Assembly: GCA_023955335.1 (NCBI GenBank)
Contig: JAGSGF010000001.1
Location: 124,001-188,000, forward strand
Source of the DNA: Yoonia sp.
GTDB taxonomy: Bacteria > Pseudomonadota > Alphaproteobacteria > Rhodobacterales > Rhodobacteraceae
Direction: 5' to 3'
DNA: 64,000 bases
The translations under genes were made by a program, and so were the position numbers. Positions 1 to 64,000 of the stretch are shown here, in pieces; positions within the stretch are counted from its first letter, which is position 1; every line of letters begins with the position of its first letter. The notes beneath the pieces were generated by a model, which had not been told where the DNA came from, ran no database searches, and saw nothing but the letters and a program-made list of their open reading frames with translations.

Positions 1-17
1 CCGATGGTGACAGTCAT
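1..17 (-). CDS. gap: Glyceraldehyde-3-phosphate dehydrogenase, N-terminus only
   Basis: Only the first codons are in the window. Read on the minus strand they give MTVTI, with the next codon beginning GG, which fits the MTV(K/T)IGINGFGRIGR start of type I GAPDH. An AGGA ribosome binding site lies about 8 bases before the ATG. Its place next to tkt is the usual Rhodobacteraceae arrangement. The call rests on five residues plus context, so it is an inference; the rest of the gene lies outside the window. Confidence 0.5.
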
Positions 18-111
18 GGTATTATCCTTCCGCAAGCGCTGTGGCGTTTCCTTAGGTATATAGGGAAGGGAGCGCCTGTGGCGAAAGTTAAAAGTAGCTT
101 TTAACCAATAT

Positions 112-165
112 GTTAGCGATAACCCCAGCGAATTGTGTCTGGTGGCGCTAACAGTTTTCGCTAAC
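112..165. promoter_or_regulatory. Candidate LacI-type operators upstream of gap
   Basis: Two 12-base sites, GTTAGCGATAAC (112-123) and GTTTTCGCTAAC (154-165), share the pattern GTTA-N4-TAAC (the second with one mismatch). A further half site GGCGCTAAC ends at 152. They lie about 95-150 bases before the gap start, between it and the tkt terminator. The spacing and symmetry suit a LacI-family regulator of central carbon metabolism. The same motif occurs upstream of eno at 60914. No regulator gene is visible in the window. Confidence 0.4.
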
Positions 166-216
166 TTTTTGTGTGATTTAGGTGAAGGCGTGGGCCATCC
201 GAATCAATATATGCGG

Positions 217-254
217 TAAAAACAGGTCGGGGCACCCGATGAGGTGCCCCGACC
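217..254 (-). terminator. Rho-independent terminator of tkt
   Basis: Read on the minus strand, a perfect 12-bp stem (GGTCGGGGCACC pairing with GGTGCCCCGACC) with a 6-base loop is followed by TGTTTTTACC. It sits 27 bases after the tkt stop codon. Confidence 0.85.
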
Positions 255-258
255 GCGC

Positions 259-280
259 GATGGGTTAAAACCCATCCTAC
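259..280 (-). repeat. Palindromic intergenic repeat, copy 1
   Basis: Immediately after the tkt stop codon (minus strand) lies GTAG followed by the palindrome GATGGGTTTTAACCCATC. The same 22-base element, in the same orientation relative to its upstream gene, follows the yibQ-like gene at 29836. It behaves like a small REP-type 3'-end element. It sits before the true terminator here, so it is not simply the terminator. Confidence 0.55.
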
Positions 281-2299
281 CTATTTGATCAACGATTTCA
301 CACTTGCGGCGACGTTGGCCGCAGTGATGCCGAACTTTTCGAATAGTACTTCTGCTGGAGCAGAAGCCCCAAAGCTGTCCATGCCAACAAAAGCGGCTTT
401 TTTGCCGTTGCCCCGTTCACCCAAAAGCCACTGATCCCAGCCCATTTGAACGCCAGCTTCGACCGCAACCCGTACTGGGCCCGCTGGAAGGATGCGCTTG
501 CGGTAGCTTTCGTCTTGCGCTGCGAACAGTTCCATACATGGCATGGATACGACCCGCGTGCCGATGCCATCCGCTTGGAGCAAATTGCGCGCTGCCATGG
601 CGACTTCGACCTCGGAACCGGTTGCCATGATAATCGCTTGGCGCTTGCCAGTCGCATCAGCCAAAACGTAACCGCCATGCGCGGTCATGTTCTTTGTCTT
701 ATGCTCTGTGCGCACGGTCGGCAGGTTCTGACGCGACAGGCACAGCACGGATGGTGTTGACTGTGACGTAAGTGCCAATTCCCAAGCCTCAGCCGTTTCC
801 ACGGTGTCTGCGGGACGGAAAACATGGGTGTTTGGGGTCGCCCGCATCATTGCGAGATGTTCCACCGGCTGGTGTGTCGGGCCGTCTTCTCCAAGACCGA
901 TGCTGTCGTGCGTCATAACATAGGTCACAGGCACGCCCATCAGCGCGGACAGGCGCATCGCACCACGCGCATAGTCAGCAAAGCACATAAACGTGCCACC
1001 ATAAGCCCGTGCGCCGCCGTGCAGCGCGACGCCGTTCATCGCGGACGCCATACCGTGTTCGCGCACGCCGTAGTAAATGTAGCGCCCTTCACGGCTGTCT
1101 GGGTGGAAGACACCCATGTCAGCGGATTTGGTGTTATTCGAGCCCGTCAGGTCAGCAGAGCCGCCGATGGTTTCTTGCATGATTGGATTGATTGCACCCA
1201 GCACCATTTCGGATGATTTCCGGGTCGCGACGGATTTCGCTGCTTCAGATGCGGCCTTTTTGAAGGCTTTGATCGTCGCGGACAGTTTCTTTGGGGCCTC
1301 ACCAGCATACGCACGCAGGAATTCAGCCTGCCTGGTACCAGAGAGCTTGTTGAAACGGTCGTCCCATGCTGCGTGGGCTGCTTGGCCGCGTTTGGCCATG
1401 TCTTCCCAGCCGGATTTTATATCTGCGGGGATTTCAAACGGCGCGGCTGTCCAGCCATAAGCGGCTTTCGCGGCTTTCATCTGCTCGGGGTCGGTCAGTG
1501 CGCCGTGGCCTTTGGACGTGTCTTGGGCAACGTGGCCTAACGCGATGTGTGTTTTGCACGCGATCATGGATGGGCGCGGATCGTTTTTCGCGGCTGTGAT
1601 GGCCGCGTCGATGGCAACAGGGTCGTGGCCATCGATTTCAATCACATGCCAACCGGACGCTGCAAAGCGCATAGGCTGGTTGGTCTTGTCTGCAATATCA
1701 ACGGTGCCGTCGATGGTGATGTTGTTGTTGTCCCAGAACACGACGAGGTGGGCCAGTTCTTGCATCCCTGCGAGGCCGATAGCCTCTTGGCTGATGCCTT
1801 CCATCAAACAACCGTCGCCTGCAATCACATATGTAAAGTGGTCGACGATAGATTTGCCGTAGCGGGCGCGCTGGATTTCTTCCGCGATCGCAAAGCCGAC
1901 AGAGTTAGCGATACCTTGGCCAAGCGGGCCAGTCGTCGTTTCAATCCCGCGGGCGTGACCGTATTCCGGGTGGCCAGCTGTTTTGGCACCCCACTGGCGG
2001 AAATCCTTGATCTGCTGAAGCGTTATATCTTCGTAGCCCGTCAGATACATCAGGGAATACAGCAACATTGATCCGTGACCTGCGGACAGAATGAATCGGT
2101 CGCGGTCTGCCCAATTCGGGGCCTTTGGGTCGAAATTCAGGTGCTTCTCAAAAAGCACAGTTGCCACGTCGGCCATGCCCATCGGCATGCCGGAGTGGCC
2201 TGAATTGGCGGCAGCAACCGCGTCGAGCGTAAGAGTACGGATGGCGGCTGCCTTCATCCAATGGTCGGGGTGGGCGGTGCGCAGGGCTGCAATATCCAA
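281..2299 (-). CDS. tkt: Transketolase
   Basis: Thiamine-diphosphate enzyme of the non-oxidative pentose phosphate and Calvin pathways, transferring two-carbon ketol units. The 672-residue protein has the N-terminal HSG motif ([20 protein letters not shown]), the ThDP-binding region [13 protein letters not shown]...DNNNITIDG, and the pyrimidine-binding part with [20 protein letters not shown]. The open frame extends upstream to 2566, but homology begins at [24 protein letters not shown] codon at 2299 with AGGA eight bases upstream is the most likely start; the in-frame ATG at 2347 has no ribosome binding site. The gene points toward gap and is followed by a palindromic repeat and a strong terminator. 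Confidence 0.95.
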
Positions 2300-2547
2300 G
2301 ACAATAATCCTATGGGTTAGCGGTTTTCCAAGAGTTGTAGCGCTCATATCAGGGCACGGGCCAAGATCAAGCACTGGTCGTAAGTGTTTCATATCGTTGA
2401 TACCTGCATATTTGCTGGCAGGGCGGGGATCGCTTAGACTTGTCCGCACGAGGCACGATTCGGTAGGGCACGGCGAACGCAGATGACTGCGGCCACCTGC
2501 CACGACTTTACAAGGGACACATTTGGCGTGTTCAGGAGGACGAGCAG

Positions 2548-3024
2548 ATGAGCGATATTGCTGCACTAGAGGGGCGGATCACAGCCGCCCTTGACCGGAT
2601 ACGCGAAGGCGTCGCGCGCCAGTCAGCGCCAGTTGCTGTCCAAGCACCGACAGCAGACACCGACGCGTTACGCATGCAACTGGATGAAGAGCGCACAGCG
2701 AATGCCCAGCTAGAAGAGCGTTTGCGCAGGTTGAAAGACCACCAAGACGGTGCGATTTCCGACCTTGAAGGCCGGGCTGCCAGCCATGCCGCGATTCTGG
2801 CTGGGATGGAAGCCGAGGTGCAGCGTTTGCGCGCCTCCAACGCCGATTTGCGGGATATGACTGCACAATTGCGCAGTGCGGCGGCGGATGGTGCGACGTC
2901 ACCCGAACTGATCAACCGCGCGACGATTGCAGAAATCGAGGCGTTACAGGCACAGCGCACGTCTGAAGCTGCGGAAATGGATGCAATCGTGTCCAGTCTC
3001 AAACCCTTGATCGAGGAGGCATAA
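2548..3024 (+). CDS. Coiled-coil protein upstream of zapA, function unknown
   Basis: The 158-residue protein is hydrophilic, rich in Ala, Glu, Arg and Leu, and almost continuously heptad-like from about residue 45 to the end (for example [20 protein letters not shown]), so a long coiled coil is likely. There is no signal peptide or membrane segment. The start has an excellent AGGAGGA site. Only one base separates its stop from the zapA start, so the two are probably co-translated. This points to a cell-division or septum-related role, which is an inference from context. It is divergent from tkt. Confidence 0.85.
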
Positions 3025-3025
3025 G

Positions 3026-3409
3026 ATGCCGCAGATTGAAATTGCCATCGGTGGCCGCACGTTTGATGTGGCCTGCCAAGAGGGCGAAGAGCATTACCTG
3101 CACTCCGCGGCTGCGATGTTGGACGCTGAGGCAGCGCATCTTTCGTCGCAGATTGGCCGGATGTCTGAGGCCCGCATGCTCTTGATGGCGGGTCTGATGT
3201 TGGCGGATAAAACCGTCGGCTTGGAAGATAAAGTCAAAGAGGCCGAGACAAAGATGGCACAACTGCAGGGGCAGATTGATACGCTCGAGGCGCGCCCTGC
3301 AACGCGCATAGAAGTGCCTGTCGTCCCGACAGAGGTGACAGATGCTTTGGCTGAAGTCGCGGCTCGGGCCGAAAGCTTGGCCGATCAGATTGAAAGCGGC
3401 GCAGTTTAG
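3026..3409 (+). CDS. zapA: Cell division protein ZapA
   Basis: ZapA binds and bundles FtsZ filaments at the division site. The 127-residue protein has the ZapA N-terminal beta-sheet head (MPQIEIAIGGRTFDVACQEG) followed by a helical stretch HSAAAMLDAEAAHLSSQIG and MSEARMLLMAGLMLADK, the conserved part of the family, then a coiled-coil tail. It follows the coiled-coil gene by one base. The family's usual length is about 100-130 residues, so it looks complete. Confidence 0.92.
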   Translation: MPQIEIAIGGRTFDVACQEGEEHYLHSAAAMLDAEAAHLSSQIGRMSEARMLLMAGLMLADKTVGLEDKVKEAETKMAQLQGQIDTLEARPATRIEVPVVPTEVTDALAEVAARAESLADQIESGAV

Positions 3410-3434
3410 GAAAGGCGCAATTTTGCGCCCGCAC

Positions 3435-3570
3435 TAAGTGCTATATCTACGTTTTTTCAGTGGCTTACGCAGTATTTTGATCGTTGTCCCCCTGCGTTTC
3501 CCGCATTCATAGACTGGCCGAATTAACTCCGGTCAGACCTATAATGAGGAAAGCAGGGGCAGGCCGATTA
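3435..3570 (+). ncRNA. Candidate structured RNA downstream of zapA (6S RNA possible)
   Basis: Between the convergent zapA and grxD lies a long imperfect hairpin, 3489-3559. CCCCTGC with TTTCC pairs with GGAAAGCAGGGG, then CATT-ATAG with CTAT-AATG, then CTGGCC with GGTCAG. No U-tract follows, so it is not an ordinary terminator. In many proteobacteria the 6S RNA gene ssrS lies directly after zapA, which is why 6S is a candidate. I could not fold a convincing lower stem and central bubble, so the identity is open. Confidence 0.25.
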
Positions 3571-3930
3571 TTAACCGTTTGCTTCGCGGATTTTATCGGC
3601 GGCATCTTTGTCGAAGCCAACGCTATTTTCGGTGAAAAGCGTGTCCAGTTCGCCGGACAGCATCATTTCCGTGATGATATCGCAGCCGCCAATAAATTCG
3701 CCTTTGACATAAAGTTGTGGGACGGTTGGCCAGTCGGAATAGTCTTTGATGCCTTGGCGGATGTCATCGTCTGCCAGCACGTTCACGTCAGCAAATTCAA
3801 CGCCCATGAAGTTTAGCACGCCAGCCACGCGGGATGAGAACCCACATTGTGGCATGGATTTTGTACCCTTCATAAAGAGGACGACATCATTGGTCGTGAC
3901 GGTGTCTTTGATCTGTGTTTCTGCGGTCAT
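3571..3930 (-). CDS. grxD: Monothiol glutaredoxin, Grx4 family
   Basis: Monothiol glutaredoxins carry [2Fe-2S] clusters and work with BolA-type proteins in iron-sulfur trafficking and iron sensing. The 119-residue protein has the active-site motif CGFS (KSMPQCGFSSRV), the TVPQLYVKGEFIGGCDI cis-Pro and glutathione-binding region, and the usual length. I chose the ATG at 3930 because AAAGGA lies eight bases upstream. The next gene upstream on the same strand is a bolA-like gene, the classical functional partner, and both follow purL. Confidence 0.93.
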   Translation of the reverse strand: MTAETQIKDTVTTNDVVLFMKGTKSMPQCGFSSRVAGVLNFMGVEFADVNVLADDDIRQGIKDYSDWPTVPQLYVKGEFIGGCDIITEMMLSGELDTLFTENSVGFDKDAADKIREANG

Positions 3931-3978
3931 CGGGAAGGTCCTTTCGGGGGCCATTTTTGGTCAAAAATGGATGCGTTG

Positions 3979-4215
3979 TTATGAGGGGGCTTTGGTCGTG
4001 AGCGCCAATGCGTGAAGGTCGCCGTTGGAGCCGTCCATCTTACCCTTTAGGGCTGCATAAACAGACCGCTGCTGTTGCACGCGGTTTTTGCCTGCAAAGC
4101 TGGCGTCAATCACTTCGGCGGCGAAATGTGCGCCGTCGTCACCTTGCACAGTGATTTGCGCGTCAGGGAAGCCTTCGCGCAGCAGGGTTTCGATCTCGTG
4201 GGCCGTGATGGGCAT
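3979..4215 (-). CDS. BolA/IbaG family protein
   Basis: Small 78-residue BolA-fold protein, MPITAHEIETLLREGFPDAQ at the start and the conserved NRVQQQRSVYAALKGKM near the end. BolA proteins form [2Fe-2S]-bridged heterodimers with monothiol glutaredoxins such as the gene next to it (49 bases downstream). A good AAAAGGA site precedes the ATG. The open frame runs further upstream without homology, so the longer reading is rejected. Which BolA paralogue it is cannot be settled from sequence alone. Confidence 0.88.
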   Translation of the reverse strand: MPITAHEIETLLREGFPDAQITVQGDDGAHFAAEVIDASFAGKNRVQQQRSVYAALKGKMDGSNGDLHALALTTKAPS

Positions 4216-4277
4216 GGATGTATCCTTTTGGCTTTTGCTTAATCTAAGACCCGGCAGAGCAGGCGGCAAGGGGCGGA

Positions 4278-4304
4278 GCCTCCGGCGGGAGTATTTCGGA
4301 AAAA
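4278..4304 (-). repeat. Dispersed intergenic repeat, copy 1
   Basis: GCCTCCGGCGGGAGTATTT followed by CGGAAAAA lies 8 bases beyond the purL stop. A related copy, GCCTCCGGCGG-N2-ATATTT-N5-CGGAAAAA, lies beyond gpt at 34524. Both stand in the same orientation with respect to the preceding minus-strand gene, so this is a 3'-end repeat family. Confidence 0.45.
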
Positions 4305-4312
4305 GCGAGGCG

Positions 4313-6472
4313 TTAAGCGACCGCTGCTGCAAAGCTGGTGCGGAAGGTATTTGTGAGGTCAGCGAGGTCGTGGTTGTAGTTACCAAATGTGATTTGGGCG
4401 CCGCCGACTTTGCCGACCATCGCGATGGGTACATCCGCGTTGGCGGCTGTGATCATCAGGTCTTCGGCTTGGTCAAAGCTGCAGGCGATCAGATAGCGGG
4501 CTTGGTCTTCGCCAAATAGGGTGGGCGTGTCGTCAGCGTCGAGTGTGACGCCGATTTGCGCCTCTTCTGCCATCTCGAACGCTGCCAGAGCCAGCCCGCC
4601 GTCGGATAGGTCCGTGCAGGCGCGTATCATGGTGTGATTGGCGCGGATGAAGTCACCGTTGCGTTTCTCAGCGGCTAAATCGACGAAAGGTGCGTCGCCT
4701 TCGGCCCGTCCGTAGACTTCGGCAAGCAGCGCGGACTGCCCAAGGTGGCCATGCGTTTCGCCGACAACCAGCAGCACGTGACCTGCGCGGATTTGACCCG
4801 TGATCATATCGTCGGGGTGCATGATGATGCCGACGGCCCCAATGGTCGGGGTCGGCAGGATGCCTGTGCCGTCGGTTTCGTTATAAAGCGACACGTTGCC
4901 GGAAACGATCGGCATGTCGAGCGCTGCGACGGCTTGGCTGATCCCTTGGATCGCACCGACAAACTGGCCCATGATTTCGGGTTTTTCTGGATTGCCAAAG
5001 TTCATATTGTCTGTTGTTGCCAATGGCTTAGCGCCCACGGCTGTCAGATTTCTATAGGCTTCGGCAACGGCTTGCTTGCCGCCTTCAACAGGGTTGGCTT
5101 TAACGTAGCGCGGGGTCACATCGGATGTGAAAGCCAGCGATTTGTCGGTGCCGTGCACGCGCACAATGCCAGAGCCTGCGCCCGGTGTGCGGGCGGTGTC
5201 GCCCATGACTTGTTGGTCGTATTGTTCATACACCCACTGTTTGCCGGCATAGTTCGGGCTGGATAACAGCGCGCGCAACCCGTCGATTGGGTTAACGCCA
5301 ACGACATCTTCGAGCGGTGCGGGAGCCGGGGTTGGTACCCAGGGGCGGTCGTATTCCGGGGCGGAGCCTGACAGCGTGGCCAACGGCAGGTCAGCTTTGA
5401 CTTCGCCGTTGTGCAGCACCAGAAAGCGGTCTTCAGCGATGGTTTCGCCAACGATGGCAAAGTCGAGATCCCATTTGACAAATACGGCGCGCGCCTCGGC
5501 TTCGAGCTCTGGCTTGAGAACCATCAGCATGCGCTCTTGGGATTCAGAAAGCATCATTTCATAGGCGGTCATGTTTTCTTCGCGCTGTGGGACATCTTCG
5601 AGGTTGAGCTTGACGCCCAAGCCCCCCTTGTCGCCCATTTCAACGGCAGAGCAGGTCAGGCCAGCGGCCCCCATGTCTTGGATCGAGATCACGGCACCGG
5701 TTGCCATCAGCTCGAGCGTGGCTTCCATCAGGCGTTTTTCGGTGAATGGATCACCAACTTGTACGGTGGGGCGTTTGTCCTCGATTGTGTCGTCAAATTC
5801 GGCCGAGGCCATTGTCGCACCGCCGACGCCGTCACGACCCGTTTTTGCGCCAAGATAGACGACGGGCATACCAACGCCAGAAGCCGCAGAATAGAAGATT
5901 TTGTCAGTGTCCGCGATGCCAGCGGCAAATGCGTTCACAAGACAGTTGCCGTTATAGGCAGGGTCAAAGCGGACTTCGCCGCCGACCATAGGCACACCAA
6001 AGCAGTTGCCGTAGCCGCCAACGCCTGCGACGACGCCGTTGACCAGCTGGCGGGTTTTGTGGTGGCCGGGTTCGCCGAATGACAAGGAGTTCATCGCGGC
6101 GATGGGACGGGCACCCATTGTAAAGACGTCGCGCAAAATGCCGCCCACGCCCGTGGCTGCCCCTTGGTAGGGTTCGATATACGACGGGTGGTTGTGGCTT
6201 TCCATTTTGAAAACAACACATTGGCCATCGCCGATATCAACAATGCCAGCGTTTTCACCTGGTCCACAGATGACTTGAGGGCCCTCAGTCGGAAGCGTGC
6301 GCAGCCATTTCTTGGATGACTTGTAGGAGCAATGCTCGTTCCACATGGCAGAAAAGATGCCAAGTTCCGTAAATGTGGGCGTCCGTCCGATAATATCGAG
6401 GATGCGGTCATATTCGTCGGGCGACAGCCCATGTGAAGCAATCAGATCTGGTGTGATGGTTGGTTCGGTCAT
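4313..6472 (-). CDS. purL: Phosphoribosylformylglycinamidine synthase subunit PurL
   Basis: Fourth step of purine synthesis: converts FGAR, ATP and ammonia from PurQ into FGAM. At 719 residues it is the small PurL type that works with separate PurS and PurQ, neither of which is in the window. Visible family motifs are [52 protein letters not shown] and [19 protein letters not shown], covering two AIRS-related ATP-binding halves. The ATG at 6472 has AAAGGGG upstream; the longer frame to 6586 has no support. It is followed by the bolA-like gene and grxD. Confidence 0.97.
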
Positions 6473-6568
6473 GGAAGTCCCCTTTGGCGTTAAGAAGGCT
6501 TTTAAGACAGTGCGGCCATGAGGGGAAGGTGCAGAACCCGTGTTTTTGGGCGCAGCGTGCTCTGGACA

Positions 6569-6650
6569 GAAAAATGCCGGGCACAAAGGCCCGGCGAAGT
6601 CTAACAGGGAGGTATGAAGATGATGAGCGTTGAAGCATCATCACCTTCAA
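6569..6650 (-). ncRNA. Candidate small RNA between LysR gene and purL
   Basis: On the minus strand a possible promoter (TTGAAC at 6684-6679, 16-base spacer, TTAAAT at 6662-6657) would start an RNA near 6650. It holds a 5' hairpin (GATGATG pairing with CATCATC), an unpaired stretch TTCATACCTCCCTGTTAGAC, and ends in a strong terminator at 6570-6595. The CCTCCC segment resembles the anti-Shine-Dalgarno motifs of Rhodobacteraceae stress sRNAs. It could instead be the 3' untranslated end of the LysR transcript. A small reading frame runs through it but also through the terminator. Confidence 0.35.
6570..6595 (-). terminator. Rho-independent terminator
   Basis: Minus strand: GCCGGGC, loop CTTTGT, GCCCGGC, then ATTTTTC. 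It would end the LysR gene transcript or the candidate small RNA and insulate purL. Confidence 0.8.
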
Positions 6651-6752
6651 TTGATCATTTAATGTGCGAAATATTGTCGTTCAAGAACAAACCTTGAATT
6701 TTTGCGCAAGCCCGATATGCGTCTTGTGCATGGCTGTTCGTGCGCTGCTGAA

Positions 6753-7658
6753 TTACTGCGCGTTCGCTTCGCGCATTTTGCGTCGGTGGGAAATGATTTC
6801 GTCTTGTACAAAATCACGGAATGCGCTGATCCGTTTTGATTGCCGCAATTCCTCTGGATAGGCAAGGAAAACGGGGACTTCAGCAGATTCGACGTCTGGC
6901 AGGATGCGCACAAGGTCGGGGAAATCTTCGGTGACGTAATCGGGCAAGACGCCAACGCCGAGGTTGTTAATAACGCCTTGCAGCACGCCAAAGTAGTTGT
7001 TGACCGTAAACAAGCTGGGCACGTCGTAGGTCATGAGATGTTGCACAAGCGATGACCCTGCGGCGACCTGCGCAGATGACAGGCTTTGACAGATCAGCCG
7101 GTGATTGCTGATCTCTTCCATGTCCGTCATCATACCGTTCTGTTCTAGATACTGTTGCGTCGCATAAAGGCGCATATGCACGGTCATCAGTTTCTTGCGG
7201 ATCAGATCGGCCTGTGATGGCTCTTTCATGCGGATGGCGATGTCTGCCTCTCGCATGGGCAAATCAAGAACGCGCTCTTCCAGCATCAGATCAATCTTCA
7301 GGTCCGGGTACTGGTCGTATAGTTTATACAAACGTGGTGCCAGCCAAAGAGTGCCAAAGCCAGTTGTGGTCGTAACGCGCAATTCCCCGAACACTTCTTC
7401 TTCGCTGTCTTTGATCCGTGCGGCGGCTGCTTCAAGCCGTTTGTTCATTGATTTGGTGGCGTCAAACAACAACTCGCCTTGTTCGGTCAGAATCAGTCCG
7501 CGGGCGTGCCGGTGAAACAAAGTGGCGTTAAAGGTTTCTTCAAGCGCCCGAATCTGGCGGCTAACGGCGGATTGGGACAGGTGTAGCGTATCACCGGCAT
7601 GTGTCAGGCTGCCTGCATCGGCGACTGCGTGAAATATTCTTAGCTTATCCCAATCCAT
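6753..7658 (-). CDS. LysR-family transcriptional regulator
   Basis: The 301-residue protein starts with a LysR winged helix-turn-helix (MDWDKLRIFHAVADAGSLTH, then LHLSQSAVSRQIRALE) and continues into an effector-binding domain from about residue 90. It is divergent from the indolepyruvate oxidoreductase gene, with 156 bases between the two starts, which is the usual layout for a LysR regulator and its target. That it controls the neighbour is inference; the ligand is unknown. Confidence 0.93.
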   Translation of the reverse strand: MDWDKLRIFHAVADAGSLTHAGDTLHLSQSAVSRQIRALEETFNATLFHRHARGLILTEQGELLFDATKSMNKRLEAAAARIKDSEEEVFGELRVTTTTGFGTLWLAPRLYKLYDQYPDLKIDLMLEERVLDLPMREADIAIRMKEPSQADLIRKKLMTVHMRLYATQQYLEQNGMMTDMEEISNHRLICQSLSSAQVAAGSSLVQHLMTYDVPSLFTVNNYFGVLQGVINNLGVGVLPDYVTEDFPDLVRILPDVESAEVPVFLAYPEELRQSKRISAFRDFVQDEIISHRRKMREANAQ

Positions 7659-7756
7659 GACGTCCCTCTTTCTACACTGTTACCGCTCGCATTGGTTGAC
7701 CACTACGTCATCGGGCGGGTGTGTTGCAAATGAATGTTCAAGTCATAAACTTATTG

Positions 7757-7777
7757 TAGGTCAGGAATTGTGACCTA
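7757..7777. promoter_or_regulatory. Palindromic operator candidate before the indolepyruvate oxidoreductase gene
   Basis: A perfect 7-7-7 inverted repeat, TAGGTCA - GGAATTG - TGACCTA, ends 37 bases before the ATG at 7815. It lies where a repressor or activator of this gene would act. It does not have the T-N11-A core centred in an AT-rich palindrome that is typical of LysR sites, so the binding protein may be another regulator. Confidence 0.45.
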
Positions 7778-7814
7778 TAGTGGGTGTAGAATGCAAGCCA
7801 AGGGGAGGTGCCGC

Positions 7815-10800
7815 ATGGCCCGTCAAGATGTCTCACTCCATGACAAATACGATCTGACGAAAACCGAAGTGTTATTGAACGGCACACAGGCATTGGTCCG
7901 ATTGATGCTTATGCAGCGCGCCCGTGATGCGGCTGCGGGTTTGAATACGGCTGGATATGTGACCGGATATCGTGGGTCGCCTTTGGGTGCTGTGGATATG
8001 CAGATGACACGGGCTGCAAAGGATTTGGACGCCGCACAAGTCACGTTTCAGCTTGGATTGAACGAGGATCTGGCTGCGACCGCCCTGTGGGGCAGTCAGC
8101 AGGCCGAGTTGCGCGGCGAAGGAAAATATGATGGCGTGTTCGGCTTGTGGTACGGCAAAGGGCCGGGCGTTGATCGGTCCGGCGATGTGATGCGGCACGC
8201 CAATATGGCGGGCACATCACCGCATGGCGGTGTCATCATGGCGATGGGTGATGATCATACTGGCGAAAGTTCGACGACTTTACACCAATCTGATTTCGCG
8301 ATGTTGGACGCATATATGCCAATTGTGTCCCCTGCCGGGGTCCAAGAGATTTTGGATTATGGACAGTATGCATGGGCATTGTCGCGATTTGCGGGTGTTT
8401 GGGTTGGCCTGAAAACGATGAAGGACACGATCGAGGTCACATCTGTCGTGGATGCTGATCCGCACCGGATGCACTTTGTAGAGCCCGCATTTGATATGCC
8501 GGACGGTGGGCTGAACATCCGGTTGGTGGATACACCGCAGCTTCAAGAGGCGCGGATGATTGACCACAAACGGGTCGCCGCCGAAGCGTTCAGCCGCGCC
8601 AACAGTATGGATCAACGCAAATGGGGCAAGGCGGGTGCGCGGATTGGCTTTGTCGCTGCTGGCAAGAATTGGCTGGACTTGACCCACGCCTTGTCCCTTT
8701 TGGGGCTAAGCGAGACCGATGCAGAGCAGGTGGGGATCACGACGTATAAAGTCGGGCAAGTCTGGCCGCTGGATATGGCGTCATTTCATGAATGGGCCGA
8801 GGGGCTCGATTTAATCGTTGTTGTCGAGGAAAAGCGCAAGCTTATCGAGGTGCAGGTCAAGGAAGCGTTGTTTGATGACCGTGCAGGGCGTCGTGTTTAC
8901 GGCTGGCATAAGGGTGATGAGCATTCCGAGGGCCGCCGCGAAGAGATTTTCCCGACCAAGGCGGATTTGAACCCAATTTGGATTGCAGAAAAAATTGGCG
9001 GCATTCTGGTTGAGGAAGGGCACGCAGGGACCAGTGTGATAGATGGATTGGCTGCCTTAGCCGCTGCGCGCAAGGCGGATAACGCACCAGAGCTGGCCGC
9101 CCGAACGCCGTTCTTTTGTTCTGGTTGCCCGCATAATTCATCCACCAAAGTACCGACCGGCAGCCGTGCTTATGCTGGGATCGGCTGTCATTATATGGTG
9201 CAATGGATGGACCGCGACACTGTTGGCTTTACCCAAATGGGCGGTGAAGGTGCAAACTGGGTTGGTGAAGCGCCGTTCAGTACGCGCGGCCATGTGTTCC
9301 AGAATTTGGGTGATGGCACGTATAATCACTCGGGTGTTCAGGCGATTAGATTTGCGCTAATGGCGGGCACCAACATCACCTATAAAATCCTGTTTAACGA
9401 TGCGGTCGCGATGACGGGTGGTCAAGAGAATGACGGCGGTTTGACCGCAGACCAGATTTGTCGCGAACTGCTTGCGATGGGTGTTAAAAACGTTGCATTA
9501 GTCTATGATGGTAAAGAGGAAATTGACTTAAATATATTTCCGTCAGGCGTATCACGGGATACGCGCGAACAGCTTCCGTTGGTTCAGGAAAGGTTAAGTA
9601 AATACAAAGGTGTATCGGCTATAGTTTATGTGCAAACTTGCGCTGCTGAAAAGCGCAGGCGGCGTAAACGCAACCAATTCCCTGACCCGGACCGCAGAGT
9701 ATTTATCAACACCGATATCTGTGAAGGCTGTGGTGATTGCGGTGTGCAATCCAATTGCGTTTCAATCGTTCCCGTCGAGACCGAACTGGGTCGCAAGCGC
9801 GCGATTGATCAGTCGTCGTGTAACAAGGACTTTTCCTGCGTAAACGGTTTCTGTCCGTCTTTTGTGACAATCGAGGGTGCGCAAATCCGCAAAGTCGCGA
9901 CGTCGGCTGTTGATCTACCAGACCTGCCTGACGCGATTTTGCCTCGTATCGACGGAACCCATAATGTCGTGATCACCGGGGTTGGCGGAACCGGTGTCGT
10001 GACAATCGGCGCAGTGATGGCGATGGCCGCCCATTTGGACGGCAAAGGTGCCAGCATGATGGAGATGGCCGGCCTTGCCCAAAAGGGTGGCGCTGTTCAC
10101 ATCCACTGCCGCATTGCTGAAAAGCCCGCCGATATTGCTGCGATCCGCGTATCTACAGGTGAATGCGATACGTTGATAGGTGGCGATTTGGTTGTCAGTG
10201 CCGACGCGAAAACGATTGGCCTGATGCGGACAGGGCGGACGCGCGGAATTGTGAATACCCATGAGATACTCACGGGGGAGTTTACGCGCAATACAGACTT
10301 CAGGCTTCCGACCGATCAGTTGCGGTTGTCGTTGCAGGCGCGGCTGAATGACCGCTTGGCACTGTTTGATGCATCAAAACTGGCGCAAGAGCTGTTGGGC
10401 GACAGTATCTATTCAAATATGATGGTGTTCGGAGCTGCATGGCAACAAGGCGGGGTTCCCATTGCCCATGACGCGATTGCCCGTGCAATTGAGCTAAATG
10501 GTGCATCGGTTGCGCAAAATCTGGCCGCGTTTGAATATGGCCGTTGGGCTGTTTTGTATCCAGATGATGCGGCACGGATTTCCGGTTCCAAAAATGTGGA
10601 AGCACCCAAGTCTGTGGATGAAATCATCGCATTTCGTTCCGACCAATTGACCGCGTATCAGGGACCTAAGTTGGCGGAAACATACCGTGATTTTGTCGCC
10701 CTTTTTGATGATCCCGAGCTGAAGGAAGCTGTGGCAAGATCATACCATAAGTTACTGGCATATAAGGATGAATATGAGGTCGCGCGTTTGTTAACGCAGA

Positions 10801-11192
10801 CTAAGCGCCAAGCCGAGGCAGCGTTTGATGGCGACTTAAAGCTGTCGTTCCATTTGGCACCGCCGATTTTGTCAAAGTCTGGGCCAGATGGCCGTCCGGT
10901 CAAACGTGTGTTTGGTCCGATGTTCGCGCGCATGTTCCCGTTGCTTGCACGGTTTAAGGCGTTGCGCGGGACGCTGTTTGATCCATTTGGGTATACTGCA
11001 GAACGTAAAATGGAGCGTGCTTTGATTGTGCAATACCAAGCTGATATGCGGCGCGTTTTGGCGGGTGAGGTTGTCGGCGGTACTGCGATCGCACTTGCAC
11101 GCTTGCCGATGGAAATTCGGGGGTTTGGCCCAGTTAAGGACGCGGCTGTGAAAGAAGGCGCAGTGAAGCGCGATGCGCTGCTTGGATTATAA
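7815..11192 (+). CDS. Indolepyruvate:ferredoxin oxidoreductase, single-chain (fused) type
   Basis: Oxidatively decarboxylates aryl or branched 2-oxo acids to acyl-CoA with reduction of ferredoxin, in aromatic amino acid breakdown. The 1125-residue chain combines an N-terminal pyruvate-ferredoxin oxidoreductase-like domain (GYRGSPLGAVD), a ThDP-binding part (FFCSGCPHNSS, then FNDAVAMTGGQENDGG), a ferredoxin-like cluster region with CEGCGDCG and SSCNKDFSCVNGFCPSF, and a gamma domain from about residue 715 (GVGGTGVVTIGAVMAMAAH). I chose the ATG at 7815 because AGGGGAGG lies six bases upstream. It probably heads a run of plus-strand genes, but its function is separate from them. The stretch near 9490-9620 is more AT-rich than the rest. 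Confidence 0.95.
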   Translation: MARQDVSLHDKYDLTKTEVLLNGTQALVRLMLMQRARDAAAGLNTAGYVTGYRGSPLGAVDMQMTRAAKDLDAAQVTFQLGLNEDLAATALWGSQQAELRGEGKYDGVFGLWYGKGPGVDRSGDVMRHANMAGTSPHGGVIMAMGDDHTGESSTTLHQSDFAMLDAYMPIVSPAGVQEILDYGQYAWALSRFAGVWVGLKTMKDTIEVTSVVDADPHRMHFVEPAFDMPDGGLNIRLVDTPQLQEARMIDHKRVAAEAFSRANSMDQRKWGKAGARIGFVAAGKNWLDLTHALSLLGLSETDAEQVGITTYKVGQVWPLDMASFHEWAEGLDLIVVVEEKRKLIEVQVKEALFDDRAGRRVYGWHKGDEHSEGRREEIFPTKADLNPIWIAEKIGGILVEEGHAGTSVIDGLAALAAARKADNAPELAARTPFFCSGCPHNSSTKVPTGSRAYAGIGCHYMVQWMDRDTVGFTQMGGEGANWVGEAPFSTRGHVFQNLGDGTYNHSGVQAIRFALMAGTNITYKILFNDAVAMTGGQENDGGLTADQICRELLAMGVKNVALVYDGKEEIDLNIFPSGVSRDTREQLPLVQERLSKYKGVSAIVYVQTCAAEKRRRRKRNQFPDPDRRVFINTDICEGCGDCGVQSNCVSIVPVETELGRKRAIDQSSCNKDFSCVNGFCPSFVTIEGAQIRKVATSAVDLPDLPDAILPRIDGTHNVVITGVGGTGVVTIGAVMAMAAHLDGKGASMMEMAGLAQKGGAVHIHCRIAEKPADIAAIRVSTGECDTLIGGDLVVSADAKTIGLMRTGRTRGIVNTHEILTGEFTRNTDFRLPTDQLRLSLQARLNDRLALFDASKLAQELLGDSIYSNMMVFGAAWQQGGVPIAHDAIARAIELNGASVAQNLAAFEYGRWAVLYPDDAARISGSKNVEAPKSVDEIIAFRSDQLTAYQGPKLAETYRDFVALFDDPELKEAVARSYHKLLAYKDEYEVARLLTQTKRQAEAAFDGDLKLSFHLAPPILSKSGPDGRPVKRVFGPMFARMFPLLARFKALRGTLFDPFGYTAERKMERALIVQYQADMRRVLAGEVVGGTAIALARLPMEIRGFGPVKDAAVKEGAVKRDALLGL

Positions 11193-11264
11193 TATGGTAT
11201 AAATCTCCACTACACGTGGTCGGAAAAGCAATATACATACGACCTAACAATAGGGGGAACTGTG

Positions 11265-12077
11265 ATGGCAGTCGGGATTTTTGATAGCGGGCTGGGCGGG
11301 CTGACGGTTTTAGACGCTGTGCAAAAGCGACTGCCTGATGTGCCGTTCGTGTATTTGGGCGACAGCGCGCATGCGCCTTATGGCGTGCGCACGCCTGACG
11401 ATATTTATAATCTGACCACTGCTGCGACCCAACGACTGTTTGATGCCGGATGTGATCTCGTGATCTTGGCCTGCAATACCGCAAGTGCGGCGGCGTTGCG
11501 CCGGATGCAAGAAAACTGGATTCCAACTGATAAACGTGTGCTGGGTGTGTTTGTGCCTTTGATCGAGGCGCTGACCGAACGCGAATGGGGCGATAATTCC
11601 CCGCCGCGTGAGGTTGCTGTGAAACATGTCGCTTTGTTTGCCACGCCAGCCACTGTCAGCAGTCGCGCATTTCAACGCGAATTGGCGTTTCGTGCGATTG
11701 GTGTTGATGTTGAGGCGCAGGCATGTGGCGGTGTGGTTGATGCGATTGAAGATGGTGATTTGATCTTGGCCGAGGCCTTGGTTCGGAGCCACGTTGACGC
11801 GTTAAAGCGCAAAATGCCGCTGCCGGATGCTGCGCTGCTGGGCTGTACGCATTATCCGTTGATGGAGGATATATTTCAGGACGCCCTTGGCGCTGACGTT
11901 AAGGTTTATAGCCAAGCGGATCTGGTCGCCGAGAGCCTTGCAGATTATTTGGGCCGCCGCCCGGCGATGATCGGTTCTGGCAAAAGTAGCGCGTTTTTGA
12001 CAACGGGCGATCCGAAACAAGTGTCATCACGTGCGACGCAGTTTCTGCGACGTCAGATCACATTTGAATCCGCTTAA
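11265..12077 (+). CDS. murI: Glutamate racemase
   Basis: Makes D-glutamate for peptidoglycan. The 270-residue protein shows the two catalytic cysteines in [11 protein letters not shown] and [10 protein letters not shown], plus the start [16 protein letters not shown] and GDSAHAPYG. An ATG at 11265 follows AGGGGG by seven bases; a GTG one codon earlier is possible. It lies 72 bases after the oxidoreductase and 37 before argC. Confidence 0.96.
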
Positions 12078-12114
12078 TAACTTCCCATATTCATCCTGAT
12101 TAAAGGATACCGAC

Positions 12115-13143
12115 ATGACCCATAACATCGCCATTCTAGGCGCTTCTGGCTATACAGGCGCCGAATTGGTGCGTCTGATCGCCACCCATCCATCGCTCAA
12201 AATCACGGCACTTTCGGGAAATTCCAAAGCGGGCATGACAATGTCACAGGTATATCCGCATTTGCGGCATCTTGATTTACCTGTCTTGACGAAAATTGAA
12301 GATGTCGCATTTGCAAATATCGATCTGGTGTTTTGTGCGCTGCCGCATGCCACGTCGCAGGCTGTGATTTCGACTTTGCCGCCACATGTGAAAATCGTTG
12401 ATCTGTCCGCTGATTTCCGGCTCCGCGACACTGCTGCCTACCGCAAGTGGTACGGGCAGGATCATTCTGCGCCTGATCTGCAGAAAGAAGCGGTTTATGG
12501 CCTGACGGAATTCTACCGTGACGATATTCGCAATGCCCGTTTGGTTGCGGGTACCGGATGCAACGCTGCGGCGGGGCAGTTTGCTTTGCGCCCTTTAATC
12601 GCTGCGGGCGTTATTGATTTGGACCGGATCGTGATCGACCTGAAGGCTGCCGTATCCGGGGCGGGACGTGCGTTGAAGGAAAACCTGCTGCACGCCGAGC
12701 TGTCAGAAAACCTGCACGGGTATGCCGTTGGTGGCACGCACCGCCACTTGGGCGAGTTTGATCAGGAGTTTTCACAGATCGCAGGCCGTGACGTGCGCGT
12801 GCAGTTCACGCCACATTTAATCCCCGCCAACCGCGGCATTCTGGCCACCGTTTACGTTGATGGGGACGCGGATATTATCCATCAGACGTTTGTCGACGCT
12901 TATGCTGCAGAGCCGTTTGTAATTGTCCTGCCTAAGGGCGAAGTTCCCGCGATTAAACATGTGCGCGCCAGTAATTTCTGCCACATCGGCGTCGTTGCTG
13001 ACCGGATTGACGGGCGAGCGATCGTGATCGTGACGCTGGATAATTTGACCAAAGGGTCGTCTGGCCAAGCCCTGCAAAACGCGAATTTGATGTTGGGACT
13101 TGAAGAGACGGCGGGCCTGATGATGGCACCGGTTTACCCATGA
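12115..13143 (+). CDS. argC: N-acetyl-gamma-glutamyl-phosphate reductase
   Basis: Third step of arginine synthesis, NADPH reduction of N-acetylglutamyl phosphate. The 342-residue protein begins with a Rossmann motif ([18 protein letters not shown]) and has the active-site Cys in [16 protein letters not shown], followed by [18 protein letters not shown] and the HTPHLIP-type segment ([18 protein letters not shown]). An AAAGGA site precedes the ATG. Its last bases overlap the ccmE start (ATGA), so the two are translationally coupled. Confidence 0.96.
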
Positions 13144-13598
13144 AGGGCCTTAAAAAGAAACGCCGCATTCAGGTGATCGTGCTTGCCTTTGTGGCCTTGG
13201 CTTTGTCGACCGGTCTTATCGGTTATGCGATGCGCGGCGGCATCAACTATTTCCGGTCACCGTCTGAAGTTGCCGCGGCACCACCGCCGCAGACCGAGTT
13301 GTTCCGCATCGGAGGGTTGGTCGAAGAGGGCTCTTTGTCGCGCGGGCAAGGCGATACCACGAGATTCCGCGTGACAGATGGTGGCGCCTCAATTCCAGTG
13401 ACTTATGCGGGGATTTTGCCCGATTTGTTTGAAGAGAACCAAGGCATGGTCGGGCAGGGCCGTTTGGTGAACGGCACGTTTGAAGCTGTTGAAATCCTTG
13501 CCAAACATGACGAAAGCTACATGCCAAAAGAGGTCATCGACGCGTTGAAAGAACAAGGCGTTTACATGGCGCCGGACGGTGCTGACGCGACCAATTAA
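13140..13598 (+). CDS. ccmE: Cytochrome c maturation heme chaperone CcmE
   Basis: Periplasmic membrane-anchored chaperone that carries heme covalently to CcmF/CcmH. The 152-residue protein has a basic N-terminus, one membrane segment ([20 protein letters not shown]), an OB-fold region, and the heme-binding His in [13 protein letters not shown]. Start codon overlaps argC by ATGA. The usual partners ccmF and ccmH lie 1.4 kb downstream, separated by three inserted genes. Confidence 0.95.
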
Positions 13599-13643
13599 CC
13601 ATTTGGCGCACATGTTCATATCATCTGATAAGGACGTGTCGCG

Positions 13644-14255
13644 ATGCAAACGGTTATCCAAATTGCCAAAGATATTCTTGCCCGCGAGGGCGGCTATGTG
13701 AACGACCCTGACGATCCCGGAGGGCCGACAAATCACGGCGTGACCGTTCACACGATGCGCCGCCTCGGGCTTGATCTGACGGGTGACGGGGTCGTGGACG
13801 GCGACGATGTCCGTGTTCTGGACGCGGATCGTGCGCTGCAGATATTTATCGAACACTATTTCCAAGGTCCGGGACTGGATCGATTGCCGGCCGCAGTACA
13901 ACCTTCGGTTTTTGATATGTATGTCAACGCGGGAAACAATGCGATCAAGGTGCTGCAGCGGTTGCTAAATCAGATGCGCATCGCAGTTGCCGTTGATGGC
14001 GCGCTTGGCCCATTGACGATTGCTGCGACGATGCAGGCGATGGCCGCAGCACCGGATCATTTTGTTGATGCTTACGGTATTGCGCGGCGGAATTACTATT
14101 ACCGTTTGGCAGATGGGCGTGCGGCCAGTCGCAAGTATGCCCGCAGGCGAGACGGCGGCAAAGGCGGTTGGATTGCGCGTGCGGAAAAGTTCATCGCGCC
14201 ACGCTATCATTTTACCGATGATCAGCACACAGCGAGGACAGCATCATGGGGTTAA
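13644..14255 (+). CDS. GH108 N-acetylmuramidase, gene-transfer-agent-type endolysin
   Basis: Peptidoglycan muramidase. The 203-residue protein has the GH108 catalytic segment AREGGYVNDPDDPGGPTNHG with the expected Glu, then a C-terminal peptidoglycan-binding part (DMYVNAGNNAIKVLQRLLNQ). There is no signal peptide, which fits an endolysin released by a holin; the next gene overlaps it by 10 bases and is holin-like. In Rhodobacter capsulatus an endolysin/holin pair away from the main GTA cluster releases the gene transfer agent. That this pair does the same here is inference; no GTA structural genes are in the window. Confidence 0.85.
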   Translation: MQTVIQIAKDILAREGGYVNDPDDPGGPTNHGVTVHTMRRLGLDLTGDGVVDGDDVRVLDADRALQIFIEHYFQGPGLDRLPAAVQPSVFDMYVNAGNNAIKVLQRLLNQMRIAVAVDGALGPLTIAATMQAMAAAPDHFVDAYGIARRNYYYRLADGRAASRKYARRRDGGKGGWIARAEKFIAPRYHFTDDQHTARTASWG

Positions 14256-14749
14256 TCGGACAAATCATGTCAGCTATATTTGGCGACGGTCGCAATGTTG
14301 TTGCCGAGACAGTTCAAGTTTTTCGTGAAAATGCCGAAAATAGGGCTGTGCGGGATGCGGATGCAAAGGCAGCGGCGTTGGCGCAGCTTGCTGCTGAATT
14401 TGGTCACGCCCGCCAAGGGTGGTTTGACCGTTTCATCGACGGGCTTAACCGGCTGCCGCGCCCGATGTTAGCATTGGGTACGATTGGATTGTTTGTTGCG
14501 GCCATGACGGATCCGGTTTGGTTTGCGCAGCGGATGGTTGGTGTGACCGCTGTGCCAGAGCCATTGTGGTGGCTGATGGGGGCGATTGTGAGCTTTTATT
14601 TTGGTGCGCGACATCAGCTCAAAGGCCAAGAGTTCCAGCGTGAGATTGCACAGACCGCAATTGTTGCGGCCACGGATGTGCCGGCTCGACCTGATGTCGA
14701 TGCTGTGGATAATGCCGCTTTGGCAGATTGGCAGGCTGGCCTTGGATGA
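14246..14749 (+). CDS. Holin of the GTA 3TM type
   Basis: The 167-residue protein matches the holin family paired with Rhodobacteraceae GTA endolysins: an N-terminal amphipathic part (GLIGQIMSAIFGDGRNVVAE), the conserved HARQGWFDRFIDGLNRLPRP, then hydrophobic segments MLALGTIGLFVAAMTDPVWF and LWWLMGAIVSFYFGARHQ. It overlaps the endolysin gene by 10 bases, with AGGA before the ATG. It would form the inner-membrane lesion through which the muramidase passes. Confidence 0.82.
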   Translation: MGLIGQIMSAIFGDGRNVVAETVQVFRENAENRAVRDADAKAAALAQLAAEFGHARQGWFDRFIDGLNRLPRPMLALGTIGLFVAAMTDPVWFAQRMVGVTAVPEPLWWLMGAIVSFYFGARHQLKGQEFQREIAQTAIVAATDVPARPDVDAVDNAALADWQAGLG

Positions 14750-14756
14750 CTTCGAA

Positions 14757-14936
14757 ATGGAACGACGCGTCAGCATGTTAGAGACCCGCAACGCTGTAGA
14801 TGAAGTACACCGTACCAATGTTGGCGCGCGTTTGGGTGCGATCGAAGAAACATTGCGGTGGCTCGTGAGGTTGATTATCGGCGGTCTGCTGATGGCTGGG
14901 CTGGGCTATGCGGTGCAAGGCGGGCTTATGCCCTAG
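14757..14936 (+). CDS. Small membrane protein of the lysis module, unknown function
   Basis: A 59-residue protein (MERRVSMLETRNAVDEVHRT...) with a charged helical N-terminal half and one C-terminal membrane segment (LVRLIIGGLLMAGLGYAV). A TTG at 14742, overlapping the holin stop, would add LDDFE and may be the true start. Small proteins of this shape with an N-terminal coiled coil resemble phage hemolysin XhlA-type accessory lysis proteins. That parallel is an inference. Confidence 0.7.
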   Translation: MERRVSMLETRNAVDEVHRTNVGARLGAIEETLRWLVRLIIGGLLMAGLGYAVQGGLMP

Positions 14937-15000
14937 CCCTGCGGCGAAATGCGCGTCGGCGGTCATTTTAACCCGCCAACGGATGCGCTATCATCCATCT

Positions 15001-16968
15001 ATGATTATTGAACTTGGACATTTTGCGCTGATTCTGGCGTTTGGCGTGGCATTGATCCAGATGATTGTGCCAATGGCGGGTGCCGCAACCGGGCGCCGCA
15101 ATTGGATGGCCATAGCTGAGCCCGCAGCGACCAGTCAGGTTATCTTGGTGGGCTTTTCGTTCGGTGTTTTGATGTCGGCGTTTATCCAGTCGGATTTCTC
15201 TCTCGCATTAGTTTATCAAAACTCGCACACGGCTAAGCCATTGATTTACAAGATCAGCGGTGTTTGGGGGAACCATGAAGGCTCAATGCTGCTTTGGGTG
15301 TTTATCCTGACGCTGTTTGGTGCCTCGGCTGCTTGGTTTGGCGGTGGGTTGCCCGATAAATTGCGCGCGCGGGTGTTGTCCGTGCAGGCCGCCATATCGG
15401 TGGCGTTTTACCTTTTTATTCTGCTGACATCGAACCCGTTTGCGCGCCTCGCAGTGCCGCCTTTGAACGGTTTGGACCTGAACCCGCTTTTGCAGGACCC
15501 AGGTTTGGCGTTTCATCCTCCGTTTCTGTATTTAGGCTATGTTGGGCTAAGCATGGCATTTTCGTTTGCTGTGGCCGCCCTGATCGAGGGGCGCGTTGAT
15601 GCGGCTTGGGCCCGCTGGGTGCGTCCGTGGACGCTTGCGGCTTGGGTGTTCCTGACTATCGGTATCGCGCTTGGGTCTTGGTGGGCATATTACGAGCTTG
15701 GCTGGGGTGGTTTCTGGTTTTGGGATCCCGTGGAGAATGCATCGTTCATGCCGTGGTTGATCGCGGCCGCTTTGCTGCATTCCGCTATTGTGGTCGAAAA
15801 GCGCGAAGCGTTGAAAAGCTGGACAGTTTTGTTGGCGATTCTGGCGTTCGGATTTTCGCTATTGGGGACGTTCATCGTTCGATCCGGCGTTCTGACGTCG
15901 GTGCATGCCTTTGCTAACGATCCTGAACGCGGTGTGTTTATCCTGATCATCTTTGGTATTTTCACAGGCGGGGCGCTGGTCCTTTATGCGGCGCGCGCTG
16001 GACAGCTTGAAGCGAAGGGCGTGTTTGGGGCCGTGAGCCGCGAGAGCGGGTTGATCCTGAACAATATCTTGCTGGCAGTCAGCGCCTTTGTTGTGTTCAT
16101 CGGTACAATTTGGCCGCTGATCGCAGAGTTGGCGTTTGATCGCACACTCTCTGTCGGAGCGCCCTTTTTCGACGCTGCATTTACGCCGTTTATGGTTGCC
16201 TTGGCTTTGGCTCTTCCACTGGGGTCGATGTTGTCTTGGAAACGCGGTGTGCTTTCAAAGGTCTGGTTGCGGCTGTGGCCGTTTGCCGTTTTGGCGATCT
16301 CATTGGGGGCCTTAGCCTACGCAATGCAGTCTGGACGGTCCGCCCTAGGGCCGATTGGTGTGGCGCTTGGTGTTTGGACCGTTTCGGGCGCTGTTGTTGA
16401 TATTGCTGGCCGTACGGGGCGTGGTGGTATTGCGGCACGAATGGCGCGGTTGGCGCGGTTGCCTGGTGCCGATTGGGGCAAGGCAACCGCGCACATCGGG
16501 ATGGGGGTCACCATCTTTGGCGTGGCGGCGATTACGGCATGGCAACAAGAAGACATTCGCGTCGCGCAGATCGGTGAAGCGTATGACGTGGGTGGATATA
16601 GCTTTGAGCTGACGGATGTGTCCCAATTGGAGGGACCCAATTACCTAAGCACATTGGGCAATGTCACAGTGCGCCAAGATCAGCGCGAGGTTGCCATATT
16701 GCAGCCTGAAAAGCGGTTCTACCCTGTGGCGCAAATGCCGACAACGGAAGCCGCAATCCGCAACGGAATTTTGCGCGATATCTATGTTGTTATTGGTGAC
16801 GCGCAGGCGAACGGCGGGCACACGGTGCGTGTGTACATCAAACCCTTTGCCAATTGGATTTGGGGCGGGGCAATGCTGATGGCGCTTGGTGGTTTTCTGT
16901 CGCTCTTTGATCGCCGGATGCGTGTTGCAGCAGGGGCCGCCAAGCCTGTTGTGAAAGTCACAGCATGA
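15001..16968 (+). CDS. ccmF: Heme lyase subunit CcmF
   Basis: Large inner-membrane component of the holocytochrome c synthase of System I. The 655-residue protein has many membrane segments and the signature WGNHEGSMLLW, the tryptophan-rich WWD domain (GSWWAYYELGWGGFWFWDP, then VENASFMPWL), and the conserved SGVLTSVHAFANDPERG. Start at the ATG giving MIIELGHFALIL. The final four bases overlap the ccmH start (ATGA). Confidence 0.97.
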   Translation: MIIELGHFALILAFGVALIQMIVPMAGAATGRRNWMAIAEPAATSQVILVGFSFGVLMSAFIQSDFSLALVYQNSHTAKPLIYKISGVWGNHEGSMLLWVFILTLFGASAAWFGGGLPDKLRARVLSVQAAISVAFYLFILLTSNPFARLAVPPLNGLDLNPLLQDPGLAFHPPFLYLGYVGLSMAFSFAVAALIEGRVDAAWARWVRPWTLAAWVFLTIGIALGSWWAYYELGWGGFWFWDPVENASFMPWLIAAALLHSAIVVEKREALKSWTVLLAILAFGFSLLGTFIVRSGVLTSVHAFANDPERGVFILIIFGIFTGGALVLYAARAGQLEAKGVFGAVSRESGLILNNILLAVSAFVVFIGTIWPLIAELAFDRTLSVGAPFFDAAFTPFMVALALALPLGSMLSWKRGVLSKVWLRLWPFAVLAISLGALAYAMQSGRSALGPIGVALGVWTVSGAVVDIAGRTGRGGIAARMARLARLPGADWGKATAHIGMGVTIFGVAAITAWQQEDIRVAQIGEAYDVGGYSFELTDVSQLEGPNYLSTLGNVTVRQDQREVAILQPEKRFYPVAQMPTTEAAIRNGILRDIYVVIGDAQANGGHTVRVYIKPFANWIWGGAMLMALGGFLSLFDRRMRVAAGAAKPVVKVTA

Positions 16969-17408
16969 TCCGTTTGGCCGTTATCATCTGGCTTATTGCC
17001 ACGTCTGCTTGGGCCGTTGAGCCTGCAGAAATGCTTGATGATGTTGCCTTGGAAACACGCGCACGCGCAGTGTCGTCTGATTTGCGTTGCCCAGTCTGTC
17101 GCAATGAAAGCATTGACGAGTCGAGCGCTCCGTTGGCCAAGGAGCTGCGCATCATCTTGCGAGAACGCCTTGTTGCGGGGGACAGCGACGCGCAAGCTGT
17201 ATCGTATCTTGTGCGTCGTTACGGGGAGTTCATTTTGCTAAAACCGGATGTAACCGGCGTAAACTGGGTCTTATGGGCGGCTGCACCTGCGATGCTGTTG
17301 TTGGCATTGGGCGCTGGCTGGGGCGCTGTGCGGCGCAAATCTGCGGATTTGGACGCGGGCTTAACTGAAGATGAACAAAGTCGGCTGGATCAGATTTTAG
17401 GCGATTGA
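16965..17408 (+). CDS. ccmH: Cytochrome c maturation protein CcmH (CycL)
   Basis: Periplasmic thiol reductase that delivers reduced apocytochrome to CcmF. The 147-residue protein starts with a signal peptide (MIRLAVIIWLIATSAWA), has the redox motif in LRCPVCRNESIDESSAPLAK, and a C-terminal membrane segment. It is coupled to ccmF. A separate CcmI part is not fused and not in the window. Confidence 0.95.
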   Translation: MIRLAVIIWLIATSAWAVEPAEMLDDVALETRARAVSSDLRCPVCRNESIDESSAPLAKELRIILRERLVAGDSDAQAVSYLVRRYGEFILLKPDVTGVNWVLWAAAPAMLLLALGAGWGAVRRKSADLDAGLTEDEQSRLDQILGD

Positions 17409-17476
17409 CGTGCCGTTCTACTTTTCAACATGACCGCAAGGTTTAGGGTTAAGTGGAACAGCAAAGGACCGCGCAT

Positions 17477-18253
17477 ATGGACTATCAGGCAATCACCTTG
17501 GACATCACGAACGGCGTGGGCGTTATTACGTTAAACCGGCCTGACGTTATGAATGCTCTGAATTCAAAAATGCGTTATGAGATCACAGATGCAATCAAAA
17601 CCGCGCAGACCAAGGCGCGTGTCGTAGTGTTGACTGGTGCGGGACGGTCTTTTTGTTCTGGTCAAGATCTCGCAGATGGCGGAACAGCTGCGACACTGGA
17701 TTTGGAAGCCACGTTGCGCGACGAATATGTCCCGATGCTCAAGGCGATCTTCGACTGCCGGGTGCCGACAATTGCAGCGGTCAACGGTCCTGCTGCGGGG
17801 GCAGGGGCGAACCTTGCGCTTGCTGCCGATGTTGTGATCGCATCCCATGATGCGTTTTTCCTTCAGGCGTTTACCCGGATCGGACTAATCCCCGATGCGG
17901 GCGGAACCTATTGGTTGCCGCGCCAGATCGGGGCAGCCCGTGCGATGGGGGCCGCATTGTTTGCGGATAAGATATCAGCCGAGCAAGCCGCCGAATGGGG
18001 CATGATCTATGAGGCCAAACCTGCGGATGAATTCGAGGCCCATTGGCGCCTGCGCGCAGGTGCGTTGGCGCAAGGGCCAACAGCCACCTACCGCCACCTT
18101 AAGACTGCGATCCGCGGGTCGTTTGAAAACACACTTGATGAGCAATTGGCACTCGAGGCAAAATTACAGGGCAAATGCGGCCAAACCCGCGATTTTCAAG
18201 AAGGTGTTATGGCCTTTTTGGAAAAGCGCCCTGCAAAATTTGACGGCCACTAA
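17477..18253 (+). CDS. Enoyl-CoA hydratase/isomerase family protein, PaaG-like
   Basis: Crotonase-fold enzyme of 258 residues. The oxyanion-hole segments are GAGRSFCSGQDLADG and NGPAAGAGANLALAADVVIA; the region FTRIGLIPDAGGTYWLPR is close to the PaaG (1,2-epoxyphenylacetyl-CoA isomerase) group, and the catalytic Asp would be in PDAGG. I used the ATG at 17477 with AAAGGA eight bases upstream; a GTG at 17453 would add eight residues. It is the last gene of the plus-strand run and convergent with gltA. Substrate is not certain. Confidence 0.88.
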   Translation: MDYQAITLDITNGVGVITLNRPDVMNALNSKMRYEITDAIKTAQTKARVVVLTGAGRSFCSGQDLADGGTAATLDLEATLRDEYVPMLKAIFDCRVPTIAAVNGPAAGAGANLALAADVVIASHDAFFLQAFTRIGLIPDAGGTYWLPRQIGAARAMGAALFADKISAEQAAEWGMIYEAKPADEFEAHWRLRAGALAQGPTATYRHLKTAIRGSFENTLDEQLALEAKLQGKCGQTRDFQEGVMAFLEKRPAKFDGH

Positions 18254-18453
18254 GACAATTTCGCTCGCGATATATGATCCCGCGACTGTCAAACGCGCAC
18301 GGCTGTTTGAAAATGTCGGGCCACTTTTGAGAGAGTATTATGAGTGATCGTCATATCCAGCGGGTTTGGCGATTACTGCTTCGCAACAGAGCAATTTGAT
18401 CTGCCACGCGTTGGGGCGACCAATTTTTTATCAAGGATAACTGGCGTCATACG

Positions 18454-18479
18454 AAAAAGGGCCGCCCTGATGGCGGCCC
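18454..18479 (-). terminator. Rho-independent terminator of gltA
   Basis: Minus strand: GGGCCGCC, loop ATCAG, GGCGGCCC, then TTTTTCG. It starts 7 bases after the gltA stop. The remaining 200 bases back to the hydratase gene show nothing else clear. Confidence 0.88.
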
Positions 18480-18486
18480 TATGATT

Positions 18487-19782
18487 TTACCGTTTTTCGA
18501 TGTCGATGTAGTCGCGTGCTGTTTCGCCAAGGTAAAGCTGACGGGGCCGCCCAATTTTCAGCTGTGGGTCTGCAAGCTGTTCTTTCCACTGGGAAATCCA
18601 ACCAACGGTCCGCGCCATGGCGAAGATTGGCGTAAACATCGACGTCGGGAACCCCATCGCTTCGAGGATAATACCGGAATAGAAATCAACATTAGGGAAT
18701 AGCTTTTTCTCAGCAAAGTACGGATCAGCGAGGGCCTGCTTTTCCAATTCCATCGCGACTTGCAGAAGCGGGTTATTTTCAACACCCAACAGCTCCAAAA
18801 CTTCGTCTGCAGATTGCTTCATCACGGTCGCACGCGGGTCAAAGTTTTTATAAACGCGGTGGCCAAAACCCATCAGGCGATAGGTGTCGTTCTTATCTTT
18901 TGCACGGGCGATGAATTCAGGAATGCGGTCGACGGAGCCGATTTCTTTGAGCATTTCGAGACATGCCTGGTTCGCGCCACCGTGTGCGGGCCCCCAAAGG
19001 CATGCGATGCCCGCTGCAATACATGCAAACGGGTTCGCGCCAGATGATGATGCCAAGCGCACAGTTGATGTTGATGCGTTTTGTTCATGGTCAGCGTGAA
19101 GCGTGAAAATCCGGTCCATCGCGCGGGCCAAGATTGGGTTCACGTGATATTCTTCTGCAGGGACAGAGAAACACATGTTCAAGAAGTTGGCGGCATAATC
19201 CAAGTCATTGCGCGGGTACACGAAGGGCTGTCCAATGGAGTATTTATAAGCCATCGCAGCAATTGTCGGCATCTTTGCGATGAGGCGGATCGATGCGACC
19301 TCGCGCTGGTGCGCATCATTAATGTCTGTGGAATCGTGGTAAAATGCCGACATTGCACCAACGACGCCAACCATTGTGGCCATTGGCGGCGCATCGCGAC
19401 GGAACCCACGGAAAAAGTTATGCATCTGTTCGTGGATCATTGTGTGGCGAGTCACAAGCGCCTCGAATTCTTCCAACTGATCCGCGTCCGGCAATTCACC
19501 GTACAGCAGGAGATAGCACACCTCGAGGTAATGAGATTCGCCTGCCAGTTGTTCGATCGTATACCCACGGTGCAATAACTCACCCTTATCACCATCAATA
19601 AAGGTGATCGTGCTGTCGCACGCGGCTGTCGACGTGAATCCAGGGTCATACGTAAAGACGCCTGCTTGCGCGTAAAGCTTGCGGATATCGATTACATCTG
19701 GGCCGGCGGTCGGTGAATGGATGGGCAACTCGTAGGAATCACCATCAATGGTTAGCGTTGCGGTTTTTTGTGTTTCAGCCAT
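18487..19782 (-). CDS. gltA: Citrate synthase (type II)
   Basis: First step of the TCA cycle. The 431-residue protein has the family segments [39 protein letters not shown], the catalytic His in [15 protein letters not shown] and [13 protein letters not shown], and a C-terminal SQWKEQ...[14 protein letters not shown] lies six bases before the ATG at 19782; an ATG two codons earlier sits directly on that site and is unlikely. It is transcribed away from gltX and ends in a strong terminator. Confidence 0.97.
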
Positions 19783-19878
19783 GTTCATTCCCCAAAATCA
19801 GCTGCGCACCTTCTGGACACGCAGTCATAGTCATCTCGCCCAAGTTTTGGGTTAACGCACAAACGTAACCAAATAGTT

Positions 19879-21282
19879 TCAGGCGGTGCATTCAGCCAAT
19901 CGCGCGCATGTTTCATCGCGTCCAAGGACCAGCATCATATCGAAAACACTTGGAGAAACAGATCGTCCTGCAAGGGCTGCGCGTAGCGGACCTGCAAGCT
20001 TACCAAGTTTCGTGTCGTGGCGTGCAGCCAGATCCGAAACGACACCCTCCAAAGCGTCACGGTCCCAGCTAACATTTTGCAGCTGCGGCGTCAATTCCAA
20101 CAGTATACTACGGGATACATCCGTTAAAAGCGCGCGTGCTTTTTCGTCCCGATCCAAGGGGCGGCTAGTTAGAATAAAGTGTGCTTTTTCAATAAGATCG
20201 GGGAATGTCTTTGCGCGTTCTTTCAGGCAATACATGCCGCGTAAAAGGCCATCTTTCTGCGTCACAGAAAGTGCATCTGCACCCGTTACCGCTAGAAAAC
20301 TTTGTAATTCATGCAGCAGCGCAGCATCGTCCGTGACAGCATTGTGCTGTCCACAGATGTTTTCCAGCTTTTTGGTGTCAAACCGTGCCGGTGATTTGCC
20401 AACACCGCTCAGGTCAAACCAATCACGGGCCTGTGCATCCGAGAAAAACTCGTCATCGCCGTGGCTCCAACCCAGACGGGCCAGATAGTTACGCATCCCA
20501 GCGGCGGGATAGCCCATCGCCTGATATTCGGCGGCCCCAGTTGCACCGTGGCGTTTCGACAATTTCTTGCCGTCAGGTCCGAAAATCAATGGGATATGCG
20601 CCAGCACGGGTTTGTCCCACCCCATGGCCTCATAAATCAGGTTCTGCCGAAATGCGTTTGCCAAGTGGTCATCGCCGCGGATCACATGTGTCACGCCCAT
20701 GTCGTGGTCATCAACGACTACCGCCAGCATATAAACGGGCGATCCGTCAGACCGGAGCAAAATCATATCGTCCAACTGATCATTCGCCCACGTCACATCG
20801 CCTTGGACCTCGTCATGCAAGGTTGTGGACCCTGCGCGCGGGGCCTTCACACGGACAACGAAAGGCAAGTCGGGGTGATCTGCAGCCGCAGTGTCACGCC
20901 AAGGAGAGCGGTAAAGCGTCGATGTTTTGTTAGCACGGGCGTCTTTGCGGAACGCCTCAATCTCGTCTTGGGTGGCAAAGCATTTGTACGCAGTGCCATC
21001 CGCCAGCATTTTATTGGCAACCTCGGCATGGCGGGCGGCATTGGCGTGCTGGCTGACGGGGTCGCCATCCCAGTCAAGGCCAAGCCACGTCAAGCCGTCC
21101 AGAATTGCTTGGCGGTTTTCAGGGGTTGATCGCGTTTGGTCGGTATCTTCAATGCGCAGCAAGAATTTGCCACCGCGTCCACGTGCATACAGCCAATTAA
21201 ACAAGGCTGTCCGTGCGCCGCCAATGTGCAACACACCGGTTGGAGATGGAGCAAAACGGGTGACAACTGGTGTTTGTGACAT
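19879..21282 (-). CDS. gltX: Glutamate--tRNA ligase
   Basis: Class I aminoacyl-tRNA synthetase of 467 residues with the HIGH-type motif in [20 protein letters not shown] and the KMSKS-type motif in [12 protein letters not shown]. The C-terminal anticodon-binding helical domain ends in [12 protein letters not shown]. Alphaproteobacteria often have two GltX copies with different tRNA preference; which one this is cannot be judged here. It is divergent from comEC. Confidence 0.95.
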
Positions 21283-21375
21283 GGAAAAAACCTCGCATTA
21301 ACCTCTTGTTCATCAATGTTGACGAAACATGACGGGTGGTGTGAGGGAGATACTAAGCGCGGGGGCAAGTGACAA

Positions 21376-23418
21376 GTGCGCGCATTTCATAGTCTTGAGA
21401 CGCAGCTTTTGGCGCAGCGGGGACATCTGTTCTGCTGGGTCCCTGTTTGTTTGGGGATCGGCATCGGTGGGTATTTTACGCTTCGGTTCGAGCCAGATGT
21501 CATGGTTTTCCTCGGACTTGGATGCCTGCTTGCACTTGGGCTTGTTTTGTCCCGTCTTGTGCGCGTGGCGTTTGCGCCTTTGGTTATCGGTCTGGTTTTG
21601 ATTGGGGCCGGGGCGGGGCTGGCTAAGTTTAGAACGGAAACAGTCAGCAGCCCCGTGCTTGGCTTTCGCTATTACGGCCCGATTGAGGGGCGTATTGTGA
21701 ATATTGACCGGTCAGGCAGCGACGCCGTGCGGTTGACATTGGACCGCGTTACCTTGACCCGAATGTCGCCCGCTCGTACGCCAAGCAAAGTTAGGGTATC
21801 GGTGCACGGCGATGGTCAGTCAGCCCCGTTTCGACCCGGTGATGCGATTATGACAACGGGGCATCTGTCGCCGCCGTCTGGGCCTGCGGAACCTGGCGGG
21901 TTCGATTTTCAACGGCATGCATGGTTTTTGCAGATTGGCGCGGTGGGCTACACGCGAAACCCGATTGTGCGTATCGCCGTTGCAGATGGTTATGACGGGT
22001 GGCGATTGTGGATTTTCCAACAACGGCGGACCCTTGCCAAGGCTGTACGCGATCAAATCTCAGGCGAGCCGGGTGCATTTGCAGCAGCGATCATGACAGG
22101 GGACCGATCTGCTATGTCTCAGGCCGCGATTGCCGATCTGCGGGCGACGAACCTGGCACATTTGTTAGCGATATCCGGTCTGCATATGGGGTTGCTGACC
22201 GGATTTGTCTTTGCGGTCGTTCGCATGGGGCTGGCCCTCATACCGGCATTTGCATTGCGATTTGCCACCAAGAAAATTGCGGCGGTCGTCGCATTGGTCA
22301 TTGGTGCGGGATATCTCGCGCTATCTGGTGGGAACGTCGCGACAGAGCGGGCGTATATCATGGTGGCAGTGATGCTGTTCGCGGTGTTGCTGGACCGGCG
22401 GGCATTGACGTTGCGGGCGGTCGCCATGGCGGCCACCTTGGTTCTGATATTGCAGCCAGAGGCCTTGGTAGGACCCGGCTTTCAGATGTCGTTTGCGGCG
22501 ACAACTGCATTGGTACTGGTCTTTGGCGGGATGCGGCATGTGGATATGTCGCGGCTTCCTAAATGGGCCCGGCTCATCTTTTCGGTTGTGCTATCGTCGG
22601 CGGTCGCTGGGGTCGCGACAGCGCCTTTTGCGGCGGCTCATTTCAATCAGATCGCTCATTTTGGGCTGTTGGCGAATGTCTTGAGCGTTCCTTTGATGGG
22701 GATCATCGTCATGCCGGCTGCGGTTCTTGCGGTGTGCCTCGCGCCTTTGGGCCTTTGGGGTGTCGGGCTATGGTTTGTTGATCAAGGATTGCAGTGGATC
22801 CTGTTCGTTGCGGGACACGTCGCCAATATCGAAGGCGGTGTTGGGCATGTTGTCTCGCCATCCGCTGCCGTTCTCCCGGTCTTGGGGCTTGGTTTGATCT
22901 GGGCCGCGTTGTGGCAAGGTCGCGGGCGACTGGTTGGTGGCTTAGGTGTGATTTGTGCGCTGTTGCTTTGGGCCCAAACCACGCATCCAGCCATTTTGGT
23001 GGCCGATAGCGGGGGGCTTGTCGGCTTGATGGGTGCAGATGGACGCACACTTTCACGCCCCAAAGGCAACGGATTTGTTGCGGGGGTATGGTTGGAAAAC
23101 GACGGCGCACCGATTTTACAGATAGACGCTGCAGCAAAGGGTGGGTTTGATCGGCGGGGCAGACAAATCTCATTCCACCTTGGCGATTGGCAGATGATTG
23201 CGGTTACCGGAAAAACGGCGCTTGCCGCGCTGAATGGCTGTGGCGGCGCAGATATTTTGATCAGCAATCAAACCGTGGAAATCGAACGGCCCTGCCGCGT
23301 TGTCGATGTCTTATCTCTGCGGCAAACAGGAGCGCTTGCTTTTGACCTATCCGCCGATGGTGACCTGATGACGACCACGGCTAGGCAAATCGCGGGCCGG
23401 CGCCCTTGGGCACCGTAA
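21376..23418 (+). CDS. comEC: ComEC/Rec2 family DNA-uptake channel
   Basis: Inner-membrane channel for single-stranded DNA in natural transformation. In Rhodobacter it is also needed by recipients of gene-transfer-agent DNA. The 680-residue protein has N-terminal membrane segments, a DUF4131-like region to about 200, and the competence domain with LRATNLAHLLAISGLHMGLL and SGGNVATERAYIMVAVML. The C-terminal part keeps a short ILVADSGGLVGLMGADGR segment but no HxHxDH metallo-beta-lactamase motif. The start is GTG with a weak binding site. It is convergent with lexA. Confidence 0.9.
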   Translation: MRAFHSLETQLLAQRGHLFCWVPVCLGIGIGGYFTLRFEPDVMVFLGLGCLLALGLVLSRLVRVAFAPLVIGLVLIGAGAGLAKFRTETVSSPVLGFRYYGPIEGRIVNIDRSGSDAVRLTLDRVTLTRMSPARTPSKVRVSVHGDGQSAPFRPGDAIMTTGHLSPPSGPAEPGGFDFQRHAWFLQIGAVGYTRNPIVRIAVADGYDGWRLWIFQQRRTLAKAVRDQISGEPGAFAAAIMTGDRSAMSQAAIADLRATNLAHLLAISGLHMGLLTGFVFAVVRMGLALIPAFALRFATKKIAAVVALVIGAGYLALSGGNVATERAYIMVAVMLFAVLLDRRALTLRAVAMAATLVLILQPEALVGPGFQMSFAATTALVLVFGGMRHVDMSRLPKWARLIFSVVLSSAVAGVATAPFAAAHFNQIAHFGLLANVLSVPLMGIIVMPAAVLAVCLAPLGLWGVGLWFVDQGLQWILFVAGHVANIEGGVGHVVSPSAAVLPVLGLGLIWAALWQGRGRLVGGLGVICALLLWAQTTHPAILVADSGGLVGLMGADGRTLSRPKGNGFVAGVWLENDGAPILQIDAAAKGGFDRRGRQISFHLGDWQMIAVTGKTALAALNGCGGADILISNQTVEIERPCRVVDVLSLRQTGALAFDLSADGDLMTTTARQIAGRRPWAP

Positions 23419-23453
23419 TCGCAACACGCCGTCGCCAAACAGCTCGCTGCTGT

Positions 23454-24143
23454 TCAAGAGTAGGTCCGGATGAGGCCAACAAGACGACCCTGCACCTTAA
23501 CCTGATCATCGCGGTAAATCTGCGTGGATAAAGTCGCGTTTGCAGGCTCGAGCGCGATCGTTGTGCCGGTTTGACGGAACCGTTTCAGCGTTGCCTCTTC
23601 GTCTTCAACAAGGGCCACAACAATGTCGCCGTTGCTTGCAACTGTGGTTTCGCGAATAACGACGATATCACCGTCATTGATGCCCGCTTCAATCATCGAA
23701 TCGCCGCGTACTTCCAATGCGTAGTGTGCCCCTTTGCCCAGCATCGTCTGCGGGACAGCGACGTTGTGCGAAATTTCGGAAATGGCGGCGATCGGCGTAC
23801 CAGCCGCAATGCGTCCCATAACTGCCAGCTCAACCGAGGCGCTTTCGACGGGTTGCGCAGATGGGGGTGTGCTTTCTGGGCGGTCCCCTTCAATGACGCG
23901 CGGGGTAAAGCCGGTTTTGCCTTGCAATGCATCAGGCAGCTTCACAATCTCGAGTGCGCGGGCCCTATGTGCCAAACGCCGAATAAAGCCGCGTTCCTCA
24001 AGGGCTGTGATCAACCGGTGGATGCCAGACTTAGACCGCAAATCTAACGCATCTTTCATCTCGTCAAATGACGGTGGCACCCCATCGCGCTTCACGCGCT
24101 TATGGATGAATTCTAACAGGTCGAGTTGTTTTTTCGTTAGCAT
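23454..24143 (-). CDS. lexA: SOS repressor LexA
   Basis: Represses DNA-damage genes and cleaves itself when RecA is activated. The 229-residue protein has a winged helix-turn-helix N-terminus ([20 protein letters not shown]), the cleavage site Ala-Gly in [12 protein letters not shown], the catalytic Ser in [17 protein letters not shown], and Lys in EATLKRFR. A perfect SOS box lies upstream, so it is likely autoregulated. It follows moeA at the end of the trp-moa gene block but has its own promoter region. Confidence 0.97.
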
Positions 24144-24178
24144 GTTCCGCTCCAGTCAGTCTGACACGTTTTGCGTAT

Positions 24179-24193
24179 GTTCTACGCATGTTC
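24179..24193. promoter_or_regulatory. LexA (SOS) box
   Basis: GTTCTACGCATGTTC is an exact match to the alphaproteobacterial SOS box GTTC-N7-GTTC, 36-50 bases upstream of the lexA start and just past the moeA stop. Confidence 0.9.
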
Positions 24194-24215
24194 TCGTTTT
24201 GTGTCAACTCTGGCG

Positions 24216-25382
24216 TCAGATATGGATGATTTCCAACAAGTCACCGGGAAGCCGTGGTCCATCGTTTGGCGGGCGAACGGCAAGGCAATTGGCCTGCGAA
24301 AGCACGGAAAGAAGAGCGCTGTCTTGGCGGTCATAGACGCGCAAGCCGTCCTCATTGATGTGCGCCCGCATATAATGTTCACGTGGCCCGTTTGGTCCGA
24401 GGGTCGTCAACAGCTTCGCCACCCGACGCGGCGCAGAATTTGCCCCAAGGCCAAGCATTTTACGGATCACCGGGAGAACAAAGATATGCCCGCACACCAT
24501 CGCAGAAACAGGGTTGCCGGGCAGCCCGATCATGGCAGAGGTGCCAATGCGGCCAGCCATCAACGGTTTACCCGGCCGCATAGCGACCTTATAAAATGCG
24601 CGGTCCATGCCTTTGGCAAGCGCCACTTGCCCGACCAAGTCGTGATCACCGACTGACGCACCACCGATGGTAATGATAAGGTCCGCATCTGCAGCCAGAT
24701 CAAAAGCAAGTTCAAGCGACGGCACAGTGTCGCGTGCGATGGGCAACAGCCGTGTTTCGGCGCCGTGCGCGTCAAGCAATGCTGCTAGTCCATAGCTGTT
24801 GGACGCGATGATTTGGGCCGCGTTTGGAATGTCTCCGGGTTGTACCAACTCGTCACCTGTGGCGATGATAGCCACCACCGGTTTTCGGGTCACAGGGACC
24901 AGCGCGATATTCATCGACGCAAGCAGAGCGATGTCAGACGCGGATAAAACACGCGGCCCGGTGAACGGTGTGCCGTTTGTGAAATCACCGCCTGCTGGTC
25001 GAATATGGGTGCCAGAATCGAGGTTTTCGCTCAACGTGATGGTGTCGCCGTCGCGCCTGACGTCTTCTTGGATGACCACACGGTCAGCGCCTCTGGGAAC
25101 CGGTGCACCAGTGAATATCCGGACGGCTTTGCCTTGTGAAACCGCGTCATTGAAGGCGTGTCCAGCAGCAGCTTCGCCAATGACGGTGAATGACGCACCT
25201 GCAACCGCATTGCAAACGGCATACCCATCCATTGCAGAGGCCGCGAAAGGTGGTTGATCGCGGTTCGCGGTGACGGTCCGAGCCAAAGTGCGGCCAGCCG
25301 CGTGGCGCAGGGCGATGTCCTGAGACGGCAATGTGCCTACAAGGTCAAAAAGATGCGCAAGCGCTTGCACGGTCGAGATCAT
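24216..25382 (-). CDS. moeA: Molybdopterin molybdenumtransferase MoeA
   Basis: Inserts molybdate into adenylated molybdopterin. The 388-residue protein has the family segments [60 protein letters not shown] and [17 protein letters not shown]. Its start overlaps the moaC stop by 4 bases, so the two are coupled. Confidence 0.96.
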
Positions 25383-25858
25383 TGGTTTTCAAAACGACCT
25401 GATTTGCCGCCGTCTTTCAACGTCACACGAATACCGCCGATTTCCATGTCCTTTTGCACGGCTTTCACCATGTCGTGCACAGTCAGGGCGGCGGTGGAAA
25501 CGGCGGTCAGTGCTTCCATCTCGACGCCCGTTTGGCCCGTCGTTTTCACGGTGGCGCTTATCCGGACGCCGGGCAGGGTCGGGTCAGGGGTCAGATCCAC
25601 GGTCACTTTGGTAATTGGCAGCGGATGGCACAGCGGGATCAGTTCAGCCGTCTTTTTGGCCCCCATGATGCCTGCAAGCCGTGCAATGCCCAGCACATCA
25701 CCCTTCGTGGCGCGGCCTTCGGTGACCAATGCCAAGGTTTCAAGTGTCATGGTAATATGACCTTCGGCGACCGCGATCCGGTCGGTCACGGCCTTGCGCG
25801 ATACATCAACCATATGGGCCTGACCCGCCGCGTCGAAATGGGACAGTTTATCGGCCAT
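25379..25858 (-). CDS. moaC: Cyclic pyranopterin monophosphate synthase MoaC
   Basis: Second half of the first step of molybdenum cofactor synthesis. The 159-residue protein has [18 protein letters not shown] and [20 protein letters not shown] with the catalytic Lys in [11 protein letters not shown]. It overlaps trpC by one base and moeA by four. Confidence 0.97.
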
Positions 25859-26664
25859 TACATACCCCCTGCGGTGAGCGGGTTTGCCAGCAATTTACGC
25901 GTTGCGGCGGCCACGTCGTCTTGCCGCATCAGGCTTTCGCCAATCAGGAATGTGCGTGCGCCATACCGGGCCATGTCGGCCAGCTCGTCCGGGCCAGACA
26001 ACCCGCTTTCGCAGACAATCAGACGATCAGCAGGGACCCGTTTTGACAGTGTACGTGTGGTATCGAGGGATGTTTCAAATGTCTTGAGATTGCGGTTGTT
26101 GATGCCCATCAGCGGGGATTTCAACGCGCACGCCCTTTCCAATTCGGAGGCATCGTGGACTTCGATCAGAACATCCATACCCCAGCCAAATGCGGCATCT
26201 TCAAGCTCGGCAGCCTGAGCGTCTGAAACGGATGCCATAATGATAAGAATGCAATCAGCGCCAAGCGCACGCGACTCCGCCACTTGGTACGTGTCGTAAA
26301 TGAAATCTTTGCGCAGGGCAGGCAGGTCCACAGCGTTGCGCGCTGCAACCAGATAACTGTCATCACCTTGAAACGATGGGCCGTCCGTTAAGACCGACAA
26401 GCACGTTGCGCCGCCATCTGCATAGGCTTTTGCCAACGCGGGCGGGTCAAAATCTGCGCGGATAAGCCCCTTGGAGGGACTGGCCTTTTTAATCTCAGCA
26501 ATCAGGGCGTAGCCAGAGCGGGTGGCGTCCATCAATCGGTCTGCGAACCCACGGGGCGGGCTTGCGGCATGCGCGCCAGCTTCAACATCCGCCAAGGGAA
26601 CCGATGCTTTGCGTGCGGCGACGTCTTCCAGCTTATAGGCTTTGATTTTGTCGAGAACGTTCAT
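25858..26664 (-). CDS. trpC: Indole-3-glycerol phosphate synthase
   Basis: Ring closure of CdRP in tryptophan synthesis. The 268-residue TIM barrel has [50 protein letters not shown] and [17 protein letters not shown]. It is monofunctional (no TrpF fusion) and overlaps trpD by four bases. Confidence 0.97.
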
Positions 26665-27680
26665 GATTGGCCCTGTGTAATTTTAGCAAGCTTTTCGACA
26701 CATGTTTTCGCAGCGCCACTGTCGATGCTTTCACGTGCAATTTCAACGCCTTCCAGTAATGTATTTACCTTGTCAGCAACGATCAATGCAGCGGCTGCGT
26801 TCAGCAAAACCGCATCGCGGTAGGCGGAGTGGTGACCATCCAAAAGCGCGCGGAATGCCACGGCATTGTCGGCAGGCGTGCCGCCTAGGATGTCTTTGAA
26901 CGGATGAACAGGCAGGCCTGCATCCTCTGGGTGGACCTCAAGACCGGTGATTTTACCGTTCTCTAAAACAGCAACATGGGATTTTTCTGAAATCGCCAAT
27001 TCATCGGTGCCGTCGCCGCCGTGCACCAGCCATGCTTTTTGTGATCCCAGTGCCAACAGCGTTTCTGCCATCGGGAAAATCAGATCGACCGCAAATGCGC
27101 CCGTCAACTGGCGCTTCACCCCGGCAGGGTTGGTTAACGGCCCAAGGATGTTAAAGATCGTTTTGCATCCCAATTCCTGACGCACAGGCATCACATGACG
27201 GATCACGGGGTGGTGCATCGGGGCCATCATAAAGCCGATGCCGGCCTCTGCAATTGCCCGCTCGACGACCTCTGGTTCGACCATGACGTTGACGCCCATC
27301 TGTCCCAATGCATCTGCGGCGCCGGACAGGGACGATAGGTTCTTGTTGCCGTGTTTTGCCACGGGCACACCAGCACCCGCCACAACAAACGCCGTTGCGG
27401 TTGAGATGTTCAAGGTACCCTTGCCGTCACCGCCTGTGCCGACGATATCCATCGCACCTTCGGGGGCTTTGACCGGTTTGCATTTCGAACGCATGACGGC
27501 GGCGGCGGCGGCATATTCGGACACGGATTCGCCGCGGGCACGCATCGCCATCAACAGTCCACCCATCTGGGCTGGGGTCGCAGTGCCGTTGAACAGTTCT
27601 TCAAACGCCATTTCGGCCTGTGCGCGGCTTAGCGGGCCTTCGGAGGCCGCGTAGATCAGTGGTTTCATCGCGTCGCTCAT
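26661..27680 (-). CDS. trpD: Anthranilate phosphoribosyltransferase
   Basis: Transfers phosphoribose to anthranilate. The 339-residue protein has the PRPP-binding [19 protein letters not shown] and [18 protein letters not shown], and [19 protein letters not shown]. Overlaps with trpG and trpC by four bases each indicate one transcript. Confidence 0.97.
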
Positions 27681-28258
27681 GCTGGCACCTTTAGAATATC
27701 AGTAAAGTTTTGAAGCAACTTGTGCCCATGCTCTGACTTAATGCTTTCGGGGTGAAACTGGACCCCGTGGATTGGGAGCGTCTTGTGCTGCAGGCCCATG
27801 ATCATCCCGTCTTCAAGCTCTGCCGTGATTTCAAGGCAATCTGGCAGGGTCTCGCGGTCCACGATCAGCGAATGATAACGTGTTGCGTCAAAAGGGGTCG
27901 GCAGGTCTGCGAACAGCCCTTTGCCAGTGTGGTGCATCGTGCCCATCTTGCCGTGAACGATTTCGCCTGCGCGAACGACCTTGCCACCGAATGCCTCGCC
28001 AATGGTTTGATGCCCAAGGCAGACGCCAATCAGCGGCGTTTTCGTTTCTGCGGCAGCGGCGGTCAAAGCGAGGCAAATTCCTGCTTGGGCCGGGTCGCAA
28101 GGGCCCGGTGACAGCATGATCCCCGCAGGGTTCATAGCCATCGCTTCTTGTACATCAATCGCATCATTGCGGCGCACAACGACGTCAACCCCCAGTTCTC
28201 CGAGGTAATGCACCAGATTATAGGTGAAGCTATCGTAGTTATCGATCAAAAGAAGCAT
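27677..28258 (-). CDS. trpG: Anthranilate synthase glutamine amidotransferase component
   Basis: Supplies ammonia to TrpE. The 193-residue class I amidotransferase has [20 protein letters not shown], the catalytic Cys in [16 protein letters not shown] and the His/Glu in GVQFHPESI. The ATG at 28258 matches where family proteins begin; an in-frame ATG at 28279 would add seven residues. Neither has a strong binding site. It heads trpG-trpD-trpC-moaC-moeA, while its partner trpE lies 1.6 kb away on the same strand, beyond the yibQ-like gene. Confidence 0.95.
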
Positions 28259-28394
28259 GTCTTTGGCCCAAGTCGTCATTTAGGGGCTACCGATTATCGG
28301 ACACCTCGCTGTATATTGGGCCATACATGGGACGAGTGGCAAGGCAGCGTCAAGGCCATCTAAGCATACAAGACAAACGCAAAGGACTTTTGGC

Positions 28395-29825
28395 GTGTTA
28401 AGAGGATTACTAGCGGGTGGTTTTTGGGGGGCTGTTGTTGGCGGTGCCAGTTTGACGGTTGTGTCATTGCTGTCCGAGCAACCTGCGGGAAATTCGCCGC
28501 CTGAGACGCCTCAAGTTTCAGCCCCACAAGCCACGCAATCTGATGCGCCTGCGGATACGGCCCCTCAGGACGTCGCCCCGACAATGATCGCGCCAGACGT
28601 TGAGAGCGTGTCTACGCCAACAGTATCAGCTCCGACTGTCGAAGCTAATCCGCTGCTGGCTGACACTGCGTCTGCTGATGTGCCGCAAGCATCAGACGTT
28701 TCCGATGCGTTTTCCGCGCCGCAAAGCACGCCAGCTCTGAATATTGAGACGACCGCCGAAGATCCCGTGCTGCCCAATCCGCAGTCTATTGCACCGCAAG
28801 TACCCGCGAGTGAACAAGATATCACTGTATCGACGATGCCAGCTGTACTTCCTGAGCCAGTGATTGTGGCTGACCAACAGCTGGTTCCATCGTCGTCCTT
28901 GGACATTGCAGTCCCGCAGCCACGCCGCGCTGATGTGCCCGCTGATGTGCCCGCTGATGTGGTCGTGATCGATACGCCCGTAGTTGAGCCGGAGCCAGAA
29001 GAACCGGTCGAAGATGCACTGGCTGATAGTACCGCTGAAACGTCATCCTCTTCCTTACCAACTGGTGACAGTCGCGTGCAGGTCAACCGGATAACCACTG
29101 AAAACAGCGCTGTTGCGGAGCCGGACCCTCGTCCAACGGTTGACCCCAGCGCGCCTGCATTGGTGCGCTACGGAACCGTTTTTGAAAACGTTGATGATAA
29201 GCCTTTTATGGGTATCATCTTGATGGATGATGGTAGCATGAATGGTGCCAGTGCGGCTGTCGCCTCGCTTCCGTTTGACGTTACTGTTGTGATCGATCCC
29301 ACCGCGGATGGCGCAGTAGAGCGACTGGCAACCTACCGTGCTGCTGGTATTGAGGTTGGGGTGCAATCCGTATTGCCATTTAATGCCACGCCGACGGACG
29401 TCGAAATCGCACTCGAAGCTACGTTTACAACATTTCCTGAAACAGTGCTGATGCTTGATGCGGGCAGTGGCGGCTTGCAGAACGACCGCGCGGTCACTGA
29501 GCAGGCGATGGAAGGGCTGGCCGAAGATGGGCGTGGGCTTGTGACCGTTTCCAAAGGGCTGAACACGGCGCTGCGGGCGGCTGAGCAGGCTAATGTGCCT
29601 GCGGGCGTGATCTTTCGGGATTTGGATTCTGAGGGCCAAGACGCCCGTGTGATCCGCAGGTTCTTGGACCAAGCGGCGTTTCGTGCGCGCCAAGAAAGCG
29701 GCGTGTTGCTGTTGGCACGTGTAAGGCCCAACACGATTAGCGCATTGGTTCTTTGGGGAACCGCAAACCGTGCAGGGCAGGTGGCCGTCGCGCCAGTGTC
29801 TGCGGTGCTTTCAGCGCAACAATAA
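28395..29825 (+). CDS. Divergent polysaccharide deacetylase family protein, YibQ-like
   Basis: The 476-residue protein starts with an N-terminal membrane or signal segment (LLAGGFWGAVVGGASLTVVS), then about 230 residues of low-complexity Ala/Pro/Ser/Asp/Val sequence including a threefold ADVP-type repeat near 28928. The C-terminal domain (MGIILMDDGSMNGA...VMLDAGSGGLQ) is the divergent polysaccharide deacetylase fold. Exact substrate is unknown; a periplasmic role at the cell wall is inferred. The GTG start has AAAGGA eight bases upstream. It sits between trpE and trpG on the opposite strand, the arrangement known from Rhodobacter. Confidence 0.88.
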   Translation: MLRGLLAGGFWGAVVGGASLTVVSLLSEQPAGNSPPETPQVSAPQATQSDAPADTAPQDVAPTMIAPDVESVSTPTVSAPTVEANPLLADTASADVPQASDVSDAFSAPQSTPALNIETTAEDPVLPNPQSIAPQVPASEQDITVSTMPAVLPEPVIVADQQLVPSSSLDIAVPQPRRADVPADVPADVVVIDTPVVEPEPEEPVEDALADSTAETSSSSLPTGDSRVQVNRITTENSAVAEPDPRPTVDPSAPALVRYGTVFENVDDKPFMGIILMDDGSMNGASAAVASLPFDVTVVIDPTADGAVERLATYRAAGIEVGVQSVLPFNATPTDVEIALEATFTTFPETVLMLDAGSGGLQNDRAVTEQAMEGLAEDGRGLVTVSKGLNTALRAAEQANVPAGVIFRDLDSEGQDARVIRRFLDQAAFRARQESGVLLLARVRPNTISALVLWGTANRAGQVAVAPVSAVLSAQQ

Positions 29826-29835
29826 GTGGTGTTGG

Positions 29836-29859
29836 GTAGGATGGGTTTTAACCCATCCT
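29836..29859 (+). repeat. Palindromic intergenic repeat, copy 2
   Basis: GTAG followed by GATGGGTTTTAACCCATC and CT lies just after the yibQ-like stop and one base before the trpE stop codon. It is identical over 22 bases to the element after tkt (259-280). With a 10-bp stem it may also act as a bidirectional transcript end, though no U-tract follows. Confidence 0.55.
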
Positions 29860-29860
29860 C

Positions 29861-31366
29861 CTAGTTTCCGCCGGACCTGAACATCGCAGCGTCTGCGGCT
29901 GCTTTGCGAATGGCATTCGATTTATGCACCGTTTCTTGATATTCGGCCTCTGGGTCGCTGTCGTATACAACACCGCCACCCGCCTGAATATACAGCTTTT
30001 CGTCTTGCAAAACAGCTGTGCGCAGCGCGATACACATGTCCATGTCGCCATTGGCACTAAAGTATCCGCAACCGCCGCCATAAACGCCGCGCTTCTCTGG
30101 CTCTAGTTCGTCAATGATTTCCATGGCACGTACTTTTGGCGCACCCGAAACCGTTCCGGCGGGCATTCCCGCAAAGAATGCCGACAAGCAATCTTGGTCA
30201 TCGGCCAATTCGCCAACGACGTTCGACACGATATGCATGACGTGGGAATAGCGTTCCACGATGAATTGTTCAGTAGGTTTGACCGTTCCGATCTTGGATA
30301 CTTTGCCTGTGTCATTGCGTCCCAGATCAAGCAGCATCAAATGCTCTGCCAGCTCTTTCTTATCGGCCAACAGATCAGCCTCAAGAGCCGCGTCTTCTTC
30401 TGGCGTTGCGCCGCGTGGGCGGGTGCCTGCGATGGGGCGGATCGTGACCTGCGGCCCTTTGACTTGCACCAGAATTTCGGGGCTCGCGCCAATCACCTGA
30501 TAGCCGCCAAAGTTAAAGTAGAACATGTAAGGCGATGGGTTTGTGCGCCGCAGCGACCTGTACAACGAAAACGGTGTTTCACGAAATTCTTGGGTCCAGC
30601 GTTGGGACGGAACGACCTGAAAGATATCGCCAGCCCGAATATAATTTTTGGCGGTCTCAACCGCGTCCAAATACCCTTGATGGGTGAAATTCGATACGGG
30701 GGCTGCGGGGGCGTCTGCGTCAGACAAAGCACGCTGGGCTGGCAATGCACGATCAAGGGCACGCTGGGCGTCCATGACGCGTTCTGCGGCTTGGGCGTAA
30801 GCGGCCTTGGCTGTCAGCCCCGATTTGGCCCATGCGGGTGACACAAGGATCACGTCGCCTTTGACACCGTCCAGAACCGCAACCACAGAAGGACGCAGCA
30901 TAATCGCATCTGGCAGCCCAAGCGGATCCGGGTTCACATTCGGCAAATGTTCAACAAGCCGGATCATATCGTAACCCAAATACCCAAACAGGCCAGCGGC
31001 GGCATTCGGCAGATCAACAGGCAACGCAATCCGGCTTTCTGCAATCAACGCACGCAGCGCAGTCAACGGATCATCATCACACGGGGTGAACCCGTCGTCG
31101 TTGAACCGCGCGTCACTGTTCAAACGGCTTGTGGTCCCGCGACATTCCCAAATCAGATCGGGGTTCATCCCAATAATAGAATAGCGCCCGCGAATTTCGC
31201 CTCCGGTTACAGATTCAAGCATGAACGCGTTCTTGCCTGCATCCGCCAGCTTCATCATCAACGAAACCGGCGTGTCGAGATCGGCCGTCAGGCGCGCATA
31301 GACCACTTGGTTTTCACCGGCATCAAAGGCGCGGGCAAAATCGTCATAAGCAGGGAGAATGGCCAT
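29861..31366 (-). CDS. trpE: Anthranilate synthase component I
   Basis: Converts chorismate to anthranilate with TrpG. The 501-residue protein has the tryptophan-feedback region (NAFMLESVTGGEIRGRYSII), IAGTRPRGATPEEDAALEAD, HLMLLDLGRNDTGKVSKIGT and GTVSGAPKVRAMEIIDELEP. It begins 9 bases after the ppiD-like gene ends, so they share a transcript. No trp leader peptide or attenuator is visible between them. Confidence 0.97.
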   Translation of the reverse strand: MAILPAYDDFARAFDAGENQVVYARLTADLDTPVSLMMKLADAGKNAFMLESVTGGEIRGRYSIIGMNPDLIWECRGTTSRLNSDARFNDDGFTPCDDDPLTALRALIAESRIALPVDLPNAAAGLFGYLGYDMIRLVEHLPNVNPDPLGLPDAIMLRPSVVAVLDGVKGDVILVSPAWAKSGLTAKAAYAQAAERVMDAQRALDRALPAQRALSDADAPAAPVSNFTHQGYLDAVETAKNYIRAGDIFQVVPSQRWTQEFRETPFSLYRSLRRTNPSPYMFYFNFGGYQVIGASPEILVQVKGPQVTIRPIAGTRPRGATPEEDAALEADLLADKKELAEHLMLLDLGRNDTGKVSKIGTVKPTEQFIVERYSHVMHIVSNVVGELADDQDCLSAFFAGMPAGTVSGAPKVRAMEIIDELEPEKRGVYGGGCGYFSANGDMDMCIALRTAVLQDEKLYIQAGGGVVYDSDPEAEYQETVHKSNAIRKAAADAAMFRSGGN

Positions 31367-31375
31367 AGTTTGCGC

Positions 31376-33214
31376 CTATTGTAGAGTGGCATTCACGGCG
31401 TTCACCGCAGCCTGATTGATCACAACATCAGTGCGGTTTTGAACCGCCGCAGAGTAAGCGTTAAAGATGTCTTGGCTGATGCCCCCGGCAGCGGTTTCGG
31501 CAGTCAGCTGCTTTTCCGCAGCTGTCGCCGCATCGTCCGCATCTGGTGCGGCAATACCGTCAAGGCGAACAATAATCGCGTCAGTTCCGTTGTCGATAAC
31601 ACGCACCTCACCGATGGACATTTCAAACACATCAGGCAGGAACGTCGGTGGTGTGCCTCCAACAAAGCTGCGGCGCGTCAGACCGGCCTCAACGGTAGGC
31701 TCTAACCCCAATGTATCAAAGCCAGTCAACGGCAGGATGCCCTGCGCGGTGTCTTTGGCTTGCGCCAACACTGCGGCTTGCATTGCTTGCACACGCCATC
31801 CGGCTTCAACTTCGTCGCGGACTTGGTCAAAATCGCGCAAGGCGGGTGCGGTGACGCTGTCAAGACGTAGTGCAAAGAGACCGCCGTCTTCCATGTCGGT
31901 CAGTGCGGCAAAGTCGCCTGTCTGAACAGCAGCGGCTGCTGCGCGGAAGGATTCGTAGGCGGCGATGTCATCTTGACCGCCCTCAAACCAAACAATGGTG
32001 CCAAGCTGCATATCGGTCTGCTCAGCCAAATCCTCGATCGCGGCACCACCTGCCAAAAGATCATTCATCCGGTCGATGCCGTCTTCGATGATGCGGGCGG
32101 CACGGGCGGCGGACAGTTCCTCGCGCAGGTCGCTGGATGCGTCTTCAAATGTTTGTTCTTGGGCGGCCAAAACAGCGTTCATCCGAAATAACGCAGGTCC
32201 AAGCGTTGTGTTGATCGGACCAACAACATCACCAGGGGTGGCGGCGAAAACGGCATCGCCAGCTGTTGCAAGGTCACCTTGTGCCACGTCGCCTAAATCC
32301 ACGTCTGCCAAATCAAGACCGCGGGCTTCAACCAAGTCTTCGAATGTCGTGCCTGTGCTCAGGGATGCAAGTGCTGCATCCGCGGATTCAGCGTCAACAA
32401 AGACAAGGCGCTCAACCAAACGGCGTTCGGGACGAATGAAGTCTGCGATCCGTTCGTCGTACAGTGCGCGCAGCGCCGTTTCGTCGATTGCGACCTCGTC
32501 TTGGATCATGTTGGGCGTCAACCAAGCGTATGTGATGTTGCGCAGTTCGGGCTGGGTAAAGTCAGCTGCATTCGCGTCATAATAGGTTTGCAAATCGCTG
32601 TCAGACGGGCCAGCCACCGGGGCTGTCAACGCATCTGTGGTCAGCTTTGCCCATGTGATCTTGCGGGCCTCGCCGATGAACTGCGACAGGACGTCTGCGT
32701 AGGCATTGGGCAGGGGGACACCGCCAACAACCGCGCCTTGCAAAAGCGTACGGGAAATTTCTTCGCGAATACCCATTTCGAAATCAGTTTCGGTCAGGCC
32801 TGATTGTTGAAGCGCAAAACGGTAAGATTCGCGGTCAAACTGTCCGTCGATGCCACCAAACGCCGGCACACGAAGGACTTCATCGCGGACGCGTTCATCG
32901 CCCACCGAAATGCCCAACTGAGCAGCCTCATTGTCCAAGGTCCGCCGTGTCACAACTTGCGACAGCGCCGCTTGGTCTAGCCCGAATTGTTGAGCCTGTT
33001 GAAACGAAACCGAGGTCCCGACTTGCGCCTCGAACCCACGTAATTGTTCGTTCAAAGCGCGCTGATAGGCGATGACTGTGATCGGTTTGTCACCAACTTC
33101 GCCGACTGTGCGTAGGTTTCCAGACAATCCGCCCGTGCCAAAGCCCAAAAGACCAACGACCAAAAGGCCCATAATGATCCAAAGAAAATACCGGGGTTTT
33201 TTCGCGCTCGCCAT
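31376..33214 (-). CDS. Membrane-anchored periplasmic peptidyl-prolyl isomerase/foldase, PpiD-type
   Basis: The 612-residue protein has an N-terminal membrane anchor (RYFLWIIMGLLVVGLLGFG), a SurA-like N-terminal chaperone domain (residues about 35-180), a degenerate PpiC/parvulin region (about 240-370) and a C-terminal domain. This is the PpiD layout. It would help fold outer-membrane and secreted proteins. Located directly upstream of trpE, with which it appears co-transcribed. Confidence 0.88.
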   Translation of the reverse strand: MASAKKPRYFLWIIMGLLVVGLLGFGTGGLSGNLRTVGEVGDKPITVIAYQRALNEQLRGFEAQVGTSVSFQQAQQFGLDQAALSQVVTRRTLDNEAAQLGISVGDERVRDEVLRVPAFGGIDGQFDRESYRFALQQSGLTETDFEMGIREEISRTLLQGAVVGGVPLPNAYADVLSQFIGEARKITWAKLTTDALTAPVAGPSDSDLQTYYDANAADFTQPELRNITYAWLTPNMIQDEVAIDETALRALYDERIADFIRPERRLVERLVFVDAESADAALASLSTGTTFEDLVEARGLDLADVDLGDVAQGDLATAGDAVFAATPGDVVGPINTTLGPALFRMNAVLAAQEQTFEDASSDLREELSAARAARIIEDGIDRMNDLLAGGAAIEDLAEQTDMQLGTIVWFEGGQDDIAAYESFRAAAAAVQTGDFAALTDMEDGGLFALRLDSVTAPALRDFDQVRDEVEAGWRVQAMQAAVLAQAKDTAQGILPLTGFDTLGLEPTVEAGLTRRSFVGGTPPTFLPDVFEMSIGEVRVIDNGTDAIIVRLDGIAAPDADDAATAAEKQLTAETAAGGISQDIFNAYSAAVQNRTDVVINQAAVNAVNATLQ

Positions 33215-33307
33215 GGGTCAAGTCCCTTACTCAATCAATATGCTTTTGCCTCAGGGGTGAGGCGTCGCAAATGGATAGGGCGCATAGGGGCAAGGTGCAA
33301 GCGGATG

Positions 33308-34477
33308 CTAGAGGTTTGACAATCTATTGAACAAAGCAGCGATGCCCGCCCGATCAATGTTGGCAAACGCGATGCGCAATTGCGTCGCACCCGCAGCGAA
33401 GTCAGGCGGCATGAACATGGTGCCCGGCAACAGCAACACACCTGCATCGCGGACCAGTTTGGGCGCAAGTTGATCTGAGGGCAGATCAAAAGGGTGCCGG
33501 ACGTAGGCAAAGTAGGCGCCGCAGCCCATTAGTTCCCAGCCTTTGCCGGCCAAGCCGCCAAAACCATCGGTAATTGCACTGCGACGATCTAAGATTTCAA
33601 GCCGTTCGCCAGCCAGCCAGTCGCCAAGGTTTTGCATGCCCCACAACGCCGCCCGTTGCCCAAGCTGGTTGGGGCAAATCGTGACTGTATCCAGAAATTT
33701 TTCAGCTTCGGCCAAGCGGGCAGGGCTTGCGACCATTGCCCCAACACGGTGACCGGTCAGGCGGTAGGCCTTGGAAAACGAATATAGCTGGATCAGGGTG
33801 TCGCCCCAATCGGGGTCCTGAAACAGCCGATGCGGTGCACCATCACGACTGTCGAAATCGCGGTAGGTTTCATCAATAATCAGTGCGATTTTATGGCGGC
33901 GGCAGAGATCAAAGAAGGCCTGAACAACGTCTGCCGGATACTCCACGCCACCTGGATTGTTCGGGGTCACCAGTGCGATTGCTCGGGTACGCGGTGTAAT
34001 AAGTGCGGCCGCTGCGTCTGGGTCTGGTATCAGGCTTGGCCCAGCGTCCAGCGGAACAGTTTTCACGCCGGCCATATCCAGCCACATGCGGTGGTTGAAA
34101 TAGTAGGGGACCGGGATGATGACCTCGTCGCCTTCCGCGCACAGCGTCGAGATCGCGGCGGCAAACGCTTGATTACAGCCAGATGTGATCGCCACGTTGT
34201 TTGCCTGTAACACGCCTTCGTAGGCGGAAGACCACTGTGCGGCGACTTCGGACCGGAGTGCGTCGCGCCCAAGGACAGGACCATAAAGATGTGTGCTGTC
34301 ATCGTTGACAACCCAATCGGCCATCGCTTGACGCATCGCCAGTGGCGGTGGGTCCACGGGTGCGGCTTGGCTCACGTTGATCAATGGGCGATCTGTTGGA
34401 TGGGTCACGCCGTCGAGCCAACGGCGGGCGTCCATCACGGGAGGGGAGAAGGTGGCAGCGGTGCGTGTGTCAGCCAT
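33308..34477 (-). CDS. PLP-dependent aminotransferase, class I/II
   Basis: The 389-residue fold-type I aminotransferase has the PLP lysine in LYSFSKAYRLTGHRVGAMV, the Asp/Tyr segment ALIIDETYRDFDSR, and TPNNPGGVEYPADVV. ATG at 34477 follows GGA by nine bases. Amino acid specificity cannot be assigned. Flanked by the ppiD-like gene and gpt, with no obvious pathway partner. Confidence 0.9.
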   Translation of the reverse strand: MADTRTAATFSPPVMDARRWLDGVTHPTDRPLINVSQAAPVDPPPLAMRQAMADWVVNDDSTHLYGPVLGRDALRSEVAAQWSSAYEGVLQANNVAITSGCNQAFAAAISTLCAEGDEVIIPVPYYFNHRMWLDMAGVKTVPLDAGPSLIPDPDAAAALITPRTRAIALVTPNNPGGVEYPADVVQAFFDLCRRHKIALIIDETYRDFDSRDGAPHRLFQDPDWGDTLIQLYSFSKAYRLTGHRVGAMVASPARLAEAEKFLDTVTICPNQLGQRAALWGMQNLGDWLAGERLEILDRRSAITDGFGGLAGKGWELMGCGAYFAYVRHPFDLPSDQLAPKLVRDAGVLLLPGTMFMPPDFAAGATQLRIAFANIDRAGIAALFNRLSNL

Positions 34478-34523
34478 GGTTTGATCCAAATGTGCGCCTG
34501 CGGCGCGCGCCTTTTTGAAGGAT

Positions 34524-34555
34524 GCCTCCGGCGGACATATTTAAGCTCGGAAAAA
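34524..34555 (-). repeat. Dispersed intergenic repeat, copy 2
   Basis: GCCTCCGGCGG-N2-ATATTT-N5-CGGAAAAA, related to the element at 4278-4304 and likewise just beyond a minus-strand gene (gpt). A GC-rich stretch (GCCTGCGGCGCGCGCC) lies directly left of it. Confidence 0.4.
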
Positions 34556-34581
34556 TACATGCGCCGGTAGGCAAGTGAAAA

Positions 34582-35106
34582 TTAGTCTTTGCCGCGGTAT
34601 GGTTCGACGTATTGCAACGCCATATCCCAAGGAAAGAAAATCCACGTATCTTGCGACACCCCTGTGATGAAAGTGTGCACCATCGGTTCGCCTTGTGGCT
34701 TTGCATAGACGGTTGCGCAATGGGCGTTGGGATAGAGTTCGCGCACAATTTCAAGGGTTTTGCCGCTGTCGACCAGATCATCAATGATCAAGATACCGGT
34801 TCCGTCACCCATCATGTCTGCGTCTGCGTCTGGGTACTTAAGTACTTGCGCTTCGCGGCGTTCGTCGGCTTGGCCGCCGCTGGAATGATAAGACTTGACC
34901 GAAATCGTGTCCACGGTGCGAATGTCCAATTCTCGCGCGACGATCATCGCAGGGGCCATGCCGCCGCGTGTAATGGCAACGACGGCTTTCCACGCGCCAT
35001 CGTCTGGTCCTTTGCCATCAAGCCGCCAAGCAAGCGCACGGCTGTCGCGGTGGATTTGGTCCCAAGAAATGTGGAACCCTTTTTCGTGGGGCAAACGGTC
35101 GGTCAT
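34582..35106 (-). CDS. gpt: Xanthine (guanine) phosphoribosyltransferase
   Basis: Purine salvage enzyme. The 174-residue protein has the PRPP loop in [20 protein letters not shown] and [20 protein letters not shown], plus the C-terminal [18 protein letters not shown] seen in XGPRT proteins. AAAGGA lies before the ATG at 35106. Ten bases separate it from fabI upstream. Confidence 0.94.
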
Positions 35107-35116
35107 GGGCTGTCCT

Positions 35117-35923
35117 TTAGACGGTTGAGATATCCGGCGCATCGACGGCCTTCATACCGACAACGTGGTAGCCGCTGTCAACGTGCAAGACTTCGCCTGT
35201 TGTGCCAGAGCTAAGATCAGACAGCAGGTAGACTGCAGATTTGCCCACGTCTTCGATTGTGACTGTGCGGCGGAGCGGAGAGTTTAGCTCGTTCCATTTC
35301 AGGATGTAGCGGAAATCACCGATTCCAGAGGCCGCAAGTGTCTTGATCGGCCCCGCAGAGATCGCGTTGACGCGGATACCGTCTTTGCCCAAGTCTTCGG
35401 CAAGGTAACGCACGGATGCCTCGAGGGCTGCTTTGCAAAGGCCCATGACGTTATAGTGCGGCATGACGCGTTCTGCGCCGTAGTACGTCAGCGTCAGGCA
35501 AGACCCGCCTGCGTTCATCATCTTTTCGGCGCGATTCACGACGGCGGTGAAGGAATAGACCGATATATCCATAGAATTCAGGAAGTTTTCGCGGCTGGTA
35601 TCGACATAGCGGCCACGCAATTCGTTTTTATCCGAAAATCCGATGGCGTGCACGATGAAATCAAGCTTGCCCCATTTCTCTTCGAGACTTGCGAACAATG
35701 CGTCCACACTCTCCATGTCGCCCACGTCACAAGGCAGGACAATATCGGAGCCAAGCGAAGCCGCCAGCGGATCGACCCGTTTCTTTAACGCATCGCCCTG
35801 GTAGGAGAACGCAAGTTCCGCGCCTGCGTCGGCGCATGATTTTGCAATGCCCCACGCGATTGATTTGTCGTTTGCGAGGCCCATAATTAGGCCACGTTTA
35901 CCTTGCATCAAATTTGACGACAT
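35117..35923 (-). CDS. fabI: Enoyl-[acyl-carrier-protein] reductase FabI
   Basis: Last reductive step of each fatty-acid elongation cycle, NADH-dependent. The 268-residue SDR-fold protein has the FabI start [35 protein letters not shown], the Tyr-x6-Lys pair in [13 protein letters not shown], and [14 protein letters not shown]. It is the first gene of fabI-gpt and divergent from pdxH. Confidence 0.96.
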
Positions 35924-36034
35924 GCCGCTACGTCCTTTAGTTAATCTGTGTTAGGCTTGGTGTAGGCGATTGATACCAGCTCAGCAAGTTAAGAGCGCGG
36001 TTCGCCGTGCGAACACAGTTAGGGAATTACGATT

Positions 36035-36640
36035 ATGGCGCAACGCACCGGAATTTTTGCAGGCGATGACCCTTTTGAGATTAGCCAACGATGGTTGGCC
36101 GAGGCAACCACGCAAGAGCCAAACGATCCCAATGCGATTGCTTTGTCGACCGTTGATGCAACTGGTACGCCAAATGTGCGCATGGTCCTTTTGAAAGAGA
36201 TCGAAGCGGATGCTTTTGTCTTCTATACAAATTACGACAGCCAAAAGGGCCAAGAAATTATTCAATCGGGTAAAGCGGCGTTTGTTTTGCACTGGAAGTC
36301 ATTGCGGCGCCAGATTCGGGTGCGAGGAACTGTCACAAAAGAAGACGGTGCGCAGGCAGATGCCTATTACGCGTCGCGGTCACTACAAAGTCGGTTAGGG
36401 GCGTGGTCATCGGCGCAATCTCAACCACTTAGCGGTCGGACTGCATTGATGGCAGAGGTCGCCAAGCAGGGCGCGCGCCATGGAATTAACCCGCCGCGAC
36501 CACCATTCTGGGGAGGATTCCGCATTGTTCCGCAGCAAATTGAGTTTTGGGCGGATGGCGATTTCAGGTTGCATGACCGGTTCGATTGGTCGCGCAGAGA
36601 CGTGCATGACGTCTGGAAAATCCAGCGACTGTCTCCGTAA
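36035..36640 (+). CDS. pdxH: Pyridoxamine 5'-phosphate oxidase
   Basis: FMN enzyme making pyridoxal phosphate. The 201-residue protein has [37 protein letters not shown] and the C-terminal [14 protein letters not shown]...LHDR that match PdxH. It is followed by its own terminator. Confidence 0.96.
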
Positions 36641-36662
36641 ATTTCACGCTTCGTGAGTTTTG

Positions 36663-36686
36663 AGGGGTTGAAGGCCCCTATTTTTT
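36663..36686 (+). terminator. Rho-independent terminator of pdxH
   Basis: AGGGG, loop TTGAAGG, CCCCT, then ATTTTTT, 22 bases after the pdxH stop. Confidence 0.75.
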
Positions 36687-36753
36687 ATGGTGGTAAATAG
36701 ACAAAATAAAGAAATAGAACCAAATGCCTTTGATGGCGCTCGGTTGATTGGAC

Positions 36754-37290
36754 ATGATGAACACGACTGAGAACACCACGTCGGCCAGCCCTCAATCCGG
36801 TCGCGTCAAATGGTTTGACCCTGCAAAAGGGTTTGGATTTGTAGTCAGCGATACTGGTGGGCCGGATGTTTTGCTCCATGCCAATGTTTTGCGGAACTTT
36901 GGCCAAGGGTCAGTTGTGGACGAAACTGTCATCACTATGGATGTGCAGCAATCAGACCGTGGTTTACAAGTTGTTGAGATATTGTCGCTGACGCCGCCCG
37001 ATCACTTGCCTGATGTCCCCATGATGCGCGATATGGAAGACATCTCGTTTGACGTTATTCAGGCGCAGCCCGTTGTTCCCGCCCGCGTGAAGTGGTTCGA
37101 CAAGGTCAAAGGGTTTGGATTTGCCAACATCTTTGGCGACAGCGCTGACGTATTTGTGCATATTGAAGTGTTGCGTCGCTGCGGATTGTCCGATCTTCAG
37201 GCAGGAGAAGCAATTGGCCTGCGTTCGATTGATGGGAACCGGGGCAGAATGGCTGTGGATGTTGTCAGTTGGGAAGCTATTTCAAAATGA
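36754..37290 (+). CDS. Double cold-shock-domain protein
   Basis: The 178-residue protein contains two cold-shock domains: SGRVKWFDPAKGFGFVVSD (residue about 16) and PARVKWFDKVKGFGFANIFG (about 108), each with RNP1-type KGFGF and an RNP2-like segment (DVLLHANVL, DVFVHIEVL). Such proteins bind single-stranded nucleic acid and RNA. A linker of about 40 residues separates them. The start is between ATG 36754 and 36757; a TTG at 36748 is also possible. It overlaps the DUF192 gene by ATGA. Confidence 0.92.
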   Translation: MMNTTENTTSASPQSGRVKWFDPAKGFGFVVSDTGGPDVLLHANVLRNFGQGSVVDETVITMDVQQSDRGLQVVEILSLTPPDHLPDVPMMRDMEDISFDVIQAQPVVPARVKWFDKVKGFGFANIFGDSADVFVHIEVLRRCGLSDLQAGEAIGLRSIDGNRGRMAVDVVSWEAISK

Positions 37291-37748
37291 AAATTTCACT
37301 TGTTGTCGCCCTGTGTGCAGGGTTTGCCGGACACGCCAATGCGTCGTGTGCGGATGATCGTGTGACGGTTACTGGGGACTGGGGGCATGCAAACTTTGCA
37401 GTCACGGTTGCCGATGACAATGCGGAACGGTCGCAAGGGTTGATGAACCTCCCTGAAATGGCAACGATGTCTGGGATGCTTTTTGTCTACCCGCGTCCGC
37501 AGCAGGCCACGTTTTGGATGCGCAACACGTTGATCGGCCTCGATATGATTTTTGCGGGCCCTGATGGTACGATTCTTTCGATCCATGAAAACGCAATTCC
37601 GCTGGACGAAACTGTGATCAATAGTGGGGGCGGTGTGCAATACGTTCTCGAAGTGAATGCAGGCATGGTCGCCCGATTGGGTGTCAAAACGGGCGATATT
37701 TTGCAGCATCCGGCAATTGGGGCGGACGCAATCGCACCTTGTGATTAA
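37287..37748 (+). CDS. Exported DUF192 family protein
   Basis: The 153-residue protein has a signal peptide (MKISLVVALCAGFAGHANA) and the DUF192 core, ERSQGLMNLPEMATMSGMLF, FWMRNTLIGLDMIF and VQYVLEVNAGMVARLGVKTG. Biochemical role of this family is not established. Translationally coupled to the cold-shock gene by ATGA. Confidence 0.9.
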   Translation: MKISLVVALCAGFAGHANASCADDRVTVTGDWGHANFAVTVADDNAERSQGLMNLPEMATMSGMLFVYPRPQQATFWMRNTLIGLDMIFAGPDGTILSIHENAIPLDETVINSGGGVQYVLEVNAGMVARLGVKTGDILQHPAIGADAIAPCD

Positions 37749-37803
37749 AAGTGCGAAATAGGGGTTTTCAAATCAGTTGAACGCCTTTAGAGACAGCCTT
37801 GTT

Positions 37804-37880
37804 CGGGGCGTAGCGCAGCCTGGTAGCGCATCTGTTTTGGGAACAGAGGGTCGTAGGTTCGAATCCTATCGCCCCGACCA
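37804..37880 (+). tRNA. tRNA-Pro (anticodon TGG)
   Basis: A full cloverleaf: acceptor CGGGGCG/CGCCCCG, D-arm GCGC-AGCCTGGTA-GCGC, anticodon stem TCTGT/ACAGA around loop TTTGGGA, T-arm GTAGG-TTCGAAT-CCTAT, with an encoded 3' CCA. The loop gives anticodon TGG, reading CCN proline codons. Confidence 0.97.
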
Positions 37881-37901
37881 CTACCTTCTTAGAAGGTTCA
37901 C

Positions 37902-37936
37902 AAGCCGTCCATTATTTGGGCGGCTTTTGTGTTTTT
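37902..37936 (+). terminator. Terminator after tRNA-Pro
   Basis: AAGCCGTCC pairs with GGGCGGCTT around a 7-base loop and is followed by TTGTGTTTTT, 21 bases past the tRNA. Confidence 0.8.
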
Positions 37937-38447
37937 GGTGCAGCGTTACAAAATTGTGACTCCAAGCTCAAAGCCGTCTGATTTTTCTTAAAATTCGTTT
38001 CCATGTCGTGCAAAGCATCACGGCAGTTGATCCAAAACATCAATCTTTGCGGCTAAGTCGCCTGTTTATTTGGGTTTCTTGTCGCGGGACGCAAGTTAAC
38101 GAATTGTGGACAAGTCTGTGGGTGAATCGGGGTGATCAATCTGGTCACCACATCTCGTGGCGCGTCAACATTTTTAATCGACAAATTATGTTAAAATTCC
38201 GTTGACCTAAGCCCCATTGGTGCGCCATTTAGTTCTAGAAAATCAAATCGGCACTAGATGTTGTGTTGGCAAGGCGCCTTTAATAAATGGGCAAATGCCA
38301 CGTGTGATCATGTTGTAGACGCCTTTTTTTATAAGGTTAGCTGCATTTATTGATGCGAATTGATTGGCGAACTGGGCGGGCCAAATTGGCCCAATATATA
38401 GCGATAAGCCGTAACGACGGCCGCACCGAACATTAGGGGCAGACCAC
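37937..38447 (+). promoter_or_regulatory. Long regulatory region upstream of nrdJ
   Basis: About 510 bases without a credible gene. It holds a DnaA-box-like TGTGGACAA (38105-38113, one mismatch to the RC of TTATCCACA), an inverted repeat GGTGATC-N5-GGTCACC (38131-38149, one mismatch), a candidate NrdR box CACTAGATGTTGTGT (38252-38266), and a 15-base palindrome GGGCCAAATTGGCCC (38378-38392), 55 bases before the start. I looked for a cobalamin riboswitch B12 box and saw none. Each site is a sequence match only. Confidence 0.35.
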
Positions 38448-41400
38448 ATGAAGATTGAACGGAATTTCACCACCGCAGGCCAAGATGCTTACGCCGCACT
38501 TACTTTTAAGTCGACGACATCGGAAATTCGCAACCCGGATGGCACGATCGTTTTTAAGCTTGATAATTGTGAAATTCCCGACGGCTGGAGCCAAGTCGCC
38601 TCCGATGTGATCGCCCAGAAGTACTTCCGCAAAGCGGGCGTGCCGTCCGAGATGAAAAAGGTCAAAGAAAAGGGCGTGCCAGAGTTTCTGTGGCGCTCCG
38701 TTCCTGTTGAAGGCGCTACGTTTGACGGCGAAACGTCGGCACGACAGGTCTTTGACCGCCTTGCTGGTGCGTGGACCTATTGGGGCTGGAAGGGGGGCTA
38801 TTTCAGCACCGAAGAAGACGCCCGGACCTATTTCGACGAAATGCGTTACATGCTTGCGACCCAGCGCGCAGCACCCAATTCCCCGCAGTGGTTCAACACT
38901 GGTCTGCACTGGGCTTACGGCATCGACGGTCCGGCCCAAGGCCACCACTATGTTGACTACAAAACTGGCAAGCTGACGAAATCCACGTCGAGCTATGAGC
39001 ACCCGCAGCCGCATGCCTGCTTTATCCAGTCCGTTGGTGACGATCTGGTGAACGAAGGTGGCATCATGGACCTGTGGGTCCGTGAAGCGCGTCTGTTCAA
39101 GTACGGTTCTGGCACTGGCACAAACTTCTCGTCCCTGCGGGGCGCGGGCGAAACCTTGTCGGGTGGCGGTAAGTCATCTGGCCTGATGGGCTTCTTGAAA
39201 ATCGGTGACCGCGCTGCTGGCGCGATCAAATCGGGCGGCACAACACGCCGTGCGGCCAAAATGGTCATCGTTGATGCCGACCATCCTGATATCGAAGAGT
39301 TCATCAACTGGAAGGTCATAGAGGAGCAGAAAGTTGCGTCCATCGTGGCTGGGTCCAAGATGCACGAACGTCATCTGAACGCGATCTTTGCTGCGATTAA
39401 AGCATGGGATGGTGCGGTGACTGACGCCTATGACACCAAGGTGAACACCGGACTGCAAGGCGCTGTGCGCGAAGCGAAAAAGGCATGTATCCCCGAAACA
39501 TACGTCAAGCGCGTGCTGGACTACGCAAAGCAAGGTCACACGTCGATCGAATTCCCGACATATGACACCGATTGGGATTCCGAGGCGTATTCATCTGTTT
39601 CCGGCCAGAACTCCAACAACTCCATCCGCGTTACCGATGCGTTCTTGAAAGCCGTTGAAAACGACGAAGACTGGAAGCTGCGTAACCGTAAAAACGGTGA
39701 AGTCGCCAAGATCATCAGCGCACGTGATCTGTGGGAACAAGTCGGCCATGCCGCTTGGGCCTGTGCCGATCCGGGTATTCAGTACCACGATACAGTGAAC
39801 GCATGGCACACGTGCCCGGAGGACGGCGAAATCCGCGGGTCTAACCCATGTTCCGAATACATGTTCTTGGATGACACAGCATGCAACCTTGCATCCATGA
39901 ACCTGCTGACGTTCTTTAAGGACGGCGAATTTCAAATCGAAGACTACATGCATGCCACACGTCTGTGGACTGTAACCCTCGAGATTTCCGTGATGATGGC
40001 GCAGTTCCCATCCAAGGAAATCGCGCAGCGGTCCTATGACTTCCGCACACTTGGTCTTGGCTATGCCAACATCGGTGGTTTGCTGATGAACATGGGCCTT
40101 GGCTATGACAGTGTCGAAGGCCGCGCGATGGGCGCTGCCCTGACTGCGATCATGACGGGCGTGTCATATGCAACATCCGCCGAGATGGCCGGCGAGCTGG
40201 GTCCATTCCCCGGGTACGCCAAGAATGACGAACATATGTTGCGCGTAATACGCAACCACCGTCAGGCCGCACTTGGGTTGGATGATGGTTATGAAGACCT
40301 TGCAATTAAGCCAGTACCGCTGGACCACGCGAACTGCCCCGATATTCGCCTTGCGGGCATTGCTGTCAGCGCTTGGGACGAAGCACTCGAGTTGGGTGAA
40401 AAGAACGGTTACCGCAACGCTCAGGTGTCCGTGATTGCCCCAACTGGCACCATCGGTCTGGTTATGGATTGCGATACCACAGGCATCGAGCCTGACTTTG
40501 CACTGGTCAAGTTCAAGAAACTTGCTGGTGGTGGGTACTTTAAGATCATCAACCAGTCGGTGCCTGCGGCCCTTGACAAGCTTGGCTATGGGTCTGCGCA
40601 AGTTGAAGAGATCATCGCATATGCGGTTGGTCATGGATCAATCGGGCAGGCGCCTTCTATCAACCACACGTCATTGATCGGTCACGGTTTTGGTCAAGCG
40701 GAAATCGACAAGGTCGAAGGGGCGCTTAAGGCCGCATTCGACATCCGCTTTGTATTTAACCAATGGACGCTGGGCGAAGAGTTCTGCACGAAAACGCTGG
40801 GTATCCCTGCGATGAAGCTGAATGATCCAACGTTTGACCTGCTGCGCCATTTGGGTTTCTCCAAGGCCGAGATTGAGGCCGCGAACGATCACGTCTGCGG
40901 GACCATGACATTAGAAAACGCGCCGCATCTGCAAGAAGAGCACTATTCAGTGTTCGATTGCGCCAACCCATGCGGGAAAACAGGTAAGCGATATCTGAGC
41001 GTCGACAGCCACATTCACATGATGGCCGCCGCACAGTCGTTCATCTCTGGCGCGATCTCTAAGACGATCAACATGCCAAATGACGCGACAATCGTGGACT
41101 GCCAGAAAGCATACGAGCTGTCTTGGTCCTTGGGTGTCAAAGCCAACGCGCTGTACCGCGACGGATCGAAATTGTCCCAGCCATTGGCAGCTTCCTTGGT
41201 TGAAGACGACGATGAAGCGGCAGAAATCCTAGAGTCCGGTAACGCACACGAGAAAGCCCGCGTTCTGGCCGAAAAGGTTGTCGAGAAAATCATCATCAAA
41301 GAGGTACGCAATCGCGAACGTGAAAAGATGCCGCAGCGCCGTAAAGGGTATACCCAAAAGGCGATCGTAGGTGGCCACAAGGTTTATCTGCGTACAGGCG

Positions 41401-42098
41401 AATACGAAGGCGGTCAGCTTGGTGAAATCTTTATCGATATGCACAAAGAGGGCGCTGGCTTTCGGGCGATGATGAACAACTTTGCAATCGCCGTGTCCGT
41501 GGGCCTGCAATACGGTGTGCCACTGGAAGAATTCGTTGATGCGTTCACATTCACCAAGTTCGAGCCGGCAGGCATGGTTCAGGGCAACGATAGCATTAAG
41601 AATGCAACGTCGATCCTTGATTACATCTTCCGCGAATTGGCCGTGTCCTATCTTGACCGCACCGATCTGGCCCACGTTAAGCCAGAAGGCGCAGCGTTCG
41701 ACGATATCGGCCGTGGCGAAATGGAGGGTGTGTCCAACGTGGCAACACCGTCCGAGGCCGCCGCGTCCAAGTCTTTGGAAGTGCTCCGCCAGATCAGCTC
41801 CACTGGGTACCTGCGCAAGCGGATGCCACAAGAGTTGGTCGTTCTGCAGGGCGGCCAAGCCACAGCGACGCTTGATGCTATTGTGGAGGCCACCCAAACA
41901 ATGGGCAATGTTGCAGTCACTGCGGAGACATCATTGTCCAGCGGCACCACAACAGCAGCCGGTTTCTCGGCCCGCGATAAGGCCAAGATGCAAGGCTACG
42001 AAGGCGATCCATGTGGCGAATGCGGCAACTACACGCTGGTCCGCAACGGGACTTGCATGAAGTGCAACACCTGCGGTAGCACCTCAGGCTGTAGCTAG
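38448..42098 (+). CDS. nrdJ: Vitamin B12-dependent (class II) ribonucleotide reductase
   Basis: Reduces ribonucleotides to deoxyribonucleotides using adenosylcobalamin, independent of oxygen. The 1216-residue protein is the long NrdJ type: [54 protein letters not shown] with an active-site Cys, [20 protein letters not shown], and a C-terminal cysteine-rich tail ([20 protein letters not shown], then CGSTSGCS) that acts in thiol relay or metal binding. It stands alone with a long upstream region. Its oxygen independence suits the anoxia-type genes that follow. Confidence 0.97.
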
Positions 42099-42130
42099 AA
42101 GGATTGAGAGGTGTTGTCCCTGCGGGCATA

Positions 42131-42195
42131 GTTCCTCCCAATTTCGGCAAAGGTTCTCCCATCTGGGGGTAAAGTTTCTCCCAATCGGGTGAAAC
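42131..42195. repeat. Three imperfect tandem copies of a 21-23-base unit
   Basis: Between nrdJ and the next terminator the unit GTTCCTCCCAATTTCGGCAAAG recurs as GTTCTCCCATCTGGGGGTAAA and GTTTCTCCCAATCGGGTGAAAC. On the minus strand the shared core is TGGGAGRAAC. About two helical turns per unit would suit a multi-site protein-binding array; it may also be a chance decay product in the nrdJ 3' region. The rest of 42099-42473 holds a long-range pair GATCAGGC/GCCTGATC and a terminator. Confidence 0.4.
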
Positions 42196-42302
42196 ACTAT
42201 AGAAACAAGGATCCGGGGCGGGTGCGCTCGCCCTCGGTGCAGATCAGGCCACAGGCAAAAAACACGAGCGGTATAATCACGAGCCTGATCAGCAAAACTA
42301 AC

Positions 42303-42328
42303 GGGGTCCCTTCGGGGGCCCCTTTTTT
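42303..42328 (+). terminator. Rho-independent terminator downstream of nrdJ
   Basis: GGGGTCCC, TTCG tetraloop, GGGGCCCC, then TTTTTT. It lies 205 bases after nrdJ, so it may end the nrdJ mRNA or a small RNA transcribed from its 3' region. Confidence 0.88.
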
Positions 42329-42473
42329 GTAAAACTGGATTACTTGTAGGGGCTCAGGTCAGGTCGAAAGCATTGGGGGCGTCAAGGCCAGCCGTGGTTT
42401 ATGCCCATGCGCAAAACTTGGTGATCGGCCCAAAAATGCGGCTAGCAGCCAATACCCAAATCCTGCCGATGAA

Positions 42474-42487
42474 TTGACGCGGATCAA
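42474..42487. promoter_or_regulatory. FNR/Dnr-type box upstream of the phasin gene
   Basis: TTGACGCGGATCAA fits TTGAY-N4-RTCAA of CRP/FNR-family anaerobic regulators, 63-76 bases before the phasin ATG. One of a set found only in the 42-51 kb block. Confidence 0.6.
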
Positions 42488-42549
42488 TCCAGACTAATTC
42501 AAAGATGCGAGAGATGGAGACTATGCAACTCAACGCAAAGGAATCAGTC

Positions 42550-42942
42550 ATGACCAAAGAGACTCAAAGCGGAAAAAGCAATTCCGAGACCTCTAAGACT
42601 TCGGGTTTCGATCCGACGGAGATGTTTCAGAGTTTTATGTCAAAATTTGCTGAAGCGTCGGACTCCGACAGTAATCCCGCTGCTGGCTGGATGGAATTGA
42701 ATCAACATTGGATGAACTTTCTTGGTGACCGGTTCAAGCAAGACACCGCGTTGCTTCAGAAGCTCAGCAAATGCACAGATCCGGCGGAAATGACTGCGGC
42801 TCATACAGAGTTCTACAAGGAGACTGTTGAAGACTATCAGCGTGAATTTGCAGAAATGACCAAGCTTGGCCAGCAGGCCATTGGACAACTGTCAAAGACC
42901 GCCAAATCGGCCGCCGAAAAGATGCAGGCCAAGAAGGGCTAA
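42550..42942 (+). CDS. Phasin family protein
   Basis: Phasins coat polyhydroxyalkanoate granules. The 130-residue protein is hydrophilic and helical with FDPTEMFQSFMSKFAEASDS, a middle WMELNQHWMNFLGDRFKQD and the phasin-like FYKETVEDYQREFAEMTKLG ending in an Ala/Lys-rich tail (SKTAKSAAEKMQAKKG). I chose the ATG at 42550 because AAAGGA lies seven bases upstream; three earlier in-frame ATGs lack this. Followed by an SDR remnant and a thiolase, which is PHB-pathway context. Confidence 0.8.
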   Translation: MTKETQSGKSNSETSKTSGFDPTEMFQSFMSKFAEASDSDSNPAAGWMELNQHWMNFLGDRFKQDTALLQKLSKCTDPAEMTAAHTEFYKETVEDYQREFAEMTKLGQQAIGQLSKTAKSAAEKMQAKKG

Positions 42943-43029
42943 GACGGGGAACGTCACATTTACCCAAAGACCAAGAGATCGCCGTCTTTGGCGGTCCAAA
43001 CTTTTGTGTGCGGCAAGGTGCCAATCGAT

Positions 43030-43233
43030 ATGGTCTTGCGTCGCTTAACGACGGCGCAAGATGCCCAGACCAAGCAGCGCAACGGGAGCCAGGCGAAGGA
43101 TCTGAAAGACAGGGCAATCGTCATAACCGGCGCGGCCCAAGGGGTGGGTCAGGAGAGCGCCACCGAGATCGCATTGCAGGGTGCAAAGCTGGCTTTGGGC
43201 GATCAGGCCATGATTTCGTCACTTAACAACTAA
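43030..43233 (+). pseudogene. Remnant of a short-chain dehydrogenase (phaB-like)
   Basis: A 67-residue reading frame whose middle, LKDRAIVITGAAQGVGQESA followed by TEIALQGAKLALGD, is the N-terminal NAD(P)-binding beta-alpha-beta of an SDR with the TGxxxGxG motif. It stops soon after, where a full SDR would run another 200 residues. The first about 25 residues have no SDR similarity. Lying between a phasin gene and a thiolase, it may be what remains of an acetoacetyl-CoA reductase (PhaB). That assignment is inference; the SDR motif itself is visible. Confidence 0.6.
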
Positions 43234-43253
43234 AACAGTAAGGAGCGACACCA

Positions 43254-44441
43254 ATGCAACTTCATGAAGTGGTTCTGTGCAACCCTGTCCGCACTGCGAT
43301 CGGCACTTACGGCGGCAGCCTGAAAACTGTCCCTGCAACAGACCTTGGCGCGGCCGCGATCAAAGGCGTGCTGATGCAATCAAAACTTGAAGGCGCGGAC
43401 GTGGACAGTGTCTTTATGGGGAATGTGGTGCAGGCTGGTAATAAGATGAACCCAGCCCGACAATGTGCCATCAATGCAGGTGTTCCTGTTACTGTTCCCG
43501 CCATGACCGTTAATCGTGTCTGCGGTTCTGGTGCGCAAGCTGTCGTGTCGGCCGCTCAGGAAATTATGGCTGGCATGTTGGACTGTGCGGTCGCTGGTGG
43601 CACGGAAAACATGGATTTGGCACCTTATCTTGCAGCCGGCGGACGCTGGGGCTACCGGATGGGTGACGCGCAGCTCTATGATAGCATGTTGCGCGATGGT
43701 CTAAACGATGCGTTCTCTGGTGAACATTCCGGCTGGCACACCGAAGACCTCGTGAAGGCCCTCCAGATTACCCGCGAAGATCAGGATCGTTGGGCCGAAC
43801 GGTCGCAGAGGCGGTTTTCGGATGCGCAGGCAGCAGGCAAGTTCAACGATGAAATCATCTCTGTCGAGGTTCCTGGTCGCAAAGGCGCGACCAAGTTTCA
43901 AAAAGACGAACAAAACCGGTCTGATACCACAATGGAAAGCCTTGGCAGACTAAGACCCGCTTTCCGTAAGGACGGTACCATAACTGCGGGCAATGCACCC
44001 GGACTAAACAGCGGTGCAGCGGCGATGATCATGGCCGAACGGGGCTGGGCTGAAAAACACCAGCTAGAACCGATGGCGCGGCTGGTGTCCTACGGGATCG
44101 GCGCGGTGGAGCCGGGTATGTTTGGTCTGGGTCCAATTCCCACAGTGAAACAAGCACTTGAACGGGCCAACTGGACGCGCGGGGATGTCGACCGTATCGA
44201 GATCAACGAGGCGTTTGCCGCTATCGCCATCGCCGTCACGCGTGAGCTGCAGTTGGCAGATGACATCGTGAATGTTGACGGCGGTGCCATTGCACATGGG
44301 CACCCGATTGGCGCAACCGGAGCGGTGCTTACGACGCGCCTTTTGCATGCGATGAAGCGCGACGGTCTTAAGCGTGGAGTCGTCACGCTGTGCATCGGAG
44401 GCGGTCAGGGGATCGCGCTAGCACTGGAGATATTGCACTGA
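43254..44441 (+). CDS. Acetyl-CoA C-acetyltransferase (thiolase)
   Basis: Condenses two acetyl-CoA to acetoacetyl-CoA, the first PHB step, or runs in reverse in degradation. The 395-residue thiolase has the nucleophile Cys90 in MTVNRVCGSGAQAVVSA, His350 in GHPIGATGAVL and Cys380 in TLCIGGGQG, all intact. The segment GEHSGWHTEDLVKALQITRE differs from the common GHMG-TAEN form, so it is a somewhat divergent member. It follows the SDR remnant by 20 bases and is convergent with the fusion gene. Confidence 0.93.
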   Translation: MQLHEVVLCNPVRTAIGTYGGSLKTVPATDLGAAAIKGVLMQSKLEGADVDSVFMGNVVQAGNKMNPARQCAINAGVPVTVPAMTVNRVCGSGAQAVVSAAQEIMAGMLDCAVAGGTENMDLAPYLAAGGRWGYRMGDAQLYDSMLRDGLNDAFSGEHSGWHTEDLVKALQITREDQDRWAERSQRRFSDAQAAGKFNDEIISVEVPGRKGATKFQKDEQNRSDTTMESLGRLRPAFRKDGTITAGNAPGLNSGAAAMIMAERGWAEKHQLEPMARLVSYGIGAVEPGMFGLGPIPTVKQALERANWTRGDVDRIEINEAFAAIAIAVTRELQLADDIVNVDGGAIAHGHPIGATGAVLTTRLLHAMKRDGLKRGVVTLCIGGGQGIALALEILH

Positions 44442-44562
44442 GTTCCAGCAATCCTCGTCGCGTGGAATGCTATTTTCACAACAAGACGTTGCAACGCGCC
44501 TGATACCTGTATCCGGTCGTTTGGATGTGCCCGATCCCTCATAAAATTTGCGACAGACCCTA

Positions 44563-47214
44563 TCAAAGTCCGAAAGGATAGGTTTCGTCCTCGCCTTTGG
44601 CGGCTCGGGTCTCCAACGGTGTCACTGCATTGGTCTTATCAAACCAGACAAATGCGTCATACTGATCGGCGAGGTTTGCAGGGCTGTAGTGGCTCGCCCT
44701 TTCGCTTTCGGGCCGGTAGATGACACCGATATAGCGTTCCAGTCGTGGCTGCGCCAAGACACGCCGAAGGGCGTCGTTGTCTGGCTTACGAAAATCGAAC
44801 AGGAACCGCTCCAGATTTACGGCGTGGCACAAGGCTTCATAGCTGTCAGGCCGCGGCGGGCGCACCGTCTTGATCTCCATCGGCGCGTCCCATTCAGACG
44901 CAGCGGCAACCGTCCCGGACGCGGTGCCAAAACCGATCAACGCAGCGTCATCGCCATATTCCTCGCGGCAAAGCTGGCCGATATTCAATTCACCACGTGT
45001 GCGGCCCATGTCGGTAAAGCGGGCGTCGCCAATATGCGAATTATGCGCCCATACGACGACCTTTTTGTCTGGCCCCGCGTGATCTGTTATTTGCTTGAGG
45101 GTGTCGAACATATGCTGGTCGCGCAAATTCCAAGACACATGCGATCCGTAATACATCGCGCGATAGTACCGTTCCGCATTTGCCACGAGCCGTGCATTCT
45201 GCGCCGCGTCAAAGAACTGATCACCGTCTTTCTTGGTGTACGCCATTTCTTTCTTGAGCAGGTTCACAAGAATGCTGGTGACAGGTGCTTCGCAGATCGC
45301 AAATCCATGCGTCAGCGCCGCCCGACCGTATGCCGCAGGCTCGCGCGACCATGGCGATAGGCAGGCATACCGTTTTCGGGCAACCTCAGCCGCCGCGGAA
45401 TCCACCCCGTCGAGGTAGGCCAGTACAGCGGCGATGGAGGCATTCATATTATAGAGGTCGAGGCCATAAAATCCGACCTGTTCCTCCTGTGTCTTGCGTC
45501 CATTGTGTTGGCGCAGAAAATCCGTGAAGGCTTCGACGTCCACGTTGCGCCACATCCACGTGGGAAAGCGTGCAAAGGGCGGTGTTTTCATCGGACGCTG
45601 CGGTCTGTGCCGCGTATGGCGGTCGACCGCTGCGGCATCGGGCCAGTCTGCTTCGACAGCAACACTCGAAAACCCGTGTTCTTCGATGAGTCTACGGGTG
45701 ATTGCTGCGCGCGCTTGGTAAAACTCCGATGTCCCGTGGGACGCTTCGCCAAGAAGAACCACGCGGTGCGATCCAAACCGGTCAAATGCTTTTGCAAACT
45801 CGGGGTCATTGATAGCGGGAAGCGGCTCTGCCGCAGCCCGCGGGACGTCGATATCCGGGATTGGGGCAGGGGGCCGGACGGGGGATGAATTGTGCGAGAC
45901 AAGGTGTTGGTCGAACCAGTTCGCTGCATGCGCAATGGCAGCATCCAGTGTTCCCGGTTCCTCGAATAAATGGCCTGCGCCAGAGACGATTTGTAATTTC
46001 TTTTTGCAGGTCATGGCACCCAGCGCTGTTTCGTTCAGGTCAATCACGTCAAGATCAAGGCTGCCAACAATCAGGAGCGTTGGGGCCAAAACAGAGGGCA
46101 ATGACCGTCCAGCCAGATCAGGACGACCGCCCCGAGAGACAACTGCCGCGACCCGCCCCTTGAGGTCTGCCGCCGCCGTAAGCGCGGCACCTGCGCCAGT
46201 ACTCGCTCCGAATATCCCAAGCGGCAGATCGGCAATGTCAGGCTCCGAGCTGATCCACATGCATGCCTCGACAACACGTTCCGCCAACAGCGGTATATCG
46301 AAGACATTGCGCCGGTTGTGTCCCTCGGCAGGTGTCAGCAGATCAAAAAGAAGGGTCGCAAAGCCTTTTTCATTGAGCTTGGAGGCCACAAATGTGTTGC
46401 GCGGGCTGCGACGACTGGATCCGCTGCCATGCGCAAAAAGAACAATGCCGCGGGGGTTTTTAGGTACAACCAAATCGCCAACCAACCCGAGCGGCGGAAT
46501 TTCAACCTGCCGCATATCGGGATTGCCAGCTTGAGAGAGTGGCGTTTCCGGCTCTTGCACCGACCAACGCTGGTTAAGCAGTGAGATTGTCTCTTCATCG
46601 GATAATTGATGGAAGTCGCGGTAGAATCCACCGACCCCGCGAAACTCTGTGGCGGGGTGAAGACAAACAATATCATCTGCCTGATCGGCCAATTCCTCCA
46701 ACGCCCGCATTGGCGCAACGGGCAGGGCGACCACGATCCGCGCAGCCTTATTACGTTTCAGAGCGATAAGTGCGGCCTTCATGGTGGCACCGGTTGCAAG
46801 CCCGTCGTCGACAACCACGACAGTTCGGCCCGCAGGTTTCAGCCGGGGTCGGTCGCCAAGATACCGTATTCTTCTGCGTTCAAGCTCGTCCAACTGTTCA
46901 GCATAGGCGCGTTCCAAATAGTCCATATCCGCGCCGGACATCCGTTTCACATCCTCGTTGATGACAACTTGCGCATTGGCGCCCTCGACAATCGCACCAA
47001 GAGCAACTTCGGGATTTCCCGGCGCGCCGATCTTGCGCACCAGTACAAGATCAAGCGGGGCGTTCAACTCACGCGCCACTTCAGTTGCGACAGGAACACC
47101 ACCGCGCGGGAGGGCGTAGATGAGCGGTTGATCCAAACCCATCGCCAACAGCCTTCTGGCCAGTTGCACGCCAGCTTCGGTTCTGTCCAAGAATCTGTAA
47201 ATGAAATCAGTCAT
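44563..47214 (-). CDS. Three-domain fusion: phosphoribosyltransferase, dienelactone-hydrolase-like, erythromycin esterase
   Basis: 883 residues in three parts. Residues 1-215 are a type I phosphoribosyltransferase with the PRPP loop VVVVDDGLATGATMKAALIA (132-151). Residues about 235-440 are an alpha/beta hydrolase with Ser338 in GIFGASTGAGAAL, Asp in IVGSLDLDV and His415 in SGAGHLFEEPG. Residues about 465-875 are an erythromycin-esterase-type domain with LLGEASHGTSEFYQ (Glu490, His493), EADWPDAAAVDR and WAHNSHIGDARF. The catalytic residues look intact in all three. Mycobacterial Rv2030c joins the first and last domains; the three-part form adds a hydrolase. The substrate is unknown. An FNR-like near match lies at -34. 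Confidence 0.9.
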   Translation of the reverse strand: MTDFIYRFLDRTEAGVQLARRLLAMGLDQPLIYALPRGGVPVATEVARELNAPLDLVLVRKIGAPGNPEVALGAIVEGANAQVVINEDVKRMSGADMDYLERAYAEQLDELERRRIRYLGDRPRLKPAGRTVVVVDDGLATGATMKAALIALKRNKAARIVVALPVAPMRALEELADQADDIVCLHPATEFRGVGGFYRDFHQLSDEETISLLNQRWSVQEPETPLSQAGNPDMRQVEIPPLGLVGDLVVPKNPRGIVLFAHGSGSSRRSPRNTFVASKLNEKGFATLLFDLLTPAEGHNRRNVFDIPLLAERVVEACMWISSEPDIADLPLGIFGASTGAGAALTAAADLKGRVAAVVSRGGRPDLAGRSLPSVLAPTLLIVGSLDLDVIDLNETALGAMTCKKKLQIVSGAGHLFEEPGTLDAAIAHAANWFDQHLVSHNSSPVRPPAPIPDIDVPRAAAEPLPAINDPEFAKAFDRFGSHRVVLLGEASHGTSEFYQARAAITRRLIEEHGFSSVAVEADWPDAAAVDRHTRHRPQRPMKTPPFARFPTWMWRNVDVEAFTDFLRQHNGRKTQEEQVGFYGLDLYNMNASIAAVLAYLDGVDSAAAEVARKRYACLSPWSREPAAYGRAALTHGFAICEAPVTSILVNLLKKEMAYTKKDGDQFFDAAQNARLVANAERYYRAMYYGSHVSWNLRDQHMFDTLKQITDHAGPDKKVVVWAHNSHIGDARFTDMGRTRGELNIGQLCREEYGDDAALIGFGTASGTVAAASEWDAPMEIKTVRPPRPDSYEALCHAVNLERFLFDFRKPDNDALRRVLAQPRLERYIGVIYRPESERASHYSPANLADQYDAFVWFDKTNAVTPLETRAAKGEDETYPFGL

Positions 47215-47247
47215 AAAATGACGTTAGCCGCAGCGCCCAGCAGCAGA

Positions 47248-47261
47248 TTGATAAAACTCAA
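47248..47261. promoter_or_regulatory. FNR-like near match upstream of the fusion gene
   Basis: TTGATAAAACTCAA matches TTGAT-N4-ATCAA with one mismatch, 34-47 bases before the fusion gene start on the minus strand, a good activator position. Confidence 0.4.
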
Positions 47262-47508
47262 ATCGGTTCACAATTTCGACGGAACCCGCGTGGCAGTTTC
47301 TTATGACACCAGACCCGCTGCACCTTGAACACAGCGCTGACGCAGATCATGCCAAAGCGGCATTGTTGCCTGTAAGCTGATAGGGTGCTGTCCGCGTGCG
47401 TATCGGGTTCGTGAAAAACTTTTTGCCGACCTGTCGCGTCAGGTTGACCACGCAGATCCGCAGCCATTGGCGTAAACGCGCCATACTCGGCGGGAAAAAG
47501 TCTGCCGT

Positions 47509-47522
47509 TTGATTTTGGTCAA
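47509..47522. promoter_or_regulatory. FNR/Dnr-type box before the 84-residue gene
   Basis: TTGATTTTGGTCAA, 74-87 bases before the ATG at 47596, fits TTGAY-N4-RTCAA. The 380-base intergenic region 47215-47595 otherwise shows nothing recognisable. Confidence 0.6.
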
Positions 47523-47595
47523 TCGCGTATGCGGACAATTTGCGATCCTGTAGACTAACGTGAAATCTGCTTCACAATTGGATGGGGGATGAGAA

Positions 47596-47850
47596 ATGAA
47601 CGCGAAAACGAGAGTCCAGATTGACAAATTTACATCCGGTCAAGCGATTGCAACGGCGCGGCCGATTGCCCGTCCCAATGCGCTGCCACACCCGTTGCGA
47701 CAGCACATTAACGCGCTTGGAGTAATGCCAAAGACCAGTTTGGAAGTCTTTGCTGATCTGGGCCTCTCGGATGGTGACATTGCGCGTTATTTCGAGGTGC
47801 CATTAACCTGCATCACAAAGCTTCGCGAAATCTGGGACATTCACTGTTGA
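47596..47850 (+). CDS. Small HTH-like protein, unknown
   Basis: The 84-residue protein has a basic, flexible N-terminus and a C-terminal half, DLGLSDGDIARYFEVPLTCI followed by TKLREIW, that reads like a helix-turn-helix of the kind that recognises DNA. No signal peptide or membrane segment. GGGGGA precedes the ATG. With an FNR-type box upstream and stress genes around it, it may be a small regulator; function is not known. Confidence 0.7.
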   Translation: MNAKTRVQIDKFTSGQAIATARPIARPNALPHPLRQHINALGVMPKTSLEVFADLGLSDGDIARYFEVPLTCITKLREIWDIHC

Positions 47851-47901
47851 TGCCATTTTTCGACACGTGAATGCCGTGGCCGAACGCTGGATCTGGATGG
47901 G

Positions 47902-48429
47902 TTATTTGACCGTAACGACGGTTTGTGCCGCATGGTGCAACACTTTCTGCGACACGCTTCCCAAAACAGCCTCTCTGATTTTTCCCAACCCGCGCGAACC
48001 AATCACGATCATATCGGCCTTTTGCTTTTTGGCAGTTTTAAGGATTTCATCAGCATAGTCGCCAGACCGCACAGACGTCGTAACGTTTTGTGCGCCCAGT
48101 TCCTCGCTCCGGCTCTTTGCAAAAGCGGCCAATTGATCGCCAATGGCAGGTATAATCCGCGCGCCTTGATCGGTGGTCCCGCTGTCCTTTAGAAGGCTGT
48201 ACATCTGGCCCGGGGCATATGCGACACTGGGCGAAAAGGTGTTTTGTGCCTGGTCAACGATATGTTCGGCCTCTGCCATTCGCACCAGCTCCTTGGATGG
48301 GCGCCCGTGCATCAGGACATGGACGATAGACAGGTCGGCTTCAAGTTTGCACGACAGCTCGGCTGCTAGGTCCAAAGCTCGGCGCGCATTATTTGACCCA
48401 TCGTAGGCCAGAAGGATTTTACCAATCAT
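47902..48429 (-). CDS. Universal stress protein (UspA family)
   Basis: The 175-residue single-domain Usp starts KILLAYDGSNNARRALDLAA and ends with the ATP-binding motif VIGSRGLGKIREAVLGSVSQ (G-2x-G-9x-G-S). Members of this group respond to starvation and low oxygen. It is convergent with the 84-residue gene, and a FNR-type box lies 63-76 bases before its start. Confidence 0.94.
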   Translation of the reverse strand: MIGKILLAYDGSNNARRALDLAAELSCKLEADLSIVHVLMHGRPSKELVRMAEAEHIVDQAQNTFSPSVAYAPGQMYSLLKDSGTTDQGARIIPAIGDQLAAFAKSRSEELGAQNVTTSVRSGDYADEILKTAKKQKADMIVIGSRGLGKIREAVLGSVSQKVLHHAAQTVVTVK

Positions 48430-48491
48430 GATCGTACTCCTTGGCGTGATTGTTTCTACGGTGGGGCTATCACTCTTGTACCCAACTCCGG

Positions 48492-48505
48492 TTGACGCAG
48501 ATCAA
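48492..48505. promoter_or_regulatory. FNR/Dnr-type box upstream of the universal stress gene
   Basis: TTGACGCAGATCAA, 63-76 bases upstream of the usp start on the minus strand. Same spacing as at the phasin gene. Confidence 0.6.
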
Positions 48506-48615
48506 TTCTGAATTCTCAGTACGGTCAGTGCCGGGAAGCCAGCAGCAACGCGATATGTGCGGACAATGGCCAGTTTAGGTCACTGCTTTCATTGCAACAG
48601 TAAAACAACCGATGA

Positions 48616-48629
48616 TTGATCAGAATCAA
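48616..48629. promoter_or_regulatory. FNR-type box upstream of the BON gene
   Basis: TTGATCAGAATCAA is an exact TTGAT-N4-ATCAA, 153-166 bases before the BON-protein ATG. The usp-BON divergent region (48430-48781) thus holds two boxes, one for each direction. Confidence 0.65.
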
Positions 48630-48781
48630 TCTGAATGTCCGAAAAACGCGTAGGTGTCGCGGAGGCGTCCGGGATACTGCTGCGCGCCCGCCACTGAATT
48701 TCGCCTCTGGGAACAGGTATGATCGCAGGGAACCAACTTCTAAAATTGCAGCGCGAGCCGCTCAAATAAATGGAGACGAAA

Positions 48782-49429
48782 ATGATGACCGACCATCAAG
48801 TGAAAGAGGACGTGACTGCCGAGCTGGACTGGGAGCCAAGCATTGAGGCCGACCATATTGGTGTCGCTGTTGAGGGTGGCGTTGTAACGTTGACCGGGCA
48901 TGTCGACAGCTACTGGAAAAAATCCGCAGCGGAGCGTGCTGTGGGCCGGGTCAATGGCGTCAAGGGCCTTGCTGAAGAGCTTGAAGTCCGGCTTCCCGGT
49001 CATATGAGAAAAGCTGACGACGAGATCGCAAAAGCTGCGCTGAGCCGCTTGTCTTGGGACAGTGCTATTCCAACGGACTCCATCAAGGTAAAGGTTCAAA
49101 AGGGTTGGGTGACGCTCACAGGGGAGGTCGAATGGCATTTCCAGAAGGACTCAGCGGAGCGGGAAATTCGGCCACTGATGGGCGTCACATCAGTTTCCAA
49201 CAACGTGACCGTCAAGGCGCGTCCCGATACCGCCAAGATTAGCGCAGATGTCAGTCGCGCGCTGCACCGGACGCGATTCACCGATGAAAATGTAAAGGTT
49301 ACGGCAGTCGACGGGATGGTTCGCCTGACGGGCCATGTCCCGACGTGGTCTGATCGCGGGCTTGCCTACAGAACGGCTTGGGCGGCACCTGGAGTTACGT
49401 CTGTCCAGAACGATATCAGCGTCGCCTGA
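48782..49429 (+). CDS. Triple BON-domain protein
   Basis: The 215-residue protein is built of three BON domains, each with the Gly-rich turn: VAVEGGVVTLTGHVDSYWKK, VKVQKGWVTLTGEVEWHFQK and VTAVDGMVRLTGHVPTWSD. It lacks a signal peptide, so it acts in the cytoplasm, unlike OsmY, which is periplasmic. BON domains bind lipid or other surfaces and are stress-associated. The ATG at 48782 with GGAG upstream is preferred to one four codons earlier. Confidence 0.92.
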   Translation: MMTDHQVKEDVTAELDWEPSIEADHIGVAVEGGVVTLTGHVDSYWKKSAAERAVGRVNGVKGLAEELEVRLPGHMRKADDEIAKAALSRLSWDSAIPTDSIKVKVQKGWVTLTGEVEWHFQKDSAEREIRPLMGVTSVSNNVTVKARPDTAKISADVSRALHRTRFTDENVKVTAVDGMVRLTGHVPTWSDRGLAYRTAWAAPGVTSVQNDISVA

Positions 49430-50123
49430 TGACTTGCCGAGTGCCGTTCCCCCCCGGTACTCGGCAGCTTTCTCGGTCGCGCACTCCCTGCGCGGCCGAG
49501 ATATTGCGCACCGGGTCATTTTAACATCGCGCAGAACGGGGGCGCAAAACTCGAAAATGTGAATGAGGCGAGCAAGACCCGTGGGCTGCGATCCGCGCTG
49601 AGCGTGTCCCGCTCGGCCTTTGATGCGGCAACGACGAAAGCACAGGCCGCCTTCAAGGATGCAATAAAAAACGATGAAAAGGCGACCTGATTGGTGGCCT
49701 CATGGCCCTGATTATGGGGGCGTGTTTTTAAAAACAAGAGGTTCCCTTTGGAAATGAACATGCAATGCCGTGCTGGACTGGCTTAAAGCCGGCGGCCTTT
49801 GGCGAGGCCTATCTGGATTGCCTGCTACATCTGTCGACATCGCCGGATAAGCAATTTTGGCTTTCGGACAAGGCGTTTCGCCCCGGCCATGATGTGGGGA
49901 CAACTCCATGGTCACATAGCGGGTTGATCAAGGGTATCGGGATCTATTGGCTTTTTTTGGCATAACCCCGATGCTAAAGACCGCGATACAAGCATGGACA
50001 ATGACAGAAAAATGGGCGTCATGGCGGTGATCAGCGCCGTAAAAAGTGCCTTGGCGCCACGTTGCTGCCGATTGCTGCCGCCACTATTGGCTGGAGGGGC
50101 AATGACCCGTTCGCATCACAAAG
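49430..50123 (+). other. Degraded region between BON and MBL genes
   Basis: About 690 bases with no intact gene. A GC-rich hairpin (49435-49466, TGCCGAGTGCC with GGTACTCGGCA) may end the BON transcript. From about 49521 to 49690 a coding-like frame without start reads SRSAFDAATTKAQAAFKDAI and stops at KNDEKAT; it looks like the tail of a lost helical protein, possibly phasin-like. Then comes a PHA-synthase-like remnant (separate entry). Past 49966 nothing is recognisable. Confidence 0.5.
49783..49965 (+). pseudogene. Fragment resembling the N-terminus of PHA synthase
   Basis: The frame AFGEAYLDCLLHLSTSPDKQ, followed by FWLSDKAFR, resembles the PhaC N-terminal pattern (aYlDWl-HLa-SPGKq--LaeKAfR). 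After RPGHDVGTTP the similarity fades and a stop follows. It has no convincing start. With phasin, SDR remnant and thiolase nearby, the best reading is a relic of phaC. Identification is from memory of the family pattern and is moderate. Confidence 0.4.
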
Positions 50124-51044
50124 CTATTCCCATTCCATCTGTTCATAAGTTGTTTGGGCGTTGCGCCCGGCAAGGCTGTCGAATTGCTCAAGATAAGCAA
50201 ACGCGGATTGGTCGATCTTTGGGGCGTCCATGATGTCGCCACCATCTGCGATCAACGCCTCTATCTGCGTGCGCAGGTTGACCAGATAGTCATAGGTGTC
50301 AGTCGTGGCTGTTGCCAGCGTTGTGGCATGCCCGTGACCCGGCACGACATGCGCTGGGGTTAACGCGGCCATTGCTTCGAACACGTCTATCCAGCTTTTG
50401 GCATTCGACTGCTGGCCATTACCAAGGATACGTTCGACATAAACGATGTCGCCGGTGAACACCGTGTCCTTTGCCGGTAACCAGACAAAGCTGTCGCCGG
50501 GGGTGTGCGCCTGTCCTGCGTGTGTGATCTCAAATGTGAGCCCGCCGAGGTCCAGCGTATAATTATCCACAAAGGAAATATCGGCATAGGCGGGCGTGGT
50601 GCCAGATAACTGATCGCCCAATAACTGGGACAGTGCGCTAAGCTGTTGCGACCCGCGTGCCTTGTGGTCTTCAATGGCGGCTTGCGACGCGATGACCGTG
50701 GCACCTTGGGACTGCCAATAGCCATTGCCCAGCCAGCGGTGATCCTGCCCGCCTGTGTTGACGACATATTTAACGGGTTGATCTGTGATCTCACGGATGC
50801 GTGTATGGATCGCTTCGGCACCTTTCCAGCTTCCGCCAGGGTCCATCAAAACAACACCTTCATCGGTGACAACAACGCCAAATGTTGCATTGTTGGCAAG
50901 ATTTTCTGGTGAACGCTGTTGCTTGGGCCCGACGAGAGCATAGACGCCATCGGTGACGGTTTGGACCTCGAACATGTCCGCCAGCGCGCCAGTTGCTGCG
51001 AGAACGAAGGCACCTGCCGCCCCAAAACTCATGAAAAAACTCAT
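50124..51044 (-). CDS. Exported metallo-beta-lactamase-fold protein with altered metal site
   Basis: The 306-residue protein has a signal peptide (MSFFMSFGAAGAFVLAATGALA) and an MBL fold: GVVVTDEGVVLMDPGGSWKG, then VVNTGGQDHRWLGNGYWQSQ in the place of the HxHxDH motif, HAGQAHTPGDSFVWLP, FTGDIVY and PGHGH. In the first motif two His are replaced by Gly and Gln while Asp-His remain, so one zinc site is probably incomplete. The ATG at 51044 has GGTGG upstream; a GTG at 51056 is the alternative. An FNR-type box lies about 94-107 bases upstream. Confidence 0.88.
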   Translation of the reverse strand: MSFFMSFGAAGAFVLAATGALADMFEVQTVTDGVYALVGPKQQRSPENLANNATFGVVVTDEGVVLMDPGGSWKGAEAIHTRIREITDQPVKYVVNTGGQDHRWLGNGYWQSQGATVIASQAAIEDHKARGSQQLSALSQLLGDQLSGTTPAYADISFVDNYTLDLGGLTFEITHAGQAHTPGDSFVWLPAKDTVFTGDIVYVERILGNGQQSNAKSWIDVFEAMAALTPAHVVPGHGHATTLATATTDTYDYLVNLRTQIEALIADGGDIMDAPKIDQSAFAYLEQFDSLAGRNAQTTYEQMEWE

Positions 51045-51137
51045 CTTATCAACCACCCTTCAATCTTGGTCCCCTTCGGGACACATAGAACGCCCATTCA
51101 TTTCCACGTTACCTTATGAAACCCGACACGCAGCGCA

Positions 51138-51151
51138 TTGATTTCGATCAA
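51138..51151. promoter_or_regulatory. FNR-type box upstream of the MBL gene
   Basis: TTGATTTCGATCAA is an exact TTGAT-N4-ATCAA, 94-107 bases before the MBL start on the minus strand. It could also serve a lost plus-strand gene. Confidence 0.6.
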
Positions 51152-52130
51152 AGAAATTCAGTTTGTGGTGATGGCATGGCCAACTTCTTTGGGGGCGTTG
51201 TAGGCATCTGCCGTGTGATTGAGACGGACATCGCGACCAAGATCGGTAAACGCGCGTTTGGGCGGCGTCTTATAATTTGGTCGCCAGCGCGCTGTCCCGG
51301 GTGCCCACAGCGTGCTTTGATCTGGTCACGCCAGCGCCCTTTCACCGGTCAGCGCAGATTAAGTGCGCGAGCGAAATTTATGATGCGCAGCCGGGTGTCG
51401 GCGCGTCTGGCCGCTTGCTACGGGCCGACGCACTTTGGCTGGGGGCGGGCGCGCAGAGCCCTGCTGCTGTGACTGAGCAGCTGCGGATGGATTTAGAGGG
51501 CATCGCGCCAAAATCTGGTGGCGATGCGGTCGCCGTTGGCGCGCCACTTGCTGGATTGTCGCAATGGCTGAAAATACAATTGGCATGATTGGCAATGGAC
51601 CACTTTCGAGGCCCAGCTGGGTGATCCGGACAGGGCTCGCCTTGGTGCACGAAAACGAATTCGTGTACCCGGCCGCTGGCAACACGGTAGAGGCAAAACG
51701 CACGGTGTAGGTTTTCTGTCCAGTCCGGATTAAAATCCGAACGGCTAGTCCGGAGCGCGACCAGTCCCAAAAGCGGAAATCGTCGGGTGCGATGGGCTTG
51801 CCACAGCACAGGTGATCGGACCCGACCAATCCAAAGAGGGGTCATTATGTCTAATGAGGTCCAAATCCCTTTGACGATCGATCCGTCGGGGCTTTTGCGT
51901 GTTCCAGTTGTCTGTCTCACTGTCCACTCCTCAGTGGTTACGATGGGCCGACAACACAAATTGCCCTAAATGGACCCGCAGGCGCTAGCGTCAGACAGAT
52001 GTCGTCTTAACGGGCATTTATAACCGCAACACCAGACTTGAGCCGCACGCAAAACACCGCGCGGTATAAGAGACGCGGCTACCAAGCGAAACATTAAGGG
52101 CCCCCTTTGTGCGGAGAAAGGGGGCAGGGC
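51152..52130. other. Gene-poor, apparently degraded stretch
   Basis: Almost 1 kb without a recognisable gene. A plus-strand frame 51250-51588, ending in APLAGLSQWLKIQLA, looks coding in composition but has no family match I know and no good start; it could be the tail of a decayed gene. A short frame at 51847-51969 (MSNEVQIPLTIDPSGLLRVP) has a possible start but no known relative. CGGATT-AA-AATCCG forms a small hairpin near 51726. I see no transposase. Confidence 0.5.
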
Positions 52131-53723
52131 CTAGCCGTTCAGGATCAGATCTGACGCCTTTTCCCCGATCATGATCGCGGGGGCGTTGGTGTTACCTGAC
52201 ACGATTTCGGGCATGATCGAACAATCTGCAACCCTCAGACCCGCGATGCCGTGTACCCGCAGTTGATCATCAACCACTGCGGTTTTGTCATGGCCCATCT
52301 TGCAGGTACCTGTTGGGTGATAGATCGATGCGGTGTTGTTGCGTGCCCAATCAAGCGTCTCATCATAGTTATTGATGTCCAAGTCGGGGTTCGGACGGTG
52401 TTCAGCGGAAATTTTTGACGTGAGCGGTGCGTGCTGCGCAATACGGCGCGCAATATTCACACCAGCAACGACGGTCCGGCAGTCGGTTTCGGTCGACAGG
52501 TAATTCGGAATGATCTTGGGATAGGCGCGGCCTTCACTGCTGGTCAACCTGATTTCACCCTTCGATTCGGGCCGGAGCTGGCATACCGACGTTGTAAACG
52601 CCGAGAATTTGTCAGCCCCTTTGCCCGGATTTTCGGCTGACAAAGGTTGGACATGGAATTGGATGTCCGGTGTTTCCAGATCATCGCGGGTTTTAATAAA
52701 CCCTGTCGCGAGGCTGGCGGCCATCGTCATCGGACCAGAGCGGAACATCAGGTATTTGAGGCCGATCTTGGCTTGGCCAAACATGCTGCCGACTTCATCG
52801 TTCAACGTTGGCTCATGGGTTTTGTAAACCAAGCGGGCTTGCAGGTGATCTTGCATATTTTTGCCCACACCGGGCAAGTCAGCGATCACCTCAATACCGT
52901 GTTCACGCAATTGATCCGCTTCGCCAATACCAGACAGCATCAAAAGCTGCGGCGAGTTGATTGAGCCGCCGGACAAGATAACTTCGCGATTTGCAGTGAC
53001 GGTCTGAATTTTGCCTGATCTGTCTTTGTAGGTAACACCTGTGGCACGCTTATCTTTGATGACGACTTTTTCGACCTGCGCATGGGTGATGATCGTCAGG
53101 TTGTCGCGGCTTTTCACGGGGTTCAGGTAGGCAACGGCCGACGAACAGCGGCGTCCATTCTTGGCAGTTAGCTGAAAGAAACCAACACCTTCTTGGTCGG
53201 CGCCGTTATAGTCTGGGTTGAATTTGTATCCGGCACCCTGAGCGGCTGCGACCCATGCGTCCGTAATCGGGCGTTGAATGCGCATATTAGACACCGACAG
53301 CGGCCCCGCGTCTCCGTGGAATTCATCGGCGCCACGTTCGTTCTTTTCAGACCGCTTAAACAAAGGCAGGACGTCGTCCCATGCCCATCCGCGATTGCCC
53401 ATTTGGGCCCAGCGGTCATAGTCTTGAGGCTGTCCACGCACATAAAGAAGTCCGTTGAGCGATGATGACCCACCCAGAACCTTGCCGCGCGGCCATTCAA
53501 TAGAGCGGCCATTCAGACCCGGATCGGGCTCTGTTTTATAACACCAGTCAACGTTGGGGTTATGGATGGTTTTGAAATAACCCACGGGAATATGAATCCA
53601 CGGGTTCAAGTCTCGACCACCTGCCTCGAGCAAGATCACCTTATTCGAGGGGTCCGCGCTAAGCCGGTTTGCCAGAACACAGCCCGCTGAACCCGCGCCT
53701 ACAATAATATAATCTGCCTGCAT
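52131..53723 (-). CDS. GMC-family FAD alcohol/choline-type dehydrogenase
   Basis: The 530-residue flavoprotein has the FAD motif DYIIVGAGSAGCVLANRLSA, the GMC signatures EWPRGKVLGGSSSLNGLLYV and GGSINSPQLLMLSGIG, and the active-site His in IYHPTGTCKMG. It oxidises a hydroxyl group; BetA (choline) is the best-known relative, but the substrate here is not fixed. GGGGG lies before the ATG at 53723. Divergent from the TRAP genes, so the transporter probably imports its substrate (inference). Confidence 0.92.
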   Translation of the reverse strand: MQADYIIVGAGSAGCVLANRLSADPSNKVILLEAGGRDLNPWIHIPVGYFKTIHNPNVDWCYKTEPDPGLNGRSIEWPRGKVLGGSSSLNGLLYVRGQPQDYDRWAQMGNRGWAWDDVLPLFKRSEKNERGADEFHGDAGPLSVSNMRIQRPITDAWVAAAQGAGYKFNPDYNGADQEGVGFFQLTAKNGRRCSSAVAYLNPVKSRDNLTIITHAQVEKVVIKDKRATGVTYKDRSGKIQTVTANREVILSGGSINSPQLLMLSGIGEADQLREHGIEVIADLPGVGKNMQDHLQARLVYKTHEPTLNDEVGSMFGQAKIGLKYLMFRSGPMTMAASLATGFIKTRDDLETPDIQFHVQPLSAENPGKGADKFSAFTTSVCQLRPESKGEIRLTSSEGRAYPKIIPNYLSTETDCRTVVAGVNIARRIAQHAPLTSKISAEHRPNPDLDINNYDETLDWARNNTASIYHPTGTCKMGHDKTAVVDDQLRVHGIAGLRVADCSIMPEIVSGNTNAPAIMIGEKASDLILNG

Positions 53724-53738
53724 TTCGGGCCCCCAGAA

Positions 53739-53809
53739 TTTCAATAAAGAAAAATGTATACAGAAGCGTTTCGTCATACTAGTCTTTTTATTGAAACTAT
53801 AAGTCTCAA
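53739..53809. promoter_or_regulatory. Inverted repeats in the GMC/TRAP divergent promoter
   Basis: TTTCAATAAA (53739-53748) is mirrored exactly by TTTATTGAAA (53787-53796). Overlapping the second arm is an operator-like TTGAAAC-TATAA-GTCTCAA (53791-53809, one mismatch), 29 bases before the dctP start. They are placed to let one regulator, perhaps the IclR protein at 57236, control both directions. Confidence 0.4.
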
Positions 53810-53837
53810 TAATGAATCTTCATGGGAGGAGAAAAGC

Positions 53838-55070
53838 ATGAGTACTTCAAAGAACCTGAGCAATATCTCACGGCGGGACCTATTTAAGGTCGCGGGCCGT
53901 TATGGGATGAGTTCTACACTGTTGGCAGCAGGGACGTTTGGCGGGGCCATGAGCCTTGCAAACCTCGCAAGTGCTGCGGAATCGACATATGAGCGTCGCT
54001 TCAGCAAGCCTGCCAAGTATAACCTGAAATTTGGCGCCGCTGGCTTTAACGCACGCAACTTGCTGATCGAACGCGCTGGCGCGTTGGAATTCGCACGTGA
54101 CCTGGAATCGCGTACAGACGGTGAGATTCGGATCGAATTCATTGGCGACAACCAAATTTGCGGTCAAACATCCTGCGTTGAAAAAACACAGCAGGGTATC
54201 GTCGACATCTATTCGGCATCGACACAGAACTCTGCTGGTGGTGCACCTTACTTGAACGTGCTCGACTATGCATAAATGTTCCGTAACCGTGCCGATCAGT
54301 ACCATTTCTTGTACTCTCCGGCGTCGCAGAAATTGTTGCGTGATCCGTATGAAAAGCGTCACGGTCTAAAGTTTCTTTTCAGTCACGCCGAACTTCGCGG
54401 CCTGCAGATGGGTATGAACTTTGACGATAAGCCGACAGTCACATCGATTGACGAGCTTGCTGGCACAAAGAACCGCGTGACAGGGACACAGCTTGGCCGT
54501 ATCGCCATGAAAGCGTTGAACCTGAACCCGGTTCCTGTTGCTTGGGAAGAAACGCTTGATGGTCTGAAGCAGGGCTTGATTGATGGTGCTGAAACATGGG
54601 CGTCTGCTGTTGCATATGCGAACATGGCACCCGTCGTTTCGCAGTCGGTTCACCTGAACTTCTTCTGCGGGACTGAAGCCACATCCATGAACGCATCTGT
54701 GTTTGATGGTCTCGAAGGTTACTTGCAAGACGCGGTGATGGAATCGTCCTATTGGGCGCAGACACATGTACAGGCGGCAAACGAAGTCGCATTGATTAAC
54801 ACCGTTGGTCAGTCTGATCCGCAGCTTCCAAATACGATCTTTGCACAAAACAACGTCCGCAACGCGTTCTTGTCCGATGCCGAGATCCGCAAAGCCGAAG
54901 AAATGTGTTCACCAGAATTCCAGCCCGCACTGTGGGAAGAATGGCGCGAGCGGCTTAACGGCTGGTCCGGCGGTCACGACACGTATCAGGAAATCTATGA
55001 CGAAGTTCGCACGATTGACCGGAACACGCTTCCTGAAAACGTTGAGCCACGTCGTTGGTGGAAGGGCTAA
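53838..55070 (+). pseudogene. TRAP transporter substrate-binding protein (DctP), interrupted by an in-frame stop
   Basis: The binding protein of a tripartite ATP-independent periplasmic transporter. It starts with a Tat-type leader (SRRDLFKVAGRYG...LASAA) after GGGAGGAG and reads to PYLNVLDYA, then meets TAA at 54273-54275, and continues in the same frame without a base shift: MFRNRADQYHFLYSPASQKL to EPRRWWKG. Both halves are well conserved in character, so the stop is one recent substitution, a sequence error, or is read through. An ATG follows the stop directly (TAAATG), so re-initiation could make the second half, but without a leader it would not be exported. Confidence 0.88.
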
Positions 55071-55100
55071 ACTAGCCCCACATTAACTACCTGACCAGAT

Positions 55101-55132
55101 TGGGCCGGCCGAAAAAAACTTGGGTCGGCCCA
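55101..55132 (+). terminator. Stem-loop between dctP and dctQ
   Basis: TGGGCCG pairs with CGGCCCA around an 18-base loop containing a run of seven A. No strong U-tract follows, so it is more likely a partial terminator or mRNA-stability element that lowers dctQM relative to dctP, as is common in TRAP operons. Confidence 0.45.
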
Positions 55133-55194
55133 TTTCACTTAAAGAAGTTCACCGCATGGTGGACCTGCATATTCATTTTGGGGGGGAGACCTAA

Positions 55195-55863
55195 ATGTCG
55201 ATTTGGTCCGAAGCAGTAGCGGTCATTCCGGCTCTTTTTTCAGGCAATGCTTGGGAAATGAGAGACGCATTCTACACTGATGGCATGTGGCTGTTTTGTT
55301 TTGTATTCACCCTTGTGGGAGGCATTGTTGCAAACCAGTTCTTCAAAGCTGTGCCCTTTATGGACAAGCACTTGGAACGCGGCATCGCGGTAACGACATA
55401 TTTTATCATCGCGGCAATCATTTTTTGGGGTGTTATCGACCGGTTTATCTTTTCCAGCCAATGGTCGGGATCAACAACAATACCACCGTTCCTGTTCATG
55501 ATCATGGCATGGTTCGGATGTTCCTACAACGTCCGCCTGCGCACGCACCTAAGCTTTAGCGAGTTTCGCGCTAAAATGAAGCCGGCCCGTCAAATGGCTG
55601 CGCTCACTTTGGATACCGTGCTTTGGTTTGGTTTCTGCTGGATCGCAATTACGACATCAATGAAATTCACCGCATATTCCGCTGATAACTTTCAGTTGGT
55701 TGATGGCGTCGACAACACGATGAAGTGGTGGTTCTACGTGACTGTCCCGATCGCTTTCACGCTGATGTCAGGGCGTGTCATCGGCAATTGGCTGGAAGAC
55801 TGGAACAATTACATCGCGGGTGAGCCTATCATCAAAGCAGCCGTTATCGGGGGGGATATGTAA
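55195..55863 (+). CDS. TRAP transporter small permease subunit DctQ
   Basis: The 222-residue membrane protein has four hydrophobic segments (FCFVFTLVGGIVANQFF, VTTYFIIAAIIFWGVIDRFI, LFMIMAWFGCSYNV, VLWFGFCWIAITTSM) and the DctQ-like VRLRTHLSFSEFR. It overlaps dctM by one base. It is larger than the minimal DctQ (about 160 residues). Confidence 0.9.
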   Translation: MSIWSEAVAVIPALFSGNAWEMRDAFYTDGMWLFCFVFTLVGGIVANQFFKAVPFMDKHLERGIAVTTYFIIAAIIFWGVIDRFIFSSQWSGSTTIPPFLFMIMAWFGCSYNVRLRTHLSFSEFRAKMKPARQMAALTLDTVLWFGFCWIAITTSMKFTAYSADNFQLVDGVDNTMKWWFYVTVPIAFTLMSGRVIGNWLEDWNNYIAGEPIIKAAVIGGDM

Positions 55864-57221
55864 TGTCAGATCCAACATGGATTACACTTATTTCAATTGG
55901 CGTGACGATCTTCTTTATGCTCGGCACACCTGTTTTGCTGGTCATCTTTTACTGGGTCGTTGCATGTAGCTTCGTCATTGACCTGCCAATCGATAACACT
56001 GGCAATGAATTGTTGAACGTCTTTAACAAAGGCTTTGCGTTGCTTGCGATGCCGCTGTTTATCCTGACGGGTGACTTGATCAACCAATCAGGTATCGCGC
56101 GACGATTATCTGACTTTGCATATTCCTGTCTTGGCTGGTTGCGTGGCGGTTTGGCCATGGCATCTATCGCGGCATGTGGTTTGTTTGCAGCGATCTCGGG
56201 GTCCAACTCGGCGACAACGGCAACAATTGGGTCGATGCTGCATCCAGAGATGGTGAAAGGCGGCTATGACGAGCGGTTCTCTGCGGCGACTGCGGCTGCG
56301 GGTGGTACTGTTGGTATCATCATTCCACCGTCGATCATCTTTATCGTTTATGGGTTTTTGCTCAACCTGCCGATTTCTGATCTGTTTGTTGCGGGTATTA
56401 TTCCTGGTGCGTTGATGGTCTTTGCGATGATGTTCACGGCGTTTGTCGTCTGCACAATCAATGGTTGGGGTCACTTGATCCGCTTATCAGCGAGCCGTGT
56501 GATCAAAACGGCAATTGGCGCCTGGCTTGGCTTCTTTGCGATCGGCTTGGTTTTGTGGGGGATTTACACTGGTAAGTTCTCACCAACAGAGGCGGCTGGC
56601 GTGACTGTTGGCTTTTGTGTGTTTGTCGGCCTTGCCAGCTACCCGCTGAACAAGATCATGGGCAGCTCAGTGGATACACCAATAGCCGAGAAAAGCGTCG
56701 CATCGATGATCGTTGTCGAAGGCTTTACCATCGCCAAACTACCATCTGTTGTGTCACGTTCGGCACAAATCACAGGTATTCTGGTGCCACTGATCGCGGT
56801 TTCTGTCGCAATGCAGCAAGTGATGTCATCGCTTGGCGCAAAAGACTTTATCGGTAATTTCGTGACGGGGATGGGCGGCTACCATGCGGTTCTGTTTACG
56901 TCGATGGCGATTGTGTTTGTTGCTGGTATGATCCTTGAATCTCTCCCTGTTACAATCATTCTCGCACCGATCCTTGCACCAATTGCAGCATCTGTGGGCG
57001 TAGATCCGATCCACTTCTCCGTTGTGTTCTTGGTGGGGGCATCAATCGGTTTCATTACGCCACCATATGGGTTGAACCTTTATGTGGCGTCGGGCGTAAC
57101 GGGCGTGCCGTATTTTAGGCTGCTGCGGTATTCAACGATGTACCTTGTGTCGTTGATTGCGGTTTGGTTCTTGGTTGCGCTTACCCCAGAATTGGCCCTA
57201 TGGCTGCTTCCAGGCCGATAA
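55863..57221 (+). CDS. TRAP transporter large permease DctM
   Basis: The 452-residue transport subunit has about 12 membrane segments and family motifs MPLFILTGDLINQSGIARRL, AISGSNSATTATIGSMLHPE, AAAGGTVGIIIPPSIIFIVY and GFITPPYGLNLYVASGVTG. It appears intact, as does DctQ, so only the binding protein is damaged. Confidence 0.95.
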   Translation: MSDPTWITLISIGVTIFFMLGTPVLLVIFYWVVACSFVIDLPIDNTGNELLNVFNKGFALLAMPLFILTGDLINQSGIARRLSDFAYSCLGWLRGGLAMASIAACGLFAAISGSNSATTATIGSMLHPEMVKGGYDERFSAATAAAGGTVGIIIPPSIIFIVYGFLLNLPISDLFVAGIIPGALMVFAMMFTAFVVCTINGWGHLIRLSASRVIKTAIGAWLGFFAIGLVLWGIYTGKFSPTEAAGVTVGFCVFVGLASYPLNKIMGSSVDTPIAEKSVASMIVVEGFTIAKLPSVVSRSAQITGILVPLIAVSVAMQQVMSSLGAKDFIGNFVTGMGGYHAVLFTSMAIVFVAGMILESLPVTIILAPILAPIAASVGVDPIHFSVVFLVGASIGFITPPYGLNLYVASGVTGVPYFRLLRYSTMYLVSLIAVWFLVALTPELALWLLPGR

Positions 57222-57235
57222 AAAGTAGATAACCC

Positions 57236-58030
57236 ATGCCCGACGATATTCACGCTTCAGATGACATAGGTAAAATTCCTACCAATCTGCGCCTCTTGAT
57301 GGTGTTAGAAGAGCTGTGTCGGGCAGGGGTCCCCACCACACCCACAGAAGTAAACGCGATCCTGAAGCTGCCAAAGCCAACCGTGCACCGGCTGTTTCAT
57401 ACGCTTGAAGCGGAAGGGTTTGTGCAACGCGACATCGACGGGCGATCGTTTAGCCCCGGTGCCCGACTTCGGCGTTTATCGATGGATGTGTTGTCATCTT
57501 TGCGCATACGCACCGCAAGGATCGCTGTTTTGAATGCGCTTGCCGAAGAGGTCGGTGAAACCTGCAATATTGCGACCCCTGACCGCGAAGCGATGATCTA
57601 CCTTGATCGGGTTGAAACGAAGTGGCCGTTGCGTATTCAGTTGCCCGTTGGCACCAAGGTCCCGTTTCATTGTACCGCGTCTGGAAAGATGTATCTTTCG
57701 TCATTCCGGCCTGCCCATTTGCGGACCTATCTGGTGGCGACAAAACTTCGACGGTTGACACCTGATACGATCACCGATCCCGCGCTTTTAAGCCAAGAGC
57801 TGACGATGATCGCTGAACGGGGCTATGCCACCGACAACGAAGAATTTATGGAAGGAATGGTTGCCGTGGCCCTGCCGATCCGCGATACGCATGACCGCCT
57901 TTTGGCGACGCTGTCGATCCATGCGCCAACCCAACGGATCAGCCTTGCGGAACTGACCGCCCATGTGCCGTTGATTGCAGAGTCTGCACAACGTCTGATG
58001 GCATTGCTTGGTGACGACGACGATATCTAG
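57236..58030 (+). CDS. IclR-family transcriptional regulator
   Basis: The 264-residue protein has the IclR winged helix (RLLMVLEELCRAGVPTTPTE, LPKPTVHRLFHTLEAEGFVQ) and the effector domain with HCTASGKMYLSSF and RGYATDNEEFMEGMVAVALP. It is 14 bases after dctM, so it belongs to the TRAP operon and likely senses the imported compound or a product. Its end overlaps the convergent cupin gene by four bases. Confidence 0.93.
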   Translation: MPDDIHASDDIGKIPTNLRLLMVLEELCRAGVPTTPTEVNAILKLPKPTVHRLFHTLEAEGFVQRDIDGRSFSPGARLRRLSMDVLSSLRIRTARIAVLNALAEEVGETCNIATPDREAMIYLDRVETKWPLRIQLPVGTKVPFHCTASGKMYLSSFRPAHLRTYLVATKLRRLTPDTITDPALLSQELTMIAERGYATDNEEFMEGMVAVALPIRDTHDRLLATLSIHAPTQRISLAELTAHVPLIAESAQRLMALLGDDDDI

Positions 58031-58446
58031 CGCGGAATGTCAAAACCGGCGGGGGCCAAAGTGAACCCTGCAAAATCAAATCCTGGTGAAACAGTGCACC
58101 CCACAAGGGTCCAATCACCTGTTGTGCGGGCTGCTTGCCAGTGACCCGTCTGCACGATAATTTGGGGCAGGGCGCCCGCTGCCAAATCGCCGCCCAGCAC
58201 ATGGTCCGTTGCAGGGCCCGCGTCCATAGCGGCCATCGATAATATTAATGGCGCACCCGCATAATAGTGCCAGATTTCAACAGCATCGACACGGTGCCAA
58301 TGGCTTGCCTCGCCATCTTTCAGCAGGAAATAGATACATGTCCCGATAGGACGGCCTTCGTTCTCTGCCACCCATGTTTGACGGTAGAACCCACCCTCTG
58401 GATGCGGCGCGAGGTTAAGCTGTGCGATGATGTCTTGTGCTGTCAT
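58027..58446 (-). CDS. Cupin-fold DUF985 family protein
   Basis: The 139-residue protein has the DUF985 core LNLAPHPEGGFYRQTWVAEN, IYFLLKDGEASHWHRVDAVE and IWHYYAGAPLILSM. His residues in SHWHRVD are placed as cupin metal ligands. Enzymatic role is not established. I chose the ATG at 58446 (MTAQDIIAQL). It is divergent from the FAD enzyme. Confidence 0.88.
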   Translation of the reverse strand: MTAQDIIAQLNLAPHPEGGFYRQTWVAENEGRPIGTCIYFLLKDGEASHWHRVDAVEIWHYYAGAPLILSMAAMDAGPATDHVLGGDLAAGALPQIIVQTGHWQAARTTGDWTLVGCTVSPGFDFAGFTLAPAGFDIPR

Positions 58447-58493
58447 ATTGGCGGTATAATCTAGTGACGTAATATATCGCAAGGAGCGAACCT

Positions 58494-59573
58494 GTGCCTC
58501 AAAACATCGTCATTGTCGGCGGCGGCATCATCGGTGCGATGGCAGCCTATCATCTGACACAACGGGGCGCACAGGTCACCGTCTTGGACGCAGGTCATGC
58601 CCGCGCAACCGATGCATCCTTTGGCTGGGTCAACGCGAGCTTTTTCGCCGATGACGCCCATTTTCAGCTGCGCGCAGAAGGAATTGCGGCATACGTGCGT
58701 TTGGCAAACACGCTTGATGTGCCTGTCACCACCCAAGGCAGCCTCGTTTGGGAAAACGAAGGGCCCGATTTTGATAGCCAAGTTGACAAGCTCAACCGGC
58801 TTGGCGCGGATGTTCAAGTCATTGACCGTCAGGCATTTGCCGCCTTGGAACCTGCGTTTGGACAACCGCCCGAACGCGCGATGTTATTCCCATCGGAAAG
58901 CGCGGTAGACTCCGCCGCACTTGTGACATCGCTTATGGCCGCGGCATCTGCGGCAGGGGCACGCATGCTGAGCGGGGTTTTCGTTGATGGCGTTACCCAG
59001 TCGGGTGATCAGGTCACTGGGGTTACGACAGCCATGGGTGCATTACCTGCCGATCAGGTGATCGTTGCATCGGGTGTTGGCACTGAGGTGTTGCTTGCGC
59101 GCCTGGGGCTATTGCTTCCGATGCTAAAGCGGCCGGGGCTGATGATGCGCACGCGGCCTATTGCGCAGACCATCGGGCATATCCTTGCAAGCCCCGCGCA
59201 AGAGCTGCGTCAGTTGTCTAACGGGGCGATCCTTGCGCCTGTCTCGGCAGGACATCAGGCGGACACGTCATCCGAGATTACGACGCCGCCAGATGTCCTG
59301 GCTGATGCGGCGATCATCAGACTGCGGACGATGCTGCCGGATGCTGATTTGGAATGGGATCACGTGATGTTGGCGGATCGCCCAATGCCACAAGACGGCC
59401 TGCCAGCGGTCGGCGCGATGGGGCCAACGGGGCTGTATGTGGCAACAATGCATTCAGGGATTACGCTTGGTGCGATCATGGGAGAGCTGATCGCAACGGA
59501 GATTTTGGACGGGGCCAGCAACAAAAGCACTGATTTATTAGCGCCTTACAGGCCGCAACGCTTTGTACAGTAG
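58494..59573 (+). CDS. FAD-dependent amine oxidoreductase, D-amino-acid dehydrogenase-like
   Basis: The 359-residue DAO-fold protein starts with the dinucleotide motif NIVIVGGGIIGAMAAYHLTQ and GWVNASFF, and ends with DGLPAVGAMGPTGLYVATMH, HSGITLGAIMGELIATEIL. It removes electrons from a secondary amine or D-amino acid; the exact substrate is unknown. The start is GTG with AAGGAG upstream. Confidence 0.88.
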   Translation: MPQNIVIVGGGIIGAMAAYHLTQRGAQVTVLDAGHARATDASFGWVNASFFADDAHFQLRAEGIAAYVRLANTLDVPVTTQGSLVWENEGPDFDSQVDKLNRLGADVQVIDRQAFAALEPAFGQPPERAMLFPSESAVDSAALVTSLMAAASAAGARMLSGVFVDGVTQSGDQVTGVTTAMGALPADQVIVASGVGTEVLLARLGLLLPMLKRPGLMMRTRPIAQTIGHILASPAQELRQLSNGAILAPVSAGHQADTSSEITTPPDVLADAAIIRLRTMLPDADLEWDHVMLADRPMPQDGLPAVGAMGPTGLYVATMHSGITLGAIMGELIATEILDGASNKSTDLLAPYRPQRFVQ

Positions 59574-59605
59574 GGCCACCGTGATGGCAGCCCTACGTCT
59601 TTTGA

Positions 59606-61816
<2,211 letters not shown>

Positions 61817-61824
<8 letters not shown>

Positions 61825-62242
61825 TTGCTTTGCCTTTTAACGGCACGCCGTAAAGCTCTAATCGGTGCCCCATCAGGCGGTACCCCAGTTTGGCGGCGAT
61901 CTTTTCTTGCAAGGCTTCGATGTCGGGATCCATAAATTCGATGACGTCGCCAGAATTCACGTCAATCAAGTGGTCATGATGGTCGCGATCAGATGTTTCG
62001 TACCGCGCACGCCCGTCTCCGAATTCAAGCTTTTCCAAAATGCCCGCTTCTTCGAACAGTTTGACCGTCCGGTACACGGTCGCCAATGAAATGCGCGGAT
62101 CAGCAGCAGAGGCGCGATTGTACAGCTCTTCCACATCAGGATGGTCTGTTGACGCCTCCAACACGCCCGCAATCGTGCGGCGTTGATCCGTCATGCGCAG
62201 TCCGTGGTCTTCGCATCGCGACAAGATTGTAGATTTGGACAT
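61817..62242 (-). CDS. Fur-family metalloregulator (Fur/Mur)
   Basis: The 141-residue protein has the Fur winged helix (LRMTDQRRTIAGVLEASTDH, ISLATVYRTVKLFEEAGIL) and the metal-site DRDHHDHLIDVNSGDVIEF. The CxxC that follows HHDHLI in E. coli Fur is absent (DVNSG instead), as in the Mur/Fur group of Rhodobacteraceae, where the metal sensed may be manganese. It is transcribed toward the DMT gene and overlaps it. Confidence 0.92.
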
Positions 62243-62309
62243 GGCAAGCGCCCCCGGAATTGAATGTTGGTCTTCGTTTAAGACGGGGCTGCGGTAATGG
62301 CCAGCCCCG

Positions 62310-63557
62310 CTACATCAGTTCTGGCGCACGGCCTACGCGTTCGGCCAGTCGCGCGACTGTCAGACCTTGCACGATGATCGAGAAAATCACCACAATATAG
62401 GTGGCTGTCAGAATGATCGGTTTCCATTCGCTGTCTGGCAAAGACAGCGCCAATGCGACCGAAATCCCACCTTTTAGGCCGCCCCATGTCATGATTGGGA
62501 TAACGCCCTTGCTGAATGCGCGGAATGGTTTGAGGATCAAGATTGGCACTGCCACGGCGGCCAAACGGGCCACAAGCGCCAGCGCAATCGCCGCGACACC
62601 TGCCGTCAGATAGGCGAAGTCAAACGCAACGGCAAAGACTTCGACGCCGATCATCAGGAACAGAACCGCATTTAGGATTTCGTCGATCAATTTCCAGAAT
62701 GCATCAACATAGCGGCGGGTTTCTGCGGACATGCCGTATTTTGCCCCGACATCGCCAATCAGCAAGCCCGCGCAGACAGCCATGATGGGGGCTGATACAT
62801 GCAGGTAAACGGCCAATTCATAGCCCCCAAACGCAAGGCCAAGCGTGATCAGAACCTCAAGCGAATAGTCGTCGATCCGGCGCATCACGCGGAATGTCAG
62901 CCAGCCAAGCACAAGGCCAAGCACCGCGCCGCCGAGCGCCTCTTGCACAAACAACTGCGCTGCACCGGACAGCCCGCTGCTGTGGGCATCGCCGTGTGGA
63001 AACGCAATTCCAACGAGCACAAGGAACACAACATAACCGACGCCATCGTTGAACAGGCTTTCGCCAGCGATCTTTGTTTCAAGCGATTTCTCGAGGTCCG
63101 CTTCACGTAATACACCAAGGACAGCAACCGGATCAGTGGGCGAAACGAGCGCCCCAAAGACCAGTGCAATCAACAAAGGCATCCCCGTGAGCCACGAAAA
63201 TCCAATGCCGACGATGACGGTGGACAGGCCGATCCCGATGGTGGCCATCAGCATTACGACAACCCATTCGCGTCTTAAATCCGATAATTTGACGTGCAGC
63301 GCCCCTGCAAATAGCAGCAAACCCAACATGCCTTCGAGCAAAGCCTCTGAAAACTCGATCTCTAGAACGGTGGATCTGACAGCCCCTGCGACGCCAAAGC
63401 TTGGAAATACAAAATCGAACAGCAAAACGGCGAAGGACGCCAGTAACGCCACGATCAGAATACCAATGGCTGGGGGCAGGCGCAGGAACAAATAGTTAAT
63501 CGCCCCAAACGCGCCAGCGAGAACAATCAAAAGAGACGCAATTTGCAGAATTGTCAT
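62310..63557 (-). CDS. Na+/H+ antiporter, CPA1 family
   Basis: The 415-residue protein has about 12 membrane segments and the CPA1 core FGALVSPTDPVAVLGVLREA and KIAGESLFNDGVGYVVFLVL with the Asn-Asp ion-binding pair. MTILQIASLLIVL at 63557 fits the family start, with AAGGA nine bases upstream; the longer frame to 63650 is rejected. It exchanges Na+ or K+ for protons at the inner membrane. Confidence 0.92.
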   Translation of the reverse strand: MTILQIASLLIVLAGAFGAINYLFLRLPPAIGILIVALLASFAVLLFDFVFPSFGVAGAVRSTVLEIEFSEALLEGMLGLLLFAGALHVKLSDLRREWVVVMLMATIGIGLSTVIVGIGFSWLTGMPLLIALVFGALVSPTDPVAVLGVLREADLEKSLETKIAGESLFNDGVGYVVFLVLVGIAFPHGDAHSSGLSGAAQLFVQEALGGAVLGLVLGWLTFRVMRRIDDYSLEVLITLGLAFGGYELAVYLHVSAPIMAVCAGLLIGDVGAKYGMSAETRRYVDAFWKLIDEILNAVLFLMIGVEVFAVAFDFAYLTAGVAAIALALVARLAAVAVPILILKPFRAFSKGVIPIMTWGGLKGGISVALALSLPDSEWKPIILTATYIVVIFSIIVQGLTVARLAERVGRAPELM

Positions 63558-63612
63558 GAGAGGCGTTCCTTGATCCGTGTTAATCAGACCTAACACGGGA
63601 ATACAGGGGCCG

Positions 63613-64000
63613 CTAGGACCGCCACCTTGGCCATGCAATCCAAGTGCCACCCAGTGGCCGAAGCGTGGCCCCGGCCCGCACCTTAAAGCGGGTGAGGCCT
63701 GGATTGTTCACGCTGTCGACCGTGCCCAAATCCAACCATGATAGCTTGCGTTGTGCAAAATTCTGGATGGCGTCATTGAGCAACAATTGATGGGCGTTAT
63801 GTCTGCGCCCAACGGGGGCCGTCCAGCCGGTTTGATATGTGACAGTTTGACCGTGCTGTAGAAAAATCATGCCTGCAACGGGGGTATCATTCATATAGGC
63901 AATGCCGGTATATGTGTTTTTAACGGGCCAATTTCGAATGATATCATGCGGTAAGGCTCTGAATTTGCGTGTTTTTTGTTGAACGGAGTCAGCATCTAGC
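63613..64000 (-). CDS. GNAT/FemAB-like acyltransferase, C-terminal part
   Basis: The frame is open to the window end on the minus strand, so the N-terminus is missing. It reads GIAYMNDTPVAGMIFLQHGQ, NAHQLLLNDAIQNFAQRKL, SWLDLGTVDSVNNPGLTRFK and ends LRPLGGTWIAWPRWRS. This acetyl-/peptidyl-transferase-like pattern is common in Rhodobacteraceae. An internal ATG at 63894 is not the start because similarity continues upstream of it. Confidence 0.75.
   Translation of the reverse strand, partial: LDADSVQQKTRKFRALPHDIIRNWPVKNTYTGIAYMNDTPVAGMIFLQHGQTVTYQTGWTAPVGRRHNAHQLLLNDAIQNFAQRKLSWLDLGTVDSVNNPGLTRFKVRAGATLRPLGGTWIAWPRWRS

Follow-up and report, generated by a model that had tools for sequence, protein, structure and literature searches.

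Alphaproteobacterial regulons of the FNR, FixK and DNR type rest on the same kind of site as that analysed here and on FnrL and FixK-type regulators, and the targets given in the available accounts (PMC2908626, PMC5398030, PMC7713065) share with the present genome Usp, cbb3 oxidase, Hsp20, CBS, P-type ATPase and cytochrome c genes. In Sphingopyxis the FnrN/FixK boxes are mostly centred at -40.5 to -42.5 in the available part of the published table (PMC7713065). A small heat-shock gene of Rhizobium leguminosarum that depends on FnrN likewise places a stress gene behind an anaerobox, and its reporter was about 50-fold higher in microaerobic cells, although this is a single gene with another product (PMC11784457). 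In Burkholderia cenocepacia the low-oxygen-activated (lxa) genes form a single locus of 50 genes (PMC6127331), with Usp, Hsp20, PfkB, acetoacetyl-CoA reductase and cytochrome c as well as a 23.5 kDa BON protein and a 51-kDa metallo-beta-lactamase (MBL) superfamily protein. In mycobacteria, the hypoxia-induced DosR operon Rv2028c-Rv2031c encodes a protein with phosphoribosyltransferase (PRT) and erythromycin-esterase domains, together with Usp, alpha-crystallin and a PfkB-type kinase (PMC4410610).

The region described here is very probably an island of low-oxygen survival genes within an FNR-superfamily regulon, and among the systems compared, so far as their published accounts were available, its closest known counterparts are the alphaproteobacterial FNR/FixK regulons and the lxa locus. 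Unlike lxa, the corresponding genes do not form one contiguous locus but lie on contigs C59, C68, C30 and C43 of a draft assembly in which C68 may adjoin C59. The fusion of PRT, hydrolase and esterase domains and the 84-aa protein found here are unnamed among the FNR/FixK/DNR targets in the available text of those studies, which include hypothetical proteins; the PRT-esterase fusion is also unnamed among the about 19 of 50 lxa genes in Table 2 of PMC6127331, where several uncharacterised proteins appear. The parallel with the DosR regulon drawn in the preliminary description, which earlier work had made for the lxa locus (PMC6127331), holds for gene content only; the regulator and the box differ. 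Control through a DosR box was rejected: the motif has no match with up to one mismatch in the window and shows no excess over shuffles in an actinobacterial locus (L103).

FNR/FixK-type sites in the window and the genome

Yoonia sp. belongs to the Rhodobacteraceae, a largely marine family. The window, i.e. the whole stretch of DNA analysed, comprises 64,000 nt of the forward strand (JAGSGF010000001.1, positions 124,001-188,000; assembly GCA_023955335.1). The pattern TTGAY-N4-RTCAA (FNR/FixK type) is present exactly at all five positions first reported (42474, 47509, 48492, 48616 and 51138) and with one mismatch at 47248. The sites and the neighbouring genes are as follows.

42474-42487, plus strand: exact FNR/FixK-type site upstream of the phasin gene, centred 69.5 bp from the likely ATG (42550)
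42550-42942, plus strand: phasin (Phasin_2; PF09361, 8.6e-10 when the longer ORF starting at 42505 is used)
42988-43233, plus strand: short-chain dehydrogenase fragment, probably a decayed gene (PF00106, 4.5e-4, below cut-off and covering only positions 2-31 of the 195 in the profile)
43254-44441, plus strand: thiolase, acetyl-CoA acetyltransferase/BktB-like (PF00108/PF02803; TIGR01930, 433 bits, cut-off 240.6)
44563-47214, minus strand: three-domain fusion of PRT, alpha/beta hydrolase and erythromycin-esterase-like domains (Pfam; motif counts)
47248-47261, minus strand: near-match FNR/FixK-type site upstream of the fusion, centred 40.5 bp from its ATG
47509-47522, plus strand: exact site upstream of the 84-aa gene, starting 87 bp before the ATG
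47596-47850, plus strand: 84-aa protein of no known family, possibly HTH-like (homologues found; four-helix model)
47902-48429, minus strand: universal stress protein, usp (PF00582, 1.2e-28)
48492-48505, minus strand: exact site upstream of usp, beginning 76 bp before the ATG
48616-48629, plus strand: exact site upstream of the BON gene
48770-49429, plus strand: three-BON-domain protein, OsmY-like (PF04972, 4e-48, 3 stretches)
49732-49962, plus strand: stop-bounded remnant matching the PHB-polymerase N-terminus (PF12551, 5.8e-5, residues 15-40 of the fragment)
50124-51056, minus strand: MBL-fold protein with kinship to quinoprotein-relay hydrolases, its membership doubtful (PF00753, 2.1e-17)
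51138-51151, minus strand: exact site upstream of the MBL gene, minus-10-like TAAGGT at +28.5

Several of these assignments lie near or below a profile cut-off: the alpha/beta-hydrolase match of the fusion is just below that of Pfam, the PHB-polymerase remnant scores 23.3 bits (cut-off 25), the BON protein reaches 86.8 bits with the OsmY model (cut-off 174) and the MBL protein 170 bits with TIGR04559 (cut-off 280). The phasin start was picked by eye, guided by a Shine-Dalgarno-like AAGGA, and the BON gene may start at 48782. An Rfam scan of 42000-52200 gave no match at the gathering score.

Shuffled versions of the window contained 0.34 exact sites on average and two at most, so that none of 100 reached the five observed; with up to one mismatch allowed there were 16 sites compared with 8.2 expected (sd 2.9), a number as high occurring in one shuffle of 100. 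All six named sites are intergenic and upstream of separate units, and the other ten all fall within ORFs (at least 100 aa, picked by length); the earlier statement that housekeeping genes lack such a site upstream is right at this stringency.

The whole genome (3.03 Mb) has 51 exact sites, positions being listed for 50, versus 5 for the reversed pattern. The shuffle rate of the window, scaled by arithmetic, predicts about 16 exact sites per 3.03 Mb, so that chance may account for between a tenth and a third of the 51; many of these sites lie within ORFs, and those upstream of genes exceed chance. That the island is denser in sites than the genome at large was borne out by simulation, since only 0.07% of 20,000 runs that placed 51 sites uniformly had at least five within 8.69 kb (P 0.0007). 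The island is not unique, being one among several site-dense loci. Further clusters on contigs C30 (in mid-contig), C43 and C68 carry Hsp20, Usp, CBS, PfkB, LonB and cbb3 genes, and survival and storage genes are also found at other site-dense loci; the Usp of the window is 48% identical to one in the C68 cluster.

Promoters of the island genes in relatives

The sites recur in many, not all, relatives for the fusion, the 84-aa gene and usp, in part for phasin and BON, and not for MBL, all of these counts coming from non-independent samples. Among 34 fusion promoters of relatives, a site with up to one mismatch lies within 300 bp in 23 (14 exact), at 45-50 bp before the start in 17, and is absent in 11, while three control patterns at the same stringency gave 1, 1 and 0 matches. 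These 34 were the loci, out of 80, in which the match begins in the first nine residues and at least 310 bases are available upstream; the loci left out have the later domains only or start inside the gene, and L078 is too short. A family-wide draw of fusion homologues, mostly single domains, gave 1/29 exact sites and 6/29 with up to one mismatch, and one of its four full-length fusions (L041) has the site, L042-L044 being without it. The strict PRPP-motif pattern was found in 13 of 33 fusion proteins, the window's own included, and a looser pattern in all 33.

The distance from the fusion site to the ATG, with a minus-10-like TAACGT at +28.5, would place the transcription start approximately at the ATG, and a leaderless fusion mRNA is therefore predicted. 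A Shine-Dalgarno match of at least 5 bases was found in none of 23 fusion promoters, selected from 35 (window included) by a phased site with up to two mismatches, versus 37 of 212 crude background ORFs, a comparison that wrong starts among the background ORFs make weak. In the gene tree of the fusion (33 rows), the Rhodobacterales need four label changes, a Mesorhizobium row falls together with a Rhodobacteraceae row, and two Rhodobacterales rows share a group with an Acetobacterales row. Horizontal transfer of the fusion gene is suggested by this topology.

The 84-aa protein has no match in Pfam or NCBIfam, and its best E-value in PHROGs is 0.43. Its structure model from a nine-row alignment has four helices (mean pLDDT 69.8), the single-sequence model being poor (57.6). 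A Foldseek search of PDB yielded 144 matches at E <= 10, none at E <= 0.001; among the best 50 of these, carbamoyl phosphate synthetase takes the top two places, and HTH proteins (LuxR-type, sigma region 4) account for many of the rest, which gives only a hint of an HTH-like fold. As in the window, an exact site stands 82-90 bp before the assigned start in six of 15 distinct homologues, a set excluding the window's own protein and the truncated copy in L041, with start codons assigned by nearness to the query start; the other nine have no exact site in 250 bp upstream.

In usp promoters of homologues the site is exact in 9/29 and present with up to one mismatch in 13/29, compared with no exact match and at most one at up to one mismatch for the control patterns. 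Seven of the nine exact sites lie at 67-75 bp (76 in the window), and the closest homologue (L235, 60%) is without an exact site. One of three BON homologue promoters has an exact site and the other two have it with two mismatches. Distant phasin homologues have an exact site at 4 of 21 family loci, 21 of 29 being used because eight gave no local match; the phasin of Sphingopyxis falls in a category that, in the available text, is not taken as direct Fnr control (PMC7713065).

Regulators, membership and competing explanations

The genome encodes FnrL (366 bits in NCBIfam, cut-off 300), and two further regulators, without the N-terminal cysteine cluster, score best as FixK, with 148-149 bits against a cut-off of 300; a cognate regulator of an FNR/FixK regulon is thus present in FnrL, the FixK-like pair remaining below threshold. 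In the region first described as an FNR/Dnr-type regulon island, the FNR-superfamily cluster stands, but 'Dnr-type' is not established by the model matches. By profile match a Usp gene, and by eye cbb3 oxidase genes, neighbour fnrL; one FixK-like gene belongs to the C68 cluster, alongside Usp, Hsp20 and CBS genes, and the other adjoins, by eye, a response regulator and Usp-like genes. A TANNNT element lies 27.5-29.5 bp from the site centre at 16 of the 50 listed genome sites versus 3.5% of 5000 random positions. In the window it is found at two of six sites (fusion and MBL), with none at this spacing for phasin, the 84-aa gene, usp and BON. Where present, such spacing would fit class II FNR activation.

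We infer activation at low oxygen, the acting regulator and a survival role. On a drop in oxygen, the Fe-S-type FnrL, a FixK-like regulator or both would bind the TTGAY-N4-RTCAA sites and activate separate short transcription units, at least some of them from class II promoters with the site near -41.5. The products would be a universal stress protein, a BON-domain protein, the three-domain PRT-hydrolase-esterase and the small HTH-like protein, and those of the phasin and thiolase genes would serve PHB granules.

The adjoining nrdJ, noted at first as an oxygen-independent enzyme next to the island, was rejected as a member: no site with up to one mismatch lies upstream of it, a terminator-like hairpin (42303-42322) follows it, and no link to the regulon was found. 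The 95%-complete genome yielded no class I ribonucleotide reductase small subunit, so that nrdJ is probably the ordinary reductase. Terminator-like hairpins number 13 in the region, no excess over the 12.4 seen in shuffles. The class II reductase gene nrdZ of Sphingopyxis, in contrast to nrdJ here, has an Fnr box (PMC7713065).

Membership of the MBL gene is an even call. Its conservation has no support in homologue promoters, 0/29 of which have a site with up to one mismatch, including none of the 14 closest (about 55-81% identity), and only a core of fusion, 84-aa gene and usp, probably together with BON and phasin, may be regulated, the MBL site being incidental or a recent gain; the site in the window is, however, perfect and has TAAGGT at class II spacing.

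With a chance a little short of even, the acting regulator is FixK-like and under a two-component system whose kinase relays an O2/redox signal, FnrL serving mainly cbb3. Two regulators score best as FixK, each beside stress or Usp genes, and Hsp20 and CBS genes group with FixK in the available part of PMC2908626 (Dufour et al.). However, FnrL is also encoded, and its targets in Dinoroseobacter shibae include usp genes (PMC5398030); the best PDB match of all three regulators, FnrL included, is FixK2; and FNR, FixK and DNR sites are very similar (PMC2908626), so the site sequence cannot pick the regulator. A response to NO through a DNR-type heme regulator, making the island part of denitrification or NO stress, is improbable: a UspA gene groups with DNR in the same account and the DNR site is very similar, but the best NCBIfam models of the regulators are FnrL and FixK, with no DNR model among the matches, a weak point as the library may hold none. 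Chance or relic sites arising from base composition in AT-richer spacers are highly improbable, because, although about 16 genome matches are predicted and many are intra-ORF, the control patterns match none or one of the 34 fusion promoters versus 23 for the site, and both phasing in relatives and minus-10 spacing are seen.

For the preferred low-oxygen island under an FNR-superfamily regulator, a wider proposal can be made that we consider rather unlikely as a whole: that a hypoxia module of alphaproteobacteria, marked by phased FNR sites and inter-order transfer, has the fusion and the 84-aa gene as its core, with a leaderless fusion mRNA and the 84-aa protein as second-tier DNA-binding regulator of the island. 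If true, starved, oxygen-limited cells could translate the leaderless mRNA without relying on a Shine-Dalgarno leader; the leaderless promoter is a prediction cheap to check. Promoter phasing would connect low-oxygen control with an unannotated small protein family and with an uncharacterised enzyme fusion, two domains of which also co-occur in one protein of a mycobacterial dormancy operon, in bacteria among which there are culturable species. If unrelated regulators govern similar survival gene sets in different phyla, the roles of these genes could be tested outside pathogens.

FNR-type sites in the window and across the genome

A motif scan of the window recovered the five exact sites of the pattern TTGAY-N4-RTCAA (42474, 47509, 48492, 48616 and 51138) and the near match with one mismatch (47248) as the preliminary description had given them. 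Five exact sites are far more than chance gives, 100 dinucleotide shuffles having a mean of 0.34 and a maximum of 2. At up to one mismatch the window holds 16 sites; the six named ones are intergenic and the remaining ten lie within open reading frames of at least 100 aa, a limit of which the 84-aa helix-turn-helix-like gene falls short. The site of this gene starts 87 bp upstream of its ATG. The genome searched (3.03 Mb in 83 contigs, 95% complete) contains 51 exact sites, with positions known for 50, versus five for the reversed pattern. Of the isolated sites, a sizeable share is located within open reading frames and may be chance matches. When 51 sites were placed at random, five or more fell inside 8.69 kb in 0.07% of 20,000 simulations; the sites are thus not spread over the genome at equal density.

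Clusters on other contigs of the genome, with six (C30), four (C43) and four (C68) sites per 8.69 kb, show that the island is one among several loci of the regulon. In the 24 genome stretches examined, part of the genes could be named by Pfam. The C68 cluster contains genes for Hsp20, DUF2267, CBS, a beta-CASP MBL protein, a lysine-decarboxylase-like protein, a LonB-like protease and a Usp with 48% identity to that of the window. On C30 a PEP-synthase-like protein, PfkB and DUF4386 were found along with transport genes identified by eye, and on C43 a cation P-type ATPase, a DksA-like protein, an MBL protein, a Na/Ca exchanger, cytochrome c, Usp matches and FnrL adjoining cbb3 genes (the latter identified by eye). 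On C54 a PHA synthase (C54:46859-47365; about 2718-4664 of locus L033, minus strand) is preceded by an exact site with TAGAAT at class II spacing, and storage-polymer synthesis outside the island may be under the same control. On these four contigs the motif is thus repeatedly accompanied by genes for survival, protein quality and storage polymers. The C30 cluster also includes another, divergent copy of the 84-aa gene (C30:43156-43365, locus L157), with no exact site up to 250 bp upstream.

Of the four proteins of the genome that pass the HTH_Crp_2 model, three pass the narrower Crp model as well. The C43 regulator passes the FnrL model and has the N-terminal cysteine cluster in its sequence; those on C68 and C38 are without the cluster and score best, under the cut-off, with FixK. 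According to PMC2908626, the recognition sites of FNR, FixK and DNR are very similar, so that the regulator of the island is not assignable from sequence alone. By eye, the FixK-like regulator on C38 (locus L039) adjoins a response regulator, a histidine-kinase-like gene and Usp-like genes; this 12.2-kb contig contains no exact site.

Conservation of the sites and geometry of the fusion promoter

The search of named genomes for the three-domain fusion (phosphoribosyltransferase, alpha/beta hydrolase and erythromycin-esterase-like; 44563-47214, minus strand) gave at least 80 loci; the 80 analysed total 1.48 Mb, with 67 exact sites versus 1 (reversed), 8 (N3), 1 (N5), 1 (N2) and 8 (N6) in the controls. 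Within 300 bp upstream, exact sites occur in 14 of the 34 usable fusion promoters and sites at up to one mismatch in 23, the other 11 being without any such site; it stands 45-50 bp before the start in 17/34 (controls 1, 1 and 0). The near match of the window, 47 bp before the fusion start, occupies the orthologous position and is therefore supported as a real, imperfect site. Family-wide homologues (n = 29, mostly single domains) had one exact site and six at up to one mismatch; among the four full-length fusions in this set, the phased site was present in one and absent from three.

An exact site was found in 6 of 15 distinct homologues of the 84-aa gene (82-90 bp upstream), in 9/29 family usp loci (seven of the nine at 67-75 bp; the closest homologue lacks it), in 4/21 phasin loci and in one of three BON homologues. 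None of the 29 MBL homologue promoters has a site at up to one mismatch, and the MBL gene is not retained as a conserved member. The 84-aa gene adjoins the fusion in 8 of the 80 loci analysed, with usp adjacent in two of these; three Hsp20 matches lie downstream of the fusion in seven of the 80.

At 16/50 genome sites, a TANNNT hexamer on either side begins 27.5-29.5 bp away from the site centre (13 at exactly 28.5 bp), versus 3.5% of random positions; this is the spacing expected with a site centred near -41.5. Of the window's own sites, those of the fusion and the MBL gene alone show it. Site centres are reported 39.5-41.5 bp upstream of the transcription start in D. shibae promoters (PMC5398030) and, among the Sphingopyxis Fnr boxes in the table rows considered from PMC7713065, mostly at -40.5 to -42.5. 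In 23 selected fusion promoters (22 from relatives and that of the window), 11 have TANNNT at 28.5 or 29.5 bp. In these the start codon follows the site centre by 38.5-42.5 bp, which would place the transcription start at or close to this codon and make the fusion mRNA leaderless. A Shine-Dalgarno match of at least five bases was found in 0/23, the comparison set being crude.

Distribution, domains and remnants of the island genes

In the family survey (198 genomes, one per genus), some match to the fusion occurs in 45 genomes and near whole-length in only five; the 84-aa gene occurs in seven and BON matches in 14, of which four cover nearly the full length (the five and the four count the window's own). 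The island is accessory. The fusion gene tree mixes orders, which suggests transfer. Fusions of Mesorhizobium huakuii (L093) and Rhodobacteraceae UBA6141 (L082), hosts of different orders, form one high-support group. Near full-length homologues with 43-46% identity occur outside alphaproteobacteria in a Solirubrobacteraceae MAG (L103) and Legionella brunensis (L104), whose locus DNA has no exact FNR-type site.

We take three patterns as markers of the fusion domains: the PRPP-type motif (33/33 proteins with a loose pattern, 13/33 with a strict one), the GxSxG-type motif (32/33) and the esterase motif GE-x-[ST]-HG-xx-E (32/33). All three domains look functional, as judged from these motifs. 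A C-terminal stretch, DLGLSDxEIARYFxIP, is conserved in the 84-aa protein, and its structure model has four helices and no significant structural match; from its helix-turn-helix look, a part in DNA binding is a guess. Two fragments with matches under the Pfam cut-off lie inside the island:

42988-43233, short-chain dehydrogenase fragment, between the phasin and thiolase genes
49732-49962, PHB-polymerase N-terminal fragment, between the BON and MBL genes

Both are probably decayed genes, and the island may formerly have had a fuller PHB operon.

The nearest gene-content list is that of the lxa locus of B. cenocepacia, whose comparison with DosR is already in print (both in PMC6127331); in PMC4410610, the phosphoribosyltransferase-esterase Rv2030c belongs to the operon Rv2028c-Rv2031c. 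The open-access papers searched gave no account of FNR control for either the fusion or the 84-aa gene. The main reading, an FNR/Dnr-type regulon island of survival genes at 42474-51151 with nrdJ adjoining, is sound, but the MBL gene, nrdJ and the term 'Dnr' need trimming. Two testable additions are made to it: the fusion promoter, predicted to be leaderless, and the family of small proteins to which the 84-aa gene product belongs.
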